Positions 1 through 64,000 of a DNA stretch of 64,000 nucleotides are shown here, piece by piece (within the stretch, counting starts at the first letter, position 1; each line of letters starts with the position of its first letter). The stretch covers positions 1-64,000 of the forward strand of contig SAXG01000072.1 in the NCBI GenBank assembly GCA_012932865.1, read 5' to 3'. This stretch comes from Amylostereum areolatum (Eukaryota > Basidiomycota > Agaricomycetes > Russulales > Stereaceae). The position numbers and the translations under genes are program-made. A model generated the notes under the pieces. The model made no database searches and was not told where the DNA came from. It worked only from the letters and a program-made list of their open reading frames with translations.

Positions 1-28
1 TGTGCTTACCTCTGACCCCGTGTCGCAG

Positions 29-1052
<1,024 letters not shown>

Positions 1053-1592
1053 ACCCCGCGCACGAATCTCGCCGCCGGCGCCGTCCCTGTTCATGGTTCT
1101 CGCTCCTTCGCGCGCTTGGTCGCAGACGGTTGTATGTATATATAGGTGTTCATGTGGACAGTGTTTCAAAGCGAAGGGTCGCACTGTCTTGAGCCGAAGA
1201 AGGGAAAGAGAAGGAAACAATAGCCCACGAATGCGATATATTTTCTACTTGTACGGCCTTGCACTGAATCCGAAAGCTCAAGAGCGAGAGCAAAGTTCGC
1301 GCGGGTGGGGTAAGACTTACGGATGATTTGTACACAGCCAGCTTCATGACTTGGAGATGGAATAGCGCCCCCTGGCCTCATCGGTGACGTCACTCCCCTC
1401 TCCTCCCAAAACGTCACGTCACTCCCATCCGCAGGTCCTCCGCTCAACTCCCCCATATAAAAGCCCTTTTCATCCAGTCCCATCGAAGAGCATTCACCCA
1501 CACCCAACCCATCAAATTCAACCTCATATACCAGCCGAACTTCCTCTTCAAATCCCCAGCCAAGTTTACGACCCAAGGTCCAAAACTACGCC
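1053..1592. other. calmodulin 3' region and promoter of the next gene
   Basis: No gene seen. The first part is presumably the 3' UTR of calmodulin. The second half is C-rich on the + strand and holds a TATA box before the broken gene at 1593. Confidence 0.6.
1456..1462 (+). promoter_or_regulatory. TATA box
   Basis: TATAAAA about 130 bases upstream of the ATG at 1593, in a C-rich promoter-like stretch. Confidence 0.5.
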
Positions 1593-2214
1593 ATGTCGCA
1601 CACCCGGATCAACCCCCGCGCTCGACTTCGACTCGCAGAAACGATACCCCCAGCCCGCTCGCGCAAACCCCCGTCTCCCACACCCCCGCCTCCGAATCTA
1701 CGCCGTCGGCCGCCCCCAACCCCGCCCGCCCCGGCCGGCCAGGGACGACTACCCGCCCCAGCTGCATGCCGGCAAAGTCGGCTACGGGCCCTCGTACGGA
1801 CGCGGCGTGGTGCGTGTCCCCCCCCTCTCATCGTCCCCTAAGCAGCGCACAGGCTGATCGACGCGGTGGACGACCGTTTGCAGGGCATGGGCGAGAAGAT
1901 TGCGCGGGGCTGTGAAAGGAGGAGGTCGTCGGCAAGGTCCTGCGCAGCCCGAGACGGTCGAAACACGGGCACCTGCGGCGGACGGGCGAGCTCAAGCGGC
2001 AGGAAGCAGGACGCGAAGGTCGGATCTGTCCGGATGTTCTCGACCCTCCTTTCACCTGGGGCTCATCCGACGATCCGGTTCACAGGACCGCGCCGCCTTC
2101 GGTGACCCGCAGGAGCAGGAGCAGGAGCAGGCAGGCGGCATCCACAGCACAGGTCGGCGAGGGCCCCCATACGGGCGACCAGGAGCGCGCGCGCGAGAAT
2201 GTGCGTGTGGTCTA
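1593..2214 (+). pseudogene. small hydrophilic protein gene broken by several one-base shifts
   Basis: No single frame is open, but protein-like segments follow each other in register only if the frame changes repeatedly: MSHT, then PGSTPALDFDSQ, then NDTPSPLAQTPVSHTPASES, then DDYPPQLHAGKVGYGPSYGRG, a probable intron (about 1805-1851), LIDAVDDRLQGMGEKIA, EEVVGKVLRSP, and KHGHLRRTGELKRQE followed by an open stretch to a stop near 2214. The order (Thr/Ser/Pro-rich start, HAGKVGYGPSYGRG, then a charged GKVL..HG..RRTGELKR block) recalls a conserved uncharacterised basidiomycete family; that recall is from memory and unverified. Nearly every break lies at a short homopolymer (AAA, CCC, GGG), so assembly or sequencing indels are as likely as true decay. 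No function can be assigned. Confidence 0.5.
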
Positions 2215-2674
2215 AGCCGCGCGCAATCGTAGTCGTCTGCAACGTTCGAGGAAGACGCGGTTGGTCGGTAGCGCTCTAGAATGTAAATCTCTTCCGAGAG
2301 AATGGACGCTGTAATTGTATACCCTCGGTTCGGTTTGTTCGTCACAGGCAGAAGAACGCCTTGGCGAACAATGTTCACAACCCTGGACCGGGAAATGTCG
2401 AGACCGGGTGACCAACTTGTAGATTATTGAACAGACGGTAGAGATGACGTGCCGTTCCACTAGCCAGACCGGCGTATACCACTACCGTTACTCGACCGCT
2501 ACACCGTGATGCGAATATGAGAACCTGGCTATGATCACTGACTAGTATGTCATTGTCCGGGGCACCAAAAAACCCGAATCTGTAAGACCAAGTTATTAGT
2601 CTGTAATGGGATACAAATTATTATTACAATGTTACAGCCAGCAAAATCCTACAACGAACAACGACGCGCAGAAC
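2215..2674. other. intergenic, no gene seen
   Basis: Short open frames on both strands lack protein-like composition or splice structure. It lies between the broken gene and the tRNA. Confidence 0.5.
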
Positions 2675-2760
2675 GGGCCTGGCCGGGAATTGAACCCGGG
2701 ACCTCCTCCAAACAAGTTTGAACACCCTAAGAAGGAATCATACTACTAGACCACCAGGCC
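2675..2760 (-). tRNA. tRNA-Pro(AGG) with a 14-base intron
   Basis: On the minus strand the acceptor stem GGCCTGG (from 2760) pairs with CCAGGCC, leaving discriminator C at 2675. The D arm is GTCTAGTAGTATGAT. The anticodon stem CCTTC pairs with GGAGG (one G-T pair), and the T arm is CCGGGTTCAATTCCCGG. The anticodon AGG is at 2726-2728. The loop is split one base 3' of the anticodon by TGTTCAAACTTGTT (2711-2724), the canonical site for eukaryotic tRNA introns removed by the tRNA splicing endonuclease. Confidence 0.93.
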
Positions 2761-3074
2761 AGCTGAGAGGTGGTCCAAACTTACATTCAGGGACCTCGGA
2801 GTCCCTTGCCTTGACTTTGATGCTTTGCGCCCAGATTACGGTACAGTGGGAGAGATATGGAGGGGTAATATACAGCATGGGGGGAATACGATGAACAGGA
2901 CTAGATAGCGTTTGACGAACGATAACAAAACAAGACGACAGAAGCAATTTACGCAAAGCAAAAACAAACCATGACGAGCGAGCCCATTTCTCCTCCTTCA
3001 ATCCTGCAACCCTCAACCAAAGAAACAGCCGAACGCCCCGCCCCGCTGGCTCGAGGGCGAAGGACAACGCGATG

Positions 3075-6000
3075 CTAAGCTTCAGGAGAAGCCCCAAACT
3101 CAGTACGCGAGCAGGAGAGCCACGCGAACCACATCATCATGCGGAGCTGCAGCACGTCCTCCTTCCACACCTTGGTCAAATTCTCCCTGCGGAACTCCTC
3201 CGTCAACTGCGCGCACTTGGCGATGTTCTCCGGGCTGACGAAGTCCGCCGCGACCTTGATGCAGTCCGCGAGGTTGCATACCTGTCGACACGTCCGGTCA
3301 GCTCGGCACCTATGCAAGGACGAAGGAGGAGGATGCCTGTCGTACCTGGTGCGCGCATCCCGCAGGGTATGAACACGGCCTGTCCTGGAAACTGGTACAC
3401 CCTGAAGCTCTGCACACCATGTTTCTCAAACAACTCTTTACGCATATCCGCGTCGAGATAGTAGTGCTGGGCATGGATCGGGTCGACGGTGTTGGGGTCC
3501 CCGAACTTGGAACGTAGGTACTTCCTGATCTCGTCCGCGTCCTCCGCTCGGAAAAGGTCCCACGCGGCGCACCCCGCGCGCCCGTCGGGACCGCGCTCGG
3601 CGTACACCATCATGTTGACCGCGTCGGCCATGTCCATGTGCAACCGCGTCGAGCCATGCGAACCTGCGGTCTCGAACGTCGCTTGTGCGTTGTACATCTT
3701 CGGACCTGTGTGCGCGTGCCGGGAGTCAGCGAAAGCACGGAGGGAAAGGACGGGAAGAAGGAGGGCGTACCGATGTCGGGCGCGACGGTGTTCGACGGGA
3801 AGTGCGACGCGACGTTGAGCACGCCGTCGCGGCGGGTGTAGGTCGGCACGGGCACCGCCTTCGCGAAGTCGGCGTAGAGCTCCGGGAAGGAGACTTTGAA
3901 GTCGGATGAAGGAGGCCAGTCCTTGAGCTTCCACACGTCGTCCTCGGGGCCCACGAGCGCGTCGCGCTGACCGAACTTCTCGAAGAACTCGCCGACGGTG
4001 ACCGTCTTCGTGCTCTCGGACTGGCACTCGACGATCATGCACTCCTGCTTGCCGTACTCTTGCTTGAAGTACTCCGGCGTCCACTGGATGTCGAACTTGG
4101 GGAGCAGGCCGGTGACGACGATCGGCGCGCCCTCGGCCCAGACGCGGCGGAAGACGTCCTCGGTGAGGGCTTCGTCGGTGAAGGTGGGCGCGGCGTGGCT
4201 GGGCACGCCGGAGGGGTCGATCATGATGGGTAGCTCGGTTTCAGGGAAAGTTTGGGCGGAAGGAGGGTTGACGGCAGGAGTAATAAGCTGTCCGATGGGT
4301 TCTTCGACGGTGTGTACAGGGGCGGAAAAAGTCGCGGGCGAGACCAGCTGGTCAGGGAGAGATAGAGCTACCACAACCGGTGTACTTGCTTTAGAGACTT
4401 CGGCGCTGTCCAACGGCAAAGCAGTGGGCATGTACGCGATGGGAGGGAGAGAGTGGTTGCGTGTTTGAGAAGCGTAAGACAGCTCATCAATGATAGGGGC
4501 GGAAGGCTCATCAGGTTTGAGGGCAGGCGCGATACTGGGAGGCGGGGTATCAACTGTGTCTCGTGGTTGAGGAGGCGGTGGTGCATCCTGAGAAGATGCA
4601 GGTAGGGGTGGGGAGCCGTTCAAAGGCAGAGAGAACGTGAACGGAGTGGATTGGGGAGGTATGACAAACACGTCGGGCGAAGGAGCCGCAAGTGGGGATG
4701 GAAAGGAGGGCGTAGAAGCAGCAACATCTTGGACAACACCATCCGCGCCTGAAACGGGAGGAGCAAGGGAGTGGTCAGCGCGGTCCATTGCTTGGCTCGG
4801 CCTTTCCGCGACTACGATGTCGGCCATGACGATATCTTCCTCCAAGGCTGGATACTGAAGGGCAAGATCTTCTTCGCTTAACAGGGGAGCCTCTGTAGGA
4901 GCTGCAGGTGCGGAAACACTGTCGAGCGCAGAGGGGCGTTGAGTGATGGATTCTGCGAATTCCAGAGGTTCATCGTGCGGCATGAGGTCTACAGTGGTAC
5001 TCGGCAAATTTTCTCCAAAGAGAGAAAGAGGAAAACTTACCAGGAAGAGCGTCGTGGTCGGGCTGAGCCAAGATGCCCTCCATCTCTTCCACGATGCCAA
5101 CCAGTTGTGCCGTTGTGAAACGCGACGTGCGCACGAAGTCTTTCGGTTTGTGGGGTTTCCTAAAATGACACAAGAGGAATTCTGCTTTGGCCGGATCGGA
5201 GAAAACTTTGGTGGACGGGTCTGCCTCTGCCCACAGTTGCAGTACTCGCTCATGGCAGTCAGAGCAGGCTTCGCGGCCGCAGCCCCTACACATCCACGTG
5301 CCAGAGAAGAGCGAAGTCATGCACGTATCTGTCAGCGATGATCAGTACAGGTTGCACAAAAGGTAAAGAGCGGCATACCACATGTCGCGCGTACATGAGT
5401 TTCGAGCGAACGCCACCCTACTGCATCGTCAGCATCTTTCAGCTGTAGATGCTCCAGCTCTTGCTTGAGGGTAGGGAGGAGGGCCTGAGCAATGGTGCAC
5501 TAAGAAGCAGGTTAGTTTACACCAGAGTATGTAAGCTCGTAAGAGGAAATTTCTCACCTTTGTCCGCCGAATGTGCACGGGCCCAAGAGGGATGTTCCAC
5601 TCGGTCGGGAAATGGAATGTCGGTGATTGAGAGGCGACCTGGACGTTGTCCGTTGGTGGCACCAGATGACTGCCCGCGACCTCATCTTTTTCATTGAAGG
5701 CGATTACGCGTATGTTCATGAATCGACAGCTATCGCCTGCTTGGCGGCGAGTGCACGCAACACAGGTAGAAACGCCGACGCCGGTTTTATAGCGGGGAAC
5801 GTAACACCGGTGGGTCTGAACCAGGGAGTGGGTCGCAACTAAGTAGATGTAAGGAACAAGTTGGAATAGAGTTAGGGCAAGATCGCGCACCTAACTCCGA
5901 TTTTGAGGGACCTGCAGCTCTATTTGGCTGCACCGCGGACAATGGCGGTCGTGAATGGGAGGCAGCAGCGGCCATAGATAGCTGTCTTGACGTAGGAAGA

Positions 6001-6304
6001 GCTGTTGGAAGCCACCGTTGGTGAGCGGAGACGATAGGCGCGAGATCAGGAAGCGACGTACCCGTGAAACTTGGAGCCTTTGGCCGCTTCGACGCCGTGC
6101 CGTCACTTTGCGAGTCAGGGGATTTCCGCTTTTTTCGGGCGAGAGGACTTGTGCTTAGATGTGGCCCGTGCTGTTGAGAGACTGAGTTGGTTGTGGTCTA
6201 TTCACTTGAACATGGAACATACAGGACGAGGAAGGCGAGCCCTCCGCGAGAACTTCACCGCTCGGGGGACGCTCGTTGTCGTTGACGGTATAGGGGGGCG
6301 CCAT
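3075..6304 (-). CDS. KDM3-like JmjC histone demethylase, possibly frameshifted
   Basis: Predicted nuclear Fe(II)/2-oxoglutarate lysine demethylase of the JMJD1/KDM3 type (H3K9 in characterised members). Reading 5' to 3': a basic segment with KKRK (about 6060-6150), a Cys-rich part (CPRCSQIELQ; CVACTRRQAGDSC), the finger-like CRGCGREACSDCHE, and a long Pro/Ser-rich linker. The JmjC domain follows: a segment starting FRRVWAEGAPIVVTGLLP, the Fe-binding HMD in STRLHMDMADAVNMMVYAE, and the distal part CNLADCIKVAADFVSPEN. The distal His motif (YPAGCAHQ) is one base out of frame with the preceding exon because of an extra base at 3364, so the gene as written cannot encode an intact active site. The 5' end is uncertain: MAPPYTVNDNE at 6304 is the first convincing ATG, but the next junction was not resolved. 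Confidence 0.82.
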
Positions 6305-6677
6305 ATCGAGCGTCGAAGGGTAAGTGTGTGACTCCGGAAGTCGATGCTCGACAGGAGACAACAACATGATGGGAAAGGAGAAACGGAAAGTGGCGTGGTC
6401 GTGGTCAGAAAGCAGGGAGAGGTCTCAGGTCGAGTTCAGTCGAGCCCGGAGCCGAGCCAAGGACGCGTGCACGTGATGATGACGATGCCGGCGGGGGGTT
6501 CATTTTTTCAGCCGGTATTGACTCGTATGCTTCCTCGTCATCCTCAGTACTTACACGCAGTACTCAGTTCCCGTCCTTACGACACGATGTTCAAAAAAAC
6601 CAAACCAATGCATTATCCGACCGCCGTCTTGTCATGAGTACTGCCCCACCGAATTCTGCCTTACATGCAGTACAGGC
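6305..6677. other. intergenic between KDM3-like and kinase-like genes
   Basis: No gene seen. It should hold the promoter of the minus-strand KDM3-like gene and the 3' end of the kinase-like gene. Confidence 0.5.
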
Positions 6678-8091
6678 TCAAGCTTCTGCCAAGTCATCTC
6701 CGCTGAACTCCTCCGAGTCAGAGCTACTAGTACTCTGAGGCTCTGGCACGTCAATGTCCGGGATGTTCTCGAACATCTGTATGACTTCGCTGAAATGATC
6801 TTGCGAGAGAGATGCCGGAGTGCGGTTCGACTTCGTCGCCATGCCAAAGTCAACGAGCCTATACTTATGTTTCCCCTTGAAGTGCGGAGCCTCCACGGCA
6901 GGCTGCAAGGCACTGGGACGTGCGGCTCTAAGTATGTTGTTCTCGGAAATATCTGGGACGACTGGGGAATGTGTCAGTTGATTAGTGTGGCCTGGAGCGT
7001 GCAGAATGGCATACGATTGATACTGAGCGCTTGTACTTCGCTGAACAGGCCACGGATGTCTTTCCTGTATGAAGATGAATCAGCAGAGGTACTTATAACG
7101 GATGCAGAGTGCGAAAAAGCATACATACTTGGATCCCCTGGGAAATAAACCGGACGGGTTCCGACCAAAAGGGCCACGGAGTTTTTCCAGCACAATGATT
7201 GAGAGAATATCTTGACGCGAAGCTCGTTCCGTCAGCATCGGGTGCGGTAGTTCACCAGTTTCAGTTTCAGGATCAGGATCAGCAGCAAACTTGGGCCAGT
7301 TGAAGATAGTATACGGGGCGTCATCCGGGGATGTAGTACGGAGATCCATTTCGAACCACCCGTAGCATCGAGGAATAACGGACCCTTGGAGAGACTCCAT
7401 CTCATCGTAAAACCAAGCCTCGCGCGCAAGCATTTCCACACGATTGGTGAACGCAATCTTGACGACGAGTGGAGGGATTCTGACAGGGTGGGGAGAGTTC
7501 CGTATCCGAACCTTGTTAAGCTCGTGAACGACGGCATTAGAGCCTGCCCCCCTCTTCTCTCCGATCGTGGCGGTGGCGTGTAGGCACTCGGATGGCGGCA
7601 ACACGCTCTCGGGGCGAGAAGGGACCTCACGATAAACAGAGGTGGGGTCGAATTCTTCATAAGGGAAGACCTCCGCTTTAACGAGGTCCTTGGGGATGTT
7701 GACACGAGTCAAGCGAGCTGGACATGGTGTCCCGTTGCGATTCAGAATGCCGTTGATGGTCAAAGACCCTATCGAGTTGAGGTTCTACGATATTGTCAAC
7801 GTAAGCATGATGCGCAACATGCATACTGAACACCGAGTAAGTACTCACCAGAATGTTCATATCCTGGAGGAGTCTTAACACACGTCACACGCGCAGTACC
7901 GCGGCTTGCTATATATCTTCAAGTCCCACGTGGAAAACGCGTGTTGTCCCAGAAAGCATTCGGAGAAAGAGCTGAGAGGGATTCAAGGGTGGTGAGTTGG
8001 AGGATTCGAGGAAGACATGGCAATTGACGCACCTGCCAGAAGTGTAGTCCTTCGAAGTAAGACGAGGAACGCCAAGGTGAAACGACGACAT
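6678..8091 (-). CDS. protein kinase-like protein
   Basis: Multi-exon gene with kinase-fold hallmarks: VVKIA followed by EAWFYDEMESLQG (candidate VAIK Lys and helix-C Glu), CYGWFEMDL, SIIVLEKLRGPFG (hinge-like), DISENNIL (catalytic Asp and Asn) and YRLVDFGMATKS (DFG). The DIS..NIL plus DFG combination resembles the fungal FunK1-like or aminoglycoside-phosphotransferase-like kinases more than classical Ser/Thr kinases. The start is taken at MSSFHLGVPRL (8091), spliced to SFSECFLGQHAFSTWDLK and onward. The C-terminus is acidic (SSSDSEEFSGDDLAEA, stop at 6678). A related fragment lies at 34.7-35.2 kb. The first two internal junctions are approximate; substrate unknown. Confidence 0.65.
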
Positions 8092-8302
8092 GTTACTCCG
8101 CAAAGAAGATATGTAATACAACAAATGGAACAAGATGGGTATGCAATGGTAAAATCTGCAGATCTATGTGGTAAATAGCCAGCGAGAAGTAAGCTATAGA
8201 GTAAACTAATAAAGATATGAAAGGCGTGGAAGGATGCAGACCGAGAGAACACTGATGCCCCGAAAGAAAAAGAAGGATCTCACCCATAAGCTTATGTCCT
8301 CT

Positions 8303-9877
8303 TCACGTCGAAGGAGGAACTGGGCCCATCCTAGCACCGAAGCCATTCACCCATGAAAACAACTCGTCCTTCGCAGACACCGCTCGCTCCTTCTCCGCCT
8401 CGAGCCGTGCATGCAGCTCCCCCTTCTCATTCTCCAGTCCTGTGATAGCCGCATCCTTCTGACGTATTTCAGCTTCATGAGCATCTCGCACCGCCTTGAG
8501 ATCCGCCAGGGCGTCCGCACGTAACGCGTCGATCTCCGCACAGTACGTCCGTTTTGCCTCGTCCATGTCCGCCCGATGTTGCGCGATGATCTCGTCCAGT
8601 TCCCGCCACCTTTGCTCCAGAGCGCGGCACTGCGCGTCCTTCTGTCGAACCTGCTCTTCCAGCTGCGAGCACCGCACCTCCGCCGCCGCCCGCGCCTCCT
8701 CTCGCTCCGCAGATTGCGCTTTCAATGCCCGGATCTCGGCGTCGAGTGCAAACTGTGGCGGCTGGGCGTCATCCATAGCAACATCGTCGTCGTCGTCGTC
8801 GTCATCTTCAGCCGGGTGGTGGACGAACGAGGAGCCGCGGCGCGTGGGAGTCTGTGCTGGCTGTATGAGGGTAGGTTGACGGGTGATACGTGTGATACCC
8901 CGATCCTCCGTGTCGGGCGGCGTAGGAAGGAACCCATGATGGTGCGAGGGCCTCTGCCGCGACTCAGAGGGTGTCGAGAAGAGGTCACTGGTGTTTCCGG
9001 CATGGGACGGCCCAGCATTGTTGGACGCGGTCGTGGTAGCGGCAGATTCGCGTTGAGTGACGACGGTCACGGTATGGGAAGAGAGAGGGCTTGGTGGCAG
9101 TGCACAGACAAGAGAAAAGCTTGGAGTAGCATGCGCGCTTGCAGAGGACGGGTCGTAGAAGGACGTCTGCATCTGCACGCTCTTCTTCTCGCGGGGCGCA
9201 TCCTGGGGCGCGCGCTCGAGCGCGACGATGCGCTCCTTGGCCTCCTTCAGCGCGGCGTCTTTCGCGTCGAGGTCGTCCTCCATCTCCGCGACGGTGCGCC
9301 TGCGCGTACCGCGGAAGTAGCGGCGGGTTTGGGCGATGAAGTCGCGGTATCCGTTCGAGGAATCGTGGTGGATGTTCGCTTCGACTGCGAACTCGGCGAG
9401 CCTATACGGAGCGGTCGGTCAGTCGATCCGATGCGCATGGGGAGGGCAGGATAGGGGCATACCGCGGTTTGACTTCATCGCAGAGGAGGTACCCATCTTC
9501 TACGCGGCAGACGTAGCGCGAACGTTTCTAGGATGTACAGAGTCAGACATCCTGCCCGTACGGCATCGGAGAGAGTGGACACGCACTGCTCTCCGCAGCG
9601 CGCCTCGGACGTAGCTGTTCTGTCGATTTTCGGTCCCGCGCAAGATGTCGCCGTTTTGCTGGGCGCTGTGTCGGACTGAACGGCGGCGCGCGAGCGGAAG
9701 GTCACGATGAGTGTTCGAAGATGGAAGGAAGAAGGCGGGTTGCTCACCGCCCCGCTGGAGCTCGTCCTCCGTGATAGGGTCTGGCTGGACGTCGCGTCCG
9801 ACCGCATCAACAGTCTCGCGCGTGAGGAAGTGGAGTAGGCCTACATTAACCTGATGGTCAGCCAGACGTTCCTTCAT
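8303..9877 (-). CDS. coiled-coil protein A (tandem paralog of 11837-13935)
   Basis: The N-terminus starts MKERLADHQVNVGLLHFLT and contains GRDVQPDPITEDELQ and DGYLLCDEVKPR. After an exon with RLAEFAVEANIHHDSSNGYRD and FIAQTRRYFRGTRRRT comes a long exon: Ser/Thr/Pro-rich linker, an acidic run of eight Asp, then about 130 residues of Ala/Glu/Arg-rich coiled coil. It ends near MGPVPPST at the stop (8303). The matching N-terminal words in the second copy (GNDVAPDPLTTEQIQ; NGYVLCDAVKEG; RLAETAVARDIHYGGADAYHQ) show the exons are real. I do not recognise the family; the basic patch and coiled coil fit a DNA- or protein-binding scaffold, but nothing more can be said. Exact junctions in the first third are approximate. 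Confidence 0.62.
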
Positions 9878-10159
9878 GCTGAGTTGATGGTAAGAACTCG
9901 CGGTCAAGGTATGTTGCTGGTCTATGGACAGGCATGCGGTATCTGAAAGGATGGATGTGGTTTAGGAATTGGGGGGATCTTGAGAAGTCTTGAGCCTGAG
10001 GGATACGAAGTATACGCCCGCTGACATTCGATGCCGTTTTATGCGTCGGGCGTGAAAGGGGCCAGCAGCAGCAGGACGTTATACACAATGCAACGCGTCT
10101 ATGTTGAATGTTGAAGGGCGATGATTCCACTCGCGGGTACAAACGAACCCTCAACCGTT

Positions 10160-10199
<40 letters not shown>

Positions 10200-10517
10200 T
10201 TTGGGGGGTGGGGGGGTTGTCTTCTTTTTGCGTGCCAAGGACCTGAAGCGGAGCTCGTGGAGCAAAGGGAACTCGAGAAACAAAGGGGCCAAAGAACCAG
10301 TGGGACAAAGGGCATTCATGACGATCCTGTTTGGGACATTCTGTTAGAACCACGGAAGTGATTCCAGGAGAAACCGACGACGTACGAGCTATCACCCGCG
10401 ACCGACGACCTCGCGAAGAAAACATCCGACAGGATAGAGCGAAATTCCTACAACATCTATTCGGAATTCTAACTTACAAACACGGCGACGCCGCAATGGA
10501 CCCACACGCGCCGACTG
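9878..10517. other. promoter region of coiled-coil gene A
   Basis: No gene. It contains a TTTC microsatellite and a segment (about 9970-10060) resembling 13965-14050 upstream of paralog B, including a shared GGGGGATCTTGA.GA.TCTTGA motif and ATTTTATG.G.C.GGCGT. Confidence 0.55.
10158..10202. repeat. TTTC microsatellite
   Basis: About eleven uninterrupted TTTC units, followed by a G-rich run. It is absent from the matching position upstream of the paralogous gene B. Confidence 0.9.
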
Positions 10518-11519
10518 CTACTCCCGCCCGTCCTCCTCCACGTTCCCCACAAGCAGCGCCATCAACCGCGGGCGGGTCCTCGCTTCCTCCAACCACGCGC
10601 TCACGCCCTCGTCCCCCCGCTCCGCCGCCGCCAACATACCGTGTATGTCCTCAGCAGTAAGCACGACGTCCTCCACCAGAAGCGTGCGCGGCGTACGGTC
10701 GTAAAACCTTCCTAGACGCGAGGTCACTTCAATGGGCCCGCGCAACGCCGGACCTTCTCCCGCCTCGGTCTCCTCTTCCCCTGCGTCCGAGACCGGCACG
10801 AACACCGGAGCTGCGCGCGCGCGGGCGTGAACTCGGGACACGGTGAGCTCGATCCTCCTCATCGACTTGTTCTCGCTGATCCGGAGCAGCGCGTCGTAGG
10901 GCGTCCACGTGGGCGGGAAGGGCGTGCGGATGCATCTGAGGCCCGGGGCGTGCGCGAGAGCACCGACGATCTCGGGGTAGGCGACGGCGAGGCGGAAGGT
11001 GGTGTGGAAGGTGGAGAGCGCGGGCCAGGTTGGAAGAGCAGACGCCAGTCCGCAGAGGATGGCGCGACGGCGTTCGGGGTGAGGTGTGTGCAGAGACCGT
11101 CGGCGGAGGAGGAGCGTGTGGGGGCCGGGGGTGAGGGCGGAGAGCGCTGCACCGACCGCGGTGCCAGAGGAGAGATCTAACTCTCCAAGGGAGGATTCCG
11201 CATCGAGGGTGAGGTCGAGCGTTTCGAGCGCGACAGGCTCGGGTTTGGTCCCGATCGCTTGGAAAATGGGGGCGAGGCCGGGGTAGGTCGCGGAGGCGAT
11301 GAGGACGCGGGTGTGGTGAGCGTAGTTAGGGGTGGTAGAGAGGGTGCGGGAAAGGAGGGCGGCGGAGCGGGAGTTGGCGAGGGTTAGTGTGTGGTACAGG
11401 AGCGGGGTGGCGATGCGGGCGAGGGTGTGGTGAGTGGAAAGAACGGGGACGAGGTCGGGTTGGGAGAGGAGGTCGACGATGCGCTCGAGTATCTCTTCGG
11501 GGAGGGCGAGGAGAGGCAT
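10518..11519 (-). CDS. F-box-like protein
   Basis: Single-exon gene of 333 residues. The start MPLLALPEEILERIVDLLSQ, then DLVPVLSTHHTLARIATPLLYHTLTL, is the F-box helix pattern (LPxEILxxIxxxL..L..L..V.....I..PLLY) typical of basidiomycete F-box proteins that recruit substrates to SCF ubiquitin ligases. The rest is Leu-rich without a clear repeat. It ends MALLVGNVEEDGRE. Earlier in-frame codons up to 11612 have no ATG, so 11519 is chosen as start. A 3' stub of a second copy lies at 14587-14750. Confidence 0.72.
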   Translation of the reverse strand: MPLLALPEEILERIVDLLSQPDLVPVLSTHHTLARIATPLLYHTLTLANSRSAALLSRTLSTTPNYAHHTRVLIASATYPGLAPIFQAIGTKPEPVALETLDLTLDAESSLGELDLSSGTAVGAALSALTPGPHTLLLRRRSLHTPHPERRRAILCGLASALPTWPALSTFHTTFRLAVAYPEIVGALAHAPGLRCIRTPFPPTWTPYDALLRISENKSMRRIELTVSRVHARARAAPVFVPVSDAGEEETEAGEGPALRGPIEVTSRLGRFYDRTPRTLLVEDVVLTAEDIHGMLAAAERGDEGVSAWLEEARTRPRLMALLVGNVEEDGRE

Positions 11520-11836
11520 TTGGGGGGCGTCAAAAACCGGATGGCGGAGGTCAGTTGATAATCGATAAAGACTGAGAGAGCTCAGAGTCAGAGCGCCGAC
11601 GACCTGCGACAAGTTGCATTCACGCTCACATACGATTACGAAGGATTACATGCAACAAAGACATTTGTATGCGTACAACAATCGGGTATACGAGATATCA
11701 GATCTAGAATACACTTCATCAAACTCGTACACGGTCGACAGGTGCTGAACCCAGATGCGTAGCCAGAGAGAAAAACATACACTATATAGAAGAAGAGAAA
11801 GCACCGCACCACTTGCGACACGGTCGCCCCCCGCCT
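11520..11836. other. intergenic, no gene seen
   Basis: Promoter side of the F-box gene and 3' end of coiled-coil gene B. AT-richer than its neighbours; no coding signal. Confidence 0.5.
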
Positions 11837-13935
11837 TCACGTCGAAACCATAAACCCTGGCGCAGTGGGCCCGAACATGGACGACAATCCCTGGGCATGC
11901 ACCCACGCTCGCTCGTGGTTCCCGCGGTGGACATCGTTCTCCGCCCGCAACACGCCGTTCTCCACCCTCAGCGCCTCGTTGTCCACCCTCAGCGTCGTAT
12001 TATCCTGCTCCAGCCGATCGAGTTTCTTCTGCGCAGCGTCCAGCGCCGCCGCCGCCCCCACGTACTGCGCCCGCGCTGCCCGCAGCGCATCCTCCTGCTG
12101 CGAGAGGACATTGGCGTGTTCGGCCTGGAGCGCAGCCATCACGACGACGTGCTCGCGCACCTGAGCGTGGTACCGTTCCTCCTGCTCGTCGATCGTCGCG
12201 CGCGCGCCCCGGAGCGCCACGACGCCGCCCGCATGCTGGAAGCGCGCAGCCTGGAGGCTGTCCTTGCACTCCGCGAGCTCGAGCACCACTTCGACCTCTT
12301 CCTCCTCCCGCAGCGCGGCCAGCGCCTCGAGCGCCTCGAGCTGCGCCATCGCTTCGCTGTACCGCGTCTGCGTCGCCGCGGACTGTGCCCGCGCATCCTC
12401 GCGCCGCATTTCGCATTCCAGGAAGCGCGCCTCGAGCTCGGCGTGCCGCTGCTTGGCGCTGCCGAGATGGCGCTCGAGCCGCTTGCGGATCTCCTGACAG
12501 GCGCCGTATTTCGGTTGCCAGTCGGAGGGCGAGGGGGCGGCCGTCGGGGGCTGGGAGAACGTCGGGGGACCGAACTGGGGCTGGGCTGGCATGTCGACTT
12601 CCATGGCCTCGTCTGGCGCGGGCGGGTCGAGGATTGCGCGCGAGGAGCCCCGGCGGGTGGGCGAGGGTGGGACGTCGTCGAGGATCAGCGTGGGCTGTCG
12701 TGCGGGGAGGCGGGGCGCGGATTCGGGGGTGGGCAACGATGCCGCGGGGTCGAAGGAGGTCGGTTTGCGAGGGGTCGTGGTGGATTGACTGGATGGTGTG
12801 GGGGTCAGCGTCGGTGAAGACGAACGGGAGACGGATGAGACGTACAGAGTGTGGGTGTCGGGAATGAGGATGGAGGGCATGGGTCCGGCTTCGAGCGTGT
12901 GGCTGGTGGTTCATACCGTCAGGGATGCAGAGGAGCAGGACGGGCAAAGGGACGCACGACGAGCCCGACGGTCCTGCGGCGGAGAACGATCCTTGTGGAC
13001 TGTGATGGGCGGTGCGGTCACTCTCCTCGACGCGGATGGCGCGCTTCTCGGCGGCCTGGAGGGCTTGGATGGTTTGCTTGAGGTCCGCGACGGCCTCCTG
13101 CAGCTCTGCGCGCGCGTCGTCGCGGTCGTCCTCGGTTGCTTTCAGTTGGGCCTTCAGCGCACGCAAGCTCTCCTTCGCCTCGAGCAGCTCCGCGCGGATC
13201 TGCCATCGTTCGACGGGTGTGACGATGGCATACGCAAAGGAAGGAAAAGAACGACACGTACCTCCGCTTTCGTGGCATCCCGCTTGCCCGGGAATTGTCG
13301 GCGGATCTTCGCCATGAACTGGTGGTACGCGTCTGCGCCGCCGTAGTGGATGTCCCGCGCGACGGCGGTCTCTGCGAGCCTGCACGCGCCCGCGTCAGCC
13401 TTGCTACTAGACATACACGCGCTCTCCTTGGAGAGGACGTACCCTTCCTTCACCGCGTCACAGAGCACGTAGCCGTTGCCTTCAAGGCGTATGTATCCCG
13501 AGCGCTCCTGCAGGTGCAGCGTGTACACGTCAGCTGGGAACTGTCCTTGAGAAACGTGGGTTGGGTGGACGTCACGTACGGCTTTGCCGATGCCGAGTGT
13601 ATTGATGTAGCCATTGATCCTGCCCACGGAGCCCGGGAGGTGATCGTGGTTCCGTGCGGCATGTTGTCGTACTGAACGTTGAACGACGAGAACCGTTTGT
13701 ACTCTGCGTTCTGTAAGTAGGAAGATGGTGGTTGTGAGACGCACGTTGCTGCTGTATCTGTTCCGTCGTGAGAGGGTCGGGAGCGACGTCGTTTCCGGAG
13801 GGGTCAAACGTTGGGTAGGCGAAGGTGCCCAGCGTGCCTGCACGAGAGTCAAACGTCGAGGGTCAGGATGAGAGCTCTAAATGGGCATGGAAAGCAGGAT
13901 ACGAGGTACGTACGAGCGAGATAGGATGGTTGCAT
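11837..13935 (-). CDS. coiled-coil protein B (tandem paralog of 8303-9877)
   Basis: First exon MQPSYLAR (start 13935), then GTLGTFAYPTFDPSGNDVAP, GRINGYINTLGIGKAVRDVH, GNGYVLCDAVKEG, RLAETAVARDIHYGGADAYHQ and FMAKIRRQFPGKRDATKAE. Next comes a coiled coil (IRAELLEAKESLRALKAQLK), a Pro/Ser/Thr-rich linker with LPARQPTLILDDVPPSPTRR (compare QPTLIQPAQTPTRRGSS in A), and a second long coiled coil (about 11880-12480) rich in Ala, Glu and Arg. Gene order, domain order and linker motifs match paralog A, but B has an extra coiled-coil exon and no poly-Asp run. Family not recognised. Several internal introns (about 12880-13010, 13215-13265, 13380-13440) are inferred. Confidence 0.62.
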
Positions 13936-14586
13936 GTGGCACGAAAGCTGCTTGGGTGTACCGGGGGATCTTGAAGAATCTTGATGGGTGAGGGAGCACT
14001 ATTCCAGCCCACCATCCGATGTCATTTTATGGGCCGAGCGTCACGAAGGGGAGTCGACGGCGTGTTTTGCACGAGACGATGGAACGAGGAATCAGGATAC
14101 GCTCTTGCATATGTCGGCGCAATGCTCGCTTAGGCCAAGTCGCGAGGTGATAACAAATCTGCCCATTGACATCCATTGGTTCATTGCATCGGTATTGATA
14201 TTGAGGCCTTTTGTGGTCTTATCCTTCTTTGGTTGTGCCAAGGAAAAGAACACTGACATGAGGAGGTCGTGAGATAATGAACGCGCACTGAAGAGCGCGC
14301 AGTGTGCATGCCGCAATGGCTGGGGGATTCTGGAGTGGGATATCCCGTGAGGGAGGCTGCTTCATGCTTATCTCTCCCTTTGTATCCGAAATCGAAATCG
14401 ATAGGCTGGTCAGAACAGTAGCGAGACAGCCAAGAGGAGGAAGGGGGTGTACGGACCGCTGAAAACCGAGTGAGCAAGTACCCTATCCGAATTCGAAAGA
14501 GCACAAAAGTTCCAAAGGGAGGAATTCTCAGCAAACGAACTTGAGTTACAAACGCGGCGACGCCACAATGGACCCACATGGACCCA
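13936..14586. other. promoter region of coiled-coil gene B
   Basis: No gene. The proximal part resembles 9970-10060 upstream of gene A; the distal part is unlike it. Confidence 0.5.
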
Positions 14587-14750
14587 CTACTCCCGCCTGT
14601 CCTCCTCTGCATTCCCTACAAGCAGCGCCACCCGCACGTCTCCTCCTTGAGGCCCCACCGGCGCTACTCCGTCCCGTGTATATCTTCAATGTCGAGCCCG
14701 ACGGAGCAGGTTTCGACGACGTCGTCCGTCTCATGGGATTACTCGGGCAA
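14587..14750 (-). pseudogene. 3' stub of a second F-box gene
   Basis: Minus-strand reading ends GDVRVALLVGNAEEDRRE then a stop at 14587. This matches the last residues of the F-box gene at 10518 (LMALLVGNVEEDGRE) and its stop, and further upstream EDIHG is shared. The 3' flanks also match (GTTACAAACGCGGCGACGCC at 14546 against TTACAAACACGGCGACGCCG at 10473). The rest of the gene is gone, so this is a truncated copy left by the segmental duplication. Confidence 0.75.
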
Positions 14751-14825
14751 GACTGTAAGTTACGATATGCATACAACACTAGTAGATATACACCGACACG
14801 AAACACGAAGCGCAATCCAACTCAC

Positions 14826-15733
14826 TCAACCAAAGTGCGTCTTCGGCCGTGGTACCTTGTCCCCGTCGACGAACACGTCCACCTTCTCGTCGTAGAAGGC
14901 GACGAAGCCCTTGATGTCCGCGCACTCGAGGTTCGGATTGCGGTACCACCACACGATGCCTTCCGCCTTTTCGTGGCCGGGGACCTTGAGGTCGTAGTAA
15001 TTCGCGACGCCCTTCCAGGTCGAGGTGCATGAGCGTGCGTTGCGCACAGAAGGAAAACGCGGGAGACAGACCTTGTAGGGACAGGCCGACATGAGGTCGG
15101 AGGACTCGAAGTACTCGAGGCGACAATCGGTTTTCGGGATGTACGTCCGCGTCGGCAGGCCGGTCTCGTACAGCAAGCGGGCCTTGGTGGTGTTCGCGAC
15201 CTCGACGCCGTTGAGCTCGACGCGGACGTGGCGCGAAGATTGGAGGACGTCCACACGCTGTTCGGGAAGGCATCGGCGCCGGATCGGGAAGGGGGGACGG
15301 AAGAAACGCACCTTGTACGGATCCTTAGGGTGCACAAAGATCTCCTCGTCCTCCTCGAACCAAGCGTCGACCTTGTCGAAGCCGATCTTAAGCCAGCCGT
15401 TGTGCTCGCCGGACTTGAAGAGCTGGGCGGCGTGCGACGCGCGTCGGTCGCCGACGACGATGTCGTACTGGTCGGCCTCGGTGGTGCCGCCCGCGTGCTC
15501 GAAGTAGATCTCGTCGACGTCGTTGATGGGGATGTAGTAGCTCGGGTAGAAGACGTGCTCCCAGCTGCGGGGCATCCGATCGAATCAGCGCGCATGTCTG
15601 GGTGAGGGGGAGGACCGAAAACGTACACAAGCTTCGCCTTGCGCGTGTCCGCGAGCACCTGGCCCGACTGGAACACGCGGATGCGTTTGCGCGACTTTTC
15701 GGCGTATCCGACGTGCGGGAATGGGATGGACAT
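14826..15733 (-). CDS. protein with two DUF427 domains
   Basis: Four exons (15627-15733, 15312-15564, 15072-15257, 14826-15011) sum to 732 bases, giving 243 residues. The first half starts MSIPFPHVGYAEKSRKRIRV, with SGQVLADTRKAKLV and FYPSYYIPINDVDEIYFEHA. The second half repeats the pattern with RHVRVELNGVEVANTTKARLL, YETGLPTRTYIPKTDCRLEYF, GVANYYDLKV and EGIVWWYRNPNLECADIKGF, then ends VDGDKVPRPKTHFG. These R-V-..G..VA.T..A..L / YIP..D / YY.......I.W.Y.....E...I.G. patterns are DUF427 (PF04248), a small beta-barrel of unknown function found in fungi and bacteria. All splice sites are GT..AG and in phase. Confidence 0.88.
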
Positions 15734-18700
15734 GGCGATTCGTTGGTGGGGTGGAGGGAGGGGCTGATTGGGGGAAAGGCGGGGCGGAGGGTGGTCCGGG
15801 CAGTCGTCAACGGGGGTCTATTTAGGGCACGTCGTGGGCCGCAGCGAGCACCGTCGTTTTGCAGCTGTGCGGTGCTTGGTGATGTGCTCGGGCGAGATCA
15901 TGATTCATGATGTCGAGGGCGGAGGTGGGCGTGGCGGTGCAACGGTTTGACAAATCGTCTGAAACGCGCGCCTTTGTTCTTGACGTTCGTCTCATCGCTT
16001 GCAGAGACGGTCATGACGATGGCGTGTGGTGGCGGGCGGTCTCGTATCGTCGGACGTGGGAGGAAGAGAAGACCAAGCAGAATATCGAATACCGCAAAGT
16101 CGTCCCGCGAACAAACCGTGACTCCGGACGACACACGCTGCGCTCCGCATCTCCATCACTGACACAACAACGCAACGCTCTTCACCGGACTCGAGTTTCA
16201 TCTCGCACAAGCTCTTTCGTTTGGACCCTCGTCTCCTCGCTATATTTCCGCCTCTGGACCTTGTGATATCATCCCGGGATGGTCGTCGACTCGTCGGTCG
16301 AGAGCTGCTCGAGACGCCGACTGTATCACTGCAGGCAACGCATCCTTACCACTTGAGCCGGATTGTTCTCCTCCGTGACTGCGTGGACTCAGGCTGGGCG
16401 GCACTAGACGTTGGTGCCTTTGTTTCTTTTCGCAGGAATTTCCGATGTCGGACGATGTCAGCGTGCACGACTCTCTTCAAAGCTTCAAAAGTGAACGCAA
16501 TTGCCTCATTCAATAAGGCTCAAGTGGTTCGTCCTTTCGGTTCATTTTTACACTGACATATTCTGTAAGTATATACTGAAATGCATCCTAATCCCTCACG
16601 GACACGCCGGCCTACCCAGGCTACCCTCTTCAGAGGCCTTTTCTGTCTCTCACTCGGCTCAAACCCTCTCGCCGGCGTGCCGTCCAGACACTGTCCGGCC
16701 TGGCAGTGGCCTGGCTCAATGTCGTTGTCGGAATCTTCAAGAAGTCTGGGCTTCGCCTGTTCCCAGATGGAGGCGCCCTTGCTATGCTTGGAAACCAAGG
16801 CCCCGACGACCGAGTCGCCAACTTGGATCCATCACGCGGTCTACTGACATACTATAGCGTTAGGATCCAGCTCGGACACTGACAGCCACACCGACCGCTT
16901 GCTCGTCCTCGTCCTCGTTGAGTCGCTTAGGGGTGTCGTACTGCCAATACCCTTTTCCCCGCACGAGGCAATGGAGCGTGCGGACTGCGTGCACGCGTTT
17001 AAACGCTTACGGCTTGTTCGGGTGCGGATCGACCTGCGAGCCTGGCCTCGCGTCTGTGATTTCGTTCATGACAGACGGACCGATAATGATACGGCAAGAC
17101 ACCATGCACATGGAACAAACATCTAGCTGCTACAGGATCTCCCGCCCGCTGGTCATCTGCATCGTCCTCGAGATTCAGGAAAAAGAAGGCAGGTCCGTCT
17201 TCCGCGACATCCTGCTCCCTTTCTCACCGCGTTTCCTTTCTCCGCGGACGAAGCTCCCTGCACGCGCGCGTTTCAATTGCGGGTTTCGTTGTGATAACGG
17301 GAGAAGCCGGATGGCGGGGGTTGGGCGGATAGAGAAGGGGAAAAGAAAGGACGTGAGCACAGAAGGCCTCGATGGGAAATCATGCATCATGAGAGGAAGA
17401 CGCCGGGAAGGTTATTGGCGGGTTATGGTGTGTGCTTTGTTTGGATTAGGATTGGGACTCCGTCTTCATCTTGACCTGGGTCGTACTTACCCAGATCTCC
17501 TTGTGTTCAATATCTCAAGTTGGCCGATGTGCGTCGCCTCTAGGTCTTAGTAGGCTTGGGCTGCTGGCTCGTCCTCTCGCAAACGTAATGCTGTCGCCTA
17601 TCACCAAGTTCCAAAATACCGTGTTGGGATCGGACGCTCGTGAAGATTTACTCTGTATTACTTAGACGGGAGCGAAAAAGATGAACGCGCCATGGTGGTA
17701 CCACGGTCACCAGTGGAGTGTGTCGTGAGTACAATATGCTTCGTCGTGATAAGACATACTCATGGACTATATCACAGCACACGCTGCCGTTGTATCGATT
17801 AAGCTCCACTTCTGCTCCGCCGTCAACTCGCTTTGGGAACACAGGTCTCTTGAAAAGGCGTTGGAAAGGCATGTTCGTCAAAACCCCAAGGGGATCAAAC
17901 GCAGCCGTGACGTCGCGGGCCCGCGCGGCCGGAGATCATGCATCGGTAGGCGACGTCAACGTGGTGGGAACGTGGTCTAAGGCGAATGCGGTCAGTCGTG
18001 GGCGGGATCGGAGAATGAGGACTCTACGCAGGATGCGGACTCCTCCCGCCGCACACGGACGGCGGCGCGCCATTGCAACATAAGAATATCATGGAATCGG
18101 AATCGTTTTCTTCGAGGACTCGCGCTACATAAACCCAAGCGCTAACAGTGCCTATTCAGAAGGACTCGGGCGTCCTGGACATGTCTAAGATTAAGGCTTT
18201 CGCAGGACCGAGGACTCTTTACTTGTGAAAAGTTGAAGCCATACCACAAAGACTCCAGTGGCGGTCCACGTCTCGGGCTCGCAGTCAGCGAACGGGTACT
18301 CGGCGCAGAACAAGCAGAGAAGACGCCGAAGGCCGTTTGGAGATCTCGCGTAATTGAAAAAACTGCTGAGAAGCAGCAGCAGCTGCGCGGTCGAGGTCAC
18401 GGCGCCTTACGTTGTCCTCACGACGTCCACCTCCATCGGCTTCGACTCCACTTTCTGTACCATGATCGCCTCCCCAGGCTCTTCTCGTGTGCCCTGCAAT
18501 CTTGCTTGTTCATCTCGTCGGCGGACCACATATGCCTGAGGGCCTCCAGCTCGCTTTGGGGACAGACAAGAGATACTTTGCTTCCATCAGTGTCGTACGA
18601 GGTCGTTTCAAGCTCCCCGACCAGTGATCTACATCTGTTCCGGCCAAGCAACGCGCTTTTCATGGTAAATTTAGGGAGCCTTCTTTACCAACGGCAGCAC

Positions 18701-19004
18701 ACCCAATTGGCTCCGCCGTTCCGCTCTGCACGCCTTCGCCAGATGTGATCGATGGCGGGGAGGAAATATGTAATCTCGTCGGCAGACGGCCGTGCTTCCT
18801 CCTTCGCGTAAACGCACCGAGCCCCACCGGCGAGGCTCAGGCGCCCTCCATAAAGCCAGGATTTTGGGGGGATGGAAAGCCCAACTTCCCTCTTGAAGGT
18901 TTCCCCCCCTCCTCTCCGCCTCCCTTTCATCCCGTCCGTCGCCTCGACCCCGTTGGGTCAATTCCAGTCTTTTCCTCCTTACTGTCTTTTCCGCTCTCTA
19001 GACA
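15734..19004. other. gene-poor stretch of 3.3 kb
   Basis: No gene can be called. Open stretches include 16621-16881 (+), which reads PFLSLTRLKPSRRRAVQTLS and GGALAMLGNQGPDDRVANL without an ATG; 16918-17550 (+), which starts at a TTG; and 18420-18570 (-), with GEAIMVQKVESKPMEVDVV. None has matching splice structure or a known motif. Any could be an exon of an unrecognised gene or a decayed gene. The last 200 bases are the promoter of the PriA-like gene, with pyrimidine-rich tracts before the ATG at 19005. Confidence 0.45.
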
Positions 19005-20976
19005 ATGAAACTCTCCTCCTCATTACCCCTCATCCTTGCGGGCGCGTCCACCGCGTTCGCGTCCCGCCATACCCATGACGCGATTGCCCGCCGTCAGGCG
19101 CATATCCAACGCTCTCTCGTTGACGTCTGCGCAGCCCTTGATCTCGACCTCGAGCTCCTTGACATTCTTCCTGGTGGTACGTTGATCACCTACTCGCAGA
19201 TTAACAGTGTTTGACCCGTCTCATTTTCCAGGCAAGCCTTTGATCGCCGGTCACCTCGACGTCTGCTTGTGCCTTTCCGTTCTCCCCAACTTCGTCAGCA
19301 GCGACCCCACCTGCCAAAAAGCCGCTCAACATATCGGCAACGATGGCGTCCAGAAGATGCTCCAAGACAAGGTATGTGCCATCTCTGGCTTTTGTCTGGC
19401 GTCACAGTTATTCATCGTTGCATCCTTCAGATCAACAACTCCACCGCCAAGCAAAACTGCCAGTACCCCGCGCACGCCCAACCCCTCTCTGTCTGCGACA
19501 AGTCCGACCTGTGCAAGTTCCAATGTCAGGACGGCTATGAGGTCAGCGGCGACCAGTGCGTGTGCCCGTCCCCCAAGACGGAGTGCAACGGCAAGTGCAG
19601 CTCCTCCGCTACTTGCGGCTCGTCCACCCCCGGTCACGGTGGCTCTTATGGTGGTTCCGGTGGTTCTTACGGTGGCTCCGGTGGCTCTTATGGTTCGGGC
19701 TCTGGCAACTCTTACGGTCGTCGTGCGGGCAAGCGTGCTCCCCTCTGTGACGAGGGCAAGACCCTCTGCGGTATCCCTGGTGGCAGCAAGGGCAAGGGCT
19801 ACGACTGCGTTGACACTCAGACCAACGCGGAGTCTTGTACGTGCCGTCTTCTATTTGCTCGTTGAGCGAGATGTTCATCTTTTTTTTCGATATCCAGGCG
19901 GCGCCTGCACTGTCAACTCCCCCTTCTCCACCTCTGCCGACGCCCCCGCCGGCAAGGACTGCACTTCCATCGCCAACGTCGCCGACGTCCTCTGCCAAGC
20001 AGGCGAGTGCGTGATCAACAAGTGCCAAGACGGATTCGACCTCACTCCCGCCGGTGACGCATGCGCCGCCGTCCCTGCTGGCAAGCGCGGTCTCGTCGAT
20101 GCCCACGTCGTCGAGGGCGCAGTTGCAAACGTTGCTGGTCTCGTCGGTGTCAAGGAAGCGGGCGTTGTTGATGCGCATGTCGCCCGTGGTCTCGTTGATG
20201 CCCTTGTCCCCGAAGCTGTTGCCGCCAACGTTGGAAACCTCGTCGGCGTCAAGGAAGCCGGTGTCGTTGGTGCACATGTCGCTCGCGGTCTCGTCGATGC
20301 CCACATTCCTGAAGCTGTCGATGCCAACGTCGCCGGTCTTGCCAGCCTCAAGGAGGCTGGCGTTGTCGATGCCCATGTCGCCCGCGGTCTCGTCGACGCC
20401 CACGTTGTGGAGGGTCTCAACGCCAACGTCCTCGGCCTCGTCGGTGTCAAGGAGGGTGCCAACGTCGACGCCCATGTCGCTCGTGGACTTGTCGATGCCC
20501 ATGTCGTCGAGGGTCTCAATGCCAAGATCGGAAACGTCGTCGGTGTCCAGGAAGCCGGCAACGTCGCCGCCCATGTTGCCCGCGGTCTCGTCGACGCTCA
20601 TGTCCCTGAGGCCGTTGCCGCCAACGTCGGAAACCTCGTCGGTGTCAAGGAGGCCGGTGTTGTTGACGCGCACGTCGCCCGTGGCCTTGTCGACGCCCAT
20701 GTTGTTGAGGGCCTCAACGCCAACGTCGCTGGTCTTGTTGGTGTCAAGCAGGGTGCGAATGTTGATGCCCACGTCGCCCGCGAGATTCTCGGTGCGCACG
20801 TTGTCGAGGGTCTCGGCGCCAACGTTGCCGGACTTGTCGGAATCAAGGAGGGTGCCGTCGTCGATGCCCACGCCCGTGGACTCGTTGATGCTCATGTCGT
20901 CGAGGGTGCCGCCGCCAATGTCGCTGGCTTGGTTGGCGTGAAGGAGGGTGCCAAGGCTGATGCCCACGTCCTCTAA
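19005..20976 (+). CDS. priA: PriA-like Cys-rich secreted protein with nine 33-residue repeats
   Basis: Exons 19005-19176, 19232-19371, 19431-19836, 19898-20976 sum to 1797 bases, giving 598 residues. It begins with a signal peptide (MKLSSSLPLILAGASTAFAS). A Cys-rich part follows with CDKSDLCKFQCQDGYEVSGD and CVCPSPKTECNGKCSS, then a Gly/Ser/Tyr-rich spacer (GGSYGGSGGSYGSGSGNSYG). Next come the PriA signature KRAPLCDEGKTLCGIPGG, DCVDTQTNAESCGACT and CQAGECVINKCQDGFDLTP. PriA-type proteins were first described as fruiting-stage secreted proteins of Lentinula. The C-terminal half is unusual: nine tandem units beginning GLVDAHV. The first unit starts directly after a Kex2-type Lys-Arg. Role probably extracellular or wall-associated. 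Confidence 0.85.
20089..20973 (+). repeat. nine tandem 99-base coding repeats
   Basis: Units of 33 residues (the eighth and ninth have 32), each starting GLVDAHV (once EILGAHV) and ending DAHVAR. Middle positions alternate between VEGLNANVAGLVGVKEGAN and PEAVAANVGNLVGVKEAGV types, suggesting two ancestral unit types shuffled by unequal exchange. Confidence 0.93.
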
Positions 20977-23900
20977 AGGACTCCCTCCCCCGTAACCCCT
21001 TCCGCTTCTTGCCTACCCTCTCTCGTCTCCGTCGCACGCTACCCATACGTTACCCCTCGTTCGCTGTTGGATTGCGCGTTCGTTGTTTTGATGTTTACCC
21101 GTACATTACCCGTCTGTCATTAGTTTTTCTCAGTCTCATTGCAAATCAAACGAAGTATACCTGCTGTTACGAATTGGGATGAGTGCGTCACTGTCTCCCG
21201 TGGTTCCCATGTTGTGGTGATGTGTGTGGACGACTAAGTCGGGAGCTGTGCTGTTGAGTGTATTCGTCCGGTGACGTTCGGGGTAGTCTGCTTTTCTCCG
21301 CGACGCGCTTGTCGAGTGATAGGGGGAGCTCGCTGATTGGCTGAGAGGACTTATCGAGACAGGTTACCACAGAGAAATATTGTTTAGACTAACTGATCTG
21401 AGTTGACGACGAGACGCAAACCAAACGAGTTAATGGCAGTCGAGACATCGACGGCTACTGGTACATTTACCTCTTTATTGTCATTCAACATGTTCCCGCC
21501 TTAGCTTAGAAAGTTCAAACAGAGACCGCGCTTTCCACGCGCGATAAACAAAAGTCGCAGTGTTCTTCGAGTCCTGGGAGCTTTCTTGGAGCTACCCTGG
21601 CTCATGATAAAACGGTAGCACGAGGCGACGCAAGGTGCGTATGCATATCCTACACAGCATCCTTTCGAGTAAAAAAGGCCAATCGAGTTGTGGATGCCTC
21701 GCTACTCGTGGTTGACTCGAAGGCCCACCGACGCTACAGGTGTCAGCAGGCCTTCGAGATCCCTATACTTTCTCCACTGGATCCGCAGCGGATACACTGG
21801 CACTTCGTACCATGTCCCAAGGTCTCAACCCTCATCCACAACTTACAAAATACATGAAGCCTTTGGAAGAAGAATGATGGAGGAGCTGCCGAGGCCCGAG
21901 TCGGGAATACCATAGGTACATTTTCATCTTGTTGACTTGAGAGATTCAGCCTCTCGAGTCCGAGAATATGCCGACATACTTACATCGGAAGGCGTGGTGT
22001 ACTACTGGACCCTACTCAGTAACTCAACTTGAGCTTGATCATGGTTCACTGGTTTATATTAGTGCTCCATTTTTATTTAAACTTCAAGCCTTGTGCTCCT
22101 CCCACATATGAGTTCTTTTCCATAATGAATCAGATTGGACTTGGAAGAAACCAACGTATTGTGCTCGGAGGGTGTTCAGCTCGACGCTTGTTGGACATTA
22201 GACAGATTCTGCTTTCCAGTGCACGTGACATGCCGAAGCTCGGCAATCACAATTCCCTCGCGCACTCGGTAACACCCACCGTAATGAAAGCAGACGCCAG
22301 ATAAGAGGATCCTGAGCCTGAGAAGTGTTGACGAAATATCTCGTCTGCCTTGGGGAGACTAGTTCGGGGTGTTTTAGGCGGCCGGCCGCGTTGTCACGTT
22401 CAACTCCTACCACCACCTTCGCACTCCTTTGTCTTGTCCCTATGTCCCATATGATCTCGTACTACGACGTTCACAAAGGTTGCGGTCGTTGATCGTACTT
22501 ACTACGAGTTGAGATGTTGTTGACGTCACCAGTGCTAGAGCGGGCGAAGGTGCGAAACGGCCCGTCATCGTACCGTCGTTCATTGAGTCTGACTGCAGTA
22601 CTCTCCAGTGGCGGGGGGCTGACTACTAGTACCCGGTTCCAGAATCCAGACGACACCAACGAGATGCGTCCTGATGTATGTCTTGTCTTTCCAGTCTGCT
22701 GTTCACACATAGCGTCATTGATCGTTTCCTCGGGACAGTCGACGAGTCTGCCTACCCTGCCGCAGGCCCCTACAATTCCCTGTGACCCGTGCATCTGGCT
22801 GTCAAGCACTGGGAAGATCTCAGCGGGCGTTTGGACTTCCATTATCGTATTCCTTAGAATTGCAAGGAGAACCGGGTGAGTTCTCTTTTGCGTTTTCACG
22901 CCTCATCTCATACTTGGTCGTTTATCAGCCTGAAAACGACGAGAAGGCAGCGTGGACTTCAACTGGTCATCCTAGGAGACTGAAAACCCGAGGATACCAA
23001 TAATCAACGAAAATACGCGGAATGAGGGTAGTGGGGGAGTACTAGCCGATCTGACGTTTTGGGTGCGTTTCATGCTTGGCCAAACAGTAGCTACCTCCTA
23101 TCTAACGGGCCCTCTTTGAGGTTAGCAAGGCATGGCACGGTCACACGTTACTTCCACCATCGCGGCTTCTACCGTTATACGGAAGAACAAATGCCACACT
23201 TCCAGCTCCAGCGTTCAAGAACTTGTCACCCATCTCGAGTCAATGTTTAGAAATCATCCCGCGCTCCGAAGACGACTTGAAGCTTGCTCACAGACGTTCG
23301 TGATAAATCAATGACCGCGGAGGAGAACATGGAGCCCTTGACACATCTTATGGAACTTCGCCATTGCTCGCTCGAGGTAAACAGTCTTGACTTCAACTTC
23401 TACTCTTATCTCAACTTCTGACCTCTGTCGACGCCGTTTAGATGGACGCCGGACGCCGCAGCGCTGTCGTGGTGATCCTTCTTCGTGTGGTCGCTTAGGG
23501 GCGGTACCAAAACCTGGGCATCCTCTCTTACAGCCGTCGACCTCTACCAAACCCTTCCGATGTCGGTGACCGTTTCCTTGGAGCCCCAGTGATTCTTTTT
23601 TCAGTGTATTTAGGAAGCCAGTACGTCGATTGAGGGGTGTCAACCTGGAATTGCTCACTGAGCGTGGCTTTTAGAACGGCCTTCCGAATCTCTGGCTGAA
23701 GTTCTCGAGCGAAGGGTCACAAATGTGCTCATATTCGAAATCAAGAGCGGGAGATGATCCGCTGCCGCATCTGCAGGCGTCGCCGACGCATCGCCGCGTC
23801 AATAACAATTGGTGTAAGGCTTGCATCTCCATTTTGTCTATCGAGGCTAATTCCTTGTGATGCTCCGCCAGTTTTAGGACCATGACAGGAGGCGTTACCC

Positions 23901-24774
23901 GTGGATTGTGATGTTTCTACTCATGAAATTCGAAGGTGGCGGTGGTGGCGGCGGCGATGGCGCTCGTGAGAGTGTATGAAAAGAATCATGCTGGGCATTT
24001 GGAGTCAATCGTAAGCCTGCTCGGGACATGGGTGCGTCCATCTTCTGTATTGCAGCGTTACACAGTGCGCTGAATTGGCTGTACGCAGGTCGACAGCGTA
24101 AGGGAAACCCACAGGAACTAACTCGTCGTAGACGAGGGGCTGGCGTGAGAGCTTCGATCGTCAATCGCCAATCCAATGCAACTTGATATCAAAGGCTACA
24201 GATGGCAGATGGCAAGACAGGGCATGTCTGCGCAAGATGGTATGGATTGGGGGTATACAGCGGTCGGCGTCCTGCATTTCTCTCTTTCAGTAACTTGTAC
24301 TTATACATCCATTCAATCCAATCCAAGTCGTCCATCGTCCACCCCTGCCCCAGCTCTCGTGTCATGACAAAAAATTCGTGGAGTGGTGCATCCCTCATGG
24401 CGCTTACTATATGAAGGGGATGAATCTCACAGGAAGAGCATTGGTGCTACTTCCTATCTATAATCCTGTTCGATTTCTCAGAAGCACGTAAATGGAAGAT
24501 GTGCGACTGCAGGCCATTGAATGGTCGCCTCAAAGAGTCCGAAGGAACGACCAGCACCGAAGATCGATAGCGGGTAATGAGGAAATAGGACCCCGTATTG
24601 ACGCTGATTTACTTTGCTATTGGGGACTAGGCGAGGAACTCACGGACGTACTATCCAAGACCGTCAGTCCTCACCGCGAGGTTGCAACCGTGGGGTTCTC
24701 TCGGCTTTCAACAAGGCTTATCTGCGACGAGGTCTGCTCTATATAGAGGTTAACCCTGTCCTCTAGGCAGCAAG
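20977..24774. other. gene-poor stretch of 3.8 kb
   Basis: It follows the 3' UTR of the PriA-like gene. No transposon domain, tRNA or spliced gene recognised. The most protein-like open stretches are 22471-22860 (-), with EVQTPAEIFPVLDSQ, GIVGACGRVGRLVDCPEETI and RISLVSSGFWNRVLVVSPP, and 24492-24746 (+), with ADLLCYWGLGEELTDVLSK. Neither could be extended into a gene. Confidence 0.45.
24740..24746 (+). promoter_or_regulatory. TATA box of the wax-synthase-like gene
   Basis: TATATAG, 29 bases before the ATG at 24775. This implies a very short 5' UTR or that the motif is fortuitous. Confidence 0.4.
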
Positions 24775-26062
24775 ATGGAGAGATCCCCCCTTTCCTTCGT
24801 GCGACACATAGTCCTTCCCGACATCCTCCTCATTACCCTCATCGCAACACAACCGCCCACCCCCACCCGGTTCCTCGGCTTTGCCGTCGTGCTTTATGCG
24901 TCTGTGACCGCCCTGGCGTGCACTGCCGGGGGGGCTACGACAAACTACTCCATTGGTTTCCTCCTAGGTATACAGGTCTTCACCGCGCTTCGCTTTCTGT
25001 GGCTCGAGAGACCGCTCGATGTGCACCGCCATGAACGCGACGGCCAACCGCCCCGCGAGATGTCGATATGGCGTCGCCTTTACTGGGCCTTCTGCCTGGA
25101 TCATGGCTTCAGGGGCGTAGGGTGGACGCATCAGGTGGGTTCGTCGCGTTCGAGTGTGGGTTAAAGTTGCTGATGAGCTTGCCAGGTCAAGAACGTCCCA
25201 CCGCGTCCGACCGAGCACCCAGGCGTCTTTATCAGCCAATGTCTTCTCCGAGCTCTCTGGTATTTCCTCCTCGCGGACGCAGCCAATACATACGTCTGTG
25301 CCGTCGATGGCATCCACCCGCAAGGATACGCCTTGCGGACCTCTATCAGTACGGCCTGGATTTGTGTCACGTACGCAATGCTGAACAGCGAATACCTCGC
25401 GCTGGCCGCGCTGGCCGTCGCGCTTCGAATCGGCCGTCCTGAAGACTGGCCGGACATCTTTGGAAGCGCGTCCGAGGCGTTTACGCTCCGGAACTTCTGG
25501 GGGTACGTGCTTCTTCGCGGTCTACGCACTGCTGTACGCTTGTTCACCCTCTCGTTCACCCTCGACAGGAAAGTTTGGCATCAGAACCTTCGGAGGGTAC
25601 ACTATCCCCTTCCTTGCCCGCATGCCGTTCCCCAATCTGACGCCCTGCATGCAGCTCTTCGTCCCACTTGGCCAACGTATCGCGCAAGCATGGGGGTTCA
25701 AGCGTGGCACGCTGCTTTCCTCGTATACCCAGCTGTACGCCGCGTTCGTCGTGTCGGGCGTGATCCACAGCTCCGGCGATGCGATGGTTGGACGGGCGTA
25801 CACGGGGGTGTCCATGCCGTTTTTCCTTCTTCAGGCCGCGGCGATTACGGGAGAAGACGCTGTGGTCGCGCTCGGGCGAAGGCTGGGCATTGCGCCGTCG
25901 CGGGCGGTGAAGACGCTGGGATATGTGTGGGTGTTTGGTTGGATCTCGGCCACGTTTTCGATGTACCGAGATCTGTCGATTGAGACTGGCTGGGACTGGT
26001 CGGCGGAATGGCCTATTTCGCCGTCGAGTGGGCTGTTGCGGATGGTTGGCGTGCTGAGTTGA
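24775..26062 (+). CDS. wax-synthase-like membrane acyltransferase
   Basis: Exons 24775-25134, 25186-25502, 25569-25596 and 25655-26062 sum to 1113 bases, giving 370 residues. Several membrane helices are visible: DILLITLIATQ; FLGFAVVLYASVTALACTAG; ALWYFLLADAANTYVC; FAAFVVSGVIHSSGD-like segments; and a final TLGYVWVFGWISATFSMY. The 28-base third exon completes FWGKVWHQNLRR, the FWG..WHQ.LR motif whose His is the expected catalytic residue of the wax synthase domain (MBOAT-related, PF13813). VSGVIHSSGD may supply the second conserved His. Such fungal proteins acylate alcohols or terpenoids in the ER; the substrate here is unknown. No biosynthetic neighbours are seen. Confidence 0.85.
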
Positions 26063-26348
26063 GGCAAGACGAACTGCATCAGTGTCGAGGGAGTACTTAT
26101 GTGATAGGCTCTTGGTTTCAGCCGTTAGTACTACGATTTTCTCTGGAATCGTGAATCTTCCAAGCGTGATGCCCGTGCAGTGGTGCGCATTACAAGTTGT
26201 AGCAGTCACGGACGGTTCTTTCGCAGGCGCGTCGCGCGTCAACACGTCCTGCTTTACGCTATCATATCGACGTATAGCTTCATAACCCTTCTTGTACCAC
26301 CTTTTCCTCTGCATCTACTCTCTGTCACACTAGAAGAGCTCCTTGCAT

Positions 26349-28035
26349 ATGGCCAATACGTTGACGGAATATCTCGCCTCGCAAGAAGAGCTCGTGCAAG
26401 AAGCCGCGCTCGCGCTCCCGCACTCCTTCTCCCAATGCACCTACCCACGCGGGGCCATCCGCCAGGCGGTCTACCTCTGCAAAACATGCAACGAAACGCG
26501 AGGGATCTGTTCCGCGTGCTCGATCGCTTGCCACACCGACCACGAACAGCTCGAGCTCTTCCCCAAGCGAGCGTTCCGGTGCGACTGCCCCACGCGCGCG
26601 CTCGGCCACGCGTGTACGCTGCACAAAGTCCTGGAGGATGTCAACGCGGGCAATGTTTACGGGCAGAACTTCAAGGGCGCGTTCTGTAGGTGTGGCAGGC
26701 CGTACAATGCGGACGAGGAGAGGGAGACGATGATCCAATGTCTAGCGTGCGAGGTATGTGCCACTCCGCCTCTCCTTTGACCTTTCCTTCCAACCCCTCT
26801 TTCGACACGGCTTTCTGGACCAAAAATTCCATATATCTTTCCTTTCAAACACCGTGCTCATGACATGGGGCATCGGCTTACGTTTCCGGTTTTAGGACTG
26901 GTTGCACGAATCCTGCCTTCACCTCCGCGAGCGCCCGTCCTCGCGCGAGCCATCTCCTGCCCCACCAGCTATTGAACCTACCGAAACCCAAGCAAGCATC
27001 GACAACGACGACGCCCAGTCCGAAGCCTCGTCCTCCGGTCTCCCGCCGCCTCTGATCACAGCGGACGACTACGAAGCGCTCGTCTGCGGTGCGTGCGTCG
27101 CACAGATCTCCATTCTCCAGCGTTGGGCAGGGACGCCGGGAGTCCATATCGTCATGCGTGATGCGCCAGACGCGCCGTGGAAAGTCGTGGATGGACCCTT
27201 TCCGGCCGACGTCCCAGACGAGAAGACGCACGTCAATATTGCGGAGGACGGAGAGGGAACTGGAGAAGGCGTGCAGCTCGGTCACAAACGCGCACACTCG
27301 AACTCACTGGAGACGTCAGAGGCGAAACGAGCGCGCACGTCGCCGGCGCCGGCGTGTCTTGCGCCCCCGGAGAACCCAGTCGCGCAGAGAATGTATGCAG
27401 CCCTATCCACGTCTCCAGACGAGGCCACCACACTCGGCGCGGGGGATGTCTTCCTGACGGAGGGCTGGCGCGGGCGGTGGTGTCGATGCGGATCCGTACG
27501 TCCATCCATCCTCTTTATGGGCGGTTTCCCGTCGGCTTACAGGGATCCACGCAGTGTCTCCCGCAACTGGAAACTCGACCATACCTCCTGGAGGAGGAGG
27601 AGACGTACGAGCCGCCCGAGGACCCCGATTCGCGTATGTTCTTCGTCTGTTTTTTCACCTTTTTTTCTGACCTCGTTCCCTCGCAGACCTCTCGCTCGAA
27701 GAGCTCGGCATGCGCGCGCTCTCCCGCCTTCCACGCGACCGCGCCATCGACGGCATCCACGCGTTCAACGACATGCGGTGCGTCTCTCTTTCACCCCCTT
27801 CCTTCTCATTTCCCCGACGTCCCTCTTCCTTCCTTCTCGTCTTGCCACAGGTCCCTGTTTTTCATTTTCTCGAATCATAAATGGACCTGGTTGACTGAAC
27901 GATCGTGACAGGGACGGATTGCTCGCGTTTCTGCGCCCGTTCGCGCAGGAGGGCAAGGTCGTCGCGGAAGCGGACATCCACGCGTTTTTCGGTGCACGGG
28001 CTGAGGCGGATGCGGCAGCGAGGAGGGATCGGTGA
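26349..28035 (+). CDS. UBR7/mlo2-type E3 ubiquitin ligase
   Basis: Exons 26349-26753, 26896-27495, 27555-27633, 27687-27777 and 27912-28035 sum to 1299 bases, giving 432 residues. The N-terminal UBR box is complete: CTYPRGAIRQAVYLCKTC, GICSACSIACHTDHEQLEL and FRCDCPTRALGHACTLHK. A PHD-like segment follows (FCRCGRPYNADEERETMIQC and CEDWLHESCLHL, later ADDYEALVCGACV). Then an acidic region and the conserved C-terminal part CLPQLETRPYLLEEEETYEP, PPEDPDSHLSLEELGMRALS and AFNDMRDGLLAFLRPFA. UBR7 proteins recognise N-degrons and, in animals, ubiquitylate histone H2B; S. pombe mlo2 is the fungal relative. All five exons join in phase. Confidence 0.92.
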
Positions 28036-28640
28036 CGGGTCTTTGTGCTTCGAGTGCGGTTTCTCAGAGTCGTACTGCGTTGTACGTTCTGTGTAATGGT
28101 ATTGAGTTAATGGATTGCGGTGCACCATCCTTCGATCGCACGTTCTATCGAGAGGGGATGTGTGTAGGAGATCGGGCGGATGTGTGTTGGTTTCCACCGA
28201 GTATGCTCTCCTCTTCTTCTTGTTCATTTTTTTCGCCGTAGTCCTGCGCACATGCACATGCATATGCACATATTTATACACACATGTACCATACCGCAGC
28301 TCGCTCTACGATTAATATATTAATGCCTTGTCTGGTGTCTGGGAGGGGAACCACGTGATTGCATGATAGCCAACGATACTCGGTGTACGGGTAACAAAGC
28401 TTTCCCTTTCCCCCACTACTACTACCTTCACATTCAAGCCTCTCCCTTCGACCTCCATGTCTGGAGAGTGCTGGCCCAGTATCGGTGGAACAGGACGCAT
28501 ATACTCTTCTCTGAAGGACCCGAGGCCATCAAGAGCAATATGTACATCACATCGGCGTGTGCTATCGACTCACGCGAACTCCCTTCCGGGACAATTCTAT
28601 CTACCTCTCTATCCCCCGGAATCTAGGATCAAACCCTCCA
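28036..28640. other. intergenic, no gene seen
   Basis: 3' region of the UBR7-like gene; includes an AT-rich, CA/TG-rich stretch around 28250-28320. Confidence 0.5.
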
Positions 28641-29650
28641 TCATAAACTAGCGTTCACAATCTCCACCGAGGACCCATCACTGCTACACACCACATGCTG
28701 ACTTTTATACCCATAGCGCACCTGACCGTCGACCACCAGTGGCTCAAGCTTTGTGACCTTCGACTCAAGACGGGACCTTGGGCCATACAACTCAACAGAG
28801 ATATGCTCTCCAGGGGCTCTGTGCGCGTTATCCGAAGACTGTGAGGACCGGATTAAACTCATACGGACGACTTCGTGCTTCCGCTGGGAGATAGGCTACA
28901 TGACGCGCACCGGGATCATGACGCGCAGGCAAGACCTTTCTGTGCTTTTCGACGGCTCCTGTGGGTGATACCAATAAGGCGTGAGGTACCTTCCTCTGGA
29001 TATATCTTGTGCTGCTCATTCACTCAGTCGAAATTTGTGTGCAGGTTCTTTATTTAATGAAGATCACCGAGACGACCGCGGCGAGGCGTTGATGGGACTT
29101 TGGAGTTTGGACTGTTCTCGCACGCTCATCTCGACTTCCCCGATGGCACACTCCACGACGCTCGCAATCACCGTCCCCGCCCCAGAATCGACTTGGCGTA
29201 ACCCCACTCCCCTCATTCCAAGCCTCGGAAACCCCAAGAATGACCTGGAGACGATCCTCGGGGCCGGCGATGATCCTTCTTCAATCAAGTCGTGCAGCGG
29301 TGCATCCTCCTCTGCCTTCCTCATCCGGCCGTATCCTCCCGCTTGCATGCCACGAGGACGGTCGCTTCCAGTCTGAAGATCTGACCCCACGTCGCCTCGC
29401 GCGCGCAACGCGTGGACACGCCCTTTATGGGTCTCTCGCCTTCTTGCCATCTATTGGCCCTTGCCTTTCTGGTGCATTTCGGAGATGCTCTTGGAATCGC
29501 GGAGGGACAAGCTCGGGTCGTTTGTGCGCTTCTGCCGCTCGGGATTGGTCCGAGGTCTATGCGCGGGAGTATTCTGAGCGCGACGGGATGAGAGGGCTTC
29601 GTGCTGGATAGGCTGGGGCGCCGGATACGTGTGCGCACGACGACGCGCCA
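28641..29650 (-). other. possible hypothetical gene or genes, structure unresolved
   Basis: Two minus-strand stretches look protein-like. The first (28641-28862) reads GEHISVELYGPRSRLESKV and VVDGQVRYGYKSQHVVCSS and ends EIVNASL. The second (29064-29350) reads MRKAEEDAPLHDLIEEGSSP and VGLRQVDSGAGTVIASVVE and ends SPINASPRSSR. An ATG at 29650 (MARRRAHTYPAPQP) could begin the second. I could not join them with convincing splice sites and recognise no domain. They would be divergent from the GH18 gene at 29807. Confidence 0.3.
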
Positions 29651-29806
29651 TGTGCAACGCAAGACCCACCAAGTCCACGTCCAGGTACTTCTCACCAAAC
29701 TAACCAGAAGGAAGGGTATAAGGTCTGGAGGAATATCGGCGGTAGCGATAGCTTGGGCTCTTCTCAGCTTCCCCCCCTATTCGCCCTTTATTTCCTGCCC
29801 GCAAGG

Positions 29807-31339
29807 ATGGTGTCCTTCCGTAACGCGCTCGCCCGTGCTGTCGCGGTCATTTCAGTCGCGGCACTCTTTGTCGTCGATACCCGGGCGGAGTCCACTGCTG
29901 AACTCGTCGACCGCGCGAAGCACAGTTCCGACGCTACCCCGGCCGCGCCCCACTTCGTCGTGTACAGCGACCAATGGGTCTCAGGCGAGAACGGCCCTCC
30001 GGACGTATCCGTCGTAAACGTGAGCGCATCGTCCTTCGCGCCCATCGTCCTGCTCACGACCTTTCCCGTCTTTTGCCACATTTCTCAGGGATTCAACACC
30101 TTGTACGCCCCTCCGATTCTATCCCAAAGTCTAGCTCGCTGACTCCATCCCCAGCATACTCTCCTTCCTCCTCATCTCTGGCCCCGCAGACCAGGCCGTC
30201 GAGTGGACGCTGATCTCCGCAGATGACCGCGCCGCGATCAAGTCCCAATACGCCGCGGCCGGCGTCAAGCTCTTGGTCTCCGTCTTCGGCTCGACCGACG
30301 CGCCCACCTCCACCAACGCGGACCCGATCGCGACCGCCAACACGATGGCGGCATGGGTGAAGCAGTACGACCTGGACGGCGTCGACGTGGATTACGAGGT
30401 GGGCGTCCGCTTTCCTTTCCTGGGCGGCGAAATGGTGCCGGCTCGCTGACACCCGTCGTTTGTTATCATTTGCTTTTTTTTTTGGTTCGTCTCGGGCGCG
30501 TCAGGACTTCAACGCGTTCAACAGCGGCACGGACAGCGCGGTCAATTGGCTCGTGTCCTTCACCACCCAGCTTCGCGCCCAGCTGCCAGCTGGACAGTAC
30601 ATCATCACGCACGCGCGTACGTCTCCACTCTGTCTTTCCATGATGACCTTGTCCACTTACGTCTGCGACGTTGTCACGCGCAGCGGTAGCTCCGTGGTTC
30701 CAGTCCTCCTGGCCTGGTGGAGGATATATCGCCGTCAACAAAGCCGTCGGAAGCCTCATCGACTGGGTACGTGACCAACCGTTCCATCCTCCCCCCCTCT
30801 CCCCTCGACGCTCACCTCTCTTGCTCTACAGTACAACGTTCAATTCTATAACCGTAAGCCCTCCCCTCGCCGCCGCTTGAAACCGCTCTGACGTCCCGCT
30901 CCCGTTCATCCGCAGAGGGCAGCACCGAATACACCACCTGCGCCAACCTCCTCACCACCTCCGGCGGCGCCTATCCCGGCTCCTCCGTCTTCGAGATCGC
31001 CGCGAACGGCGTCCCGACGAACAAGATCGTCATCGGCAAACCCGCCGCGGCCGGCGACGCGAGCACGGGGTACATGTCCCCGTCGACGCTCGCGGGGTGC
31101 GCCGCGCAGGCGACGGCCAAGGGCTGGAGTGAGTATCGCATTTTTTTCCCTTATCGCTTCGGGGAGAGCGTTAGCTGACAGTGATCGGTAAAAATAGATG
31201 CGGGGATCATGACGTGGGAGGTGAGCCCGTCGCTTTTTGCGCCTTATTGGATGGGGCTGATGGGATGTATGCGCTTCAGTACCCCGACGCCGCCGCCTCC
31301 TGGATCAAGACCGTGCGCGCGCAGGCCTGGCCGATGTGA
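29807..31339 (+). CDS. secreted GH18 glycoside hydrolase, copy 1
   Basis: Nine exons: 29807-30019, 30089-30102, 30155-30398, 30505-30616, 30684-30766, 30832-30853, 30916-31128, 31198-31220, 31280-31339. They sum to 984 bases, giving 327 residues. N-terminal signal peptide (NALARAVAVISVAALFVVDT). The GH18 signature DGVDVDYE has its catalytic Glu (residue 157) as the last codon of exon 3. Other GH18-like parts: FVVYSDQWVSGENGPPDVS, FNTFILSFLLISGPADQAV, GVKLLVSVFGSTDAPTS, QYIITHAPVAPWF and NKIVIGKPAAAGDAS, ending MTWEYPDAAASWIKTVRAQ. It lacks an obvious chitin-binding module. GH18 enzymes of this short fungal type cleave chitin or N-glycan chitobiose cores; which one is not decided by sequence. 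Exons of 14, 22 and 23 bases are shared with the convergent paralog. Confidence 0.9.
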
Positions 31340-31882
31340 GCGCGACGACGCTGATGTGAGCCCGGGCGGTTTGCTTATGTTATGGGCGGTTGGGATGTGG
31401 GCCCGCGGTGGTTGTGCTACTTATCTCGTTCACGTCTATGTGTTCGCTTCTCTTCTGGGGCCATTACATAGGGTACCGTTATTGTATTTATGTAACATAT
31501 TTTTCAAACCAGCGAATTGCACCTTGTATCGATGTTCGCGGGTGGAGAGGAGAGAGGATGGTCGGTTACAAGAGTACAGTACGTGGTAACTTATCGAGTT
31601 AGTTCTCAACCCGACTTTCCACAGTAATTGTTTTCTGTCAACAACGAGCAGCTTCGACTGCGTTGTTATAATTATGAATACACCCAAGTCCCAACGAAGG
31701 ATATATGCACAATCGCCCTAGAAACCCCAAAGGAGTGGAAAGAACAAAGGAAGGGAAGATCGATTGCCTCTAAGCTCGGAGCGAAGGTCGAGAAAGAAAA
31801 CCCCCAGGAGAGGATCGGAGGATCGGAGGGGTCGGTGGTCGGGGAACGTGAAGTTTTGATTTCGTGCTTGGGCTGGGGGAGA
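31340..31882. other. spacer between convergent GH18 genes
   Basis: Holds the two 3' UTRs; no gene seen. Confidence 0.6.
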
Positions 31883-33420
31883 TCACACGGGCCATGCCTG
31901 CGAGCGGACGGTCTCGATCCAGGAGGAGGCGGCGCTCGGGTACTAGAGCAAAAAGTCAGCCTCAAGGACGGCAGAGACACTGGAAAGAAAGGGCGGACCT
32001 CCCATGCCATAACCCCCGCATCTGCAAGATAAGTAAGCAGTCGTCCGACCGTCAGCCTCACGAAGCCTGGTACGGGGTAACAACGAATAGAACGCACTCC
32101 ACCCCTTCGCCTTCGCCTTCGCCACGCACGCGGCTAGAATAGACGCGTCCACGTACCCGCTGACAGCGTCCCCAGCGGACGCGGGCTTTCCGATGACGAT
32201 CTTGTCCGTCGGCACCCCGTTTGCGGCGATCTCGAACACGGAGGAGCCGGGGTAGGGCGCGCCCGAGTCGTTCAGGAGGCCGTCGCAGGTGGTGTATTCG
32301 GTCGTACCCTCTAGTACATGGTACATGTCGGAACCAGGAGGAAAATATCGGGGGGCGGAGCAGGGTGGCGCGACGTACGGTTGTAGAATTGGATGTTGTA
32401 CTGTAGGAGAGAAAAAGACCGTCGATGAGACAGTCGGGAGAAACAAGGAGTATGGAAGGGACGGACCCAGTCGATGAGGTCGCCAACGGCGGCGTTGATC
32501 GCGAGGTATCCTCCGCCGGACCAGGTAGATTCAAACCTAGCATGCATCGAGTCGACGATCGTCAATAGTCGCTCACTCTCTGAGTCTACAAACGTGCGAA
32601 ACACGTACCAGGGTGCGACCGCTATAAGTCCGTCAGCATGTATGCGGCGGCTGAGTCGGGGAGTAGACGGGGACGTACGCGCGTGTGTGATCAGATATTC
32701 GCCGGCGGGGAGCTGCGCGCGCAGCTGCTTCGTGAACGCGTTGAGCCAGTCCACCGCCCTCGACGTCCCGTCATTGAACGCGTTAAAATCCTAACGCCCA
32801 CCGTGCGTCCGAGTCAGACGTCTTTCCCACCTCGAAACGGCCATATGTACCTCGTAGTCGACGTCGATCCCGTCCAACCCGTACTCTTTCACCCACGCCG
32901 CCATCGTGTTGGCCGTCGCCACCGGGTCCGCGCCACTCGACGTGGGCGCGTCCGTCGAGCCGAAGGCGGAGACCATGAGCCTGACACCCGCGTCGGCGTA
33001 CTGCTGCTTGATCGCGGCGCGATCATTTGCGGAGATGAGCGTCCACTCGACGGCCTGGTCCGCGGGTCCGGAGATCAGGAGAAACGAGAGGATACTGTGG
33101 AGAGAAGGTGGATAGATGGGTGAGGTCGGACTGGGCGGACGTACAAGGTGTTGAAGCCCTGGAATCGCGTGGCGTCGTGAGCGATACGTTTAATGGAGCG
33201 ATGAGATCAGACTCACGGTCACGACGGACACATCAGGAGGGCCGTTCTCGCCTGAAACCCACTTGTCGCTGTACACGACGAAATGCGGCGCGTCTTGCGC
33301 TGCAGCCGAAGCGTACTTCACCCGCTGCGTCAGGCCGCCCATCGGCTGTGCAGATCCATTGACGGAAACGAGGGAGGCGAAGGCAACGAGACGAGCGAGC
33401 GTGTTGCGGACGGTCACCAT
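31883..33420 (-). CDS. secreted GH18 glycoside hydrolase, copy 2
   Basis: Tail-to-tail paralog of the gene at 29807. First exons 33217-33420, 33145-33158 (14 bases), 32851-33094 (244 bases, same length as in copy 1) and 32679-32790 (112 bases, same length). The active-site motif is DGIDVDYE at the end of exon 3. Other parts match: FVVYSDKWVSGENGPPDVS, FNTFILSFLLISGPADQAV, GVRLMVSAFGSTDAPTSSG and DKIVIGKPASAGDAVSGYV. It ends MAWEYPSAAASWIETVRSQ AWPV at the stop (31883). Copy 2 has one more intron, splitting APWF (GTACGT..TAG, about 32544-32612). Signal peptide in the first 25 residues. Confidence 0.9.
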
Positions 33421-33512
33421 TGCTACGAGGGATGGAGTTGGTCAAGACAAAGGGGATAAAAGAAAGTGAGATTCAGAAGCCGTAGCTGGCGGATCCTATC
33501 CATCTAGGGAGG

Positions 33513-33521
33513 CTTTTTATA
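33513..33521 (-). promoter_or_regulatory. TATA box of GH18 copy 2
   Basis: TATAAAAAG on the minus strand, about 95 bases before the ATG at 33420. Confidence 0.5.
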
Positions 33522-34721
33522 CGTCCATTTTGAACAAGACGTCGAGGAAGAATGGACCGTGGTGAAGCTGCACACGGTAGAATGCCCCCACCCGAAAAGA
33601 AATTAGTTGGGAATCTGACGGAGTCCGCGTGGGGTGAAGATATCGTCGTAACCTCGTCGCCGGAATCCACGAAAGTTGCCCCACGCACGAAGTTGGATGC
33701 ATATTCCAGCAGAACCGAGAGTAGGACGACCGCCAGAAACAGAACCGTCGATCAGTGGGCGGGAGCAGAGGCCATAGTAGCACGCCATGTGGCTGTTGTC
33801 CATCGGCATTCATAATTCTGAGGCTAACATCGATTCGGTGCGTGCGGAGAATGCAGCTTTTTTTGACCGCTGCAGTCGTCCTCGTGAAATGCAGCGTGCG
33901 TTTAGGCATCCGTTTGTTCGGCCATCACTGTGTGAAACGGATCAAGTCGAAAAGGCAAGAATCGTGCCATCCGGGTCCTTCATCGAAAGAGAGCCCATGA
34001 GCACGAAACATATTGCGAAGGTCCAAGCGAAGTTTGAGGCAGAGAAAATCTTGTTTCAGAGGCTGAAGTTGGTAACAAGGACAGACTGGCGTCGAAAAAG
34101 GCGTCGATGCAATGGAAGATTGAACTGATTGATGTCGATGGTTCTCCATATGCGCCGTGCAGAACCAGACAAAAAAATCTATACACTAGTGAGTCTCAGA
34201 ATATCCACTTATATGACAGTGAGAAAGGACGGAGCTTGTAGCATGCGGTGCAGCATATGGGGAGCATTCCGCTCGTGGCGTTGACCTGAGATCAACCTAC
34301 GAACTCGCATTCGCGGGTCGTGTTATACAAGCTGGTTGCATAACATATTGGGAGAGAACGGATGGACGAGAAGGGAGCTATGATGGGATGGTAAGAGGTC
34401 AAAGAAGGAATGATCATCGTGGATGCTGGAGTCGGACATGAAGGAACCGAACCACGTGCCAGTGCGTAAATTGGGTCGAGGTTCAACGTTCAATACGTTC
34501 AATGAACGACGGTGCTCAACTCGGCGCGCAAGAAAACAACTGGGTGTCGTTCATATTTGGGAGATAAAGTACATGCAAACATTCTTCAAGCCAGATCACA
34601 GTCTGCATCGCGCCCAGAGCAGTGGGGTGGAGAGTACACGGCCCGGGAAGAAGGTGTATCTGTGCGCACGATGTTAGAGAGTATGCCGGATACACAAGGT
34701 ACACGGACGTACCACCCGCAC
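33522..34721. other. intergenic stretch, no gene called
   Basis: Several overlapping open frames of 60-130 codons on both strands, none with motif or splice support. It lies between GH18 copy 2 and the kinase-like fragment. Confidence 0.45.
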
Positions 34722-35152
34722 TTAGCCCCCCGAGATCCTTGAAACCGTGGTCATGAGCGATGCTGGACCGAATGATAATAGGAAAAGAATATACCTAACG
34801 CCCTTCCCGATCCTCCACAATATCCTCGGCTCGTAGCCCAGCCTCCCAAGCACCCGCACCTGGACCAGCTCGTCCTCCATCGCCCTCACAATCCCATCAT
34901 GCGCCTTGCCACGCGCCTTCACGCCGGCAACGGTCATCGACGTACCTCGCCGTGTGGTACTCGATAGAGATGCACGTCCCCTCGTCCTTTAGGCAGGGGG
35001 TCTTCGATGTCCGCCTCGAACCATCCAAAGCAGCGCGCGGTCGTGCTGCCCTGCAAACACCTCAACTCGTCGTGGAACCATGCCTCACGGGCCAGCGATG
35101 CGCCCCGGTGTGGGTTCGCGACCTTGACTACGAACGGGGAGCACGTCCACAA
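34722..35152 (-). pseudogene. kinase-like fragment related to 6678-8091
   Basis: Minus-strand reading FVVKVANPHRGASLAREAWF, HDELRCLQGSTTARCFGWFE and ADIEDPL aligns with the kinase-like gene (LVVKIAFTNRVEMLAREAWF, YDEMESLQGSVIPRCYGWFE, MDL). After a C-run the expected continuation shifts frame (CISIEYHTAR before a GTACGT donor), and downstream only DELVQVRVLGRLGYEPRIL is protein-like. No DIS..NIL or DFG motif follows. It is probably a decayed or partial copy. The upstream part (35250-35700) may contain its N-terminus but is not convincing. Confidence 0.55.
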
Positions 35153-37754
35153 TGATGTCCTCGAGCTCGACCACCCATCCTATGCTGTAATCTCGGTCTT
35201 CGCGCCCAAGGCGGTCTCCAGGACTAGGCCTTCATGCTTCATTTGCAGATTTAAAGGTGGGGGCAGCGGGTCTGGGTGGTGTGGAGGGATCGATGCTCGT
35301 AGCGGATATTGTGCGGGTCCGGAAAGAAAACAGAAGGGTTGGCGAGGTTGTGAGGCGCGGTTTGGCGCGCAAATACGACGAGAGGCAGGAGGGGATGGTT
35401 CGTGGTTTGAAGTGTACCGATGGTGCTTGGTGTGGGCGAGAATGCCCGCAAGTGTGGAGGACAGCAGCTGCGAGGCTGCGCAGGAGGTAATCTATTAGAA
35501 AGGGAAGAAGGGGGAGGGTAGACGTGCTTACGATGATGGGGGCGAGAAAATCGAAACATCCGACGGAGAGAACTGGTCCTTCGATACACGGGAAGACGAG
35601 GATAGAGATGAAGCCTGAAGGAGCGTGCGGGTGCCAGCGAGCGCATTGTCTTCCCTGTTTGAGAGGATGTCCGACGATACCACATAGTGACGCTGGGCAA
35701 GAGACCTATGAGGAATCGGTGGATATGGCTTTAGACAACGCAGCAGTGAACAAGCGAACGACAGCGTACTGGCTCATAAACGACCTCCCCATGGAGCGCG
35801 CTCGCCGCTCCCCAATGTCCCCATTCGACCTCGGTAACAAGTTACAACCTCCGGCCTAAACTGCATGGCTCGATTTTCGTAGGGAGGATCACACGAGGAC
35901 AGCTCGTCCATGACACCACCGCGGTGCAGCTTTCGTCAAGGCCTCGTTCAAACGATAGCTTGGGATACCCTGGTAAACGACAGTGAATATGTGAATGTGT
36001 GATGCTACACTGAGATCACATACCATAGCGACTCGAAGGTATCCAAGTCTCCATCATCTCGATCCTGTACAACGGCCGGGGCACTCTCCTTCTTCAAAAA
36101 CATACTTAAGCGCACCTTCCACCCGTGAGCTCGCGTAAGCCCAGGATGGTGTCAGTCTGGAAAAGGCCCATGCTCGCAGTCGTCGTGCTTGACAAAAAAG
36201 CGAGCATCCGGTGATAAGTCCTTGTATCGGATATCCACGAGGAGTGGGATGACGCTACGGTATGTAGTCCTTCCAAAGCCTTCGACTGTAGAATGAGTTG
36301 GTATGAGTGGTTGTCCAAGAACGTTCACTGTTGCCAGTTCACTGTTCAGGACGAAGTTGAATTCTGATTGACGTTCTCCGAGAGCCCGACGGTCCCGCTG
36401 CCCGGGGATTCCGGGAAGCACCCACCGGCCCCGCCCTGAAGCGCATAGATGGCTTGCCTCTTACACATACCTCGCCGGCGTCGCAAGTCTCTACATACAC
36501 TTGTTCAGTGTCACAAGTCGGGCGCACATAGCGCAATATCATTTTCAAACGGCTTCCGATCATATGCGATCGTCTAGTTCCCCGCTGCTTTCCGATAGCC
36601 TCGTCGAAAACGCATCATTCGCATTGCTCGAGCGCGACGGGTGCTCGAGGACGCGTCACACTTAGAAGAGCTGATCTCTGGGAGGTGCGTGGTTCTCTTC
36701 CCTGTGAGTTGTTCAGAACGCTGAATACGACCGCACTGTGCAGAGCATCACAAGGCCTGGAAGAGGTGTATGTCATCATGTGCTACTGTATCCTACAACA
36801 TTGCACAATATCACAGTGCTTGTCGCTTTCAACTTCCGCGGTCATTCAATATACTTAAACATCATGAAGACCACGGACTCGCTGCAAACTCTAATGCGAA
36901 CCTTGAGGTGCATGAGGCGTCGCGCTTCGCCTTCCAGCCACTTGGCATTTTTCTCGCTGCCATCACAAAGCCTTCGAAGACCACGTTGCTTCCGCCACCG
37001 CTTCCACGCAATAAGTACATCCTTCAAATGTCCCGCGCGACTATCAAACTTCAAAGGCATATGGCGCCGGTCCACTATGCCTCGCTTCAGTTCAATCCGC
37101 CCACTTTTTGCGCGTTACCATCGACGTCCACAAAGCAAACGGCTCCCCAGAATCCACTATCGACCGTGTAATTGTCATCTCATATGAATCGCACGGAAGC
37201 TCAACCCTTTCTCGCAGTTGAATTGTTCAAAACCTTTCTCAGTTGTCGCCTCATCCTCCACTTTACCTTGCTTCATACCCAGCTGGTCCAGAACTGGCGA
37301 ACGTTGCTGCGCCTGCGCAAGCAATCGTTCTTCGTCACAAGGAGCTGCGCCTGTCGAATCGGACGGTCTCATGGCAGTAGGTTCGGAGCAAGCCCTTGCT
37401 CCGGGCCGCGTCCCGCGGGCACCTCGGAGTGAAGCGGAGAGCGAAGCGGACTGTGAACGGCGGCTTGGACCGAACCTATCATGGCGGCTGTATGTACAAG
37501 GTTTGGACATACGCGCAGCCGTCCTCTCGACACTATCTTAGACACGGGGCCGTCCTCGAGGCTGAATGCTGAGCGGTACAAGGTTTGGGTACACTTACGC
37601 GCAGCAGGCCTCTTCTATCTGCCCATCTGTCTTCTCGATGTCGTTGATTCATGAGGCGTCCTCGAGGCTAAGCGCTAAGTTTATGTCTTCCTTGAAGAAA
37701 TACTTAATCTACGCATCCCATTTCTACTCTGATAGTCCCCTCCAAACTCCCGTC
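35153..37754. other. gene-poor stretch of 2.6 kb
   Basis: One protein-like minus-strand stretch, 36152-36400, reads FNFVLNSELATVNVLGQPLI and TTYRSVIPLLVDIRYKDLSP and ends KHDDCEHGPFPD. It may join an upstream Cys-bearing stretch (YVRPTCDTEQVYVETCDAGE at about 36470-36540), but no clean junction was found. The rest shows no gene except the MITE at 37378. Confidence 0.4.
37378..37478. mobile_element. Mutator-type MITE, copy 1
   Basis: 101-base element starting TAGGTTCGGAGCAAG and ending GGACCGAACCTA, i.e. terminal inverted repeats. It is flanked by a 9-base near-perfect target duplication (TCATGGCAG at 37369-37377, TCATGGCGG at 37479-37487). The 9-base duplication length is typical of Mutator-like elements. 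No coding capacity. A second copy is at 51228. Confidence 0.75.
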
Positions 37755-40674
37755 ATGTCGGATGAAGGCAGCCTCCAATATCTCTCCGAAAAACTTTCCT
37801 CGCCTTCTACGGACGACGAAAAGGCGTCTGCCGCGCTCGAAGAACTAGCCGGCGCTCATACTCTCCCCGGACCAGGGGATCACAGCCCTCCAACTCTGTC
37901 CCCCGAACCACACCATCCTGACGAGCGAGAGGGCTTCGATCAACTGCTCGAACAACACAACCTCACAAAGGCGCTCTTCGCTGCCTATCAGAAGCGACTG
38001 GATTCTGTGAGCAAGCGCCAAGAAGCTAAGGACCACGTGCTCGACGCTTTGCCATGCGCCCACGTCGTCGCCGGGGAGGCTTGGTCGTGTCCGAACACCT
38101 CGGGACTCTCCGTATGCAGCAAATGTCGCCTCGTCGCGTACTGCTCAAAGGTCCGTCGGCTCCCTTCTATCGACGTACAGCGTCGACATCAGGAAAAACC
38201 TCCCTTACTAAAAATCTACTAATTAGAGGGGGACCTTCCTAATTCCCTGTTCCCGCTGCCAACCTGCAAGGCACTACGTCGACGTAGGTCCCTGTCACCC
38301 TTCTGGCCTCAACTATGTATTTGAAGTGCAAATATGAGGTCAATGTCGACGACGGTGCATCGAAATGTGTACGGGGTTTTGTGAGAATAGAGCCTGTTAG
38401 TTCACTTTAGGAAGGTCCCCCTCTAACTAGCGCTAATTTGCTGGATTTGTTGATTTTAGTAAGGGAGGTTTTTCCTGATGGAGATTGACCATATACTCAT
38501 CCAGGAATGTCAAGTGGCCCACTGGAAATTGCAGCCGTCTGGGCACAAAGGAGGTGCGCGATGATGGCATACACACTGCCCGGTGGTGTTTACTCACAGC
38601 GATGCCATAGATTGCAAAGACCCCATCCGCTCCGAATTGTGGCTACCAGCGTGGATCGAGGAGCGGCGTTTGCCTTCTTTTTTTGCCGGTTCGAATACTG
38701 GGTCTTGGGCGGAAAGCATACATCCCCTTGGCTGGGTAAAGTCGCTGTGAGCTTTCCTTCTCCACATACTTTTTCATTGTAGCCGAGTTTCGGACAGATG
38801 GGGCAACGTTCCAGCGGTAGACGTGATAAACCTTTCCAAGAACGAATTCGTGTCTGATGCAAACTTATCCGTTGCATTCGTCGGTGCGTTACAAAGTACC
38901 AGAAACATGCCTTTTAGCCTATGGACGTGTTATCTCATCCACAGCCTCGGGTGACCTACGAAATGTTGTCAAAACCGTGAACTCCCTTCCGGAAGACTAT
39001 CGCGGAGAGCTCACGATCCTCCTCAACGACCGCGACCCTTACGTTGTCTTACGAAATTTCGCTCTACTCCACTTATTGGGTTCGGTCACAGACCAACGTC
39101 GTGCAGCGGACGTCGCTCTCCATCTCTGGTATTCCAGTTTCATCCCGCAAGAATACGAGTTGCAGGTAAGATCCTCGTTTACTGCTCTCGTCCAGGGACA
39201 CCCCTCGGACGGTTTCGACTTCCCCCTCGGCGGTGGAGCTTCTTCCCTATCCGGGGTCTTTTCCCCGACGGTATACATGCGTTTCGTCGCTACGCAAACC
39301 CCGAAGTACACACTACAAGACGCGAACAAGGAGATTGGGCGCGTTCGGTCGGTGCGGCCTCTGGAATATCCATGCTCTATCTGACACCTCTCAGCTTTGC
39401 AGAATCTCGCGTCGATCTCCACCATCGCCTATATTGCCGTCTCGAACCCTCGCATCGCCTTTCGCACCTCGAATTTCGCAGATTTGGCCTAGTTCTTCCG
39501 TTCGGCGCACCGAACAAGTCGTTCAACTCTCCGAATCGCTCTTTGTTCTCTCCCGAAGGGCGTATCGTGCAAAGTGACCTGGATAACCCACTGGATTCAT
39601 GGGAGTATGTAGTAGTACCCAGTGCCCCTCTCGCCTTCATTTCCCCTCTCTAACTGTTTCGTGGCGAATGTACTCTTTAGCCCTGTCGCGGTCGTCGAAG
39701 CAGGAAGACTTCATGGGGTCCCGCGCGCCGATCTTTACGGCTGCCTCTACTTCTACCTATCGGACCAACTACGCGAGTTCCATGCGCGCCTCTCCCGCTT
39801 CCACATCAAATTCAAAATGTTCAGTGTGGATACTGTTGCACTTTCTAGCTCAATTCGCTCGGGATCGCTCTCGAAATTTGGTGTACCGGCGTCCATGCGT
39901 TTTGACCGGATCGACGCCTCCAACGTCGTCGATGCCCAGTACGTTGGGCTGGAAAAGGTATTGAAGGCGTGGGGTGGACTGTTGAGCGAGTCCCCGCACG
40001 CAACGATGGTCGCCTACTTCATGAACTGGGCCGCAGAAAACGACGGCGCACGGCCTGGAGGGGACGTTTTGGAGAAGATGTTAGGGAGGATGGAAGCCGA
40101 GGGAAAGGTGCGTGCGCTCTACCAACGTCATTCTCCACAGACTGAGGTAGCTCCGCTGTGGCATCCAGCTGCCTCTGAAAAAGGTGGCCCAAAAACTCGG
40201 ACAAGACGCGGCATTCGGTACTTATCTGGCATTTGGTTTCTTCACCGGCGTGCGAGCCTGATCCTTCGGCGTGCGCTGTACTATGTAGCTCTGGTCACCG
40301 CATCCCACCACACATTCACCGCTCTCTTCGACAATTCTCCCGCGTTCGCGGCTTTCCTGTCAAGTCTGCGCATTCAGCCGGTGCTCGAGAATATGGGCTT
40401 GAAACTCAAGGAAAACCACACGATCTCCCCTCACGTATGTCTCCGATTCGCGACTGTCGGCTGTAATGATCTCAGCTACTCACGCACGTTTAGCGATACT
40501 ATGCCCCCCTGGGTGCACCTCCGAGTGCCCTCCCAGTTTTTCCCGATGCAGAAACATGGTACCTGCGCGTACGTGGACTCACGCCTCGAGTTTGCTACCC
40601 GTCCTGACGTTCCCCAGACAAACGTAGGAGCACCCCTCTGGTCCGAACGTTATATCGAGATTTGCCGTACTTGA
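37755..40674 (+). CDS. MYND zinc finger / DUF4470 protein, copy 1
   Basis: Starts MSDEGSLQYLSEKLSSPSTD. Exon 1 is 37755-38150 and ends in the MYND finger CPNTSGLSVCSKCRLVAYCS. Exon 2 from 38505 completes it (ECQVAHWKL), followed by DCKDPIRSELWLPAWIEER. The DUF4470 domain runs WGNVPAVDVINLSKNEFVSD, then SGDLRNVVKTVNSLP, LTILLNDRDPYVVLRNFALL and HLLGSVTDQRRAADVALHLW. A long conserved C-terminal region follows (VAVVEAGRLHGVPRADLYGC; FRFDRIDAS-like; HTFTALFDNSPAFAAFLSSL), ending GAPLWSERYIEICRT at 40674. The last exon is supported because the same GTACGT donor and final exon occur in the paralog. MYND fingers bind proline-rich partners; DUF4470 has no known activity. The first intron carries a transposable element. 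Confidence 0.8.
38187..38480. mobile_element. terminal-inverted-repeat element in intron 1 of the MYND gene
   Basis: 294-base non-coding element. Its ends CATCAGGAAAAACCTCCC and GGGAGGTTTTTCCTGATG are perfect inverted repeats, and similarity extends inward through a shared AGAGGGGGACCTTCCTAA block over 55-75 bases with indels. A 14-base palindrome (CTACGTCGACGTAG, 38274-38287) is internal. The corresponding intron of the paralog is about 55 bases and lacks it. No clear target duplication beyond a GA on both sides. Confidence 0.8.
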
Positions 40675-41235
40675 CTACAGCGTGCATGGCAAGAAGTTGA
40701 TTTTTGATGGACTGGAGGCCGGGTCTTTAACGAACACTGACGAGACGAGCAGGTAGTGTTCTGTCAGACTGGTAGAATTCGTCGGGCGTTGATAGGCGTT
40801 TGCGCAAAGGCATCTATTTTGACCCGATATGGGCGAGAAAAATAACTGCATGTGATGAGCCCGGTACGCGAAGAACACTGAGTACTGAGTACTGAACAGT
40901 TACAGAAGCACCTATTCACTAGTCAACGCTTGAAGCTTGACGAATTCTACAGGCCTAGATTTTTGAGGGATCGAGCCTTTTCTCACCCACCGACGCACTA
41001 GCGTACACCGCCCCCGTGTACAAAAAAGCTCCTATCACGGGGAAAGAGGATGTAAGGTGCTTGATGCTGTGGTCGCGAGGACGAAGCGGGACGACGGCCG
41101 ATGTCACGATCAATTGAGGGAATAAACGCCTGAGCAACGTAGGTACTAAAACATGAAGGCGATGGCGAAACGACGGAAGACGCAGACACGGTACTGTACA
41201 TTCCAGTTCAAAGACGCACGGACACCCTTCGCCCG
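40675..41235. other. intergenic between convergent genes
   Basis: 3' regions of the MYND gene and S33 hydrolase 1; no gene. Contains GAGTACTGAGTACTGA at about 40878. Confidence 0.5.
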
Positions 41236-42239
41236 TCACAGGGCCAAAAACTCGCGCACGAGCTGCATGAAGCGGGGGCGCTCCTCCCAGAACGGCATGT
41301 GGCTCGAGCGCTCGAGCGTGACCCACTTGGCCTTGGGAATCTTCTCAAAGAACGGGGCGACGACGAAGTCCTGGGCGATGTCCGCGCGCCCGTTGACGAC
41401 GAAGGTCGGGACGCGGACGGTGTGCAGGCGGTCGACGATGGACCACTTGTTGAGGATCCTGCAGGAGGGGGTGAGCATGAGATGAAGGACAGTGGAGAAC
41501 GAGGGGGTGGGACTCACGGGGCGGAGGCGACGGTGGGATCGCCCTCGGGGGAGAAGACCTGGTCGAATGAGTACTGGACCTCCTTCGGCACGGGCGTGAC
41601 GGTGCAGCCGTGCTTGGCGTGGTAGACCTTGAGCGCGGCGTAGTACGCGGCGGGGTCCTTCATGCCGTTCGCCATCGCGTCCTGCACGTCCTTCGGGAAC
41701 TCCTTCAGGAGCACGCCGTTGGACTGGCCCCAGAGCGCGGAGGACGCGAGCGAGTCCGCGAGCACGAGGTGGCGCAGGCCCGCGGGCTGGCGACGGACCT
41801 CGAACTCGGAGGCGAGGATGCCGCCCCAGGAGTGGCCGAGGAGGTCGAAGCGGGCGTCGATGCGGAGGTGGGCGAGCAGGTTCGCGAGCTCGTCCGCGAA
41901 GAGGTCGATGGACCAGAACGTGGGGGGTTTGTCCTTGAGGTGGGTGGAGCGGGCGTTGCCGAGTTGGTCGTAGAAGACGACGGGGGTGGAGGGGGAGGCG
42001 GTGGCGAGGTCGGAGATGGGGAGGAGGTAGTCGTGGGAGAGGCCGGGCCCGCCGTGGAGGACGACGAGGGGGGCGCGGGTAGTGTCGGTGAGGTCGCCGA
42101 AGACCTTGTAGTAGGTTTGGAAGGTCTCGCCGTGGTAGGGGAAGGGTGCGGTGCCCTCGGCGGTGGGAGCGACGGTGGCCATGCTGGAAGCGCGGGTACG
42201 TTTGAGACGGAAGGCGGCGAGGAAGGGGAGTCTGAACAT
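41236..42239 (-). CDS. S33 alpha/beta-hydrolase, proline iminopeptidase-like, copy 1
   Basis: Two exons (41518-42239, 41236-41458) sum to 945 bases, giving 314 residues. S33 family features: oxyanion motif VVLHGGPGLSHDYLLP; nucleophile elbow LLGHSWGGILASEF (catalytic Ser); Asp in VVNGRADIAQDFVV; His in LERSSHMPFWEE. Enzymes of this family release N-terminal proline or related residues from peptides, but fungal members also include other hydrolases. Start MFRLPFLAAFRLKRTRASS (42239) is chosen; MATVAPTAEG at 42183 is an alternative that removes the hydrophobic N-terminus. Paralog of 44529-45558. It lies at the edge of the UstYa cluster and could trim a peptide product (inference). Confidence 0.88.
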
Positions 42240-43084
42240 GGGGACCGACCTAAACGAGCCTCTTCGCGGTTGTCGACGGCGAGCGGGGAGCTTTTGAGGG
42301 CGTGACGAGGGCGTGACGGGGGCGGGGGGGCAGGACCAGGCGAGGGTCAGGCGAGGCGAGGACGACGAAAGGCGTGGAGGATCGAGGCTGGCTGCTTTTA
42401 GGTATGCGTTCAGCGTGACCATTCCGATCCTGGGAACGGCGCAAACGCACCAGATAGACCGATGCGGCTTGTGCGGCCTTGTACGCGACGAGCGCGGGGT
42501 GGGGAACCCAAGCCGATCCGTACTCATTGTGCCCTCTCGAAGAGCTGCGTGTCTTTCAGCTGCCGGAGAAACGCGTCCCGTATGGTCGGTACTTAGATGG
42601 TCAGCGTGACTGCTCTGATCCTGGGAGTAGTCACTAGTCAAAGCGCACCCGAGTTCCCGATGCGAGTTGTGCGGCCTGGTATGCGATGAGCGCGGAGCGA
42701 AGAGGCATGCGAACAGAAGCCGATTCACGCTGCTTGCTGTCCTGGGGAAGCTGCCGTCCTGAGGAGCTGGAGAACCCAGCCTTGGATGCTTTCTTGGGAA
42801 ACCTCGGTCGTCTCTTTGCCGCCGGGGAAGCGTTCCATTTCGTTGGGATCGAGGGCGTGGTCGATCGAGATGATCGCTCGAAGGGAAGAGGTCCGTGTAC
42901 AAGTCCATGGCGGAGTTTCGTTTTCAGCAAAGTCCGACTCGGCAGTCTCTCGGCAACTGCCCGGCACGTGCGCCCCTTATTTTTTGGCATCAATGTCCTC
43001 CCGGAAGGCTGAAGCTGTACTGTACACGGTGTTCACAAACGCGAAAAAAACAAACAAGTCGAGCCTCCTTCATCGGCCACGCCT
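42240..43084. other. promoter region of S33 copy 1
   Basis: No gene; contains a diverged tandem repeat. Confidence 0.5.
42412..42790. repeat. two diverged tandem copies of about 190 bases
   Basis: Copies start at about 42412 and 42603. Shared words in the same order: GCGTGAC, TGATCCTGGGA (TCCGATCCTGGGA in the first), CGATGCG, TTGTGCGGCC, GAGCGCGG, AAGCCGAT, GCTGCCG. The divergence suggests an old duplication. Confidence 0.6.
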
Positions 43085-43818
43085 TCAGATGGCGTTTATG
43101 GCGCTGGCCTCGGTGTGCACAAAGTCGTCCATCTCCTTCCACTCCTCGTAGTTCTTCTCCACGTACTCCCGCACCCGCACCCAGTCCCCGCATCGGTGCG
43201 TCACCCCGCTCCCATACGCCGCCTTCGTCCTCCTCCCGTCCACGTTCCGCGCCGTGAACGCAGGCTCGAGCGACGCGTCCGCCGCGCACAGCACGTTCTG
43301 CCGCAGATACGTCAGGCAGTGCAGCGCGTGCGCCCCGTCGTGCCCCGCCCGCGACGCGTTCCGGTGCCCGTTGAACATCTTCCGGAAGCTGTTCAGGCAG
43401 TGCATCTGGTGGTACATCGACACCGCGTAGAACGCGTCCGCGTCCTCGCCCATGCGCACGAACCCGTGCCCGACCGGGATCACCGACGCCCAGTCGTTGT
43501 CGTCCTCCATCCCGTACCGGTCGCTGTCCACGATCTCGAGCGCGACCCGGTGCTCTTCGATGGGCAGCCGCACCGGGAGCCCGTTCACGACCTCGACCGT
43601 CGTCTCCGATACTGCGAATCAAAGTAATATACACGTGAGTCACACCGCCGCACCCTTTCCTCTGCACCGGCTTCGGACTTACCTGCCCCTCCCTTGGGCT
43701 CGCACAGAAAGGTGCCCAACGCGTTGAGAAGAGCGCATACGACGAGGGCCGCCAGAACGACGTGCGCGACGCGCGCAGGGATCAGATACTGTCCACGAGA
43801 CTTGCGGATGAGATACAT
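43085..43818 (-). CDS. UstYa-family (DUF3328) protein A
   Basis: Two exons (43683-43818, 43085-43611) sum to 663 bases, giving 220 residues. Type II membrane protein: short basic N-terminus (MYLIRKSRGQYLIPARVAHV) and one helix (VVLAALVVCALLNALGTFL). The lumenal domain carries both HxxHC motifs of the family: HQMHC in YHQMHCLNSFRK, and HALHC in HALHCLTYLRQNVLC. It then has the conserved SLEP and THRCGDWVRVREYVEKNYEEW. UstYa-type proteins act in the secretory pathway as oxidative cyclases of ribosomal peptides (ustiloxin, asperipin-2a) and as modifiers of cyclochlorotine. First of four such genes here; all key motif residues are present. Confidence 0.9.
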
Positions 43819-44528
43819 GGGCGGACAAGATGATGTGGGGGAGCCACGGGCAAGTCCCTCGATCCTTGTCCTTTGGGCCTTTAGTCGCGCTCCACGCGCC
43901 TCCTCTCCCCACCTGGCACCCCTACACACCCCTTCCGCGGATCGAGACCCAGTTCTCATATCAGAAACACGACAGAACGTTTCCCTCGACATGTCACCCG
44001 TAGGAAAAGCCGCTCTCCCCCAGAACGTCTCGGTCCTCCGCAACTTGGTCATGCGCGGGTTGAGGTTACTTGAGCAGCACCGTGGCGCCACCGACCTGGG
44101 CCCACGTACCTCGCCTTCCCCATTCAATCGAAGGGATCCGACGACGTCGTATCTGGGCCCCCTTCCTCCTCGATCGTGATCGAGGTCCTTTTTTGACTTT
44201 AGGGTGCGCGTTTCCCCGGATCTGCCAATCCCCCCCTCACATCTTTGTTGCCACATCACGGATTCTGCGTTCACACCTTCCTGTACCAGGGACCCGCACA
44301 GACCGATGACTCGCGCCCAAGCTTCAGGAGAAGAATCATATACTGTATTATCGGACCTGCGCCCCAACTCCCCCGCCTTGACGCCAACGCGACCCCGCGT
44401 CACGCTCCACCCGTTCGCTTTCACATGCGGAACAGCCAGTACTCGAACACAAACGTCGACCGGAAGAATCCATTCACGATCTTCCCCAAGAAACCCCGTC
44501 TGCTCGCCCCCTTCACCTTTCCGTTCCC

Positions 44529-45558
44529 TCATTCGGCCAGGAACCCTCCCACGACCTGGATGTACCGCGCCGTCTCCTCCAAGAACGGCGTGTGGCTCGA
44601 CGCGTTGAACTTGACCCAGCGCGCGCCGGGGACGCCCTGCACGAACGGCGCGACGACGAAGTCCTGCGCGAGGTCCGCCGCGCCGTTGATCACGAGCGTG
44701 GGCGCGGCGATCTCGCCGACGCGGTCCTCGATCGTCCAGCCGCCGGGCACGATCCTGCCCACGCGAATGCCGACCGTTAGCCTCGTTCCACACGAAACCG
44801 AAAAAAAAATATGGAAGGAGGGGCACTCACGGCGCGCTCGCGACGGTCGGGTCGCCGTCCGGTCCAAAGATCTGGTCGAAGGAGTACACCCACCCCTCGG
44901 GGAGGGGCCGAACGGTGCATCCGTGCACGCCGTAGAACACGTCGAGCGCCTGCTGGAACGCGCTCGGATCGGCCATGCCCCCTACGACGCCCTGCTGGAC
45001 CCACTCGGGGAACGGCTGCAGGAGCTGTCCCACGGACGTGCTCCAGAGCGCCTCGCTCGCGAGCGTGTCCGACAGCACGAGCTTGCGCAAGCCCGCGGGC
45101 TGCGTGCGCACGACGAACTCGGACCCGAGCACGCCGCCCCACGAGTGGCCGAGCAGCGCGAAGCTCCCGCCGAGGCCGTAGTGCGCGACGAGGTTGGCGA
45201 GCTCGGCGACGAAGAGGTCGATCGTCCAGAAGGACGCGGGCTTGGTGCGCAGGTGGGTCGAGCGCGCGTTCCCGATCTGGTCGTAGAAGACGATGGGGGT
45301 GCCGGTGGCCGCGGCGAGGTCGGCGATCGGGAGGAGGTAGTCGTGCGAGAGGCCCGGGCCGCCGTGGAGGACGACGAGGGGCGCGGGCGCGGCGGCGGCG
45401 GAGAGGTCGCCGAAGACCTTGGTGAAGGTTTGGAAGGTCTCGCCTTGGTACGGGAACGGGATGGTGCCCTCCGACGTCGGCGCGAGCGCGCGGGCGAAGA
45501 CGGCCATGAGCGCGAGGAGCGCGAGGAGGCTGAGAGCAGTGCGGTACGGTGCGGGCAT
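44529..45558 (-). CDS. S33 alpha/beta-hydrolase, proline iminopeptidase-like, copy 2
   Basis: Two exons (44831-45558, 44529-44754) sum to 954 bases, giving 317 residues. A real signal peptide or anchor is visible (MPAPYRTALSLLALLALMAV), unlike copy 1, so this copy is likely secreted or lumenal. Catalytic parts: VVLHGGPGLSHDYLLP, LLGHSWGGVLGSEF, INGAADLAQDFVV and NASSHTPFLEE. The intron sits at the same place as in copy 1 (after GDPTVASAP). Position between UstYa genes A and B and location in the secretory route make it a candidate peptide-trimming enzyme for the cluster (inference). Confidence 0.9.
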
Positions 45559-46245
45559 GGTAAGTAGTAGGGCGTCGCGTCCTGGGCTCGGACGGTCCTC
45601 TCGCCCCAGCCTTTTTGTGACCGTCTCGCGAGGGGAAGCTCGTTCCGGGGTGCACGCGCGGGCTAGAGCGGCAGGAGGACCCGTGCTCCCTTTTTTCGCG
45701 GGTGAGTTCGCGGCATTGAATGCGGGAAGAAGATGCGGGAAAGGGCAGCGTCGGGGTCTGGGAAGACCGCGGGGACAGCCACGGTCCTCATGCCGTATGG
45801 CAGTTTGCGCCGGACTGAATGGGCCCCTCTCTTTGCGCTTTTCGTCGCGCAGGTCGACCTTGATGCATTGACGGCCGGAAATCTGATATGTGGACAGAGT
45901 GACAGGCGCATCATGGCGTCCCGGGAGTTGACGTGGGTGGGATCCCACGCAACAATGCGAAGGTTGAACGCTTTGGAGAATTCAGGACCGGCTGGCCGTT
46001 CTGCGGGCAACGTCGAGGGCGCGAGGCGACTCTCTGCGTTTGGATGCCATGGTGGATTCGGGGTGGCGCCGTGCTCGTCGCGGGAACTGAAGCTTGAAGG
46101 TGCGTCGAGGTTCGCGTGTTCAATCGGCCATGCGAGTCTGCTGATTCGGATCTCGGCGATGTTAGTGCGTCGAACAGAGTCGGGCGGCGAGGGGAGAGTC
46201 CCCGCGTCGAGCCTCGTCCCACAACGTGAACCCGCCCTCTACACC
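45559..46245. promoter_or_regulatory. bidirectional promoter region
   Basis: 687 bases between the divergent S33 copy 2 (-) and UstYa-B (+). No gene. Shared regulation of the pair is plausible; no specific site identified. Confidence 0.4.
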
Positions 46246-46893
46246 ATGCGCTTCCAAACAGGCATCGCACTCGCGGCGTTGCTCGCCAGCTTCTCCAACC
46301 TCGCCTACATTGCCTCACACATCGACCGTGTGTTCTTCAAGGGGGCCAAGGACCCAGCGTACTGTAAGTGCGATCACATACATACGCTCGTGCCCATCGT
46401 CGTTGACGAAGTTCGATCGACTTCTGCAGCATACCACGGCCACGACTTCCCCGAGACCCTCCCCCTCCCCGACGGCGACCTCCCCCCCGTCCAACTCACG
46501 GTCGAGGAAAGCGTGCACTACCCCGCGATCGGCATCTCCGCAGACGAAGAGTGGGCCGCGCTCACCGCGGCGGGGTACCACTACGTCCGCCTGGGCCCGG
46601 ACGACCGCCTCTTCATCGTGACCATGTTCCACGAGCTGCACTGCCTGCGCATCCTCAACCTCGCGTTCTCCAAGACGCCGCCCGCCACCCGCGGTCACCT
46701 CAAGCACTGTCTCGATTACCTCCGCCAGGGCGCGCTCTGCGCCGCGGACGTCACGCTCGAGCCGGGCGATTTTGAGCAGAGGGACTTTGAGGTCGAGAGG
46801 GTGGGCGCGACGCATACGTGCCGGGATTGGAGCGCGGTCTACCCGGTCATGGACGCGAATTATTACGCGTGGCGGGATCGCACGGCCACATGA
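46246..46893 (+). CDS. UstYa-family (DUF3328) protein B
   Basis: Two exons (46246-46363, 46430-46893) sum to 582 bases, giving 193 residues. N-terminal helix (TGIALAALLASFSNLAYIA). The lumenal domain has HELHC in FHELHCLRILNLAFSK and HLKHC in HLKHCLDYLRQGALC, then AADVTLEPGD and THTCRDWSAVYPVMDANYYA. Both motif pairs are intact. It is the only UstYa gene of the cluster on the plus strand and is divergent from S33 copy 2. Its N-terminal cytosolic part is shorter than in protein A. Confidence 0.9.
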   Translation: MRFQTGIALAALLASFSNLAYIASHIDRVFFKGAKDPAYCKCDHIHTLVPIVVDEVRSTSAAYHGHDFPETLPLPDGDLPPVQLTVEESVHYPAIGISADEEWAALTAAGYHYVRLGPDDRLFIVTMFHELHCLRILNLAFSKTPPATRGHLKHCLDYLRQGALCAADVTLEPGDFEQRDFEVERVGATHTCRDWSAVYPVMDANYYAWRDRTAT

Positions 46894-47012
46894 AAGAAAG
46901 TGGGACTTGCTACTGTGAAGGTTTGGGTCCCTCTTCGATTTTTACTGTTTCGTTCGATGTCGCATGTCGCGTTCGGTTGCAGTCTCAAATAAACAAGCAT
47001 TTGCATTTCGCA

Positions 47013-47810
47013 CTACAGACGCTCTGCGGTGCCCGCCTCTCCCCGCCGTAAACTCTCCTCGTAGTTCTCCTCCGCCGCAGCGTAGACCGCGCTCCAATCC
47101 CTGCACGTGTGCGTCACCTCCGACTCCGCCTTCCGATTCCCCATGTCCGTCCTCGCGTTCTCCAGACGCAGGTCCGCGCGGCACAGCACCATCTGCCGCA
47201 CGTAGTTCATGCAATGGCGCGCCATCGCCCTCGCCGGAGGGGGCACCGTCGCCCCGGGCGAGTCGTCCGCGTAGTACGCCGCGTACGTCTCCCGCAGGAT
47301 GTCCAGGCAGCGCACCTGGTGGAACATCCCGACCGTGAACGGACGGCGCGCGCCCCCGAGCCGCACCGTCGCGCCCCCGCGCGGGAGGCTCGCGTTCCAC
47401 TCCGCACGGCCGAGGTCCGTGTCGAGCGCGTAGTGGGCGCTGTCCGAGAACGACATGTGCACGGGCGGGCCGAGGTCAAGCGGCCACTCTTGCGGGTAGT
47501 CTCGCCCGAGGTAGGCTGGACGCGCGCGCGTCGTGAACACGGTACGATCGAAGATGGAGGTGGATGGACGGGGACGCACTGTACGTCCTGCTCGCGGGAA
47601 CTGCGCGTCCGGAGGCGATGGTGAACTGGCGCGCACGAATGCAGGCCAGGACGGCGGTCGTCCCGAGGAGCAGCGCGAGCGCAAGGAATTCCGCGAGCTT
47701 GCGTAGGTCGCGTGATGCTGGTGGGGGCACATACGAGGGCGAGCCATTCAATCGGACGCTCTGAGCAACTCGGACGTGGCGAACGTGGAATCACCTTTGG
47801 GAGCTCGCAT
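47013..47810 (-). pseudogene. UstYa-family protein C, frameshifted and with degenerate motifs
   Basis: Domain exon 47013-47515: YLGRDYPQEWPLDLGPPVHM, FHQVRCLDILRETY, ARHCMNYVRQMVLCRADLRL and THTCRDWSAVYAAAEENYEE. Upstream exon 47580-47751 carries the expected helix (LAEFLALALLLGTTAVLACI), but its frame has no ATG. The likely start MRAPKGDSTFATSELLRASD (47810) runs into a stop at 47748, one base out of register with the helix frame. In addition the first motif reads HQVRC (second His replaced by Arg) and the second reads MARHC (first His replaced by Met). A one-base assembly error could explain the shift but not the motif changes; the protein is probably inactive or has changed role. Confidence 0.75.
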
Positions 47811-47886
47811 TGTGGTAGAAAGCGCGGTGAAGGACCAAGGTGGCGGGGAAGGAGGGCGCGATTAGTGGGCCCATGGGAGGTTGTGG

Positions 47887-47892
47887 TTTATA
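47887..47892 (-). promoter_or_regulatory. TATA box of UstYa-C
   Basis: TATAAA on the minus strand, about 80 bases before the candidate ATG at 47810; supports that start. Confidence 0.45.
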
Positions 47893-48136
47893 AGTTGTGC
47901 GCCAGGCTCCCAGTCCTTTCATCGGGCAAAAAAACATTTCCATCATAGCCGTGCCATTCACCATACACCATCGCGAGTGCCAAATTGAAATACATAGATT
48001 CCGCAAGCCCGAAGATCACTTTACACCCTGTAAACCCCACTACCGTTGTTTGAAGGACAAGGACGTATCCTGACCGTGCCGTGGTTAGTCACGATCGTTC
48101 GGCGGAGAAAAGCTGGAGACGAACATGCAGAGCCTC

Positions 48137-48370
48137 CTAGGCGCAGAGGGCGAGACCGGGGCCGCTGATGTCGAACGCGCGTTTGGCGACGTCTTCTGCG
48201 TCGCAGTCGACCTCCTCGACTGAAGAACAAAAAATGTGAGCCGTGGCCCAACGGCGGTCAAACGAAAACACGGAAAAACGAGATTCACCGTCGTTGGCGG
48301 GGATGGGGCTAGCGCTGGCGAGCATGGCGACGAAAAAGATAACAAAGATGGAGTTGACGAGGAAGCGCAT
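48137..48370 (-). CDS. 54-residue secreted peptide with Kex2 site; candidate RiPP precursor
   Basis: Two exons (48289-48370, 48137-48219) sum to 165 bases, giving 54 residues. A signal peptide (MRFLVNSIFVIFFVAMLASA, cut probably after ASA or ASP) is followed by an acidic spacer (VEEVDCDAEDVA), a Lys-Arg Kex2 site and the 13-residue end AFDISGPGLALCA. The intron has GTGAAT..CAG sites and keeps the frame. This signal peptide-spacer-KR-core layout is that of dikaritin-type precursors, although those have several core repeats and a Tyr; here there is one core with Phe and a penultimate Cys. It lies inside the UstYa gene cluster. Alternatives: a small secreted effector-like protein or a signalling peptide. 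The gene model is good, the function inferred. Confidence 0.7.
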   Translation of the reverse strand: MRFLVNSIFVIFFVAMLASASPIPANDGESRFSVFSFDRRWATAHIFCSSVEEVDCDAEDVAKRAFDISGPGLALCA

Positions 48371-49350
48371 GGTGAAGTCTGCAAGGCTGTGTGCGGTAGA
48401 CTCTGAGGTGACTCTGGGAGCTGAACGGCGAATCGCGGGTGATTATACGACTTTATGCGTCCCACCCCCGCGTAGTACGGACAAGAAGCGGCCACCCGGT
48501 GAAGATTCGAGCGAGGGAGGGCAGCAGGGCGCGAGCATAGCGTCCATCTACTCGGAAATCAGGCTTACGATTCGTGCAGGCCTGGCAGGGCGTATTCGGC
48601 CTCGGAGGCACGCCTGCGTCCTACGACGTACCCGTGACGGTGAGTCGGTGACAGTGGGAAAACATACCTTGCTGACGAAGAATTCAATACGAATTCGTAT
48701 CAGAACCCTTCGGTGGAATGAACATGTTTGTAGGGGATGCACGAAAAGACGGAAGACAGCCTGAGAGCGACTTCGTGGTCAAGAGACGAAGTGAGTGGAA
48801 AGTTGTAGAAGATCAGATGCGAACATAGAGGATCGGAGTTTGAATACCGCATTCGGCATTTGTGCCGATCTGAACGGTCCGTACAGCTGGGCAGGCGCTT
48901 CGTCCGTCGACCTCGCATCCACCCATCCGTTTGCCGCATATCGCTCTGACGCTCTCCAGTGCCCTCATGATCCTAGGAACACATCTGTAGGACTCAACCG
49001 GTGGTAGAAAGGCGATATAATCAGCTTGGCGCCCTTCGAAAACGGCACAAATGTAGGGGCTCTTCCGCGCTACGCTCACGGTTCATTGCGTTCTCATGTC
49101 ACAAGTTTTCCCCATAGTCTACAATTCGCTTGGCCTATCTGACACTCCGCGGGCATCTTCATCTGGATATGCGCCACCCTCGCGGCTATACCACCGAGAC
49201 CACAGCCATCTCCCGTGACGCATGATGCCTTAAAACTTCGCGACACGGCTCCTAAGCTGGCCAGCAGAGGCAGTCCAAGGAACACCGCAGGTGAGCTCTC
49301 CAAGTGCAGTCAATTCGGCTGGGACGCTCATCCGCACCCCCCAGATCGCC
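48371..49350. other. intergenic, 1 kb, no gene seen
   Basis: Divergent promoter space between the small peptide gene (-) and the small membrane protein gene (+). No further small secreted frame with a Kex2 site was found here. Confidence 0.5.
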
Positions 49351-49725
49351 ATGAAATCCGTATACACCGCCCTTCCCCACGACGAGCCAGAGACCAAGCC
49401 CTTCGTCGACTCCCCCACCGAGCTGGAGAACGCGTCGTCGGACTCTTCCGACGTGCTCTCCGCCGACGTCTATATCCTATCCACCAAGATGAAGGCCCTC
49501 GTGTACGCCCTCTGCGCCGTCGCGCTCCTCTTCTCCCTCGCCAATCTCGCCGTCGCCGTCGATCTACGCGGCAAACTCGGCGTCGAGGGCTATCACCGCG
49601 CGCTCGACGCGCTCCCGCGCCCCGACATCTTCGTCGGCCTGCCCAACCGCTCCCAGGTGCACATCACCGAGAACGAGCACCAGCACGAGCATGCGCACGA
49701 GCACGAGCACGAGCATTCGGCTTGA
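49351..49725 (+). CDS. small single-pass membrane protein with His/Glu-rich tail
   Basis: Intronless gene, 124 residues. Acidic N-terminus (MKSVYTALPHDEPETKPFVD), one helix (ALVYALCAVALLFSLANLAV), then LRGKLGVEGYHRALDALPRP, DIFVGLPNRSQVHITE and a tail of HEH-type repeats ending EHEHEHSA. The layout (acidic cytosolic N-terminus, helix, a PRPD.FVGL motif) resembles the N-terminal part of UstYa-family proteins, but the HxxHC domain is absent. It could be a stand-alone partner, for example a scaffold or metal-binding accessory; the HxH-rich tail is a plausible metal ligand. Convergent with UstYa-D. Confidence 0.65.
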   Translation: MKSVYTALPHDEPETKPFVDSPTELENASSDSSDVLSADVYILSTKMKALVYALCAVALLFSLANLAVAVDLRGKLGVEGYHRALDALPRPDIFVGLPNRSQVHITENEHQHEHAHEHEHEHSA

Positions 49726-49973
49726 TATGTAACGGCATTTCGCCGAGGTCTGCGGGGTAGGTCAACGTCCGCGTCTTGTTACGATAGTATATGGCGGGCT
49801 GATCTGCTCCTGCAGAGGCTTGCAAACGTTTGGATTGGAATGTAGTTTCGAGAGCGCGGTTCTCGTGGTGTTTGTTTGTACGATTGACGCAATCGAATTC
49901 GAGATTTTCCCAACATTCTTCTCTCATAATACATAAGTACATTGACTGAACGGCCACGGGCGGGACTCTGCGT

Positions 49974-50656
49974 TCACCCATCGACATCCCTGCCGCGCGA
50001 CGACTTCCACTCCATGTAATTCTCCTCCACATAGTCCCGCACCTGCGTCCAATCCTTGCACCGATGCGTCACCCCGACCCCCGTCACGGCGTTGGTCAAT
50101 CTTCCGTCCGGCGTGAGCTGCCTGTGCGTCGCAGGCTCGAGCGTGAGGTCCGCGTTGCACATCACCGCCTGGCGCATGTACACCAGACAGTGGTCGACGT
50201 GCCCGGTCTCCTCCGCCGACAGCCCGCGGGCGGCCTGCGCGAGGAAGTATGTCCGGAACGCGCGCAGGCAGTGCACCTGGTGGTATTGTGCGACGAGGTA
50301 GTGCGCGTCGTGCACGGGGTCATACAGGAAGCCTTCGCCCGCGGGCAGGATCGTGTCCCAGTCGCTGTCGTTCGCGTGCAGGCCCAGGCGCGGAGACTTG
50401 ATGGTCGTCATCGCGGCGGGGCGGATCGGGATCGGGAAGGGCGGGGACGACGGGTCGACGACGTCTGTAAGGTTCATAGGTCAAGAAAAAGAACGGCCGG
50501 CATGCAAGAGCGTGAAATCCGGCGCGTACGACGGGGGGTCCTGCTTGAAAGGGGCGCATAGATAGAGAGGCAAGCTATGTGCACGGCGATGGAGAGAACG
50601 AGCGCGGTGGCGAGCGCGCAGAGTAGGTGTACCGAGATGCGGACACTTCGCGCCAT
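49974..50656 (-). CDS. UstYa-family (DUF3328) protein D
   Basis: Two exons (50530-50656, 49974-50464) sum to 618 bases, giving 205 residues. N-terminal helix (LLCALATALVLSIAVHIACL). The lumenal domain starts VVDPSSPPFPIPI and has HQVHC in YHQVHCLRAFRTYF and HVDHC in HVDHCLVYMRQAVMC, then NADLTLEPAT and THRCKDWTQVRDYVEENYME. Both motif pairs are intact. The C-terminal block is closest to that of protein A (THRCGDWVRVREYVEKNYEE), suggesting A and D are the nearest pair. Confidence 0.9.
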
Positions 50657-52126
50657 GGGGGGTCTGTGCAGGGACGCTTCAGAGGCGGACGGGTAGCCCA
50701 GCTCAGGCAGAATACGACTCGAATGAAACGGAGTGAGAATCACCTGAGCTCGCACGGCGCTCGACAAAAAGCAATTGAGGACGGGGAGATCAGATTCTGA
50801 CGGCCCTGCGCCGTGTGTCAGTGTTGTACATAGGACCTGAGGTTGACGTGGGTAAGCAATGGCAGACTCCAGAGCGCGGCGCGCCAGCCTCGACATGTCG
50901 ACGAAGTTGCACTCGTCATGCCTTCAATTGGGATGCAGGCTTGCGGCCGTTTTCGTGGGATTCATCACCGCTACGCACGGACGTTCTCGAGGCCCTGGCG
51001 CCACGTCTACGGCGATGATGAGTCTCGGATTGATGATTGAGTACAGAGTGGCGGAAGATGGGAGAAGATCCATTACATGATAGTACCCAGTGGCCTCCTC
51101 GCTGCAATCAATTCATCGCGGCGTCGTATTGAAGGCACCGGCGGCGGCGGCGGAAGTGTGCGCAAGAGAGTAGAGAGATGCTACATCCTCCCGTTGTGGC
51201 GCGACGGTCGTGGCGCACGCTAGATTGTAGGTTCGGAACAAGCCGCCTTCTTGGCCCGGAGCAAGGGCTTGCTCCGAACCTAGCTAGATTGCACGCATCG
51301 GCGCAACGGTGTCCCGGTTCGACACCGACAAGCGAACGATAATTACAGATTTGAGTAACTGAAGTCTGAGTTTGCCAGCGGAGAATGAAACGGGGCCAAA
51401 AGTCGCCGGCAAGTCAGGAGATGACCGGACAATGGTCCATCGGGAACTCCCGAAGCCAGTGACGTGCCTGGGCGGACACCCAAGCTGGCGCTAAGTTGGC
51501 ATCCACATCTTGTTTATCAGAGATCCTCGGTTCCTCCTCCCATAATTCTTCTCAGAGCTTCAGCCTGTCAAAACGCGTCATCACATATGCATATGATGAT
51601 ACTGTAAACACTCATCCTGTGATACGCCACCCTCCTGACAAGTATCATTCTTTGATACTTCAACCTCCGAGTTGGCTCAGAAGGGCGTAACGTACCAATA
51701 TGTAAGTGTTCCCTCTGAAAATCAGAGGAAGAGTTCCATTCAGTAGTGCAGCGTACCCATACATGTCAAGTCTCTTGACTGGGACGGTCGCCGAAGTGCG
51801 CGCGGCGACCATTCTCCTCAGTTCTTCGTGAATCCAGAATCAGCCAGCGAGAGAGCCCAGTTGAGATGAACGAGATAAGTAGTTCACAATAAAATACAAC
51901 ATGCATTCGGAGGCACATACAAACGTACACCGCGGCCTACTACCCCGAAGCCCACATAATAAATACATTCAACCACGAAAGAAAAACCCCAGCAATTTTA
52001 CCAACGTGACCCTTGCCTTTTGAAAAAGATCCCCCACATGTAAAAAGAAAGGGAAGGAAGGAAGGAAGAGAAAAAAAGAGCGACATAACGACTCGTTCAG
52101 CATGATGGCCTACGGCGCGCCCAACT
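50657..52126. other. intergenic stretch of 1.5 kb
   Basis: Promoter of UstYa-D and 3' region of the seven-helix gene. Contains the second MITE copy; no gene. Confidence 0.5.
51228..51282. mobile_element. Mutator-type MITE, copy 2
   Basis: 55-base element with ends TAGGTTCGGAACAAG and CTTGCTCCGAACCTA. It is flanked by a perfect 9-base target duplication GCTAGATTG (51219-51227 and 51283-51291). The 3' end matches the inverted 5' end of the copy at 37378 (TAGGTTCGGAGCAAGCCCTTGCTCC). Confidence 0.8.
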
Positions 52127-53491
52127 TCAAACGGCGCCGTCCGCCTCCTTCTCGAACTGCGTGACATGGAACTCGGTCCCCACGGGGAACTCGGCCGTCT
52201 TGAGGTGGAACTCCGGGTCGCGGTTGACCTTGCGCGTGCTGCTGAACGCGGTCTTCGACGAGCCGTTCGGGAAGGACCCGCCGTTGACGCTGGCGCCCTC
52301 GGTCGCCTTGGCGTTGTTCGCGGCGAACTGCATGCCGGAGGACGACATGGTGTGTGCGCGCTGGACGGTGTCGCTCGACATGGCGTCACCGCGGGAGACG
52401 CGGATGACGATCAGCATCGGCGCGATGCACTGAAATGCGCATGGAAACGTCAGTACGAGGGGAACCAACGCGGCGCAGAGAGATGCGAGCGAGAGAAACG
52501 CACCTCGACCTGCGTCAGGAGCGGGATGAAGAGGTTCGCGGCCGTGTTCTGGATGCCGTACAGGATGATGAAGATGAACGAGAACACGCCGTAGGGCAGC
52601 GCGGACTCGACGAGCATGGACGCGATGCTGGCGTACATCTGTCCGTAGTGAGAACCCATGGCGGAGATCACCTGGTGGCGCATGTAGAGCAGGCGCGTGA
52701 CGAGCAGGATGGTGAGCACGATGCTCAGCGTCATGGACACGGACCAGTACGGGATCGAGACTTTGAGCGTGACGTTCGCGAACAGGCTCGAGGCGGGCTG
52801 GGCGGCGGCGACGACGAGGAAAACGGAGAGGACTGGAGTCGGCAGTGGATCAGCGCTGCGGGCATGGTCGAAACTCGGAGGGCTCTACTGACCGGTGGCG
52901 GCGATGTACATCAAGACGGGGATGACGAGGATGTACCAGATCCTCCAAACGACGTAGCAACGGTAGAGCTGCGAGAGAGAAGGAGAACAACGTCAGCGAG
53001 AGCACGTTCATGGCGGCGGCCCAAGCGGGAAGGCGCGAGTACCAGGAGACCGTCGGCGATGAAGGTCGCAATCATCGCTGCCGCGTTTCCGATGGTGTTG
53101 ATCGTCTGCGCCTGCTGCTCCAGGAGGTACGCGAGGGGCCCACCGGGGTAGTTGCGGAAGTCGATCCAGGCGCGCTCGCTGAAGTTGAGGTTCATGCAGA
53201 TGTTGATCGAGCCGAGCACGAAGAGCGCGCAGATCAGCGCGAGCCAGAACTTGTACTTGGGCTTCTTCTCCCGGAGTAGCTGCGTCACGCACTGATAGAA
53301 GATGGCGATGTGCATGCCTGGAAGGGAACACGAGTCCGACGGCTCAGCACGGTGGAGAAAGCGGAAAGAACCCGCAGAGATGGGAAGAACTTGCCATAGG
53401 CGATGGCGCCGATCGTGACGGCGGCGTTGTTGGCTTGCTCGAACCAGAGGAAGGCGGGAGTCTCTTGGGTTTTCCACTGCGAAGCAGACAT
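52127..53491 (-). CDS. seven-helix membrane protein, uncharacterised
   Basis: Several exons starting MSASQWKTQETPAFLWFEQA. Helical segments: AAVTIGAIAYG..HIAIFYQCV; FWLALICALFVLGSINICMN; NTIGNAAAMIATFIADGLL; IWYILVIPVLMYIAATG; a segment VFLVVAAAQP; MTLSIVLTILLVTRLLYM; ALPYGVFSFIFIILYGIQNT; and FIPLLTQVECIAPMLIVIRV. The LYRCYVVW motif after helix 3 is typical of large seven-helix families in Agaricomycetes without known ligand. The C-terminus is Ser/Thr-rich and cytosolic, ending FEKEADGAV. It is not a Ste3-type pheromone receptor. Internal splice sites were not all fixed. Confidence 0.78.
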
Positions 53492-54631
53492 TGGGAGCGT
53501 GAGAGGGGGCGTCCTAACGAGAAAAGTGGCGTTATGTCGCTGGAGGTGGACCGTGGTGGACGACGACACTTATAGCTGATAACGGACAGCGCATCACGAC
53601 TTCATCTGCTGAGCGCAATCTACAGGTCCCGAGCGTCACCGAGCTGAGCGAAAGTGGCGGTTGCGGATCGTCTCGACGCTTAGGGCCATCGAGTAACCTT
53701 CCTACCAGGAATGTCCCACCATTGACAGTTCGACCGTACCTAGGGCATCACCGAGACGCTGTGCGTTTAGTGGAGGACGGGCGAATGAACGGGAGGTAGA
53801 GCGGCCGAACCGGGAGTGGTTTCTTCGCGAATGAAGAAGCGATGAGCACGAGGGAGGTGGTCGTCGCCGGAGAATTGACGTTGGACCTGGATGTGAGGCG
53901 TAGACCGTGGTCGACGGAGACCGGAGAGAAGAAACGACAAGTCTGTTGCACTTATTCGGTCGACAGATGAGCAAGCAGACGTGCTCACCCCCACGCATTG
54001 TCATGATGGTGCGCCCAATGCACGCAGTCTACACAAAACTCGAACATCGAGGGGCGGACTCCGATGGGGCCAATACATATGACCTACAGGAAATCAGATC
54101 GTCGAATACCGCCGTGATGCAGCCTGATTCACCGATGACGAACAGGGAAAGTGCGCACGGTTTTGGGGACGCCGCTGAAGCGCTGACGACTCACGAGAAC
54201 CGAACAGATAACTGTGCCGAGCTGGAGGCCCGTCAAATACGACCATCAGCTCTCACAGAATGCCAAACAGTTTGTCGAAGACTTCGAGACTGGGAGGAAG
54301 AGGGGATCACGGGTACGAATTGGCACGGTGCGATTGAACTTTGAAGTGCCCGGGGACGGCAAACTTCGCAAGCGCTGTGACGTCACCCATCACGTAAGTG
54401 ACCCATAAGCGTGACATTTGGGTCACGAAGCCTGGCGCCCGGCGCCCTCGGCTTTCTCGCCTTGTTGAGGTTCTCGCTTTACACCCATCGATTCAATTGT
54501 TCTAGCTTTCCTGATGGCCATCTATGCACGACCAAGGTGGAAGAATTCAGTTGCTACATATTCCCTATAAGTACGTAGCCCCGCGTTCTCTTCTCTTTGG
54601 CGACTAATCAGCTCCTCCTACAGCGGACTGT
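53492..54631. other. intergenic stretch, no gene called
   Basis: Divergent promoter space. A plus-strand stretch at 54205-54408 (KYDHQLSQNAKQFVEDFETG; TVRLNFEVPGDGKLRKRCD) is protein-like but isolated. Confidence 0.45.
54566..54572 (+). promoter_or_regulatory. TATA box of the But2-like gene
   Basis: TATAAGT, 60 bases before the ATG at 54632. Confidence 0.45.
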
Positions 54632-55623
54632 ATGGGCAAAGCAGTCGAATACGTACCCCTTGCTTCGTCTTCCGAAGAGGACGTGTTCATCGGTGAGAAT
54701 GCCGGTTCGTACCACGCAGCATGTGCTCTTCTACTCGCTGACGTTGTACGCAGCTCCGCGCCCGCTTTCTGGCAGTCGCAATCGACTCGTCTTCTGGGCA
54801 TGCATCGGCGCCATCTGCTCCTCGGTGCTCTCCGTCGTCACATTCGCAAGCGCAACCCTCAGCACCTCTCCGCCTTTGGACCCTACCCGACCTATGCGCC
54901 GCCCGAGCATGTACATGAACTTCGACAGGATACCGACCAACCTGTCCACGGTTTATCCGCCCATCACGAACTTTCCCCCCGTCGTCTTGCAACTGCAGAC
55001 GTCTGACCCCAGCCGGGTGATGCGGGAGGACACTCGCGCCCACGACACCCCCCATGGCTACGTGTTCCCCGATGACAGGCATATCGTCGTTTCGACCGAG
55101 GTCAGTCATCTCATCTTCGTCTGCGCACTTACTGACAAGATCACCGAGCAGGCATCGACCGTCGTCCAGTTCCGCCATCTTGACCACGGTATGGAGCGTT
55201 GCACATTCCAGTTCTCCTTCCCTTTGACCACGGAAGGCTTCGGCCCCATCGCTACGCAACCCGGAGACGTCGACATCTGGGTGTTGGATGCCCCCGAAGA
55301 GATCTCCCCTCATGCGCCGGAATCGTGGAAGCATGCACCCAGGCGCGTCGAGCTCCTCGCCACCCTCCCGCTCTCCTCAGACGCCCCGCGCCTTTCGGAC
55401 GAATTCGCCTGTCCGTCGGGCGGTTGGACCACCTTGGAACTCGCCTGTGCCGTGTCGACACCCCGTTGTATGGTCGACTTTTGGCAGGCCCAGAGCGTTG
55501 CGCCGTCGGCTGGTACGTCCCGTTTCGATTGGCTTCGTCGGCGCTGTCTCATTGAGCGCTTCCATAGGCGCTGTTCTGGTGCAGAGGCAGTCTATTCACA
55601 CCCAAGGTGCGATGCCTCGATGA
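54632..55623 (+). CDS. type II membrane protein, But2-C-like
   Basis: Four exons (54632-54692, 54754-55100, 55152-55512, 55568-55623) sum to 825 bases, giving 274 residues. Cytosolic start MGKAVEYVPLASSSEEDVFI, one helix (LVFWACIGAICSSVLSVVTF), then MYMNFDRIPTNLSTVYPPIT, SRVMREDTRAHDTPHGYVFP, DDRHIVVSTEASTVVQFRHL and DHGMERCTFQFSFP. This pattern recalls basidiomycete proteins annotated as ubiquitin 3 binding protein But2 C-terminal domain; the assignment is from memory. Beta-rich lumenal domain; role unknown. Convergent with MYND copy 2. Confidence 0.72.
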
Positions 55624-55831
55624 ACGCGATCGCGTACGCACCTACCGGTGTCTCTTGGTGTCATGTCAATATTTCACCCCGCGTTGTACTATGCGATTGA
55701 TATAATACCGCCTTTGCTCTATGTGATGTAGCATTTTTTTGCACACGGGGGTTGTCAAACAGGCAGAGTACACTCTAGTACGCTGGTGCGGCGGCGGGCA
55801 AGAACAGGAGTTCAGGCCGTGCACGTTACGC

Positions 55832-58492
55832 TCAAGCACGGCAAATCTCGACATAACGTTCGGACCAGAGGGGTGCTCCTATGTTTGTCTAAGGAAACGT
55901 TAGGACAGGCATTACACAACGCGATAAGGGCATCTACGTACGCGCAGATACCATGTTTCTGCGTCGGGAAACACTGGGAGAGCGCTCGGTGGTGCACCCA
56001 AGGGGGCATAGTATCGCTAAATGTGCATGAGTAGACAATTGACAGTCGCGAGTCGGATACGTACGTGAGGGGAGATCGTGTGTTCTTCCTTGAGTTTCAG
56101 GCCCATATCATCGAGCACCGGCTGGATGCGCAGACTTGACAGGAAAACCGCGAACGCAGGAGAGTTGTCGAAGAGCGCTGCGGACGTCTCGTGGTATGCG
56201 GTGACGAAGGCTACAAAACGACGATACACAGCGTGGCAGGATCAGGATCGCGCGGCGACAGGGAACATAAGTAAACGGAAACGAATGCCTCCGCCATACC
56301 GAGTACCGTGTCCTTTTTCTGGGCCAGAATTGTTTTGAGAGGCAGCTGGATTCCGCGTAGTTGTGTCAGGGCTGAGGACAATATACTTAGCTGATGGACG
56401 GTCACGCACCTTTCCCTCGGTCACCATCCTCGTTGTCAATTGCCTCATGGCGTCCTTTCCAGGCTGGGCATCGTTGTTTCCCGCGGCCCAGTTCATGAAA
56501 TAGGCGAGCAACGTTGCGTGTGGGGAGTCACGCATCAGCCCACCCCACGCCTTTACCACCCCCCTCAACCCAACATACTCCACGTCGACGACATTAGAGA
56601 CGTCGATGCGGTCAAAGCGCGTGGATGGCGGGAGTCCAAATTTCGAAAGCGACCCCGAACGGATCGCGCCTGAGAGCGCGACGGTGTCCAAGTCGAACAT
56701 CTTGAACTTGATGTGGAATCGGGCGAGCCGCGCATGGAACTCGCGCAGTTGGTCCGACAGGTAGAAGTAGAGGCAGCCGTACAGATCGGCGCACGGGGCT
56801 CCGTGATGTCTTCCTGCTTCGACGACCGCGACGGGGCTGAAGGGTACCATTCATTAGTTAGAGAGGAAGCGTGAGTGTGTGAGGAGCACTGGACACGTAC
56901 TCCCATGAATCGAGCGGGTTAGCCAAGTCGCCTTGCATGTAACGCCCTTCGGGAGAGAAGAGAGAGCGATTCGGGGAGTTGAACCACGCATTCTGTGCGC
57001 CGAACGGAAGAGCCAGGCCGAACCTGCGAAAGTCGAGATACGAAAGACGATGCGACGGTTCGAGGCGGCAATATAAGCGGTGGTGAAGGTCGACGCGAGC
57101 CTCTGAAAATCTACGAGGTGTGAGATAAGGTAGAGCAAAAGTAGAAGCAACACCGACCGGACACGGTTAATCTCGTTGTTTACATCTTCGACCGTGTACA
57201 CCGAGGTCTGCATCCTGGCCATGAGCAGCAATGTGTCTGCGGAAACGCGTCCGGACAGAGACGATGCACCGCCGCCAAGAGAGAGGTCGAAATCCCCCTT
57301 CCCCTGAGCGAGGGAAGCGAACGACGAGCTCACGTGGAGAACGTAGTCGTGGGGCATAAACGCCGAATACCAGAAGTGGAGAGCAACGTCCGCCGCACGA
57401 CGTTGGTCGACGACTGAACCTAGCAGATGAAGCAATGCGAAGTTTCGCAGGACGACGTAAGGGTCATGATCGTTGAGGAGGACCGTCAGCTCCCCATGAT
57501 AGTCTGTCGGAAGGGAATTCACGGTTTTGACGACATTGCGCAGGTCACCCGAAGCTGCACGCGAGGAAAAAAGCTCAGCAAAGTGGTCCCAGTGGCTGAG
57601 TTAGACCACAACGCACCGGCAAACCCGATGGATAGATTTACACCGGAATCGGCTTCGTTCTTGGAGAGGTTTACCACATCCACTGCGGGAACGTTTCCCC
57701 ACCTGGACAAGCCATCAGAAATTCGGAGGATGCGGCGAGAACAGGATAGAGCTTACAACGCCTTTCCCAAAGCGAGCGGATGCAGACCCTTCGTCCAAAT
57801 CTCGGCATTCGACTCGTTGATAAATGAGGGCGACCGTTTCTCCTCGACCCACGCTGGCTGCCATGTTTCCGCGAGGACTCGGTCTTTGCAATCTGAAATA
57901 CGGAGGAGTCGGCGTGAGCACTTGAGCCACCGATGGTTTCGGACGGAGCGCACCTCTCTTGTGCCCGTACGGCTTGAGCTTCCAATGCGCCTTTTGACAT
58001 TCCTAAACGGGTATACGATCAACAACAGAGTGAATCAAGAGTAGGCAACAGACGAACCGTTGAACAGTACGCAACAAGGCGACAGTTGCTGCACACGGAC
58101 ATGGTTGCCAGTGATGTATTAGGACACGCCCAACCTGACCCTACGACAACATGGGCGCACGGCATGCGATCGAACGCATGGTCTCTAGCGCCTGGTAATT
58201 TGCTTCCGGAGTCGAGCCGCTTGCGATAGGATGCCAAAAACGCGTCAACGATGTTGTGCTGCTCGAGCAGTATGTCGAAGGCGTTGTGTTCGTCGAGATA
58301 GAGTGGCGGTGGGTTAGATGGAACCGGAGGGCCGTAGTTTCCTGAAAAGATAGTACCCAAGCCTACGGGCCCCTGAGATGCCGCCGTCTGTTCGAGGAAG
58401 TCGAGTGCAGCGGAGACTTTTTCGTCGTCCGTAGAGAGAGAAGACAGCTTTTGAGAGAGGAGCTGGAGCCTGAAGTCGTCGTCGTTCGACAT
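55832..58492 (-). CDS. MYND zinc finger / DUF4470 protein, copy 2
   Basis: Paralog of 37755-40674 in opposite orientation. Start MSNDDDFRLQLLSQKLSSLS (58492; CAT at 58490-58492). MYND finger CPNTSLATMSVCSNCRLVAYCS then ECQKAHWKL; DCKDRVLAETWQPAWVEEKR; DUF4470 domain WGNVPAVDVVNLSKNEADSG, SGDLRNVVKTVNSLPTDYHG, LTVLLNDHDPYVVLRNFALL and HLLGSVVDQRRAADVALHFW. C-terminal part VAVVEAGRHHGAPCADLYGC and TSAALFDNSPAFAVFLSSL, ending GAPLWSERYVEICRA at 55832 after a GTACGT..TTAG intron also present in copy 1. The first intron is short and free of the element found in copy 1. Confidence 0.8.
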
Positions 58493-59173
58493 GATGAGGA
58501 GGGCGGTTATTGGGATGGAAAGGCAGAGCACAAGGTTAAATAAAGCTTCGAGTACGGCATGGAAACTTGACCTTTTGCTTCAAGGACGCCGCGTGTCTAA
58601 GCTCTAAGATCCAGTGTCAACAGCCGCGCGTCGAGAAGCATGCTCTGCGGATACCCAAACCTTGTACAACTGCCACGAGGCTTTCCAATTCAATATGGGA
58701 GTTACTGGAACAGTGTGCGTAATGGATGCGCAGCGGTAATAGCGTTCGAGAACGAACGGTGCTTCGATGCCTGGCATACAAGTATAAACGGAAGGGGGGG
58801 GGGGACGCGAGAGTTAGTGACTTCATCATCCCACTGCAGCCTAAGTAGAATCCTGGTGCAGAAAAGTCGGAACGTCGTCGAGTATCACCCACCGCAAACT
58901 TGGCAAAGAAAAACAGCACATCCTTCTTCAACAAATGAATGGTCTGGCAGGCTTGCAAGTGGTCGACGTCAGAATGTCTACAGATGGATGCACGGATGCC
59001 AGTCCCATGTTAAGAACGGAGGAAGGAAAGCAGTGGGCCGGGTCGGGCCGGAAGGTACTCTTTTTGCTTCCGGGAACGCCGGTGTACCGGCTTGCGTCTC
59101 TTCCCCCGTCTGTTACATGTTATCCTTGGACCATCGGCAACCATAGTACTTTCAAAGTTGACCATACTTGAAC
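58493..59173. other. divergent promoter region
   Basis: Between MYND copy 2 (-) and the F-box gene (+). Contains a run of about eleven G at 58794-58804. No gene seen. Confidence 0.5.
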
Positions 59174-61189
59174 ATGTCGGAAAGACCTCAGAAACCTGTG
59201 AGTGCCCCCAAACCTTCCTGTGATTGTTTCTCTAAAAGAACGCAAAATCACGAGAACTTGAACGAATCGGCGCACGAAGATGTGCCACTCCCAACCGAAC
59301 TACTGCTCGCGGTTTTCGGTCATCTAGATCCTGTGTCGCTTGCAGCATGCCAGCTGGTGAGCTGCGTACTCTAGTTGCGCTATGCGATTCTAAGCAGTAC
59401 ATATCTTCAAGACGTGCCGATCTTTTTATGCCATAATCCGGGACTCGGACACGATACAATATCTCGTCGCCCTTGACGCGGGCGGGATGACGAACGGACC
59501 CCCAGGCGCGCTCGCTCTTCAAGATCGATTGGATAACTTGAAGCAATTCAACGAGGCCTGGAAACACTGGTACTTTGTGAAGACGGCCGCCAACATCACG
59601 GCCGACGCATCGATGTGGCTGGTACATTGGTCGTGGAAGCTCTTAGGAGGGAACGCTCTGATGAAGGTGGGGGAGCAAGGGGATCTGTCTATCGAAAGAT
59701 TCCCATCGCGCCTTCGCGGGATAGAGGGAAAGGTCTGGACTTTGCCGGACGTTGACATTGACAGTATAGCCGCGGTGGATGCCACGCAAGACCTTCTGAT
59801 TGAGCAGTTGTCCATCCTCGTCGACCCACCTACGTACGTCCTATCTCCATCGCGCGCTCACCTGCTCATGGTGTCGTATAGACACGACGTTGAGGTTGAG
59901 TGCACAACGTACATGTGTTTATCCCTGAGCACGGGCACCGTCCATCCTGCGTGCACATATTCTGGCGTGCTCGATCAAAGACGTCTTCCTGGGGGCGTCC
60001 TCTGGCATCAAGATTATGCGTGGGGCAGTCCCGTGCAGGTCAAGGGAAACGTGATAGCCATTTATCACCACAGCGAAGGTAAAGCCCCGGTCATATACGC
60101 GTATCACTGGAAATCAGGGTTATTGCTGTGGGTGCGTGTCCATAACATAGTTGAACCGCTTAAAGACTCATATGAACGCCTTTTAGATGATATCAGTCCC
60201 TGAAAGCCCTGGGTTTAGCATCATATCTGACCGGGATGTTGTACTGTTCCGAGAGCCTATGGAAGTCCAAGACCCGTTTCGGTCTGAAGAACGGCCCGAA
60301 ATACTCCTTTACCATATCGATCCCGACGACAATGGTGCTTCTCTGAATCGGATGTCTCGTCCCCGAGTTCTACATCTCCGCCTCCCCCCTTTGATCCTGT
60401 CCAGCCTGCAGTCCACCATAAGACTTATCACCAGTGAACCTCCCACCTCCGTGCCTGTTCATCCCGGTCACTTCTATCCCGCTCGCAACGATGGCCTCTT
60501 GCTTTTTTACATGCAACTCTCGCTGGGCTACCCAAAACACGACGTTATCTTATTCGTCCAGTCCAAGTTGTTCTTGAAGCTATCAAATACCGTGCAGGGG
60601 CCTGCCGACGCGACCGGACGTGTTATTGTTCCATGGGAAGCCTGGGGCTGTGACGGTGGGGTCAGGCTCCAGCCAGCCTTCGACGAGATGAAGCCGCATG
60701 CTGTCAAACAGGAGCTTTCGATCTCGGACTCTCGTATGGCACTGTGGAACGGAGGCAGCAATGAGATCGTCGTTTTGGACTTCCACCCCTCACGCTTGCA
60801 GCACACGCTGCGGTACGAGACGTCGGGGCCCCAAGTTAAGAGGCGCGTGGTGAGCGCAATAGAAGACGAACGTTTTGTGGATATTCATGGTCCCGGATTG
60901 CCTCTTCGATTTGTGGAGACGCGGATATCGTTGGCGGGTGTGCCAGATGGCCGGTTCGACGCGGAACTCACCAGAGTGCAGCTTAGCGATGACTGCATCC
61001 CGATTGTGCGTGTTTCTTTCCCACGTGCATCTAATCACCGGAGGTCTTACGAAGGTCTGTAGGGTCGAGTTGGTTATCCGCCCAGCGGGAGGGACGAGAT
61101 CATCGATGTGTTTTCACTTTGATGTGTCCAGTTTCGTGGACGAGTCCTATAGGGCATGGCGCGATATAGGCCTGGATGGTAGTAGATGA
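59174..61189 (+). CDS. F-box protein
   Basis: Four exons (59174-59356, 59412-60131, 60187-61005, 61055-61189) sum to 1857 bases, giving 618 residues. F-box near residues 35-75: VPLPTELLLAVFGHLDPVSL, AACQLTCRSFYAIIRDSD, then TIQYLVALDAGGM, the usual start of large basidiomycete F-box families. The remainder is beta-rich, with repeated short strands (LLMVSYRHDVEVECTTYMCL; VKGNVIAIYHHSEG; IVVLDFHPSRLQHTL), possibly a degenerate propeller. Introns 1 and 3 would use AAG acceptors, which is less common; if the last is not spliced the protein ends at 61062 instead. Presumed substrate adaptor of an SCF ubiquitin ligase. Confidence 0.8.
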
Positions 61190-61921
61190 GGGCACTGGCA
61201 AGGAAGGGCGTACGGCGGTCGATATGTGGTCATAACGCGTGTACGCACACAGTCCAGAATGATGATTCCCATACACTGTGTGCTTTCCCCGCATATACCA
61301 ACCGCGAACCCACGCGCTGACACTGGTCATTGACAGATTTGGCTCCTTCCGTACATACGCCAGGAAAACTCGAATCGACTTGATGTCCTAGTAAAAGCGT
61401 CGCATATCATACTGGTATACCTCCTAGCACACCCGGTGAGATAGCGAGCACCTTTGCTTTATGATCACCCCTTTCGTTGCCAATAAGGACCGTTTGTATT
61501 ATACCAGCACTCGGCGATCCACTTGGTAATGTTTCAAGGCGGTGGCAGAGTTGACAATTCACACAATTTGATCATGTTGCTTTTTCCATCGCTTCTTGAA
61601 ACTCCCTACAGACCGTGGGTACGGAACGCCGCTCGTATGTACATAGCAGAGGGTGCGTGTTCGTTTGAATGGAGTACTGTCCAGTATGAGAAGACAAGAT
61701 TGACAGATATATTTTAGGTGGCAGCCTGAGGGTGCCAGATCTGGAGTTGGATGTCGATATAAAATATAAGTGTAGAATAATGGAGGGACAGGTAGACGTA
61801 CAACATGGAGATGTCTGTCGTTGTGAATGTCACTCGCCGTGTTCAGTCACGCATCCGTCGTTTTCCTCGTTGCTCCCTCCCTTCCCATCGTCAGAGTTGC
61901 GTCAGCATTCACATTCAGTTC
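61190..61921. other. intergenic, no gene seen
   Basis: Between convergent F-box and seven-helix genes; AT-richer at 61690-61800. Confidence 0.5.
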
Positions 61922-63215
61922 CTAAGAGATATCAACTTCATCCGAGTTGGAAGCGAAGGCAAGGCCTGTGCCCGGAAACGCGGCCGTTGAACTTGCTTTG
62001 TGCGCGTTTGTTTGAAGCGAAGCCAGAACGACGACGGAGTTGGGGTACAATGTCTGAGTTCCATCGTCGGTAAGCGAGTGATTGAGATATCGGGGAGAAA
62101 GAGGACGACTGACCGTGAACTGTGCGATGATTATCTCAATGGAAAAATGTGCTTGATGATTATCCGTGCGTATAAAACATAGAAGAACGACCTACAGACA
62201 CACGTGTGAGCTGTGTCGTAGACGTGTCCAGGAATACACACCCATGTCGCGCAGTAGAGCACACCTGACTCGACAAGGATAAGGAGAATGCGGTAGACCT
62301 GACTTTGGGAAACCGCCTCTCCTAGCGTTTTCCAGAGGTGATGGTGATGGCTGGAAGACTCTGAAGTGCATGAGGACTTTTACAATAAATACAGAAGAGC
62401 GTGTGTACATACGTCGTACGGCTGAGAATCAGTCCGGTGATAAAGGCGTTGGTCGTCAAGGTTATGATTGCAAGGGCAAGCATGAGAAGGTGGAACATCG
62501 GCGATGGTTCCGAGTCATTTCGAACTTGAACGCAGACGTAGCACGCCGCCGATATGCCGACCCCTTAGATCGTCGTAAGTATGTGAACTTTGATATCCTT
62601 GGGACACGAACTTGTCGCGAAAATGGCTAGACAGGCAGGCAAAATGAACAGGCGTATTCGACGGTCCCAGAGAAGCCACGCGCGCCAGATGATGACCAAA
62701 TCGCCGATGAAACACTAGAGTCCACAAGGTGCCGGCGTTAGCTTGCATTAAACGCGGTGTGCATGAGTACAGACATACGCACATTGCCAAGGACAAGCGC
62801 TAAAATTGTGATTCCGGCGTGTGCGTTGGCGCGGCATATCACCTTGTTTTCCGTGACGACAACTCGACCGACGTCTGTCGTAGAAGAAACGAACGTCATT
62901 GAAGAGAGGACCTACATCGCGCAGCCGGATACAATCGTAGGCCTTGATCGGGATCTCCGGCGGAGCCTTCTCAGAGAAAATGCTGCTCAGCACATATAAA
63001 CGACAGAAGCGAGACTTGAGATGTCCCTACATGATACAAATGCTGCGATGAGAAGAACAGTGTTCACGCCTAGCATCCGTCGTGAGTACGTACTAAGGTG
63101 TGAAAATAGTATTGACAATCACCCACCGAAGAGGACAGTTTCGAACAAGACGTTGGCGTATGTTACAATTCCTTGAGAGCCGTCCAAATGCCGACGAGAG
63201 TTTATGGTCGCAGGG
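61922..63215 (-). CDS. seven-helix membrane protein, tandem copy 1
   Basis: Spliced segments in order: GIVTYANVLFETVLFGVNTV with LLIAAFVS (helix 1); VICRANAHAGITILALVLGN-like segment; CFIGDLVIIWRAWLLWDRRI and RLFILPACLAIFATS; VGISAACYVCVQVRNDSEPS; MFHLLMLALAIITLTTNAFI; TLGEAVSQSQVYRILLILVE with SGVLYCATW; TQTLYPNSVVVLASLQTNAH, ending DEVDIS at 61922. The pattern GD.V.IWRAW.LW and E.G..Y...W..YP...V.L.SLQ is typical of a large Agaricomycete seven-helix family of unknown ligand. Start codon not fixed (about 63.2 kb). A tandem paralog follows. Confidence 0.7.
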
Positions 63216-63571
63216 GATGGAAAAGGCGACGGCTAGATGCGCCGACGAGTTATTTATTTAAAGTATCACGAGCCTGGGACTAACAATGGAAATAGACCAT
63301 TCACAGGTGATGCTTAATTCGTGGACGCTGGGTTGACTAGTGACTCGGCGAAACACCCTTGGCAAATGTTGGACGTGCTGAAGCGATCCTGCTCTATGTA
63401 AGCGTTACGATACAATCGCTCCACTGAAGTACTTCTTGAGCTTGATGTTCACATTGACACATTGAATGTTACAACATGCTCGATGTCCTTGAATTCGATG
63501 CGGGAGTATAGCATACGAGGGAGACGTATACATAGGTCGATGCCTGTAATCACGAAGGCCAACGTGTTCAG
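63216..63571. other. intergenic between tandem seven-helix genes
   Basis: Promoter of copy 1 and 3' end of copy 2; no gene seen. Confidence 0.45.
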
Positions 63572-64000
63572 TCATGCTTCTGCCATCTTTCTGACTACTA
63601 TTTCCATGCCCGGAGTTGCGTTAGCCACCGCATCCCTTGATTCATGATCAGCGCTGGCGCTCAGTTCCGAAGAGCTATCACCCTCGTCCGAGCTCGAGTT
63701 GGAAGCGAAGATAAAAGTGCCCGAAACCGCGGCCAAGCTCGTTTTGTGGGCGTCATTTTGGAGCGAGGCCAACACGACGACGGATATCGGGTACAACGTC
63801 TGGGGCCCATCGTTACATTTAACAAACGGCGAAGGAGAAAAAACAGACGAACTGTTAACTGCGCGATGATAGTTGCGATGGAATAATGCGCTTGGTGGTT
63901 ACCTATGCGTATAAAGCATAGAAGGATGACCTACAGCCCCAAGTGTGAGCTATGTCGTAGATGTATAGATCCGAAATGCATACCCAGGTAGCGCAGTAAA
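63572..64000 (-). CDS. seven-helix membrane protein, tandem copy 2, 5' part outside the window
   Basis: Only the C-terminal part is inside: LYCATWVCISDLYIYDIAHT, then GPQTLYPISVVVLASLQNDA, HKTSLAAVSGTFIFASNSSS, and a Ser/Glu-rich tail ending EIVVRKMAEA at 63572. Nucleotide similarity to 61850-62260 is high over this whole part. The tail is longer than in copy 1. Confidence 0.72.

What the first reader, a model, noticed from the sequence alone, without database searches (positions are those of the whole stretch)
41236..50656. Candidate UstYa-based peptide (RiPP-like) cluster in a basidiomycete
Seen: four DUF3328/UstYa genes (A 43085, B 46246, C 47013, D 49974), two S33 hydrolases (41236, 44529), a 54-residue secreted peptide with a Kex2 Lys-Arg site (48137) and a small membrane protein with a UstYa-like N-terminus (49351), all within 9.4 kb and with no unrelated gene between them. 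Known: UstYa-family proteins cyclise or oxidise ribosomal peptides in the secretory pathway after Kex2 cleavage (ustiloxin, asperipin-2a, phomopsin). Inference: the small peptide is the precursor and the S33 enzymes trim it. It differs from known dikaritin clusters: one core only, no Tyr, no methyltransferase, tyrosinase or transporter, and four UstYa paralogs.
Basis: partly seen in the sequence, partly recalled or inferred. Interest (0 to 1): 0.88.

Follow-up and report, generated by a model that had tools for sequence, protein, structure and literature searches.

The report
Mushroom peptide-modifying gene module, repeated
A mushroom-type fungus carries a repeated gene set that pairs one intact and one altered copper-enzyme gene with a membrane protein and a tiny secreted peptide, probably to make modified peptides that searches for repeat-bearing precursors would miss.

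Summary
In detail: four DUF3328/UstYa genes, two S33 hydrolases, a 54-residue two-exon secreted peptide with a Lys-Arg site and a small membrane protein lie where stated. The cluster is larger: a But2-like membrane protein at 54.6-55.5 kb belongs to it. The set recurs at five other non-allelic loci of this genome: a UstYa with HxxHC...HxxHC (H-type), one with HxxRC and an altered second motif (R-type), a But2-like protein and a short secreted peptide. At five of six loci the peptide has a phase-1 intron just after the signal peptide; none of 13 control 10-kb pieces holds such a gene (criteria set afterwards). Two pairs of modules look duplicated as units. R-type is kept across Agaricomycetes (32 of 38 listed homologues of an R-type query). 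Trimming by S33 enzymes is weakly supported (2 of 6 modules; one allele has an indel), and a Lys-Arg site is seen at 2 of 6. No expression, product or gene neighbourhood in a second genome could be examined. Filed as a new variant of dikaritin-like biosynthesis.

The parts
48137..48370 (-). 54-aa secreted peptide, candidate precursor: exon 1 48289-48370 (signal peptide + SPIPAND), phase-1 intron 48220-48288, exon 2 48137-48219 (acidic stretch, Lys-Arg, AFDISGPGLALCA)
   Evidence: only its two alleles found in the genome; no protein relative found
46246..46893 (+). UstYa B, H-type (HELHC...HLKHC), one intron
   Evidence: Pfam; motif
47013..47811 (-). UstYa C, R-type (HQVRC...MARHC); catalytic exon 47013 to about 47516; 5' exons tentative
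   Evidence: Pfam; motif; 38-protein family; AlphaFold model of its fragment P0001
54632..55514 (+).
   Evidence: 45-53% identical to the C1 copy; Pfam But2 reached in the C118 and C128 copies, not in this one
43085..43818 (-). UstYa A, H-type (HQMHC...HALHC), one intron
   Evidence: sister to D (100/84) and with C104 (98/89)
49974..50656 (-). UstYa D, H-type (HQVHC...HVDHC), one intron
   Evidence: motif 1 read from the translation, motif 2
49351..49725 (+). small membrane protein E (124 aa): short cytosolic part, one span, LPRPDIFVGLP motif, 8 His in the last 25 residues (topology by eye)
   Evidence: no Pfam match
44529..45560 (-). S33 hydrolase 2, proline-iminopeptidase-like, hydrophobic signal-peptide-like N-terminus; the C48 allele has an indel
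41236..42182 (-). S33 hydrolase 1, proline-iminopeptidase family

Best explanation
The locus is one copy of a biosynthetic module for ribosomal, secretory-pathway, copper-oxidised peptides (dikaritin-like). Proposed steps: (1) the 54-aa precursor enters the ER by its signal peptide; (2) a membrane-anchored pair of UstYa proteins, catalytic B with partner C, and in this copy also A and D, oxidises or cross-links residues of the C-terminal part (AFDISGPGLALCA) in the lumen; (3) the But2-like single-span protein and the His-rich small protein E assist as luminal partners, for example in assembly, substrate holding or copper supply; (4) Kex2-type cleavage after Lys-Arg releases the product, perhaps trimmed by the secreted S33 enzyme. 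Shown by sequence: the gene set, its recurrence at six loci, shared ancestry of several members between modules, the H/R split and the recurring precursor architecture. Inferred: that the peptide is the substrate, the chemistry, the partnership B-C, and the roles of But2-like, E and S33.
For: Six non-allelic module loci: C153/C48, C1, C96, C118/C144, C155/C18, C107/C176/C2. But2-like matches with E<1e-6 occur on 11 contigs, all of which also bear UstYa hits, 10 of the 11 within 5 kb; all 6 matches of the Pfam But2 model at E <= 0.01 lie at UstYa loci. Shared ancestry: H-types of C96+C118 100/100 and of C153+C1 100/98, R-types of C96+C118 100/98; But2-like C118 is closest to C96 and the window copy to C1 among the loci compared. 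Short two-exon signal-peptide gene with phase-1 intron: 5 of 6 modules, 0 of 13 control pieces, 21 of 300 surrogates; any phase 6 of 6, 4 of 13, 38 of 300. By my approximate gene extents it lies 0.3-1.5 kb from the nearest UstYa gene. Exon 1 resembles across loci (SPIPAND, TIIPADDFE, TIIPVDPED). The DUF3328 protein CctR is a copper enzyme with a luminal domain (PMC12435403, parts 1-2 of 3 read).
Against: No expression or product data. The peptides share no core, the Lys-Arg site is in 2 of 6 modules, and no homologue of the peptides was found among 5.8 billion proteins, so the precursor role rests on position and architecture in one genome. The criteria were written after seeing the candidates, and with any intron phase 4 of 13 controls also pass. 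Gene models are by eye; C96, C118 and C155 have alternative exon 2 choices and C155 a phase-0 intron. R-types of C153 and C1 are not sisters on the tree. The C18 allele lacks the peptide's first exon, so that peptide may be dispensable. The R-type copies of C176 and C2 keep only one motif histidine (HQLRC...LTRNC) and that of C107 has a stop, so that module may be decaying. The window core has no Tyr.
Confidence: 0.7

Rival explanations
1. The H/R UstYa pair and the But2-like protein form a module that modifies something else (a cell-wall or secreted protein, or a small molecule); the short secreted peptides beside it are independent small secreted proteins.
For: A DUF3328 enzyme also acts on a non-ribosomal peptide, cyclochlorotine (PMC12435403, parts 1-2 of 3). 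Peptide cores share nothing and four of six lack a dibasic site in the chosen models. R-type UstYa has many relatives elsewhere, the peptides none found.
Against: The same architecture recurs at 5-6 of 6 modules and at 0 (phase 1) or 4 (any phase) of 13 control pieces; exon 1 of C96 and C118 is alike where UstYa and But2-like genes are nearest relatives. Variable cores with conserved leaders are what precursor families show (general knowledge).
Confidence: 0.2
2. The window peptide is a linear secreted signalling or pheromone-like peptide released by Kex2, and the UstYa genes are incidental neighbours.
For: Many Kex2-derived peptides of fungi are linear (PMC9769878, passages), and only 103 of 1680 basidiomycete repeat precursors lie near DUF3328 genes (PMC7329392, passages).
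Against: Repeated linkage in six modules; the peptide gene sits between UstYa C and E-D.
Confidence: 0.07
3. Chance or artefact: the peptide is a spurious reading of non-coding DNA.
For: Short; intron is 3n and stop-free; no homologue found.
Against: 0 of 200 surrogates reach its score; no difference between alleles over its 165 coding bases, though that half of the block is 99.8% identical, so this is weak; same architecture elsewhere.
Confidence: 0.03

Closest known systems
Dikaritins (ustiloxin, phomopsin, asperipin-2a) of Ascomycota
   Same: Several membrane-anchored DUF3328/UstYa genes next to a gene for a secreted precursor; Kex2-type site in this copy
   Different: Single core instead of repeated cores; no Tyr in it; no tyrosinase match near a UstYa locus; H/R UstYa pairing and But2-like partner, neither met in the papers and passages I read
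CctR, a DUF3328 copper hydroxylase of cyclochlorotine biosynthesis
   Same: Same family; A, B and D keep the HxxHC(x)nHxxHC motif
   Different: CctR is a homodimer acting on a non-ribosomal peptide; window C lacks two of the four motif histidines
Kex2-processed repeat proteins (KEPs) of fungi
   Same: Signal peptide, propeptide, Lys-Arg, short C-terminal peptide
   Different: No repeats, so outside the KEP definition used in genome surveys
But2 C-terminal domain proteins (PF09792)
   Same: C118, C144 and C96 matches are over the family cut-off and the C128 copy is over it as a spliced protein; the window and C1 copies are homologous to these
   Different: The window copy itself does not match the Pfam model; role in this setting unknown

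Membership tests
Dikaritin RiPP cluster | DUF3328/UstYa protein with two HxxHC motifs | tested here: met
   A, B and D have both motifs; C does not (motif 1 of D read); Pfam
Dikaritin RiPP cluster | Precursor with signal peptide next to the UstYa genes | tested here: met
   signal peptide judged by hydropathy only, precursor role not shown
Dikaritin RiPP cluster | Repeated core peptides separated by Kex2 sites | tested here: not met
   one core after one Lys-Arg
Dikaritin RiPP cluster | Tyrosinase in the cluster (original definition; later definitions rest on DUF3328, PMC12048977 passages) | tested here: not met
   14 tyrosinase matches in the genome, none near a UstYa hit
Dikaritin RiPP cluster | Methyltransferase and transporter or peptidase in the cluster (original definition) | tested here: inconclusive
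   two S33 hydrolases of peptidase kinship; no methyltransferase or transporter among the genes I examined at 41.2-55.6 kb, but no family search was made for them
Dikaritin RiPP cluster | Oxidatively cyclised peptide product | not testable with these tools
   needs mass spectrometry
DUF3328 copper oxidase | HxxHC(x)nHxxHC motif | tested here: met
   met by A, B, D; not met by C (HQVRC...MARHC)
R-type UstYa subfamily (named here) | HxxRC in motif 1 and no His at the first position of motif 2 | tested here: met
   window C and 32 of 38 listed homologues including itself (the query was R-type, so the list is biased to it); R-types at 6 of 6 modules (second motif of the C107 copy read)
R-type UstYa subfamily (named here) | One clade | tested here: inconclusive
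   the label needs 2 changes on the tree, one origin is not ruled out; several long branches
Proline iminopeptidase (TIGR01250) | Score over the family cut-off | tested here: inconclusive
   S33-1 174.9 bits over 167.65; S33-2 144.1 bits under it
Kex2-processed repeat protein | Repeated peptide units | tested here: not met
   single unit

The most novel reading that the evidence does not exclude
Mushroom-forming fungi have their own class of UstYa peptides: non-repeated, hypervariable precursors with a conserved leader exon, processed by an obligate heterodimer of one intact and one half-site UstYa (HxxRC...LxxHC, keeping two of the four copper-site histidines), with a But2-like luminal partner and, in this copy, a His-rich single-span protein that hands over copper or electrons, the accessory role that the CctR authors postulated. 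Repeat-based surveys would overlook such precursors, which may explain why basidiomycete UstYa genes seem to lack substrates.
Probability: 0.35. Interest if true: 0.86.

Novelty: new variant of a known kind. Interest (0 to 1): 0.72.

Why it matters
Basidiomycete genomes can hold many UstYa genes (16 in Pleurotus by PMC8893723, passages), yet few of their repeat-type precursors lie beside such genes (103 of 1680, PMC7329392, passages). A conserved module with single-core precursors would supply missing substrates, make mushroom peptides minable by a simple rule (H/R UstYa pair + But2-like gene + phase-1-intron signal-peptide gene), and turn the H/R pair into a direct test of whether DUF3328 copper enzymes can work as heterodimers.

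Tried and rejected
Relatives of the peptide: none by protein search with the window peptide or with an alignment of six module peptides (79 candidates, none with E <= 10), and no copy beyond the two alleles in the genome. A three-exon model of the C96 peptide found only its own locus; I later used a two-exon model. A first scan for Lys-Arg peptides at other UstYa loci and one for peptides ending in Cys-x gave mostly noise; the Cys-x ending of three peptides is not general and I dropped it. S33 as a core member: rejected as weak. E as a truncated UstYa: no Pfam match and no meaningful similarity to the window But2-like protein; only an 11-residue motif is shared with the C104 protein. UstYa A against solved structures: two chance-level matches (E 0.57 and 0.69). 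Fold of the R-type fragment: no solved structure with E <= 0.001. Structure of the But2-like protein: confidence too low to use (mean pLDDT 46.7). Tyrosinase linkage: none. Of 10 rows first planned for the But2-like alignment I used 5. Of 31 UstYa matches I extracted 30 (one C95 match with stops left out), and built the tree with 18 of them (alleles and near-copies left out) plus 37 homologues. My pattern missed motif 1 of four extracted exons or fragments (both alleles of D, C95, C2); for D it is read. In one search C1 381382 and C95 were labelled 'other' for the same kind of reason; one search reads HELHC for the former. The 13 control pieces include three UstYa loci without a full module (C104, C95, C128) and the window stretch with the But2-like gene.
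Full report
WHAT IS THERE. The window is a stretch of contig C153 of a 57.1-Mb, 182-contig genome; the UstYa homologues that bear organism names are from mushroom-forming basidiomycetes. An allelic contig, C48, holds the same block at 98.1% (38,481-46,915) and 99.8% identity (46,914-61,014). All eight genes of the finding were found where stated. A, B, C and D match Pfam UstYa well. The two S33 proteins are proline-iminopeptidase-family hydrolases. The 54-residue peptide is encoded by two exons; its 69-nt intron is stop-free and a multiple of three, so retention cannot be excluded from sequence alone.

IT IS NOT CHANCE. With a score for signal-peptide-like start, acidic propeptide, dibasic site and short tail, the peptide reaches 8.19; the best of 20 other pieces reaches 4.15 and the best of 200 surrogates 3.73. 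The score was written with this peptide in mind, so the comparison shows rarity, not function.

A RECURRENT MODULE. The UstYa model gives 31 matches on 14 contigs of this genome. Reading the copper motifs of 30 of them splits them in two. H-type has HxxHC...HxxHC. R-type has HxxRC in the first motif and L, M or I in place of the first His of the second, so that two of four histidines are gone (three of four in the C176 and C2 copies, HQLRC...LTRNC; the C107 copy has a stop in this stretch). At six non-allelic loci (C153/C48; C1; C96; C118/C144; C155/C18; C107/C176/C2) one H-type and one R-type lie near each other. A further locus, C128, has a more degenerate member (HQLEC...RAQFC) with a But2-like gene and an H-type about 14 kb away.

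THE BUT2-LIKE MEMBER. Between the UstYa genes of C1 lies a single-span membrane protein with a weak But2 match (E 0.013). Searching the genome with it gave 21 matches; those with E<1e-6 fall on 11 contigs, and every one of these contigs bears UstYa hits, 10 of the 11 within 5 kb (C107 is the exception at about 12 kb). Two weaker matches (C110, C45; E 0.03 and 0.08) are not on UstYa contigs. The Pfam But2 model itself finds 6 places at E <= 0.01, all at UstYa loci, and the C118 and C128 copies pass its cut-off as spliced proteins. One multi-span membrane gene without a Pfam match (about 52.1-53.5 kb) lies between.

THE PEPTIDES. Looking through the modules I found at each a short signal-peptide gene with an intron soon after the signal peptide; at C128 I found none. 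I then fixed criteria (hydrophobic N-terminus, cleavage-like site, phase-1 donor, branch-like sequence, 40-80 codons) and ran them on one allele of each module and on controls: 5 of 6 modules hold exactly one such gene, 0 of 13 control 10-kb pieces do, and 21 of 300 surrogates do (one-sided Fisher 5/6 against 0/13, P = 0.0005). With any intron phase: 6 of 6, 4 of 13 and 38 of 300 (P = 0.008 against the controls). The criteria came after the discovery, so these numbers are optimistic. Leader exons resemble each other (SPIPAND^, TIIPADDFE^, TIIPVDPED^), while the second exons share nothing obvious. A Lys-Arg occurs in the window peptide and in that of C107 (EKR); I see none in the spliced models chosen for the others.

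SHARED ANCESTRY. In a 55-row tree (many open forks, some long branches) H-types of C96 and C118 are sisters (100/100), as are those of C153 and C1 (100/98); R-types of C96 and C118 are sisters (100/98), but those of C153 and C1 are not, the C1 one pairing with a protein of another source (P0017, 100/100). The But2-like proteins follow the H-types: C118 is closest to C96, the window copy to C1. The peptides of C96 and C118 share their leader. This suggests that modules are copied as units, clearly for C96/C118 and in part for C153/C1. Window A and D are sisters (100/84) and group with C104 (98/89), where a small membrane protein with an E-like LPxPDxxxGLP motif lies head to head with the UstYa gene. 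This window copy may therefore combine two sub-modules, B+C+But2+peptide and A/D+E; the E kinship is weak (E = 0.004 for a single comparison).

THE R-TYPE. Among 38 proteins listed for UstYa C (one is the window's own; the query being R-type biases the list), 32 are R-type, 5 H-type and one mixed; of the 32 one, P0023, has also lost the last His. Named sources of R-types include Crepidotus, Lentinus, Cerioporus, Trametes, Taiwanofungus, Laetiporus, Sparassis, Hypholoma and Coprinopsis. The loss of the two histidines is thus a widely kept state, not decay of one gene. The AlphaFold model of the R-type fragment P0001 (mean pLDDT 80.1, pTM 0.72) puts the two altered motifs on two long helices. 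By PMC12435403 (parts 1 and 2 of 3 read) the cyclochlorotine hydroxylase CctR is a homodimer with two copper ions per monomer held by HxxHC(x)nHxxHC, alanine mutants of these residues are inactive, and its authors expect an accessory protein for electrons or Cu(I). An R-type protein should therefore not form a complete site by itself. The simplest reading is a non-catalytic or half-site partner of the neighbouring H-type; this is inference, and no complex was modelled. E, with 8 His in its last 25 residues, would suit the accessory role; that is speculation.

WHAT SPEAKS AGAINST. There is no expression or product. No peptide homologue was found elsewhere, so the precursor role rests on one genome. 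One allele of the C155 module (C18) lacks the peptide's first exon and one copy at C1 is out of frame. The S33 genes are at 2 of 6 modules, the C1 copy is not the nearest relative of the window's, and the C48 allele of S33-2 carries an indel.

PRIOR KNOWLEDGE. Dikaritins are defined around DUF3328 enzymes and, usually, repeated cores (PMC12048977, passages). PMC7329392 (passages) found 103 of 1680 basidiomycete Kex2 repeat precursors near DUF3328 genes and suggested that the cyclising factor differs between the phyla or that cyclisation hardly occurs in Basidiomycota. PMC12048977 raised a single-core case for lichens as a possibility. My searches of the open PMC library listed no paper that by its title or the start of its abstract describes this H/R + But2-like module; I read passages or parts of six papers only, and most subscription papers are not held.

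VERDICT. The new content is the module, the conserved R-type and the single-core precursor candidates.

Noticed in passing
window 38942-40690 and 55816-57705: Two inverted paralogous stretches (75-76% DNA identity, seen through the allelic contig) bracket the whole UstYa/But2 block; the gene ending near 58.5 kb has a MYND finger.
   Followed up: partly
L022 (C18) against L023 (C155): The allelic alignment ends at the peptide's first exon: C155 has an intact start, the C18 allele does not.
   Followed up: partly
L021 (C1), 379101 +: A second, out-of-frame copy of the C1 peptide gene (MQSFAKLIALFA...) lies about 1 kb from the intact one.
   Followed up: no
L017 (C107), about 15739-15963 -: A second signal-peptide-like gene (MRCFMMLYTFSFLVAVLA...) beside the C107 peptide gene, perhaps a decayed copy.
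   Followed up: no
window about 46914: Identity to the allelic contig C48 steps from 98.1% to 99.8% here, as if by past recombination.
   Followed up: no
window 52100-53500 -: Multi-span membrane protein between UstYa D and the But2-like gene; no Pfam match.
   Followed up: partly
L016 (C104) 6900-8110 +: A gene that reads like a methyltransferase by eye (recalled, no family search made) beside the C104 UstYa gene.
   Followed up: no
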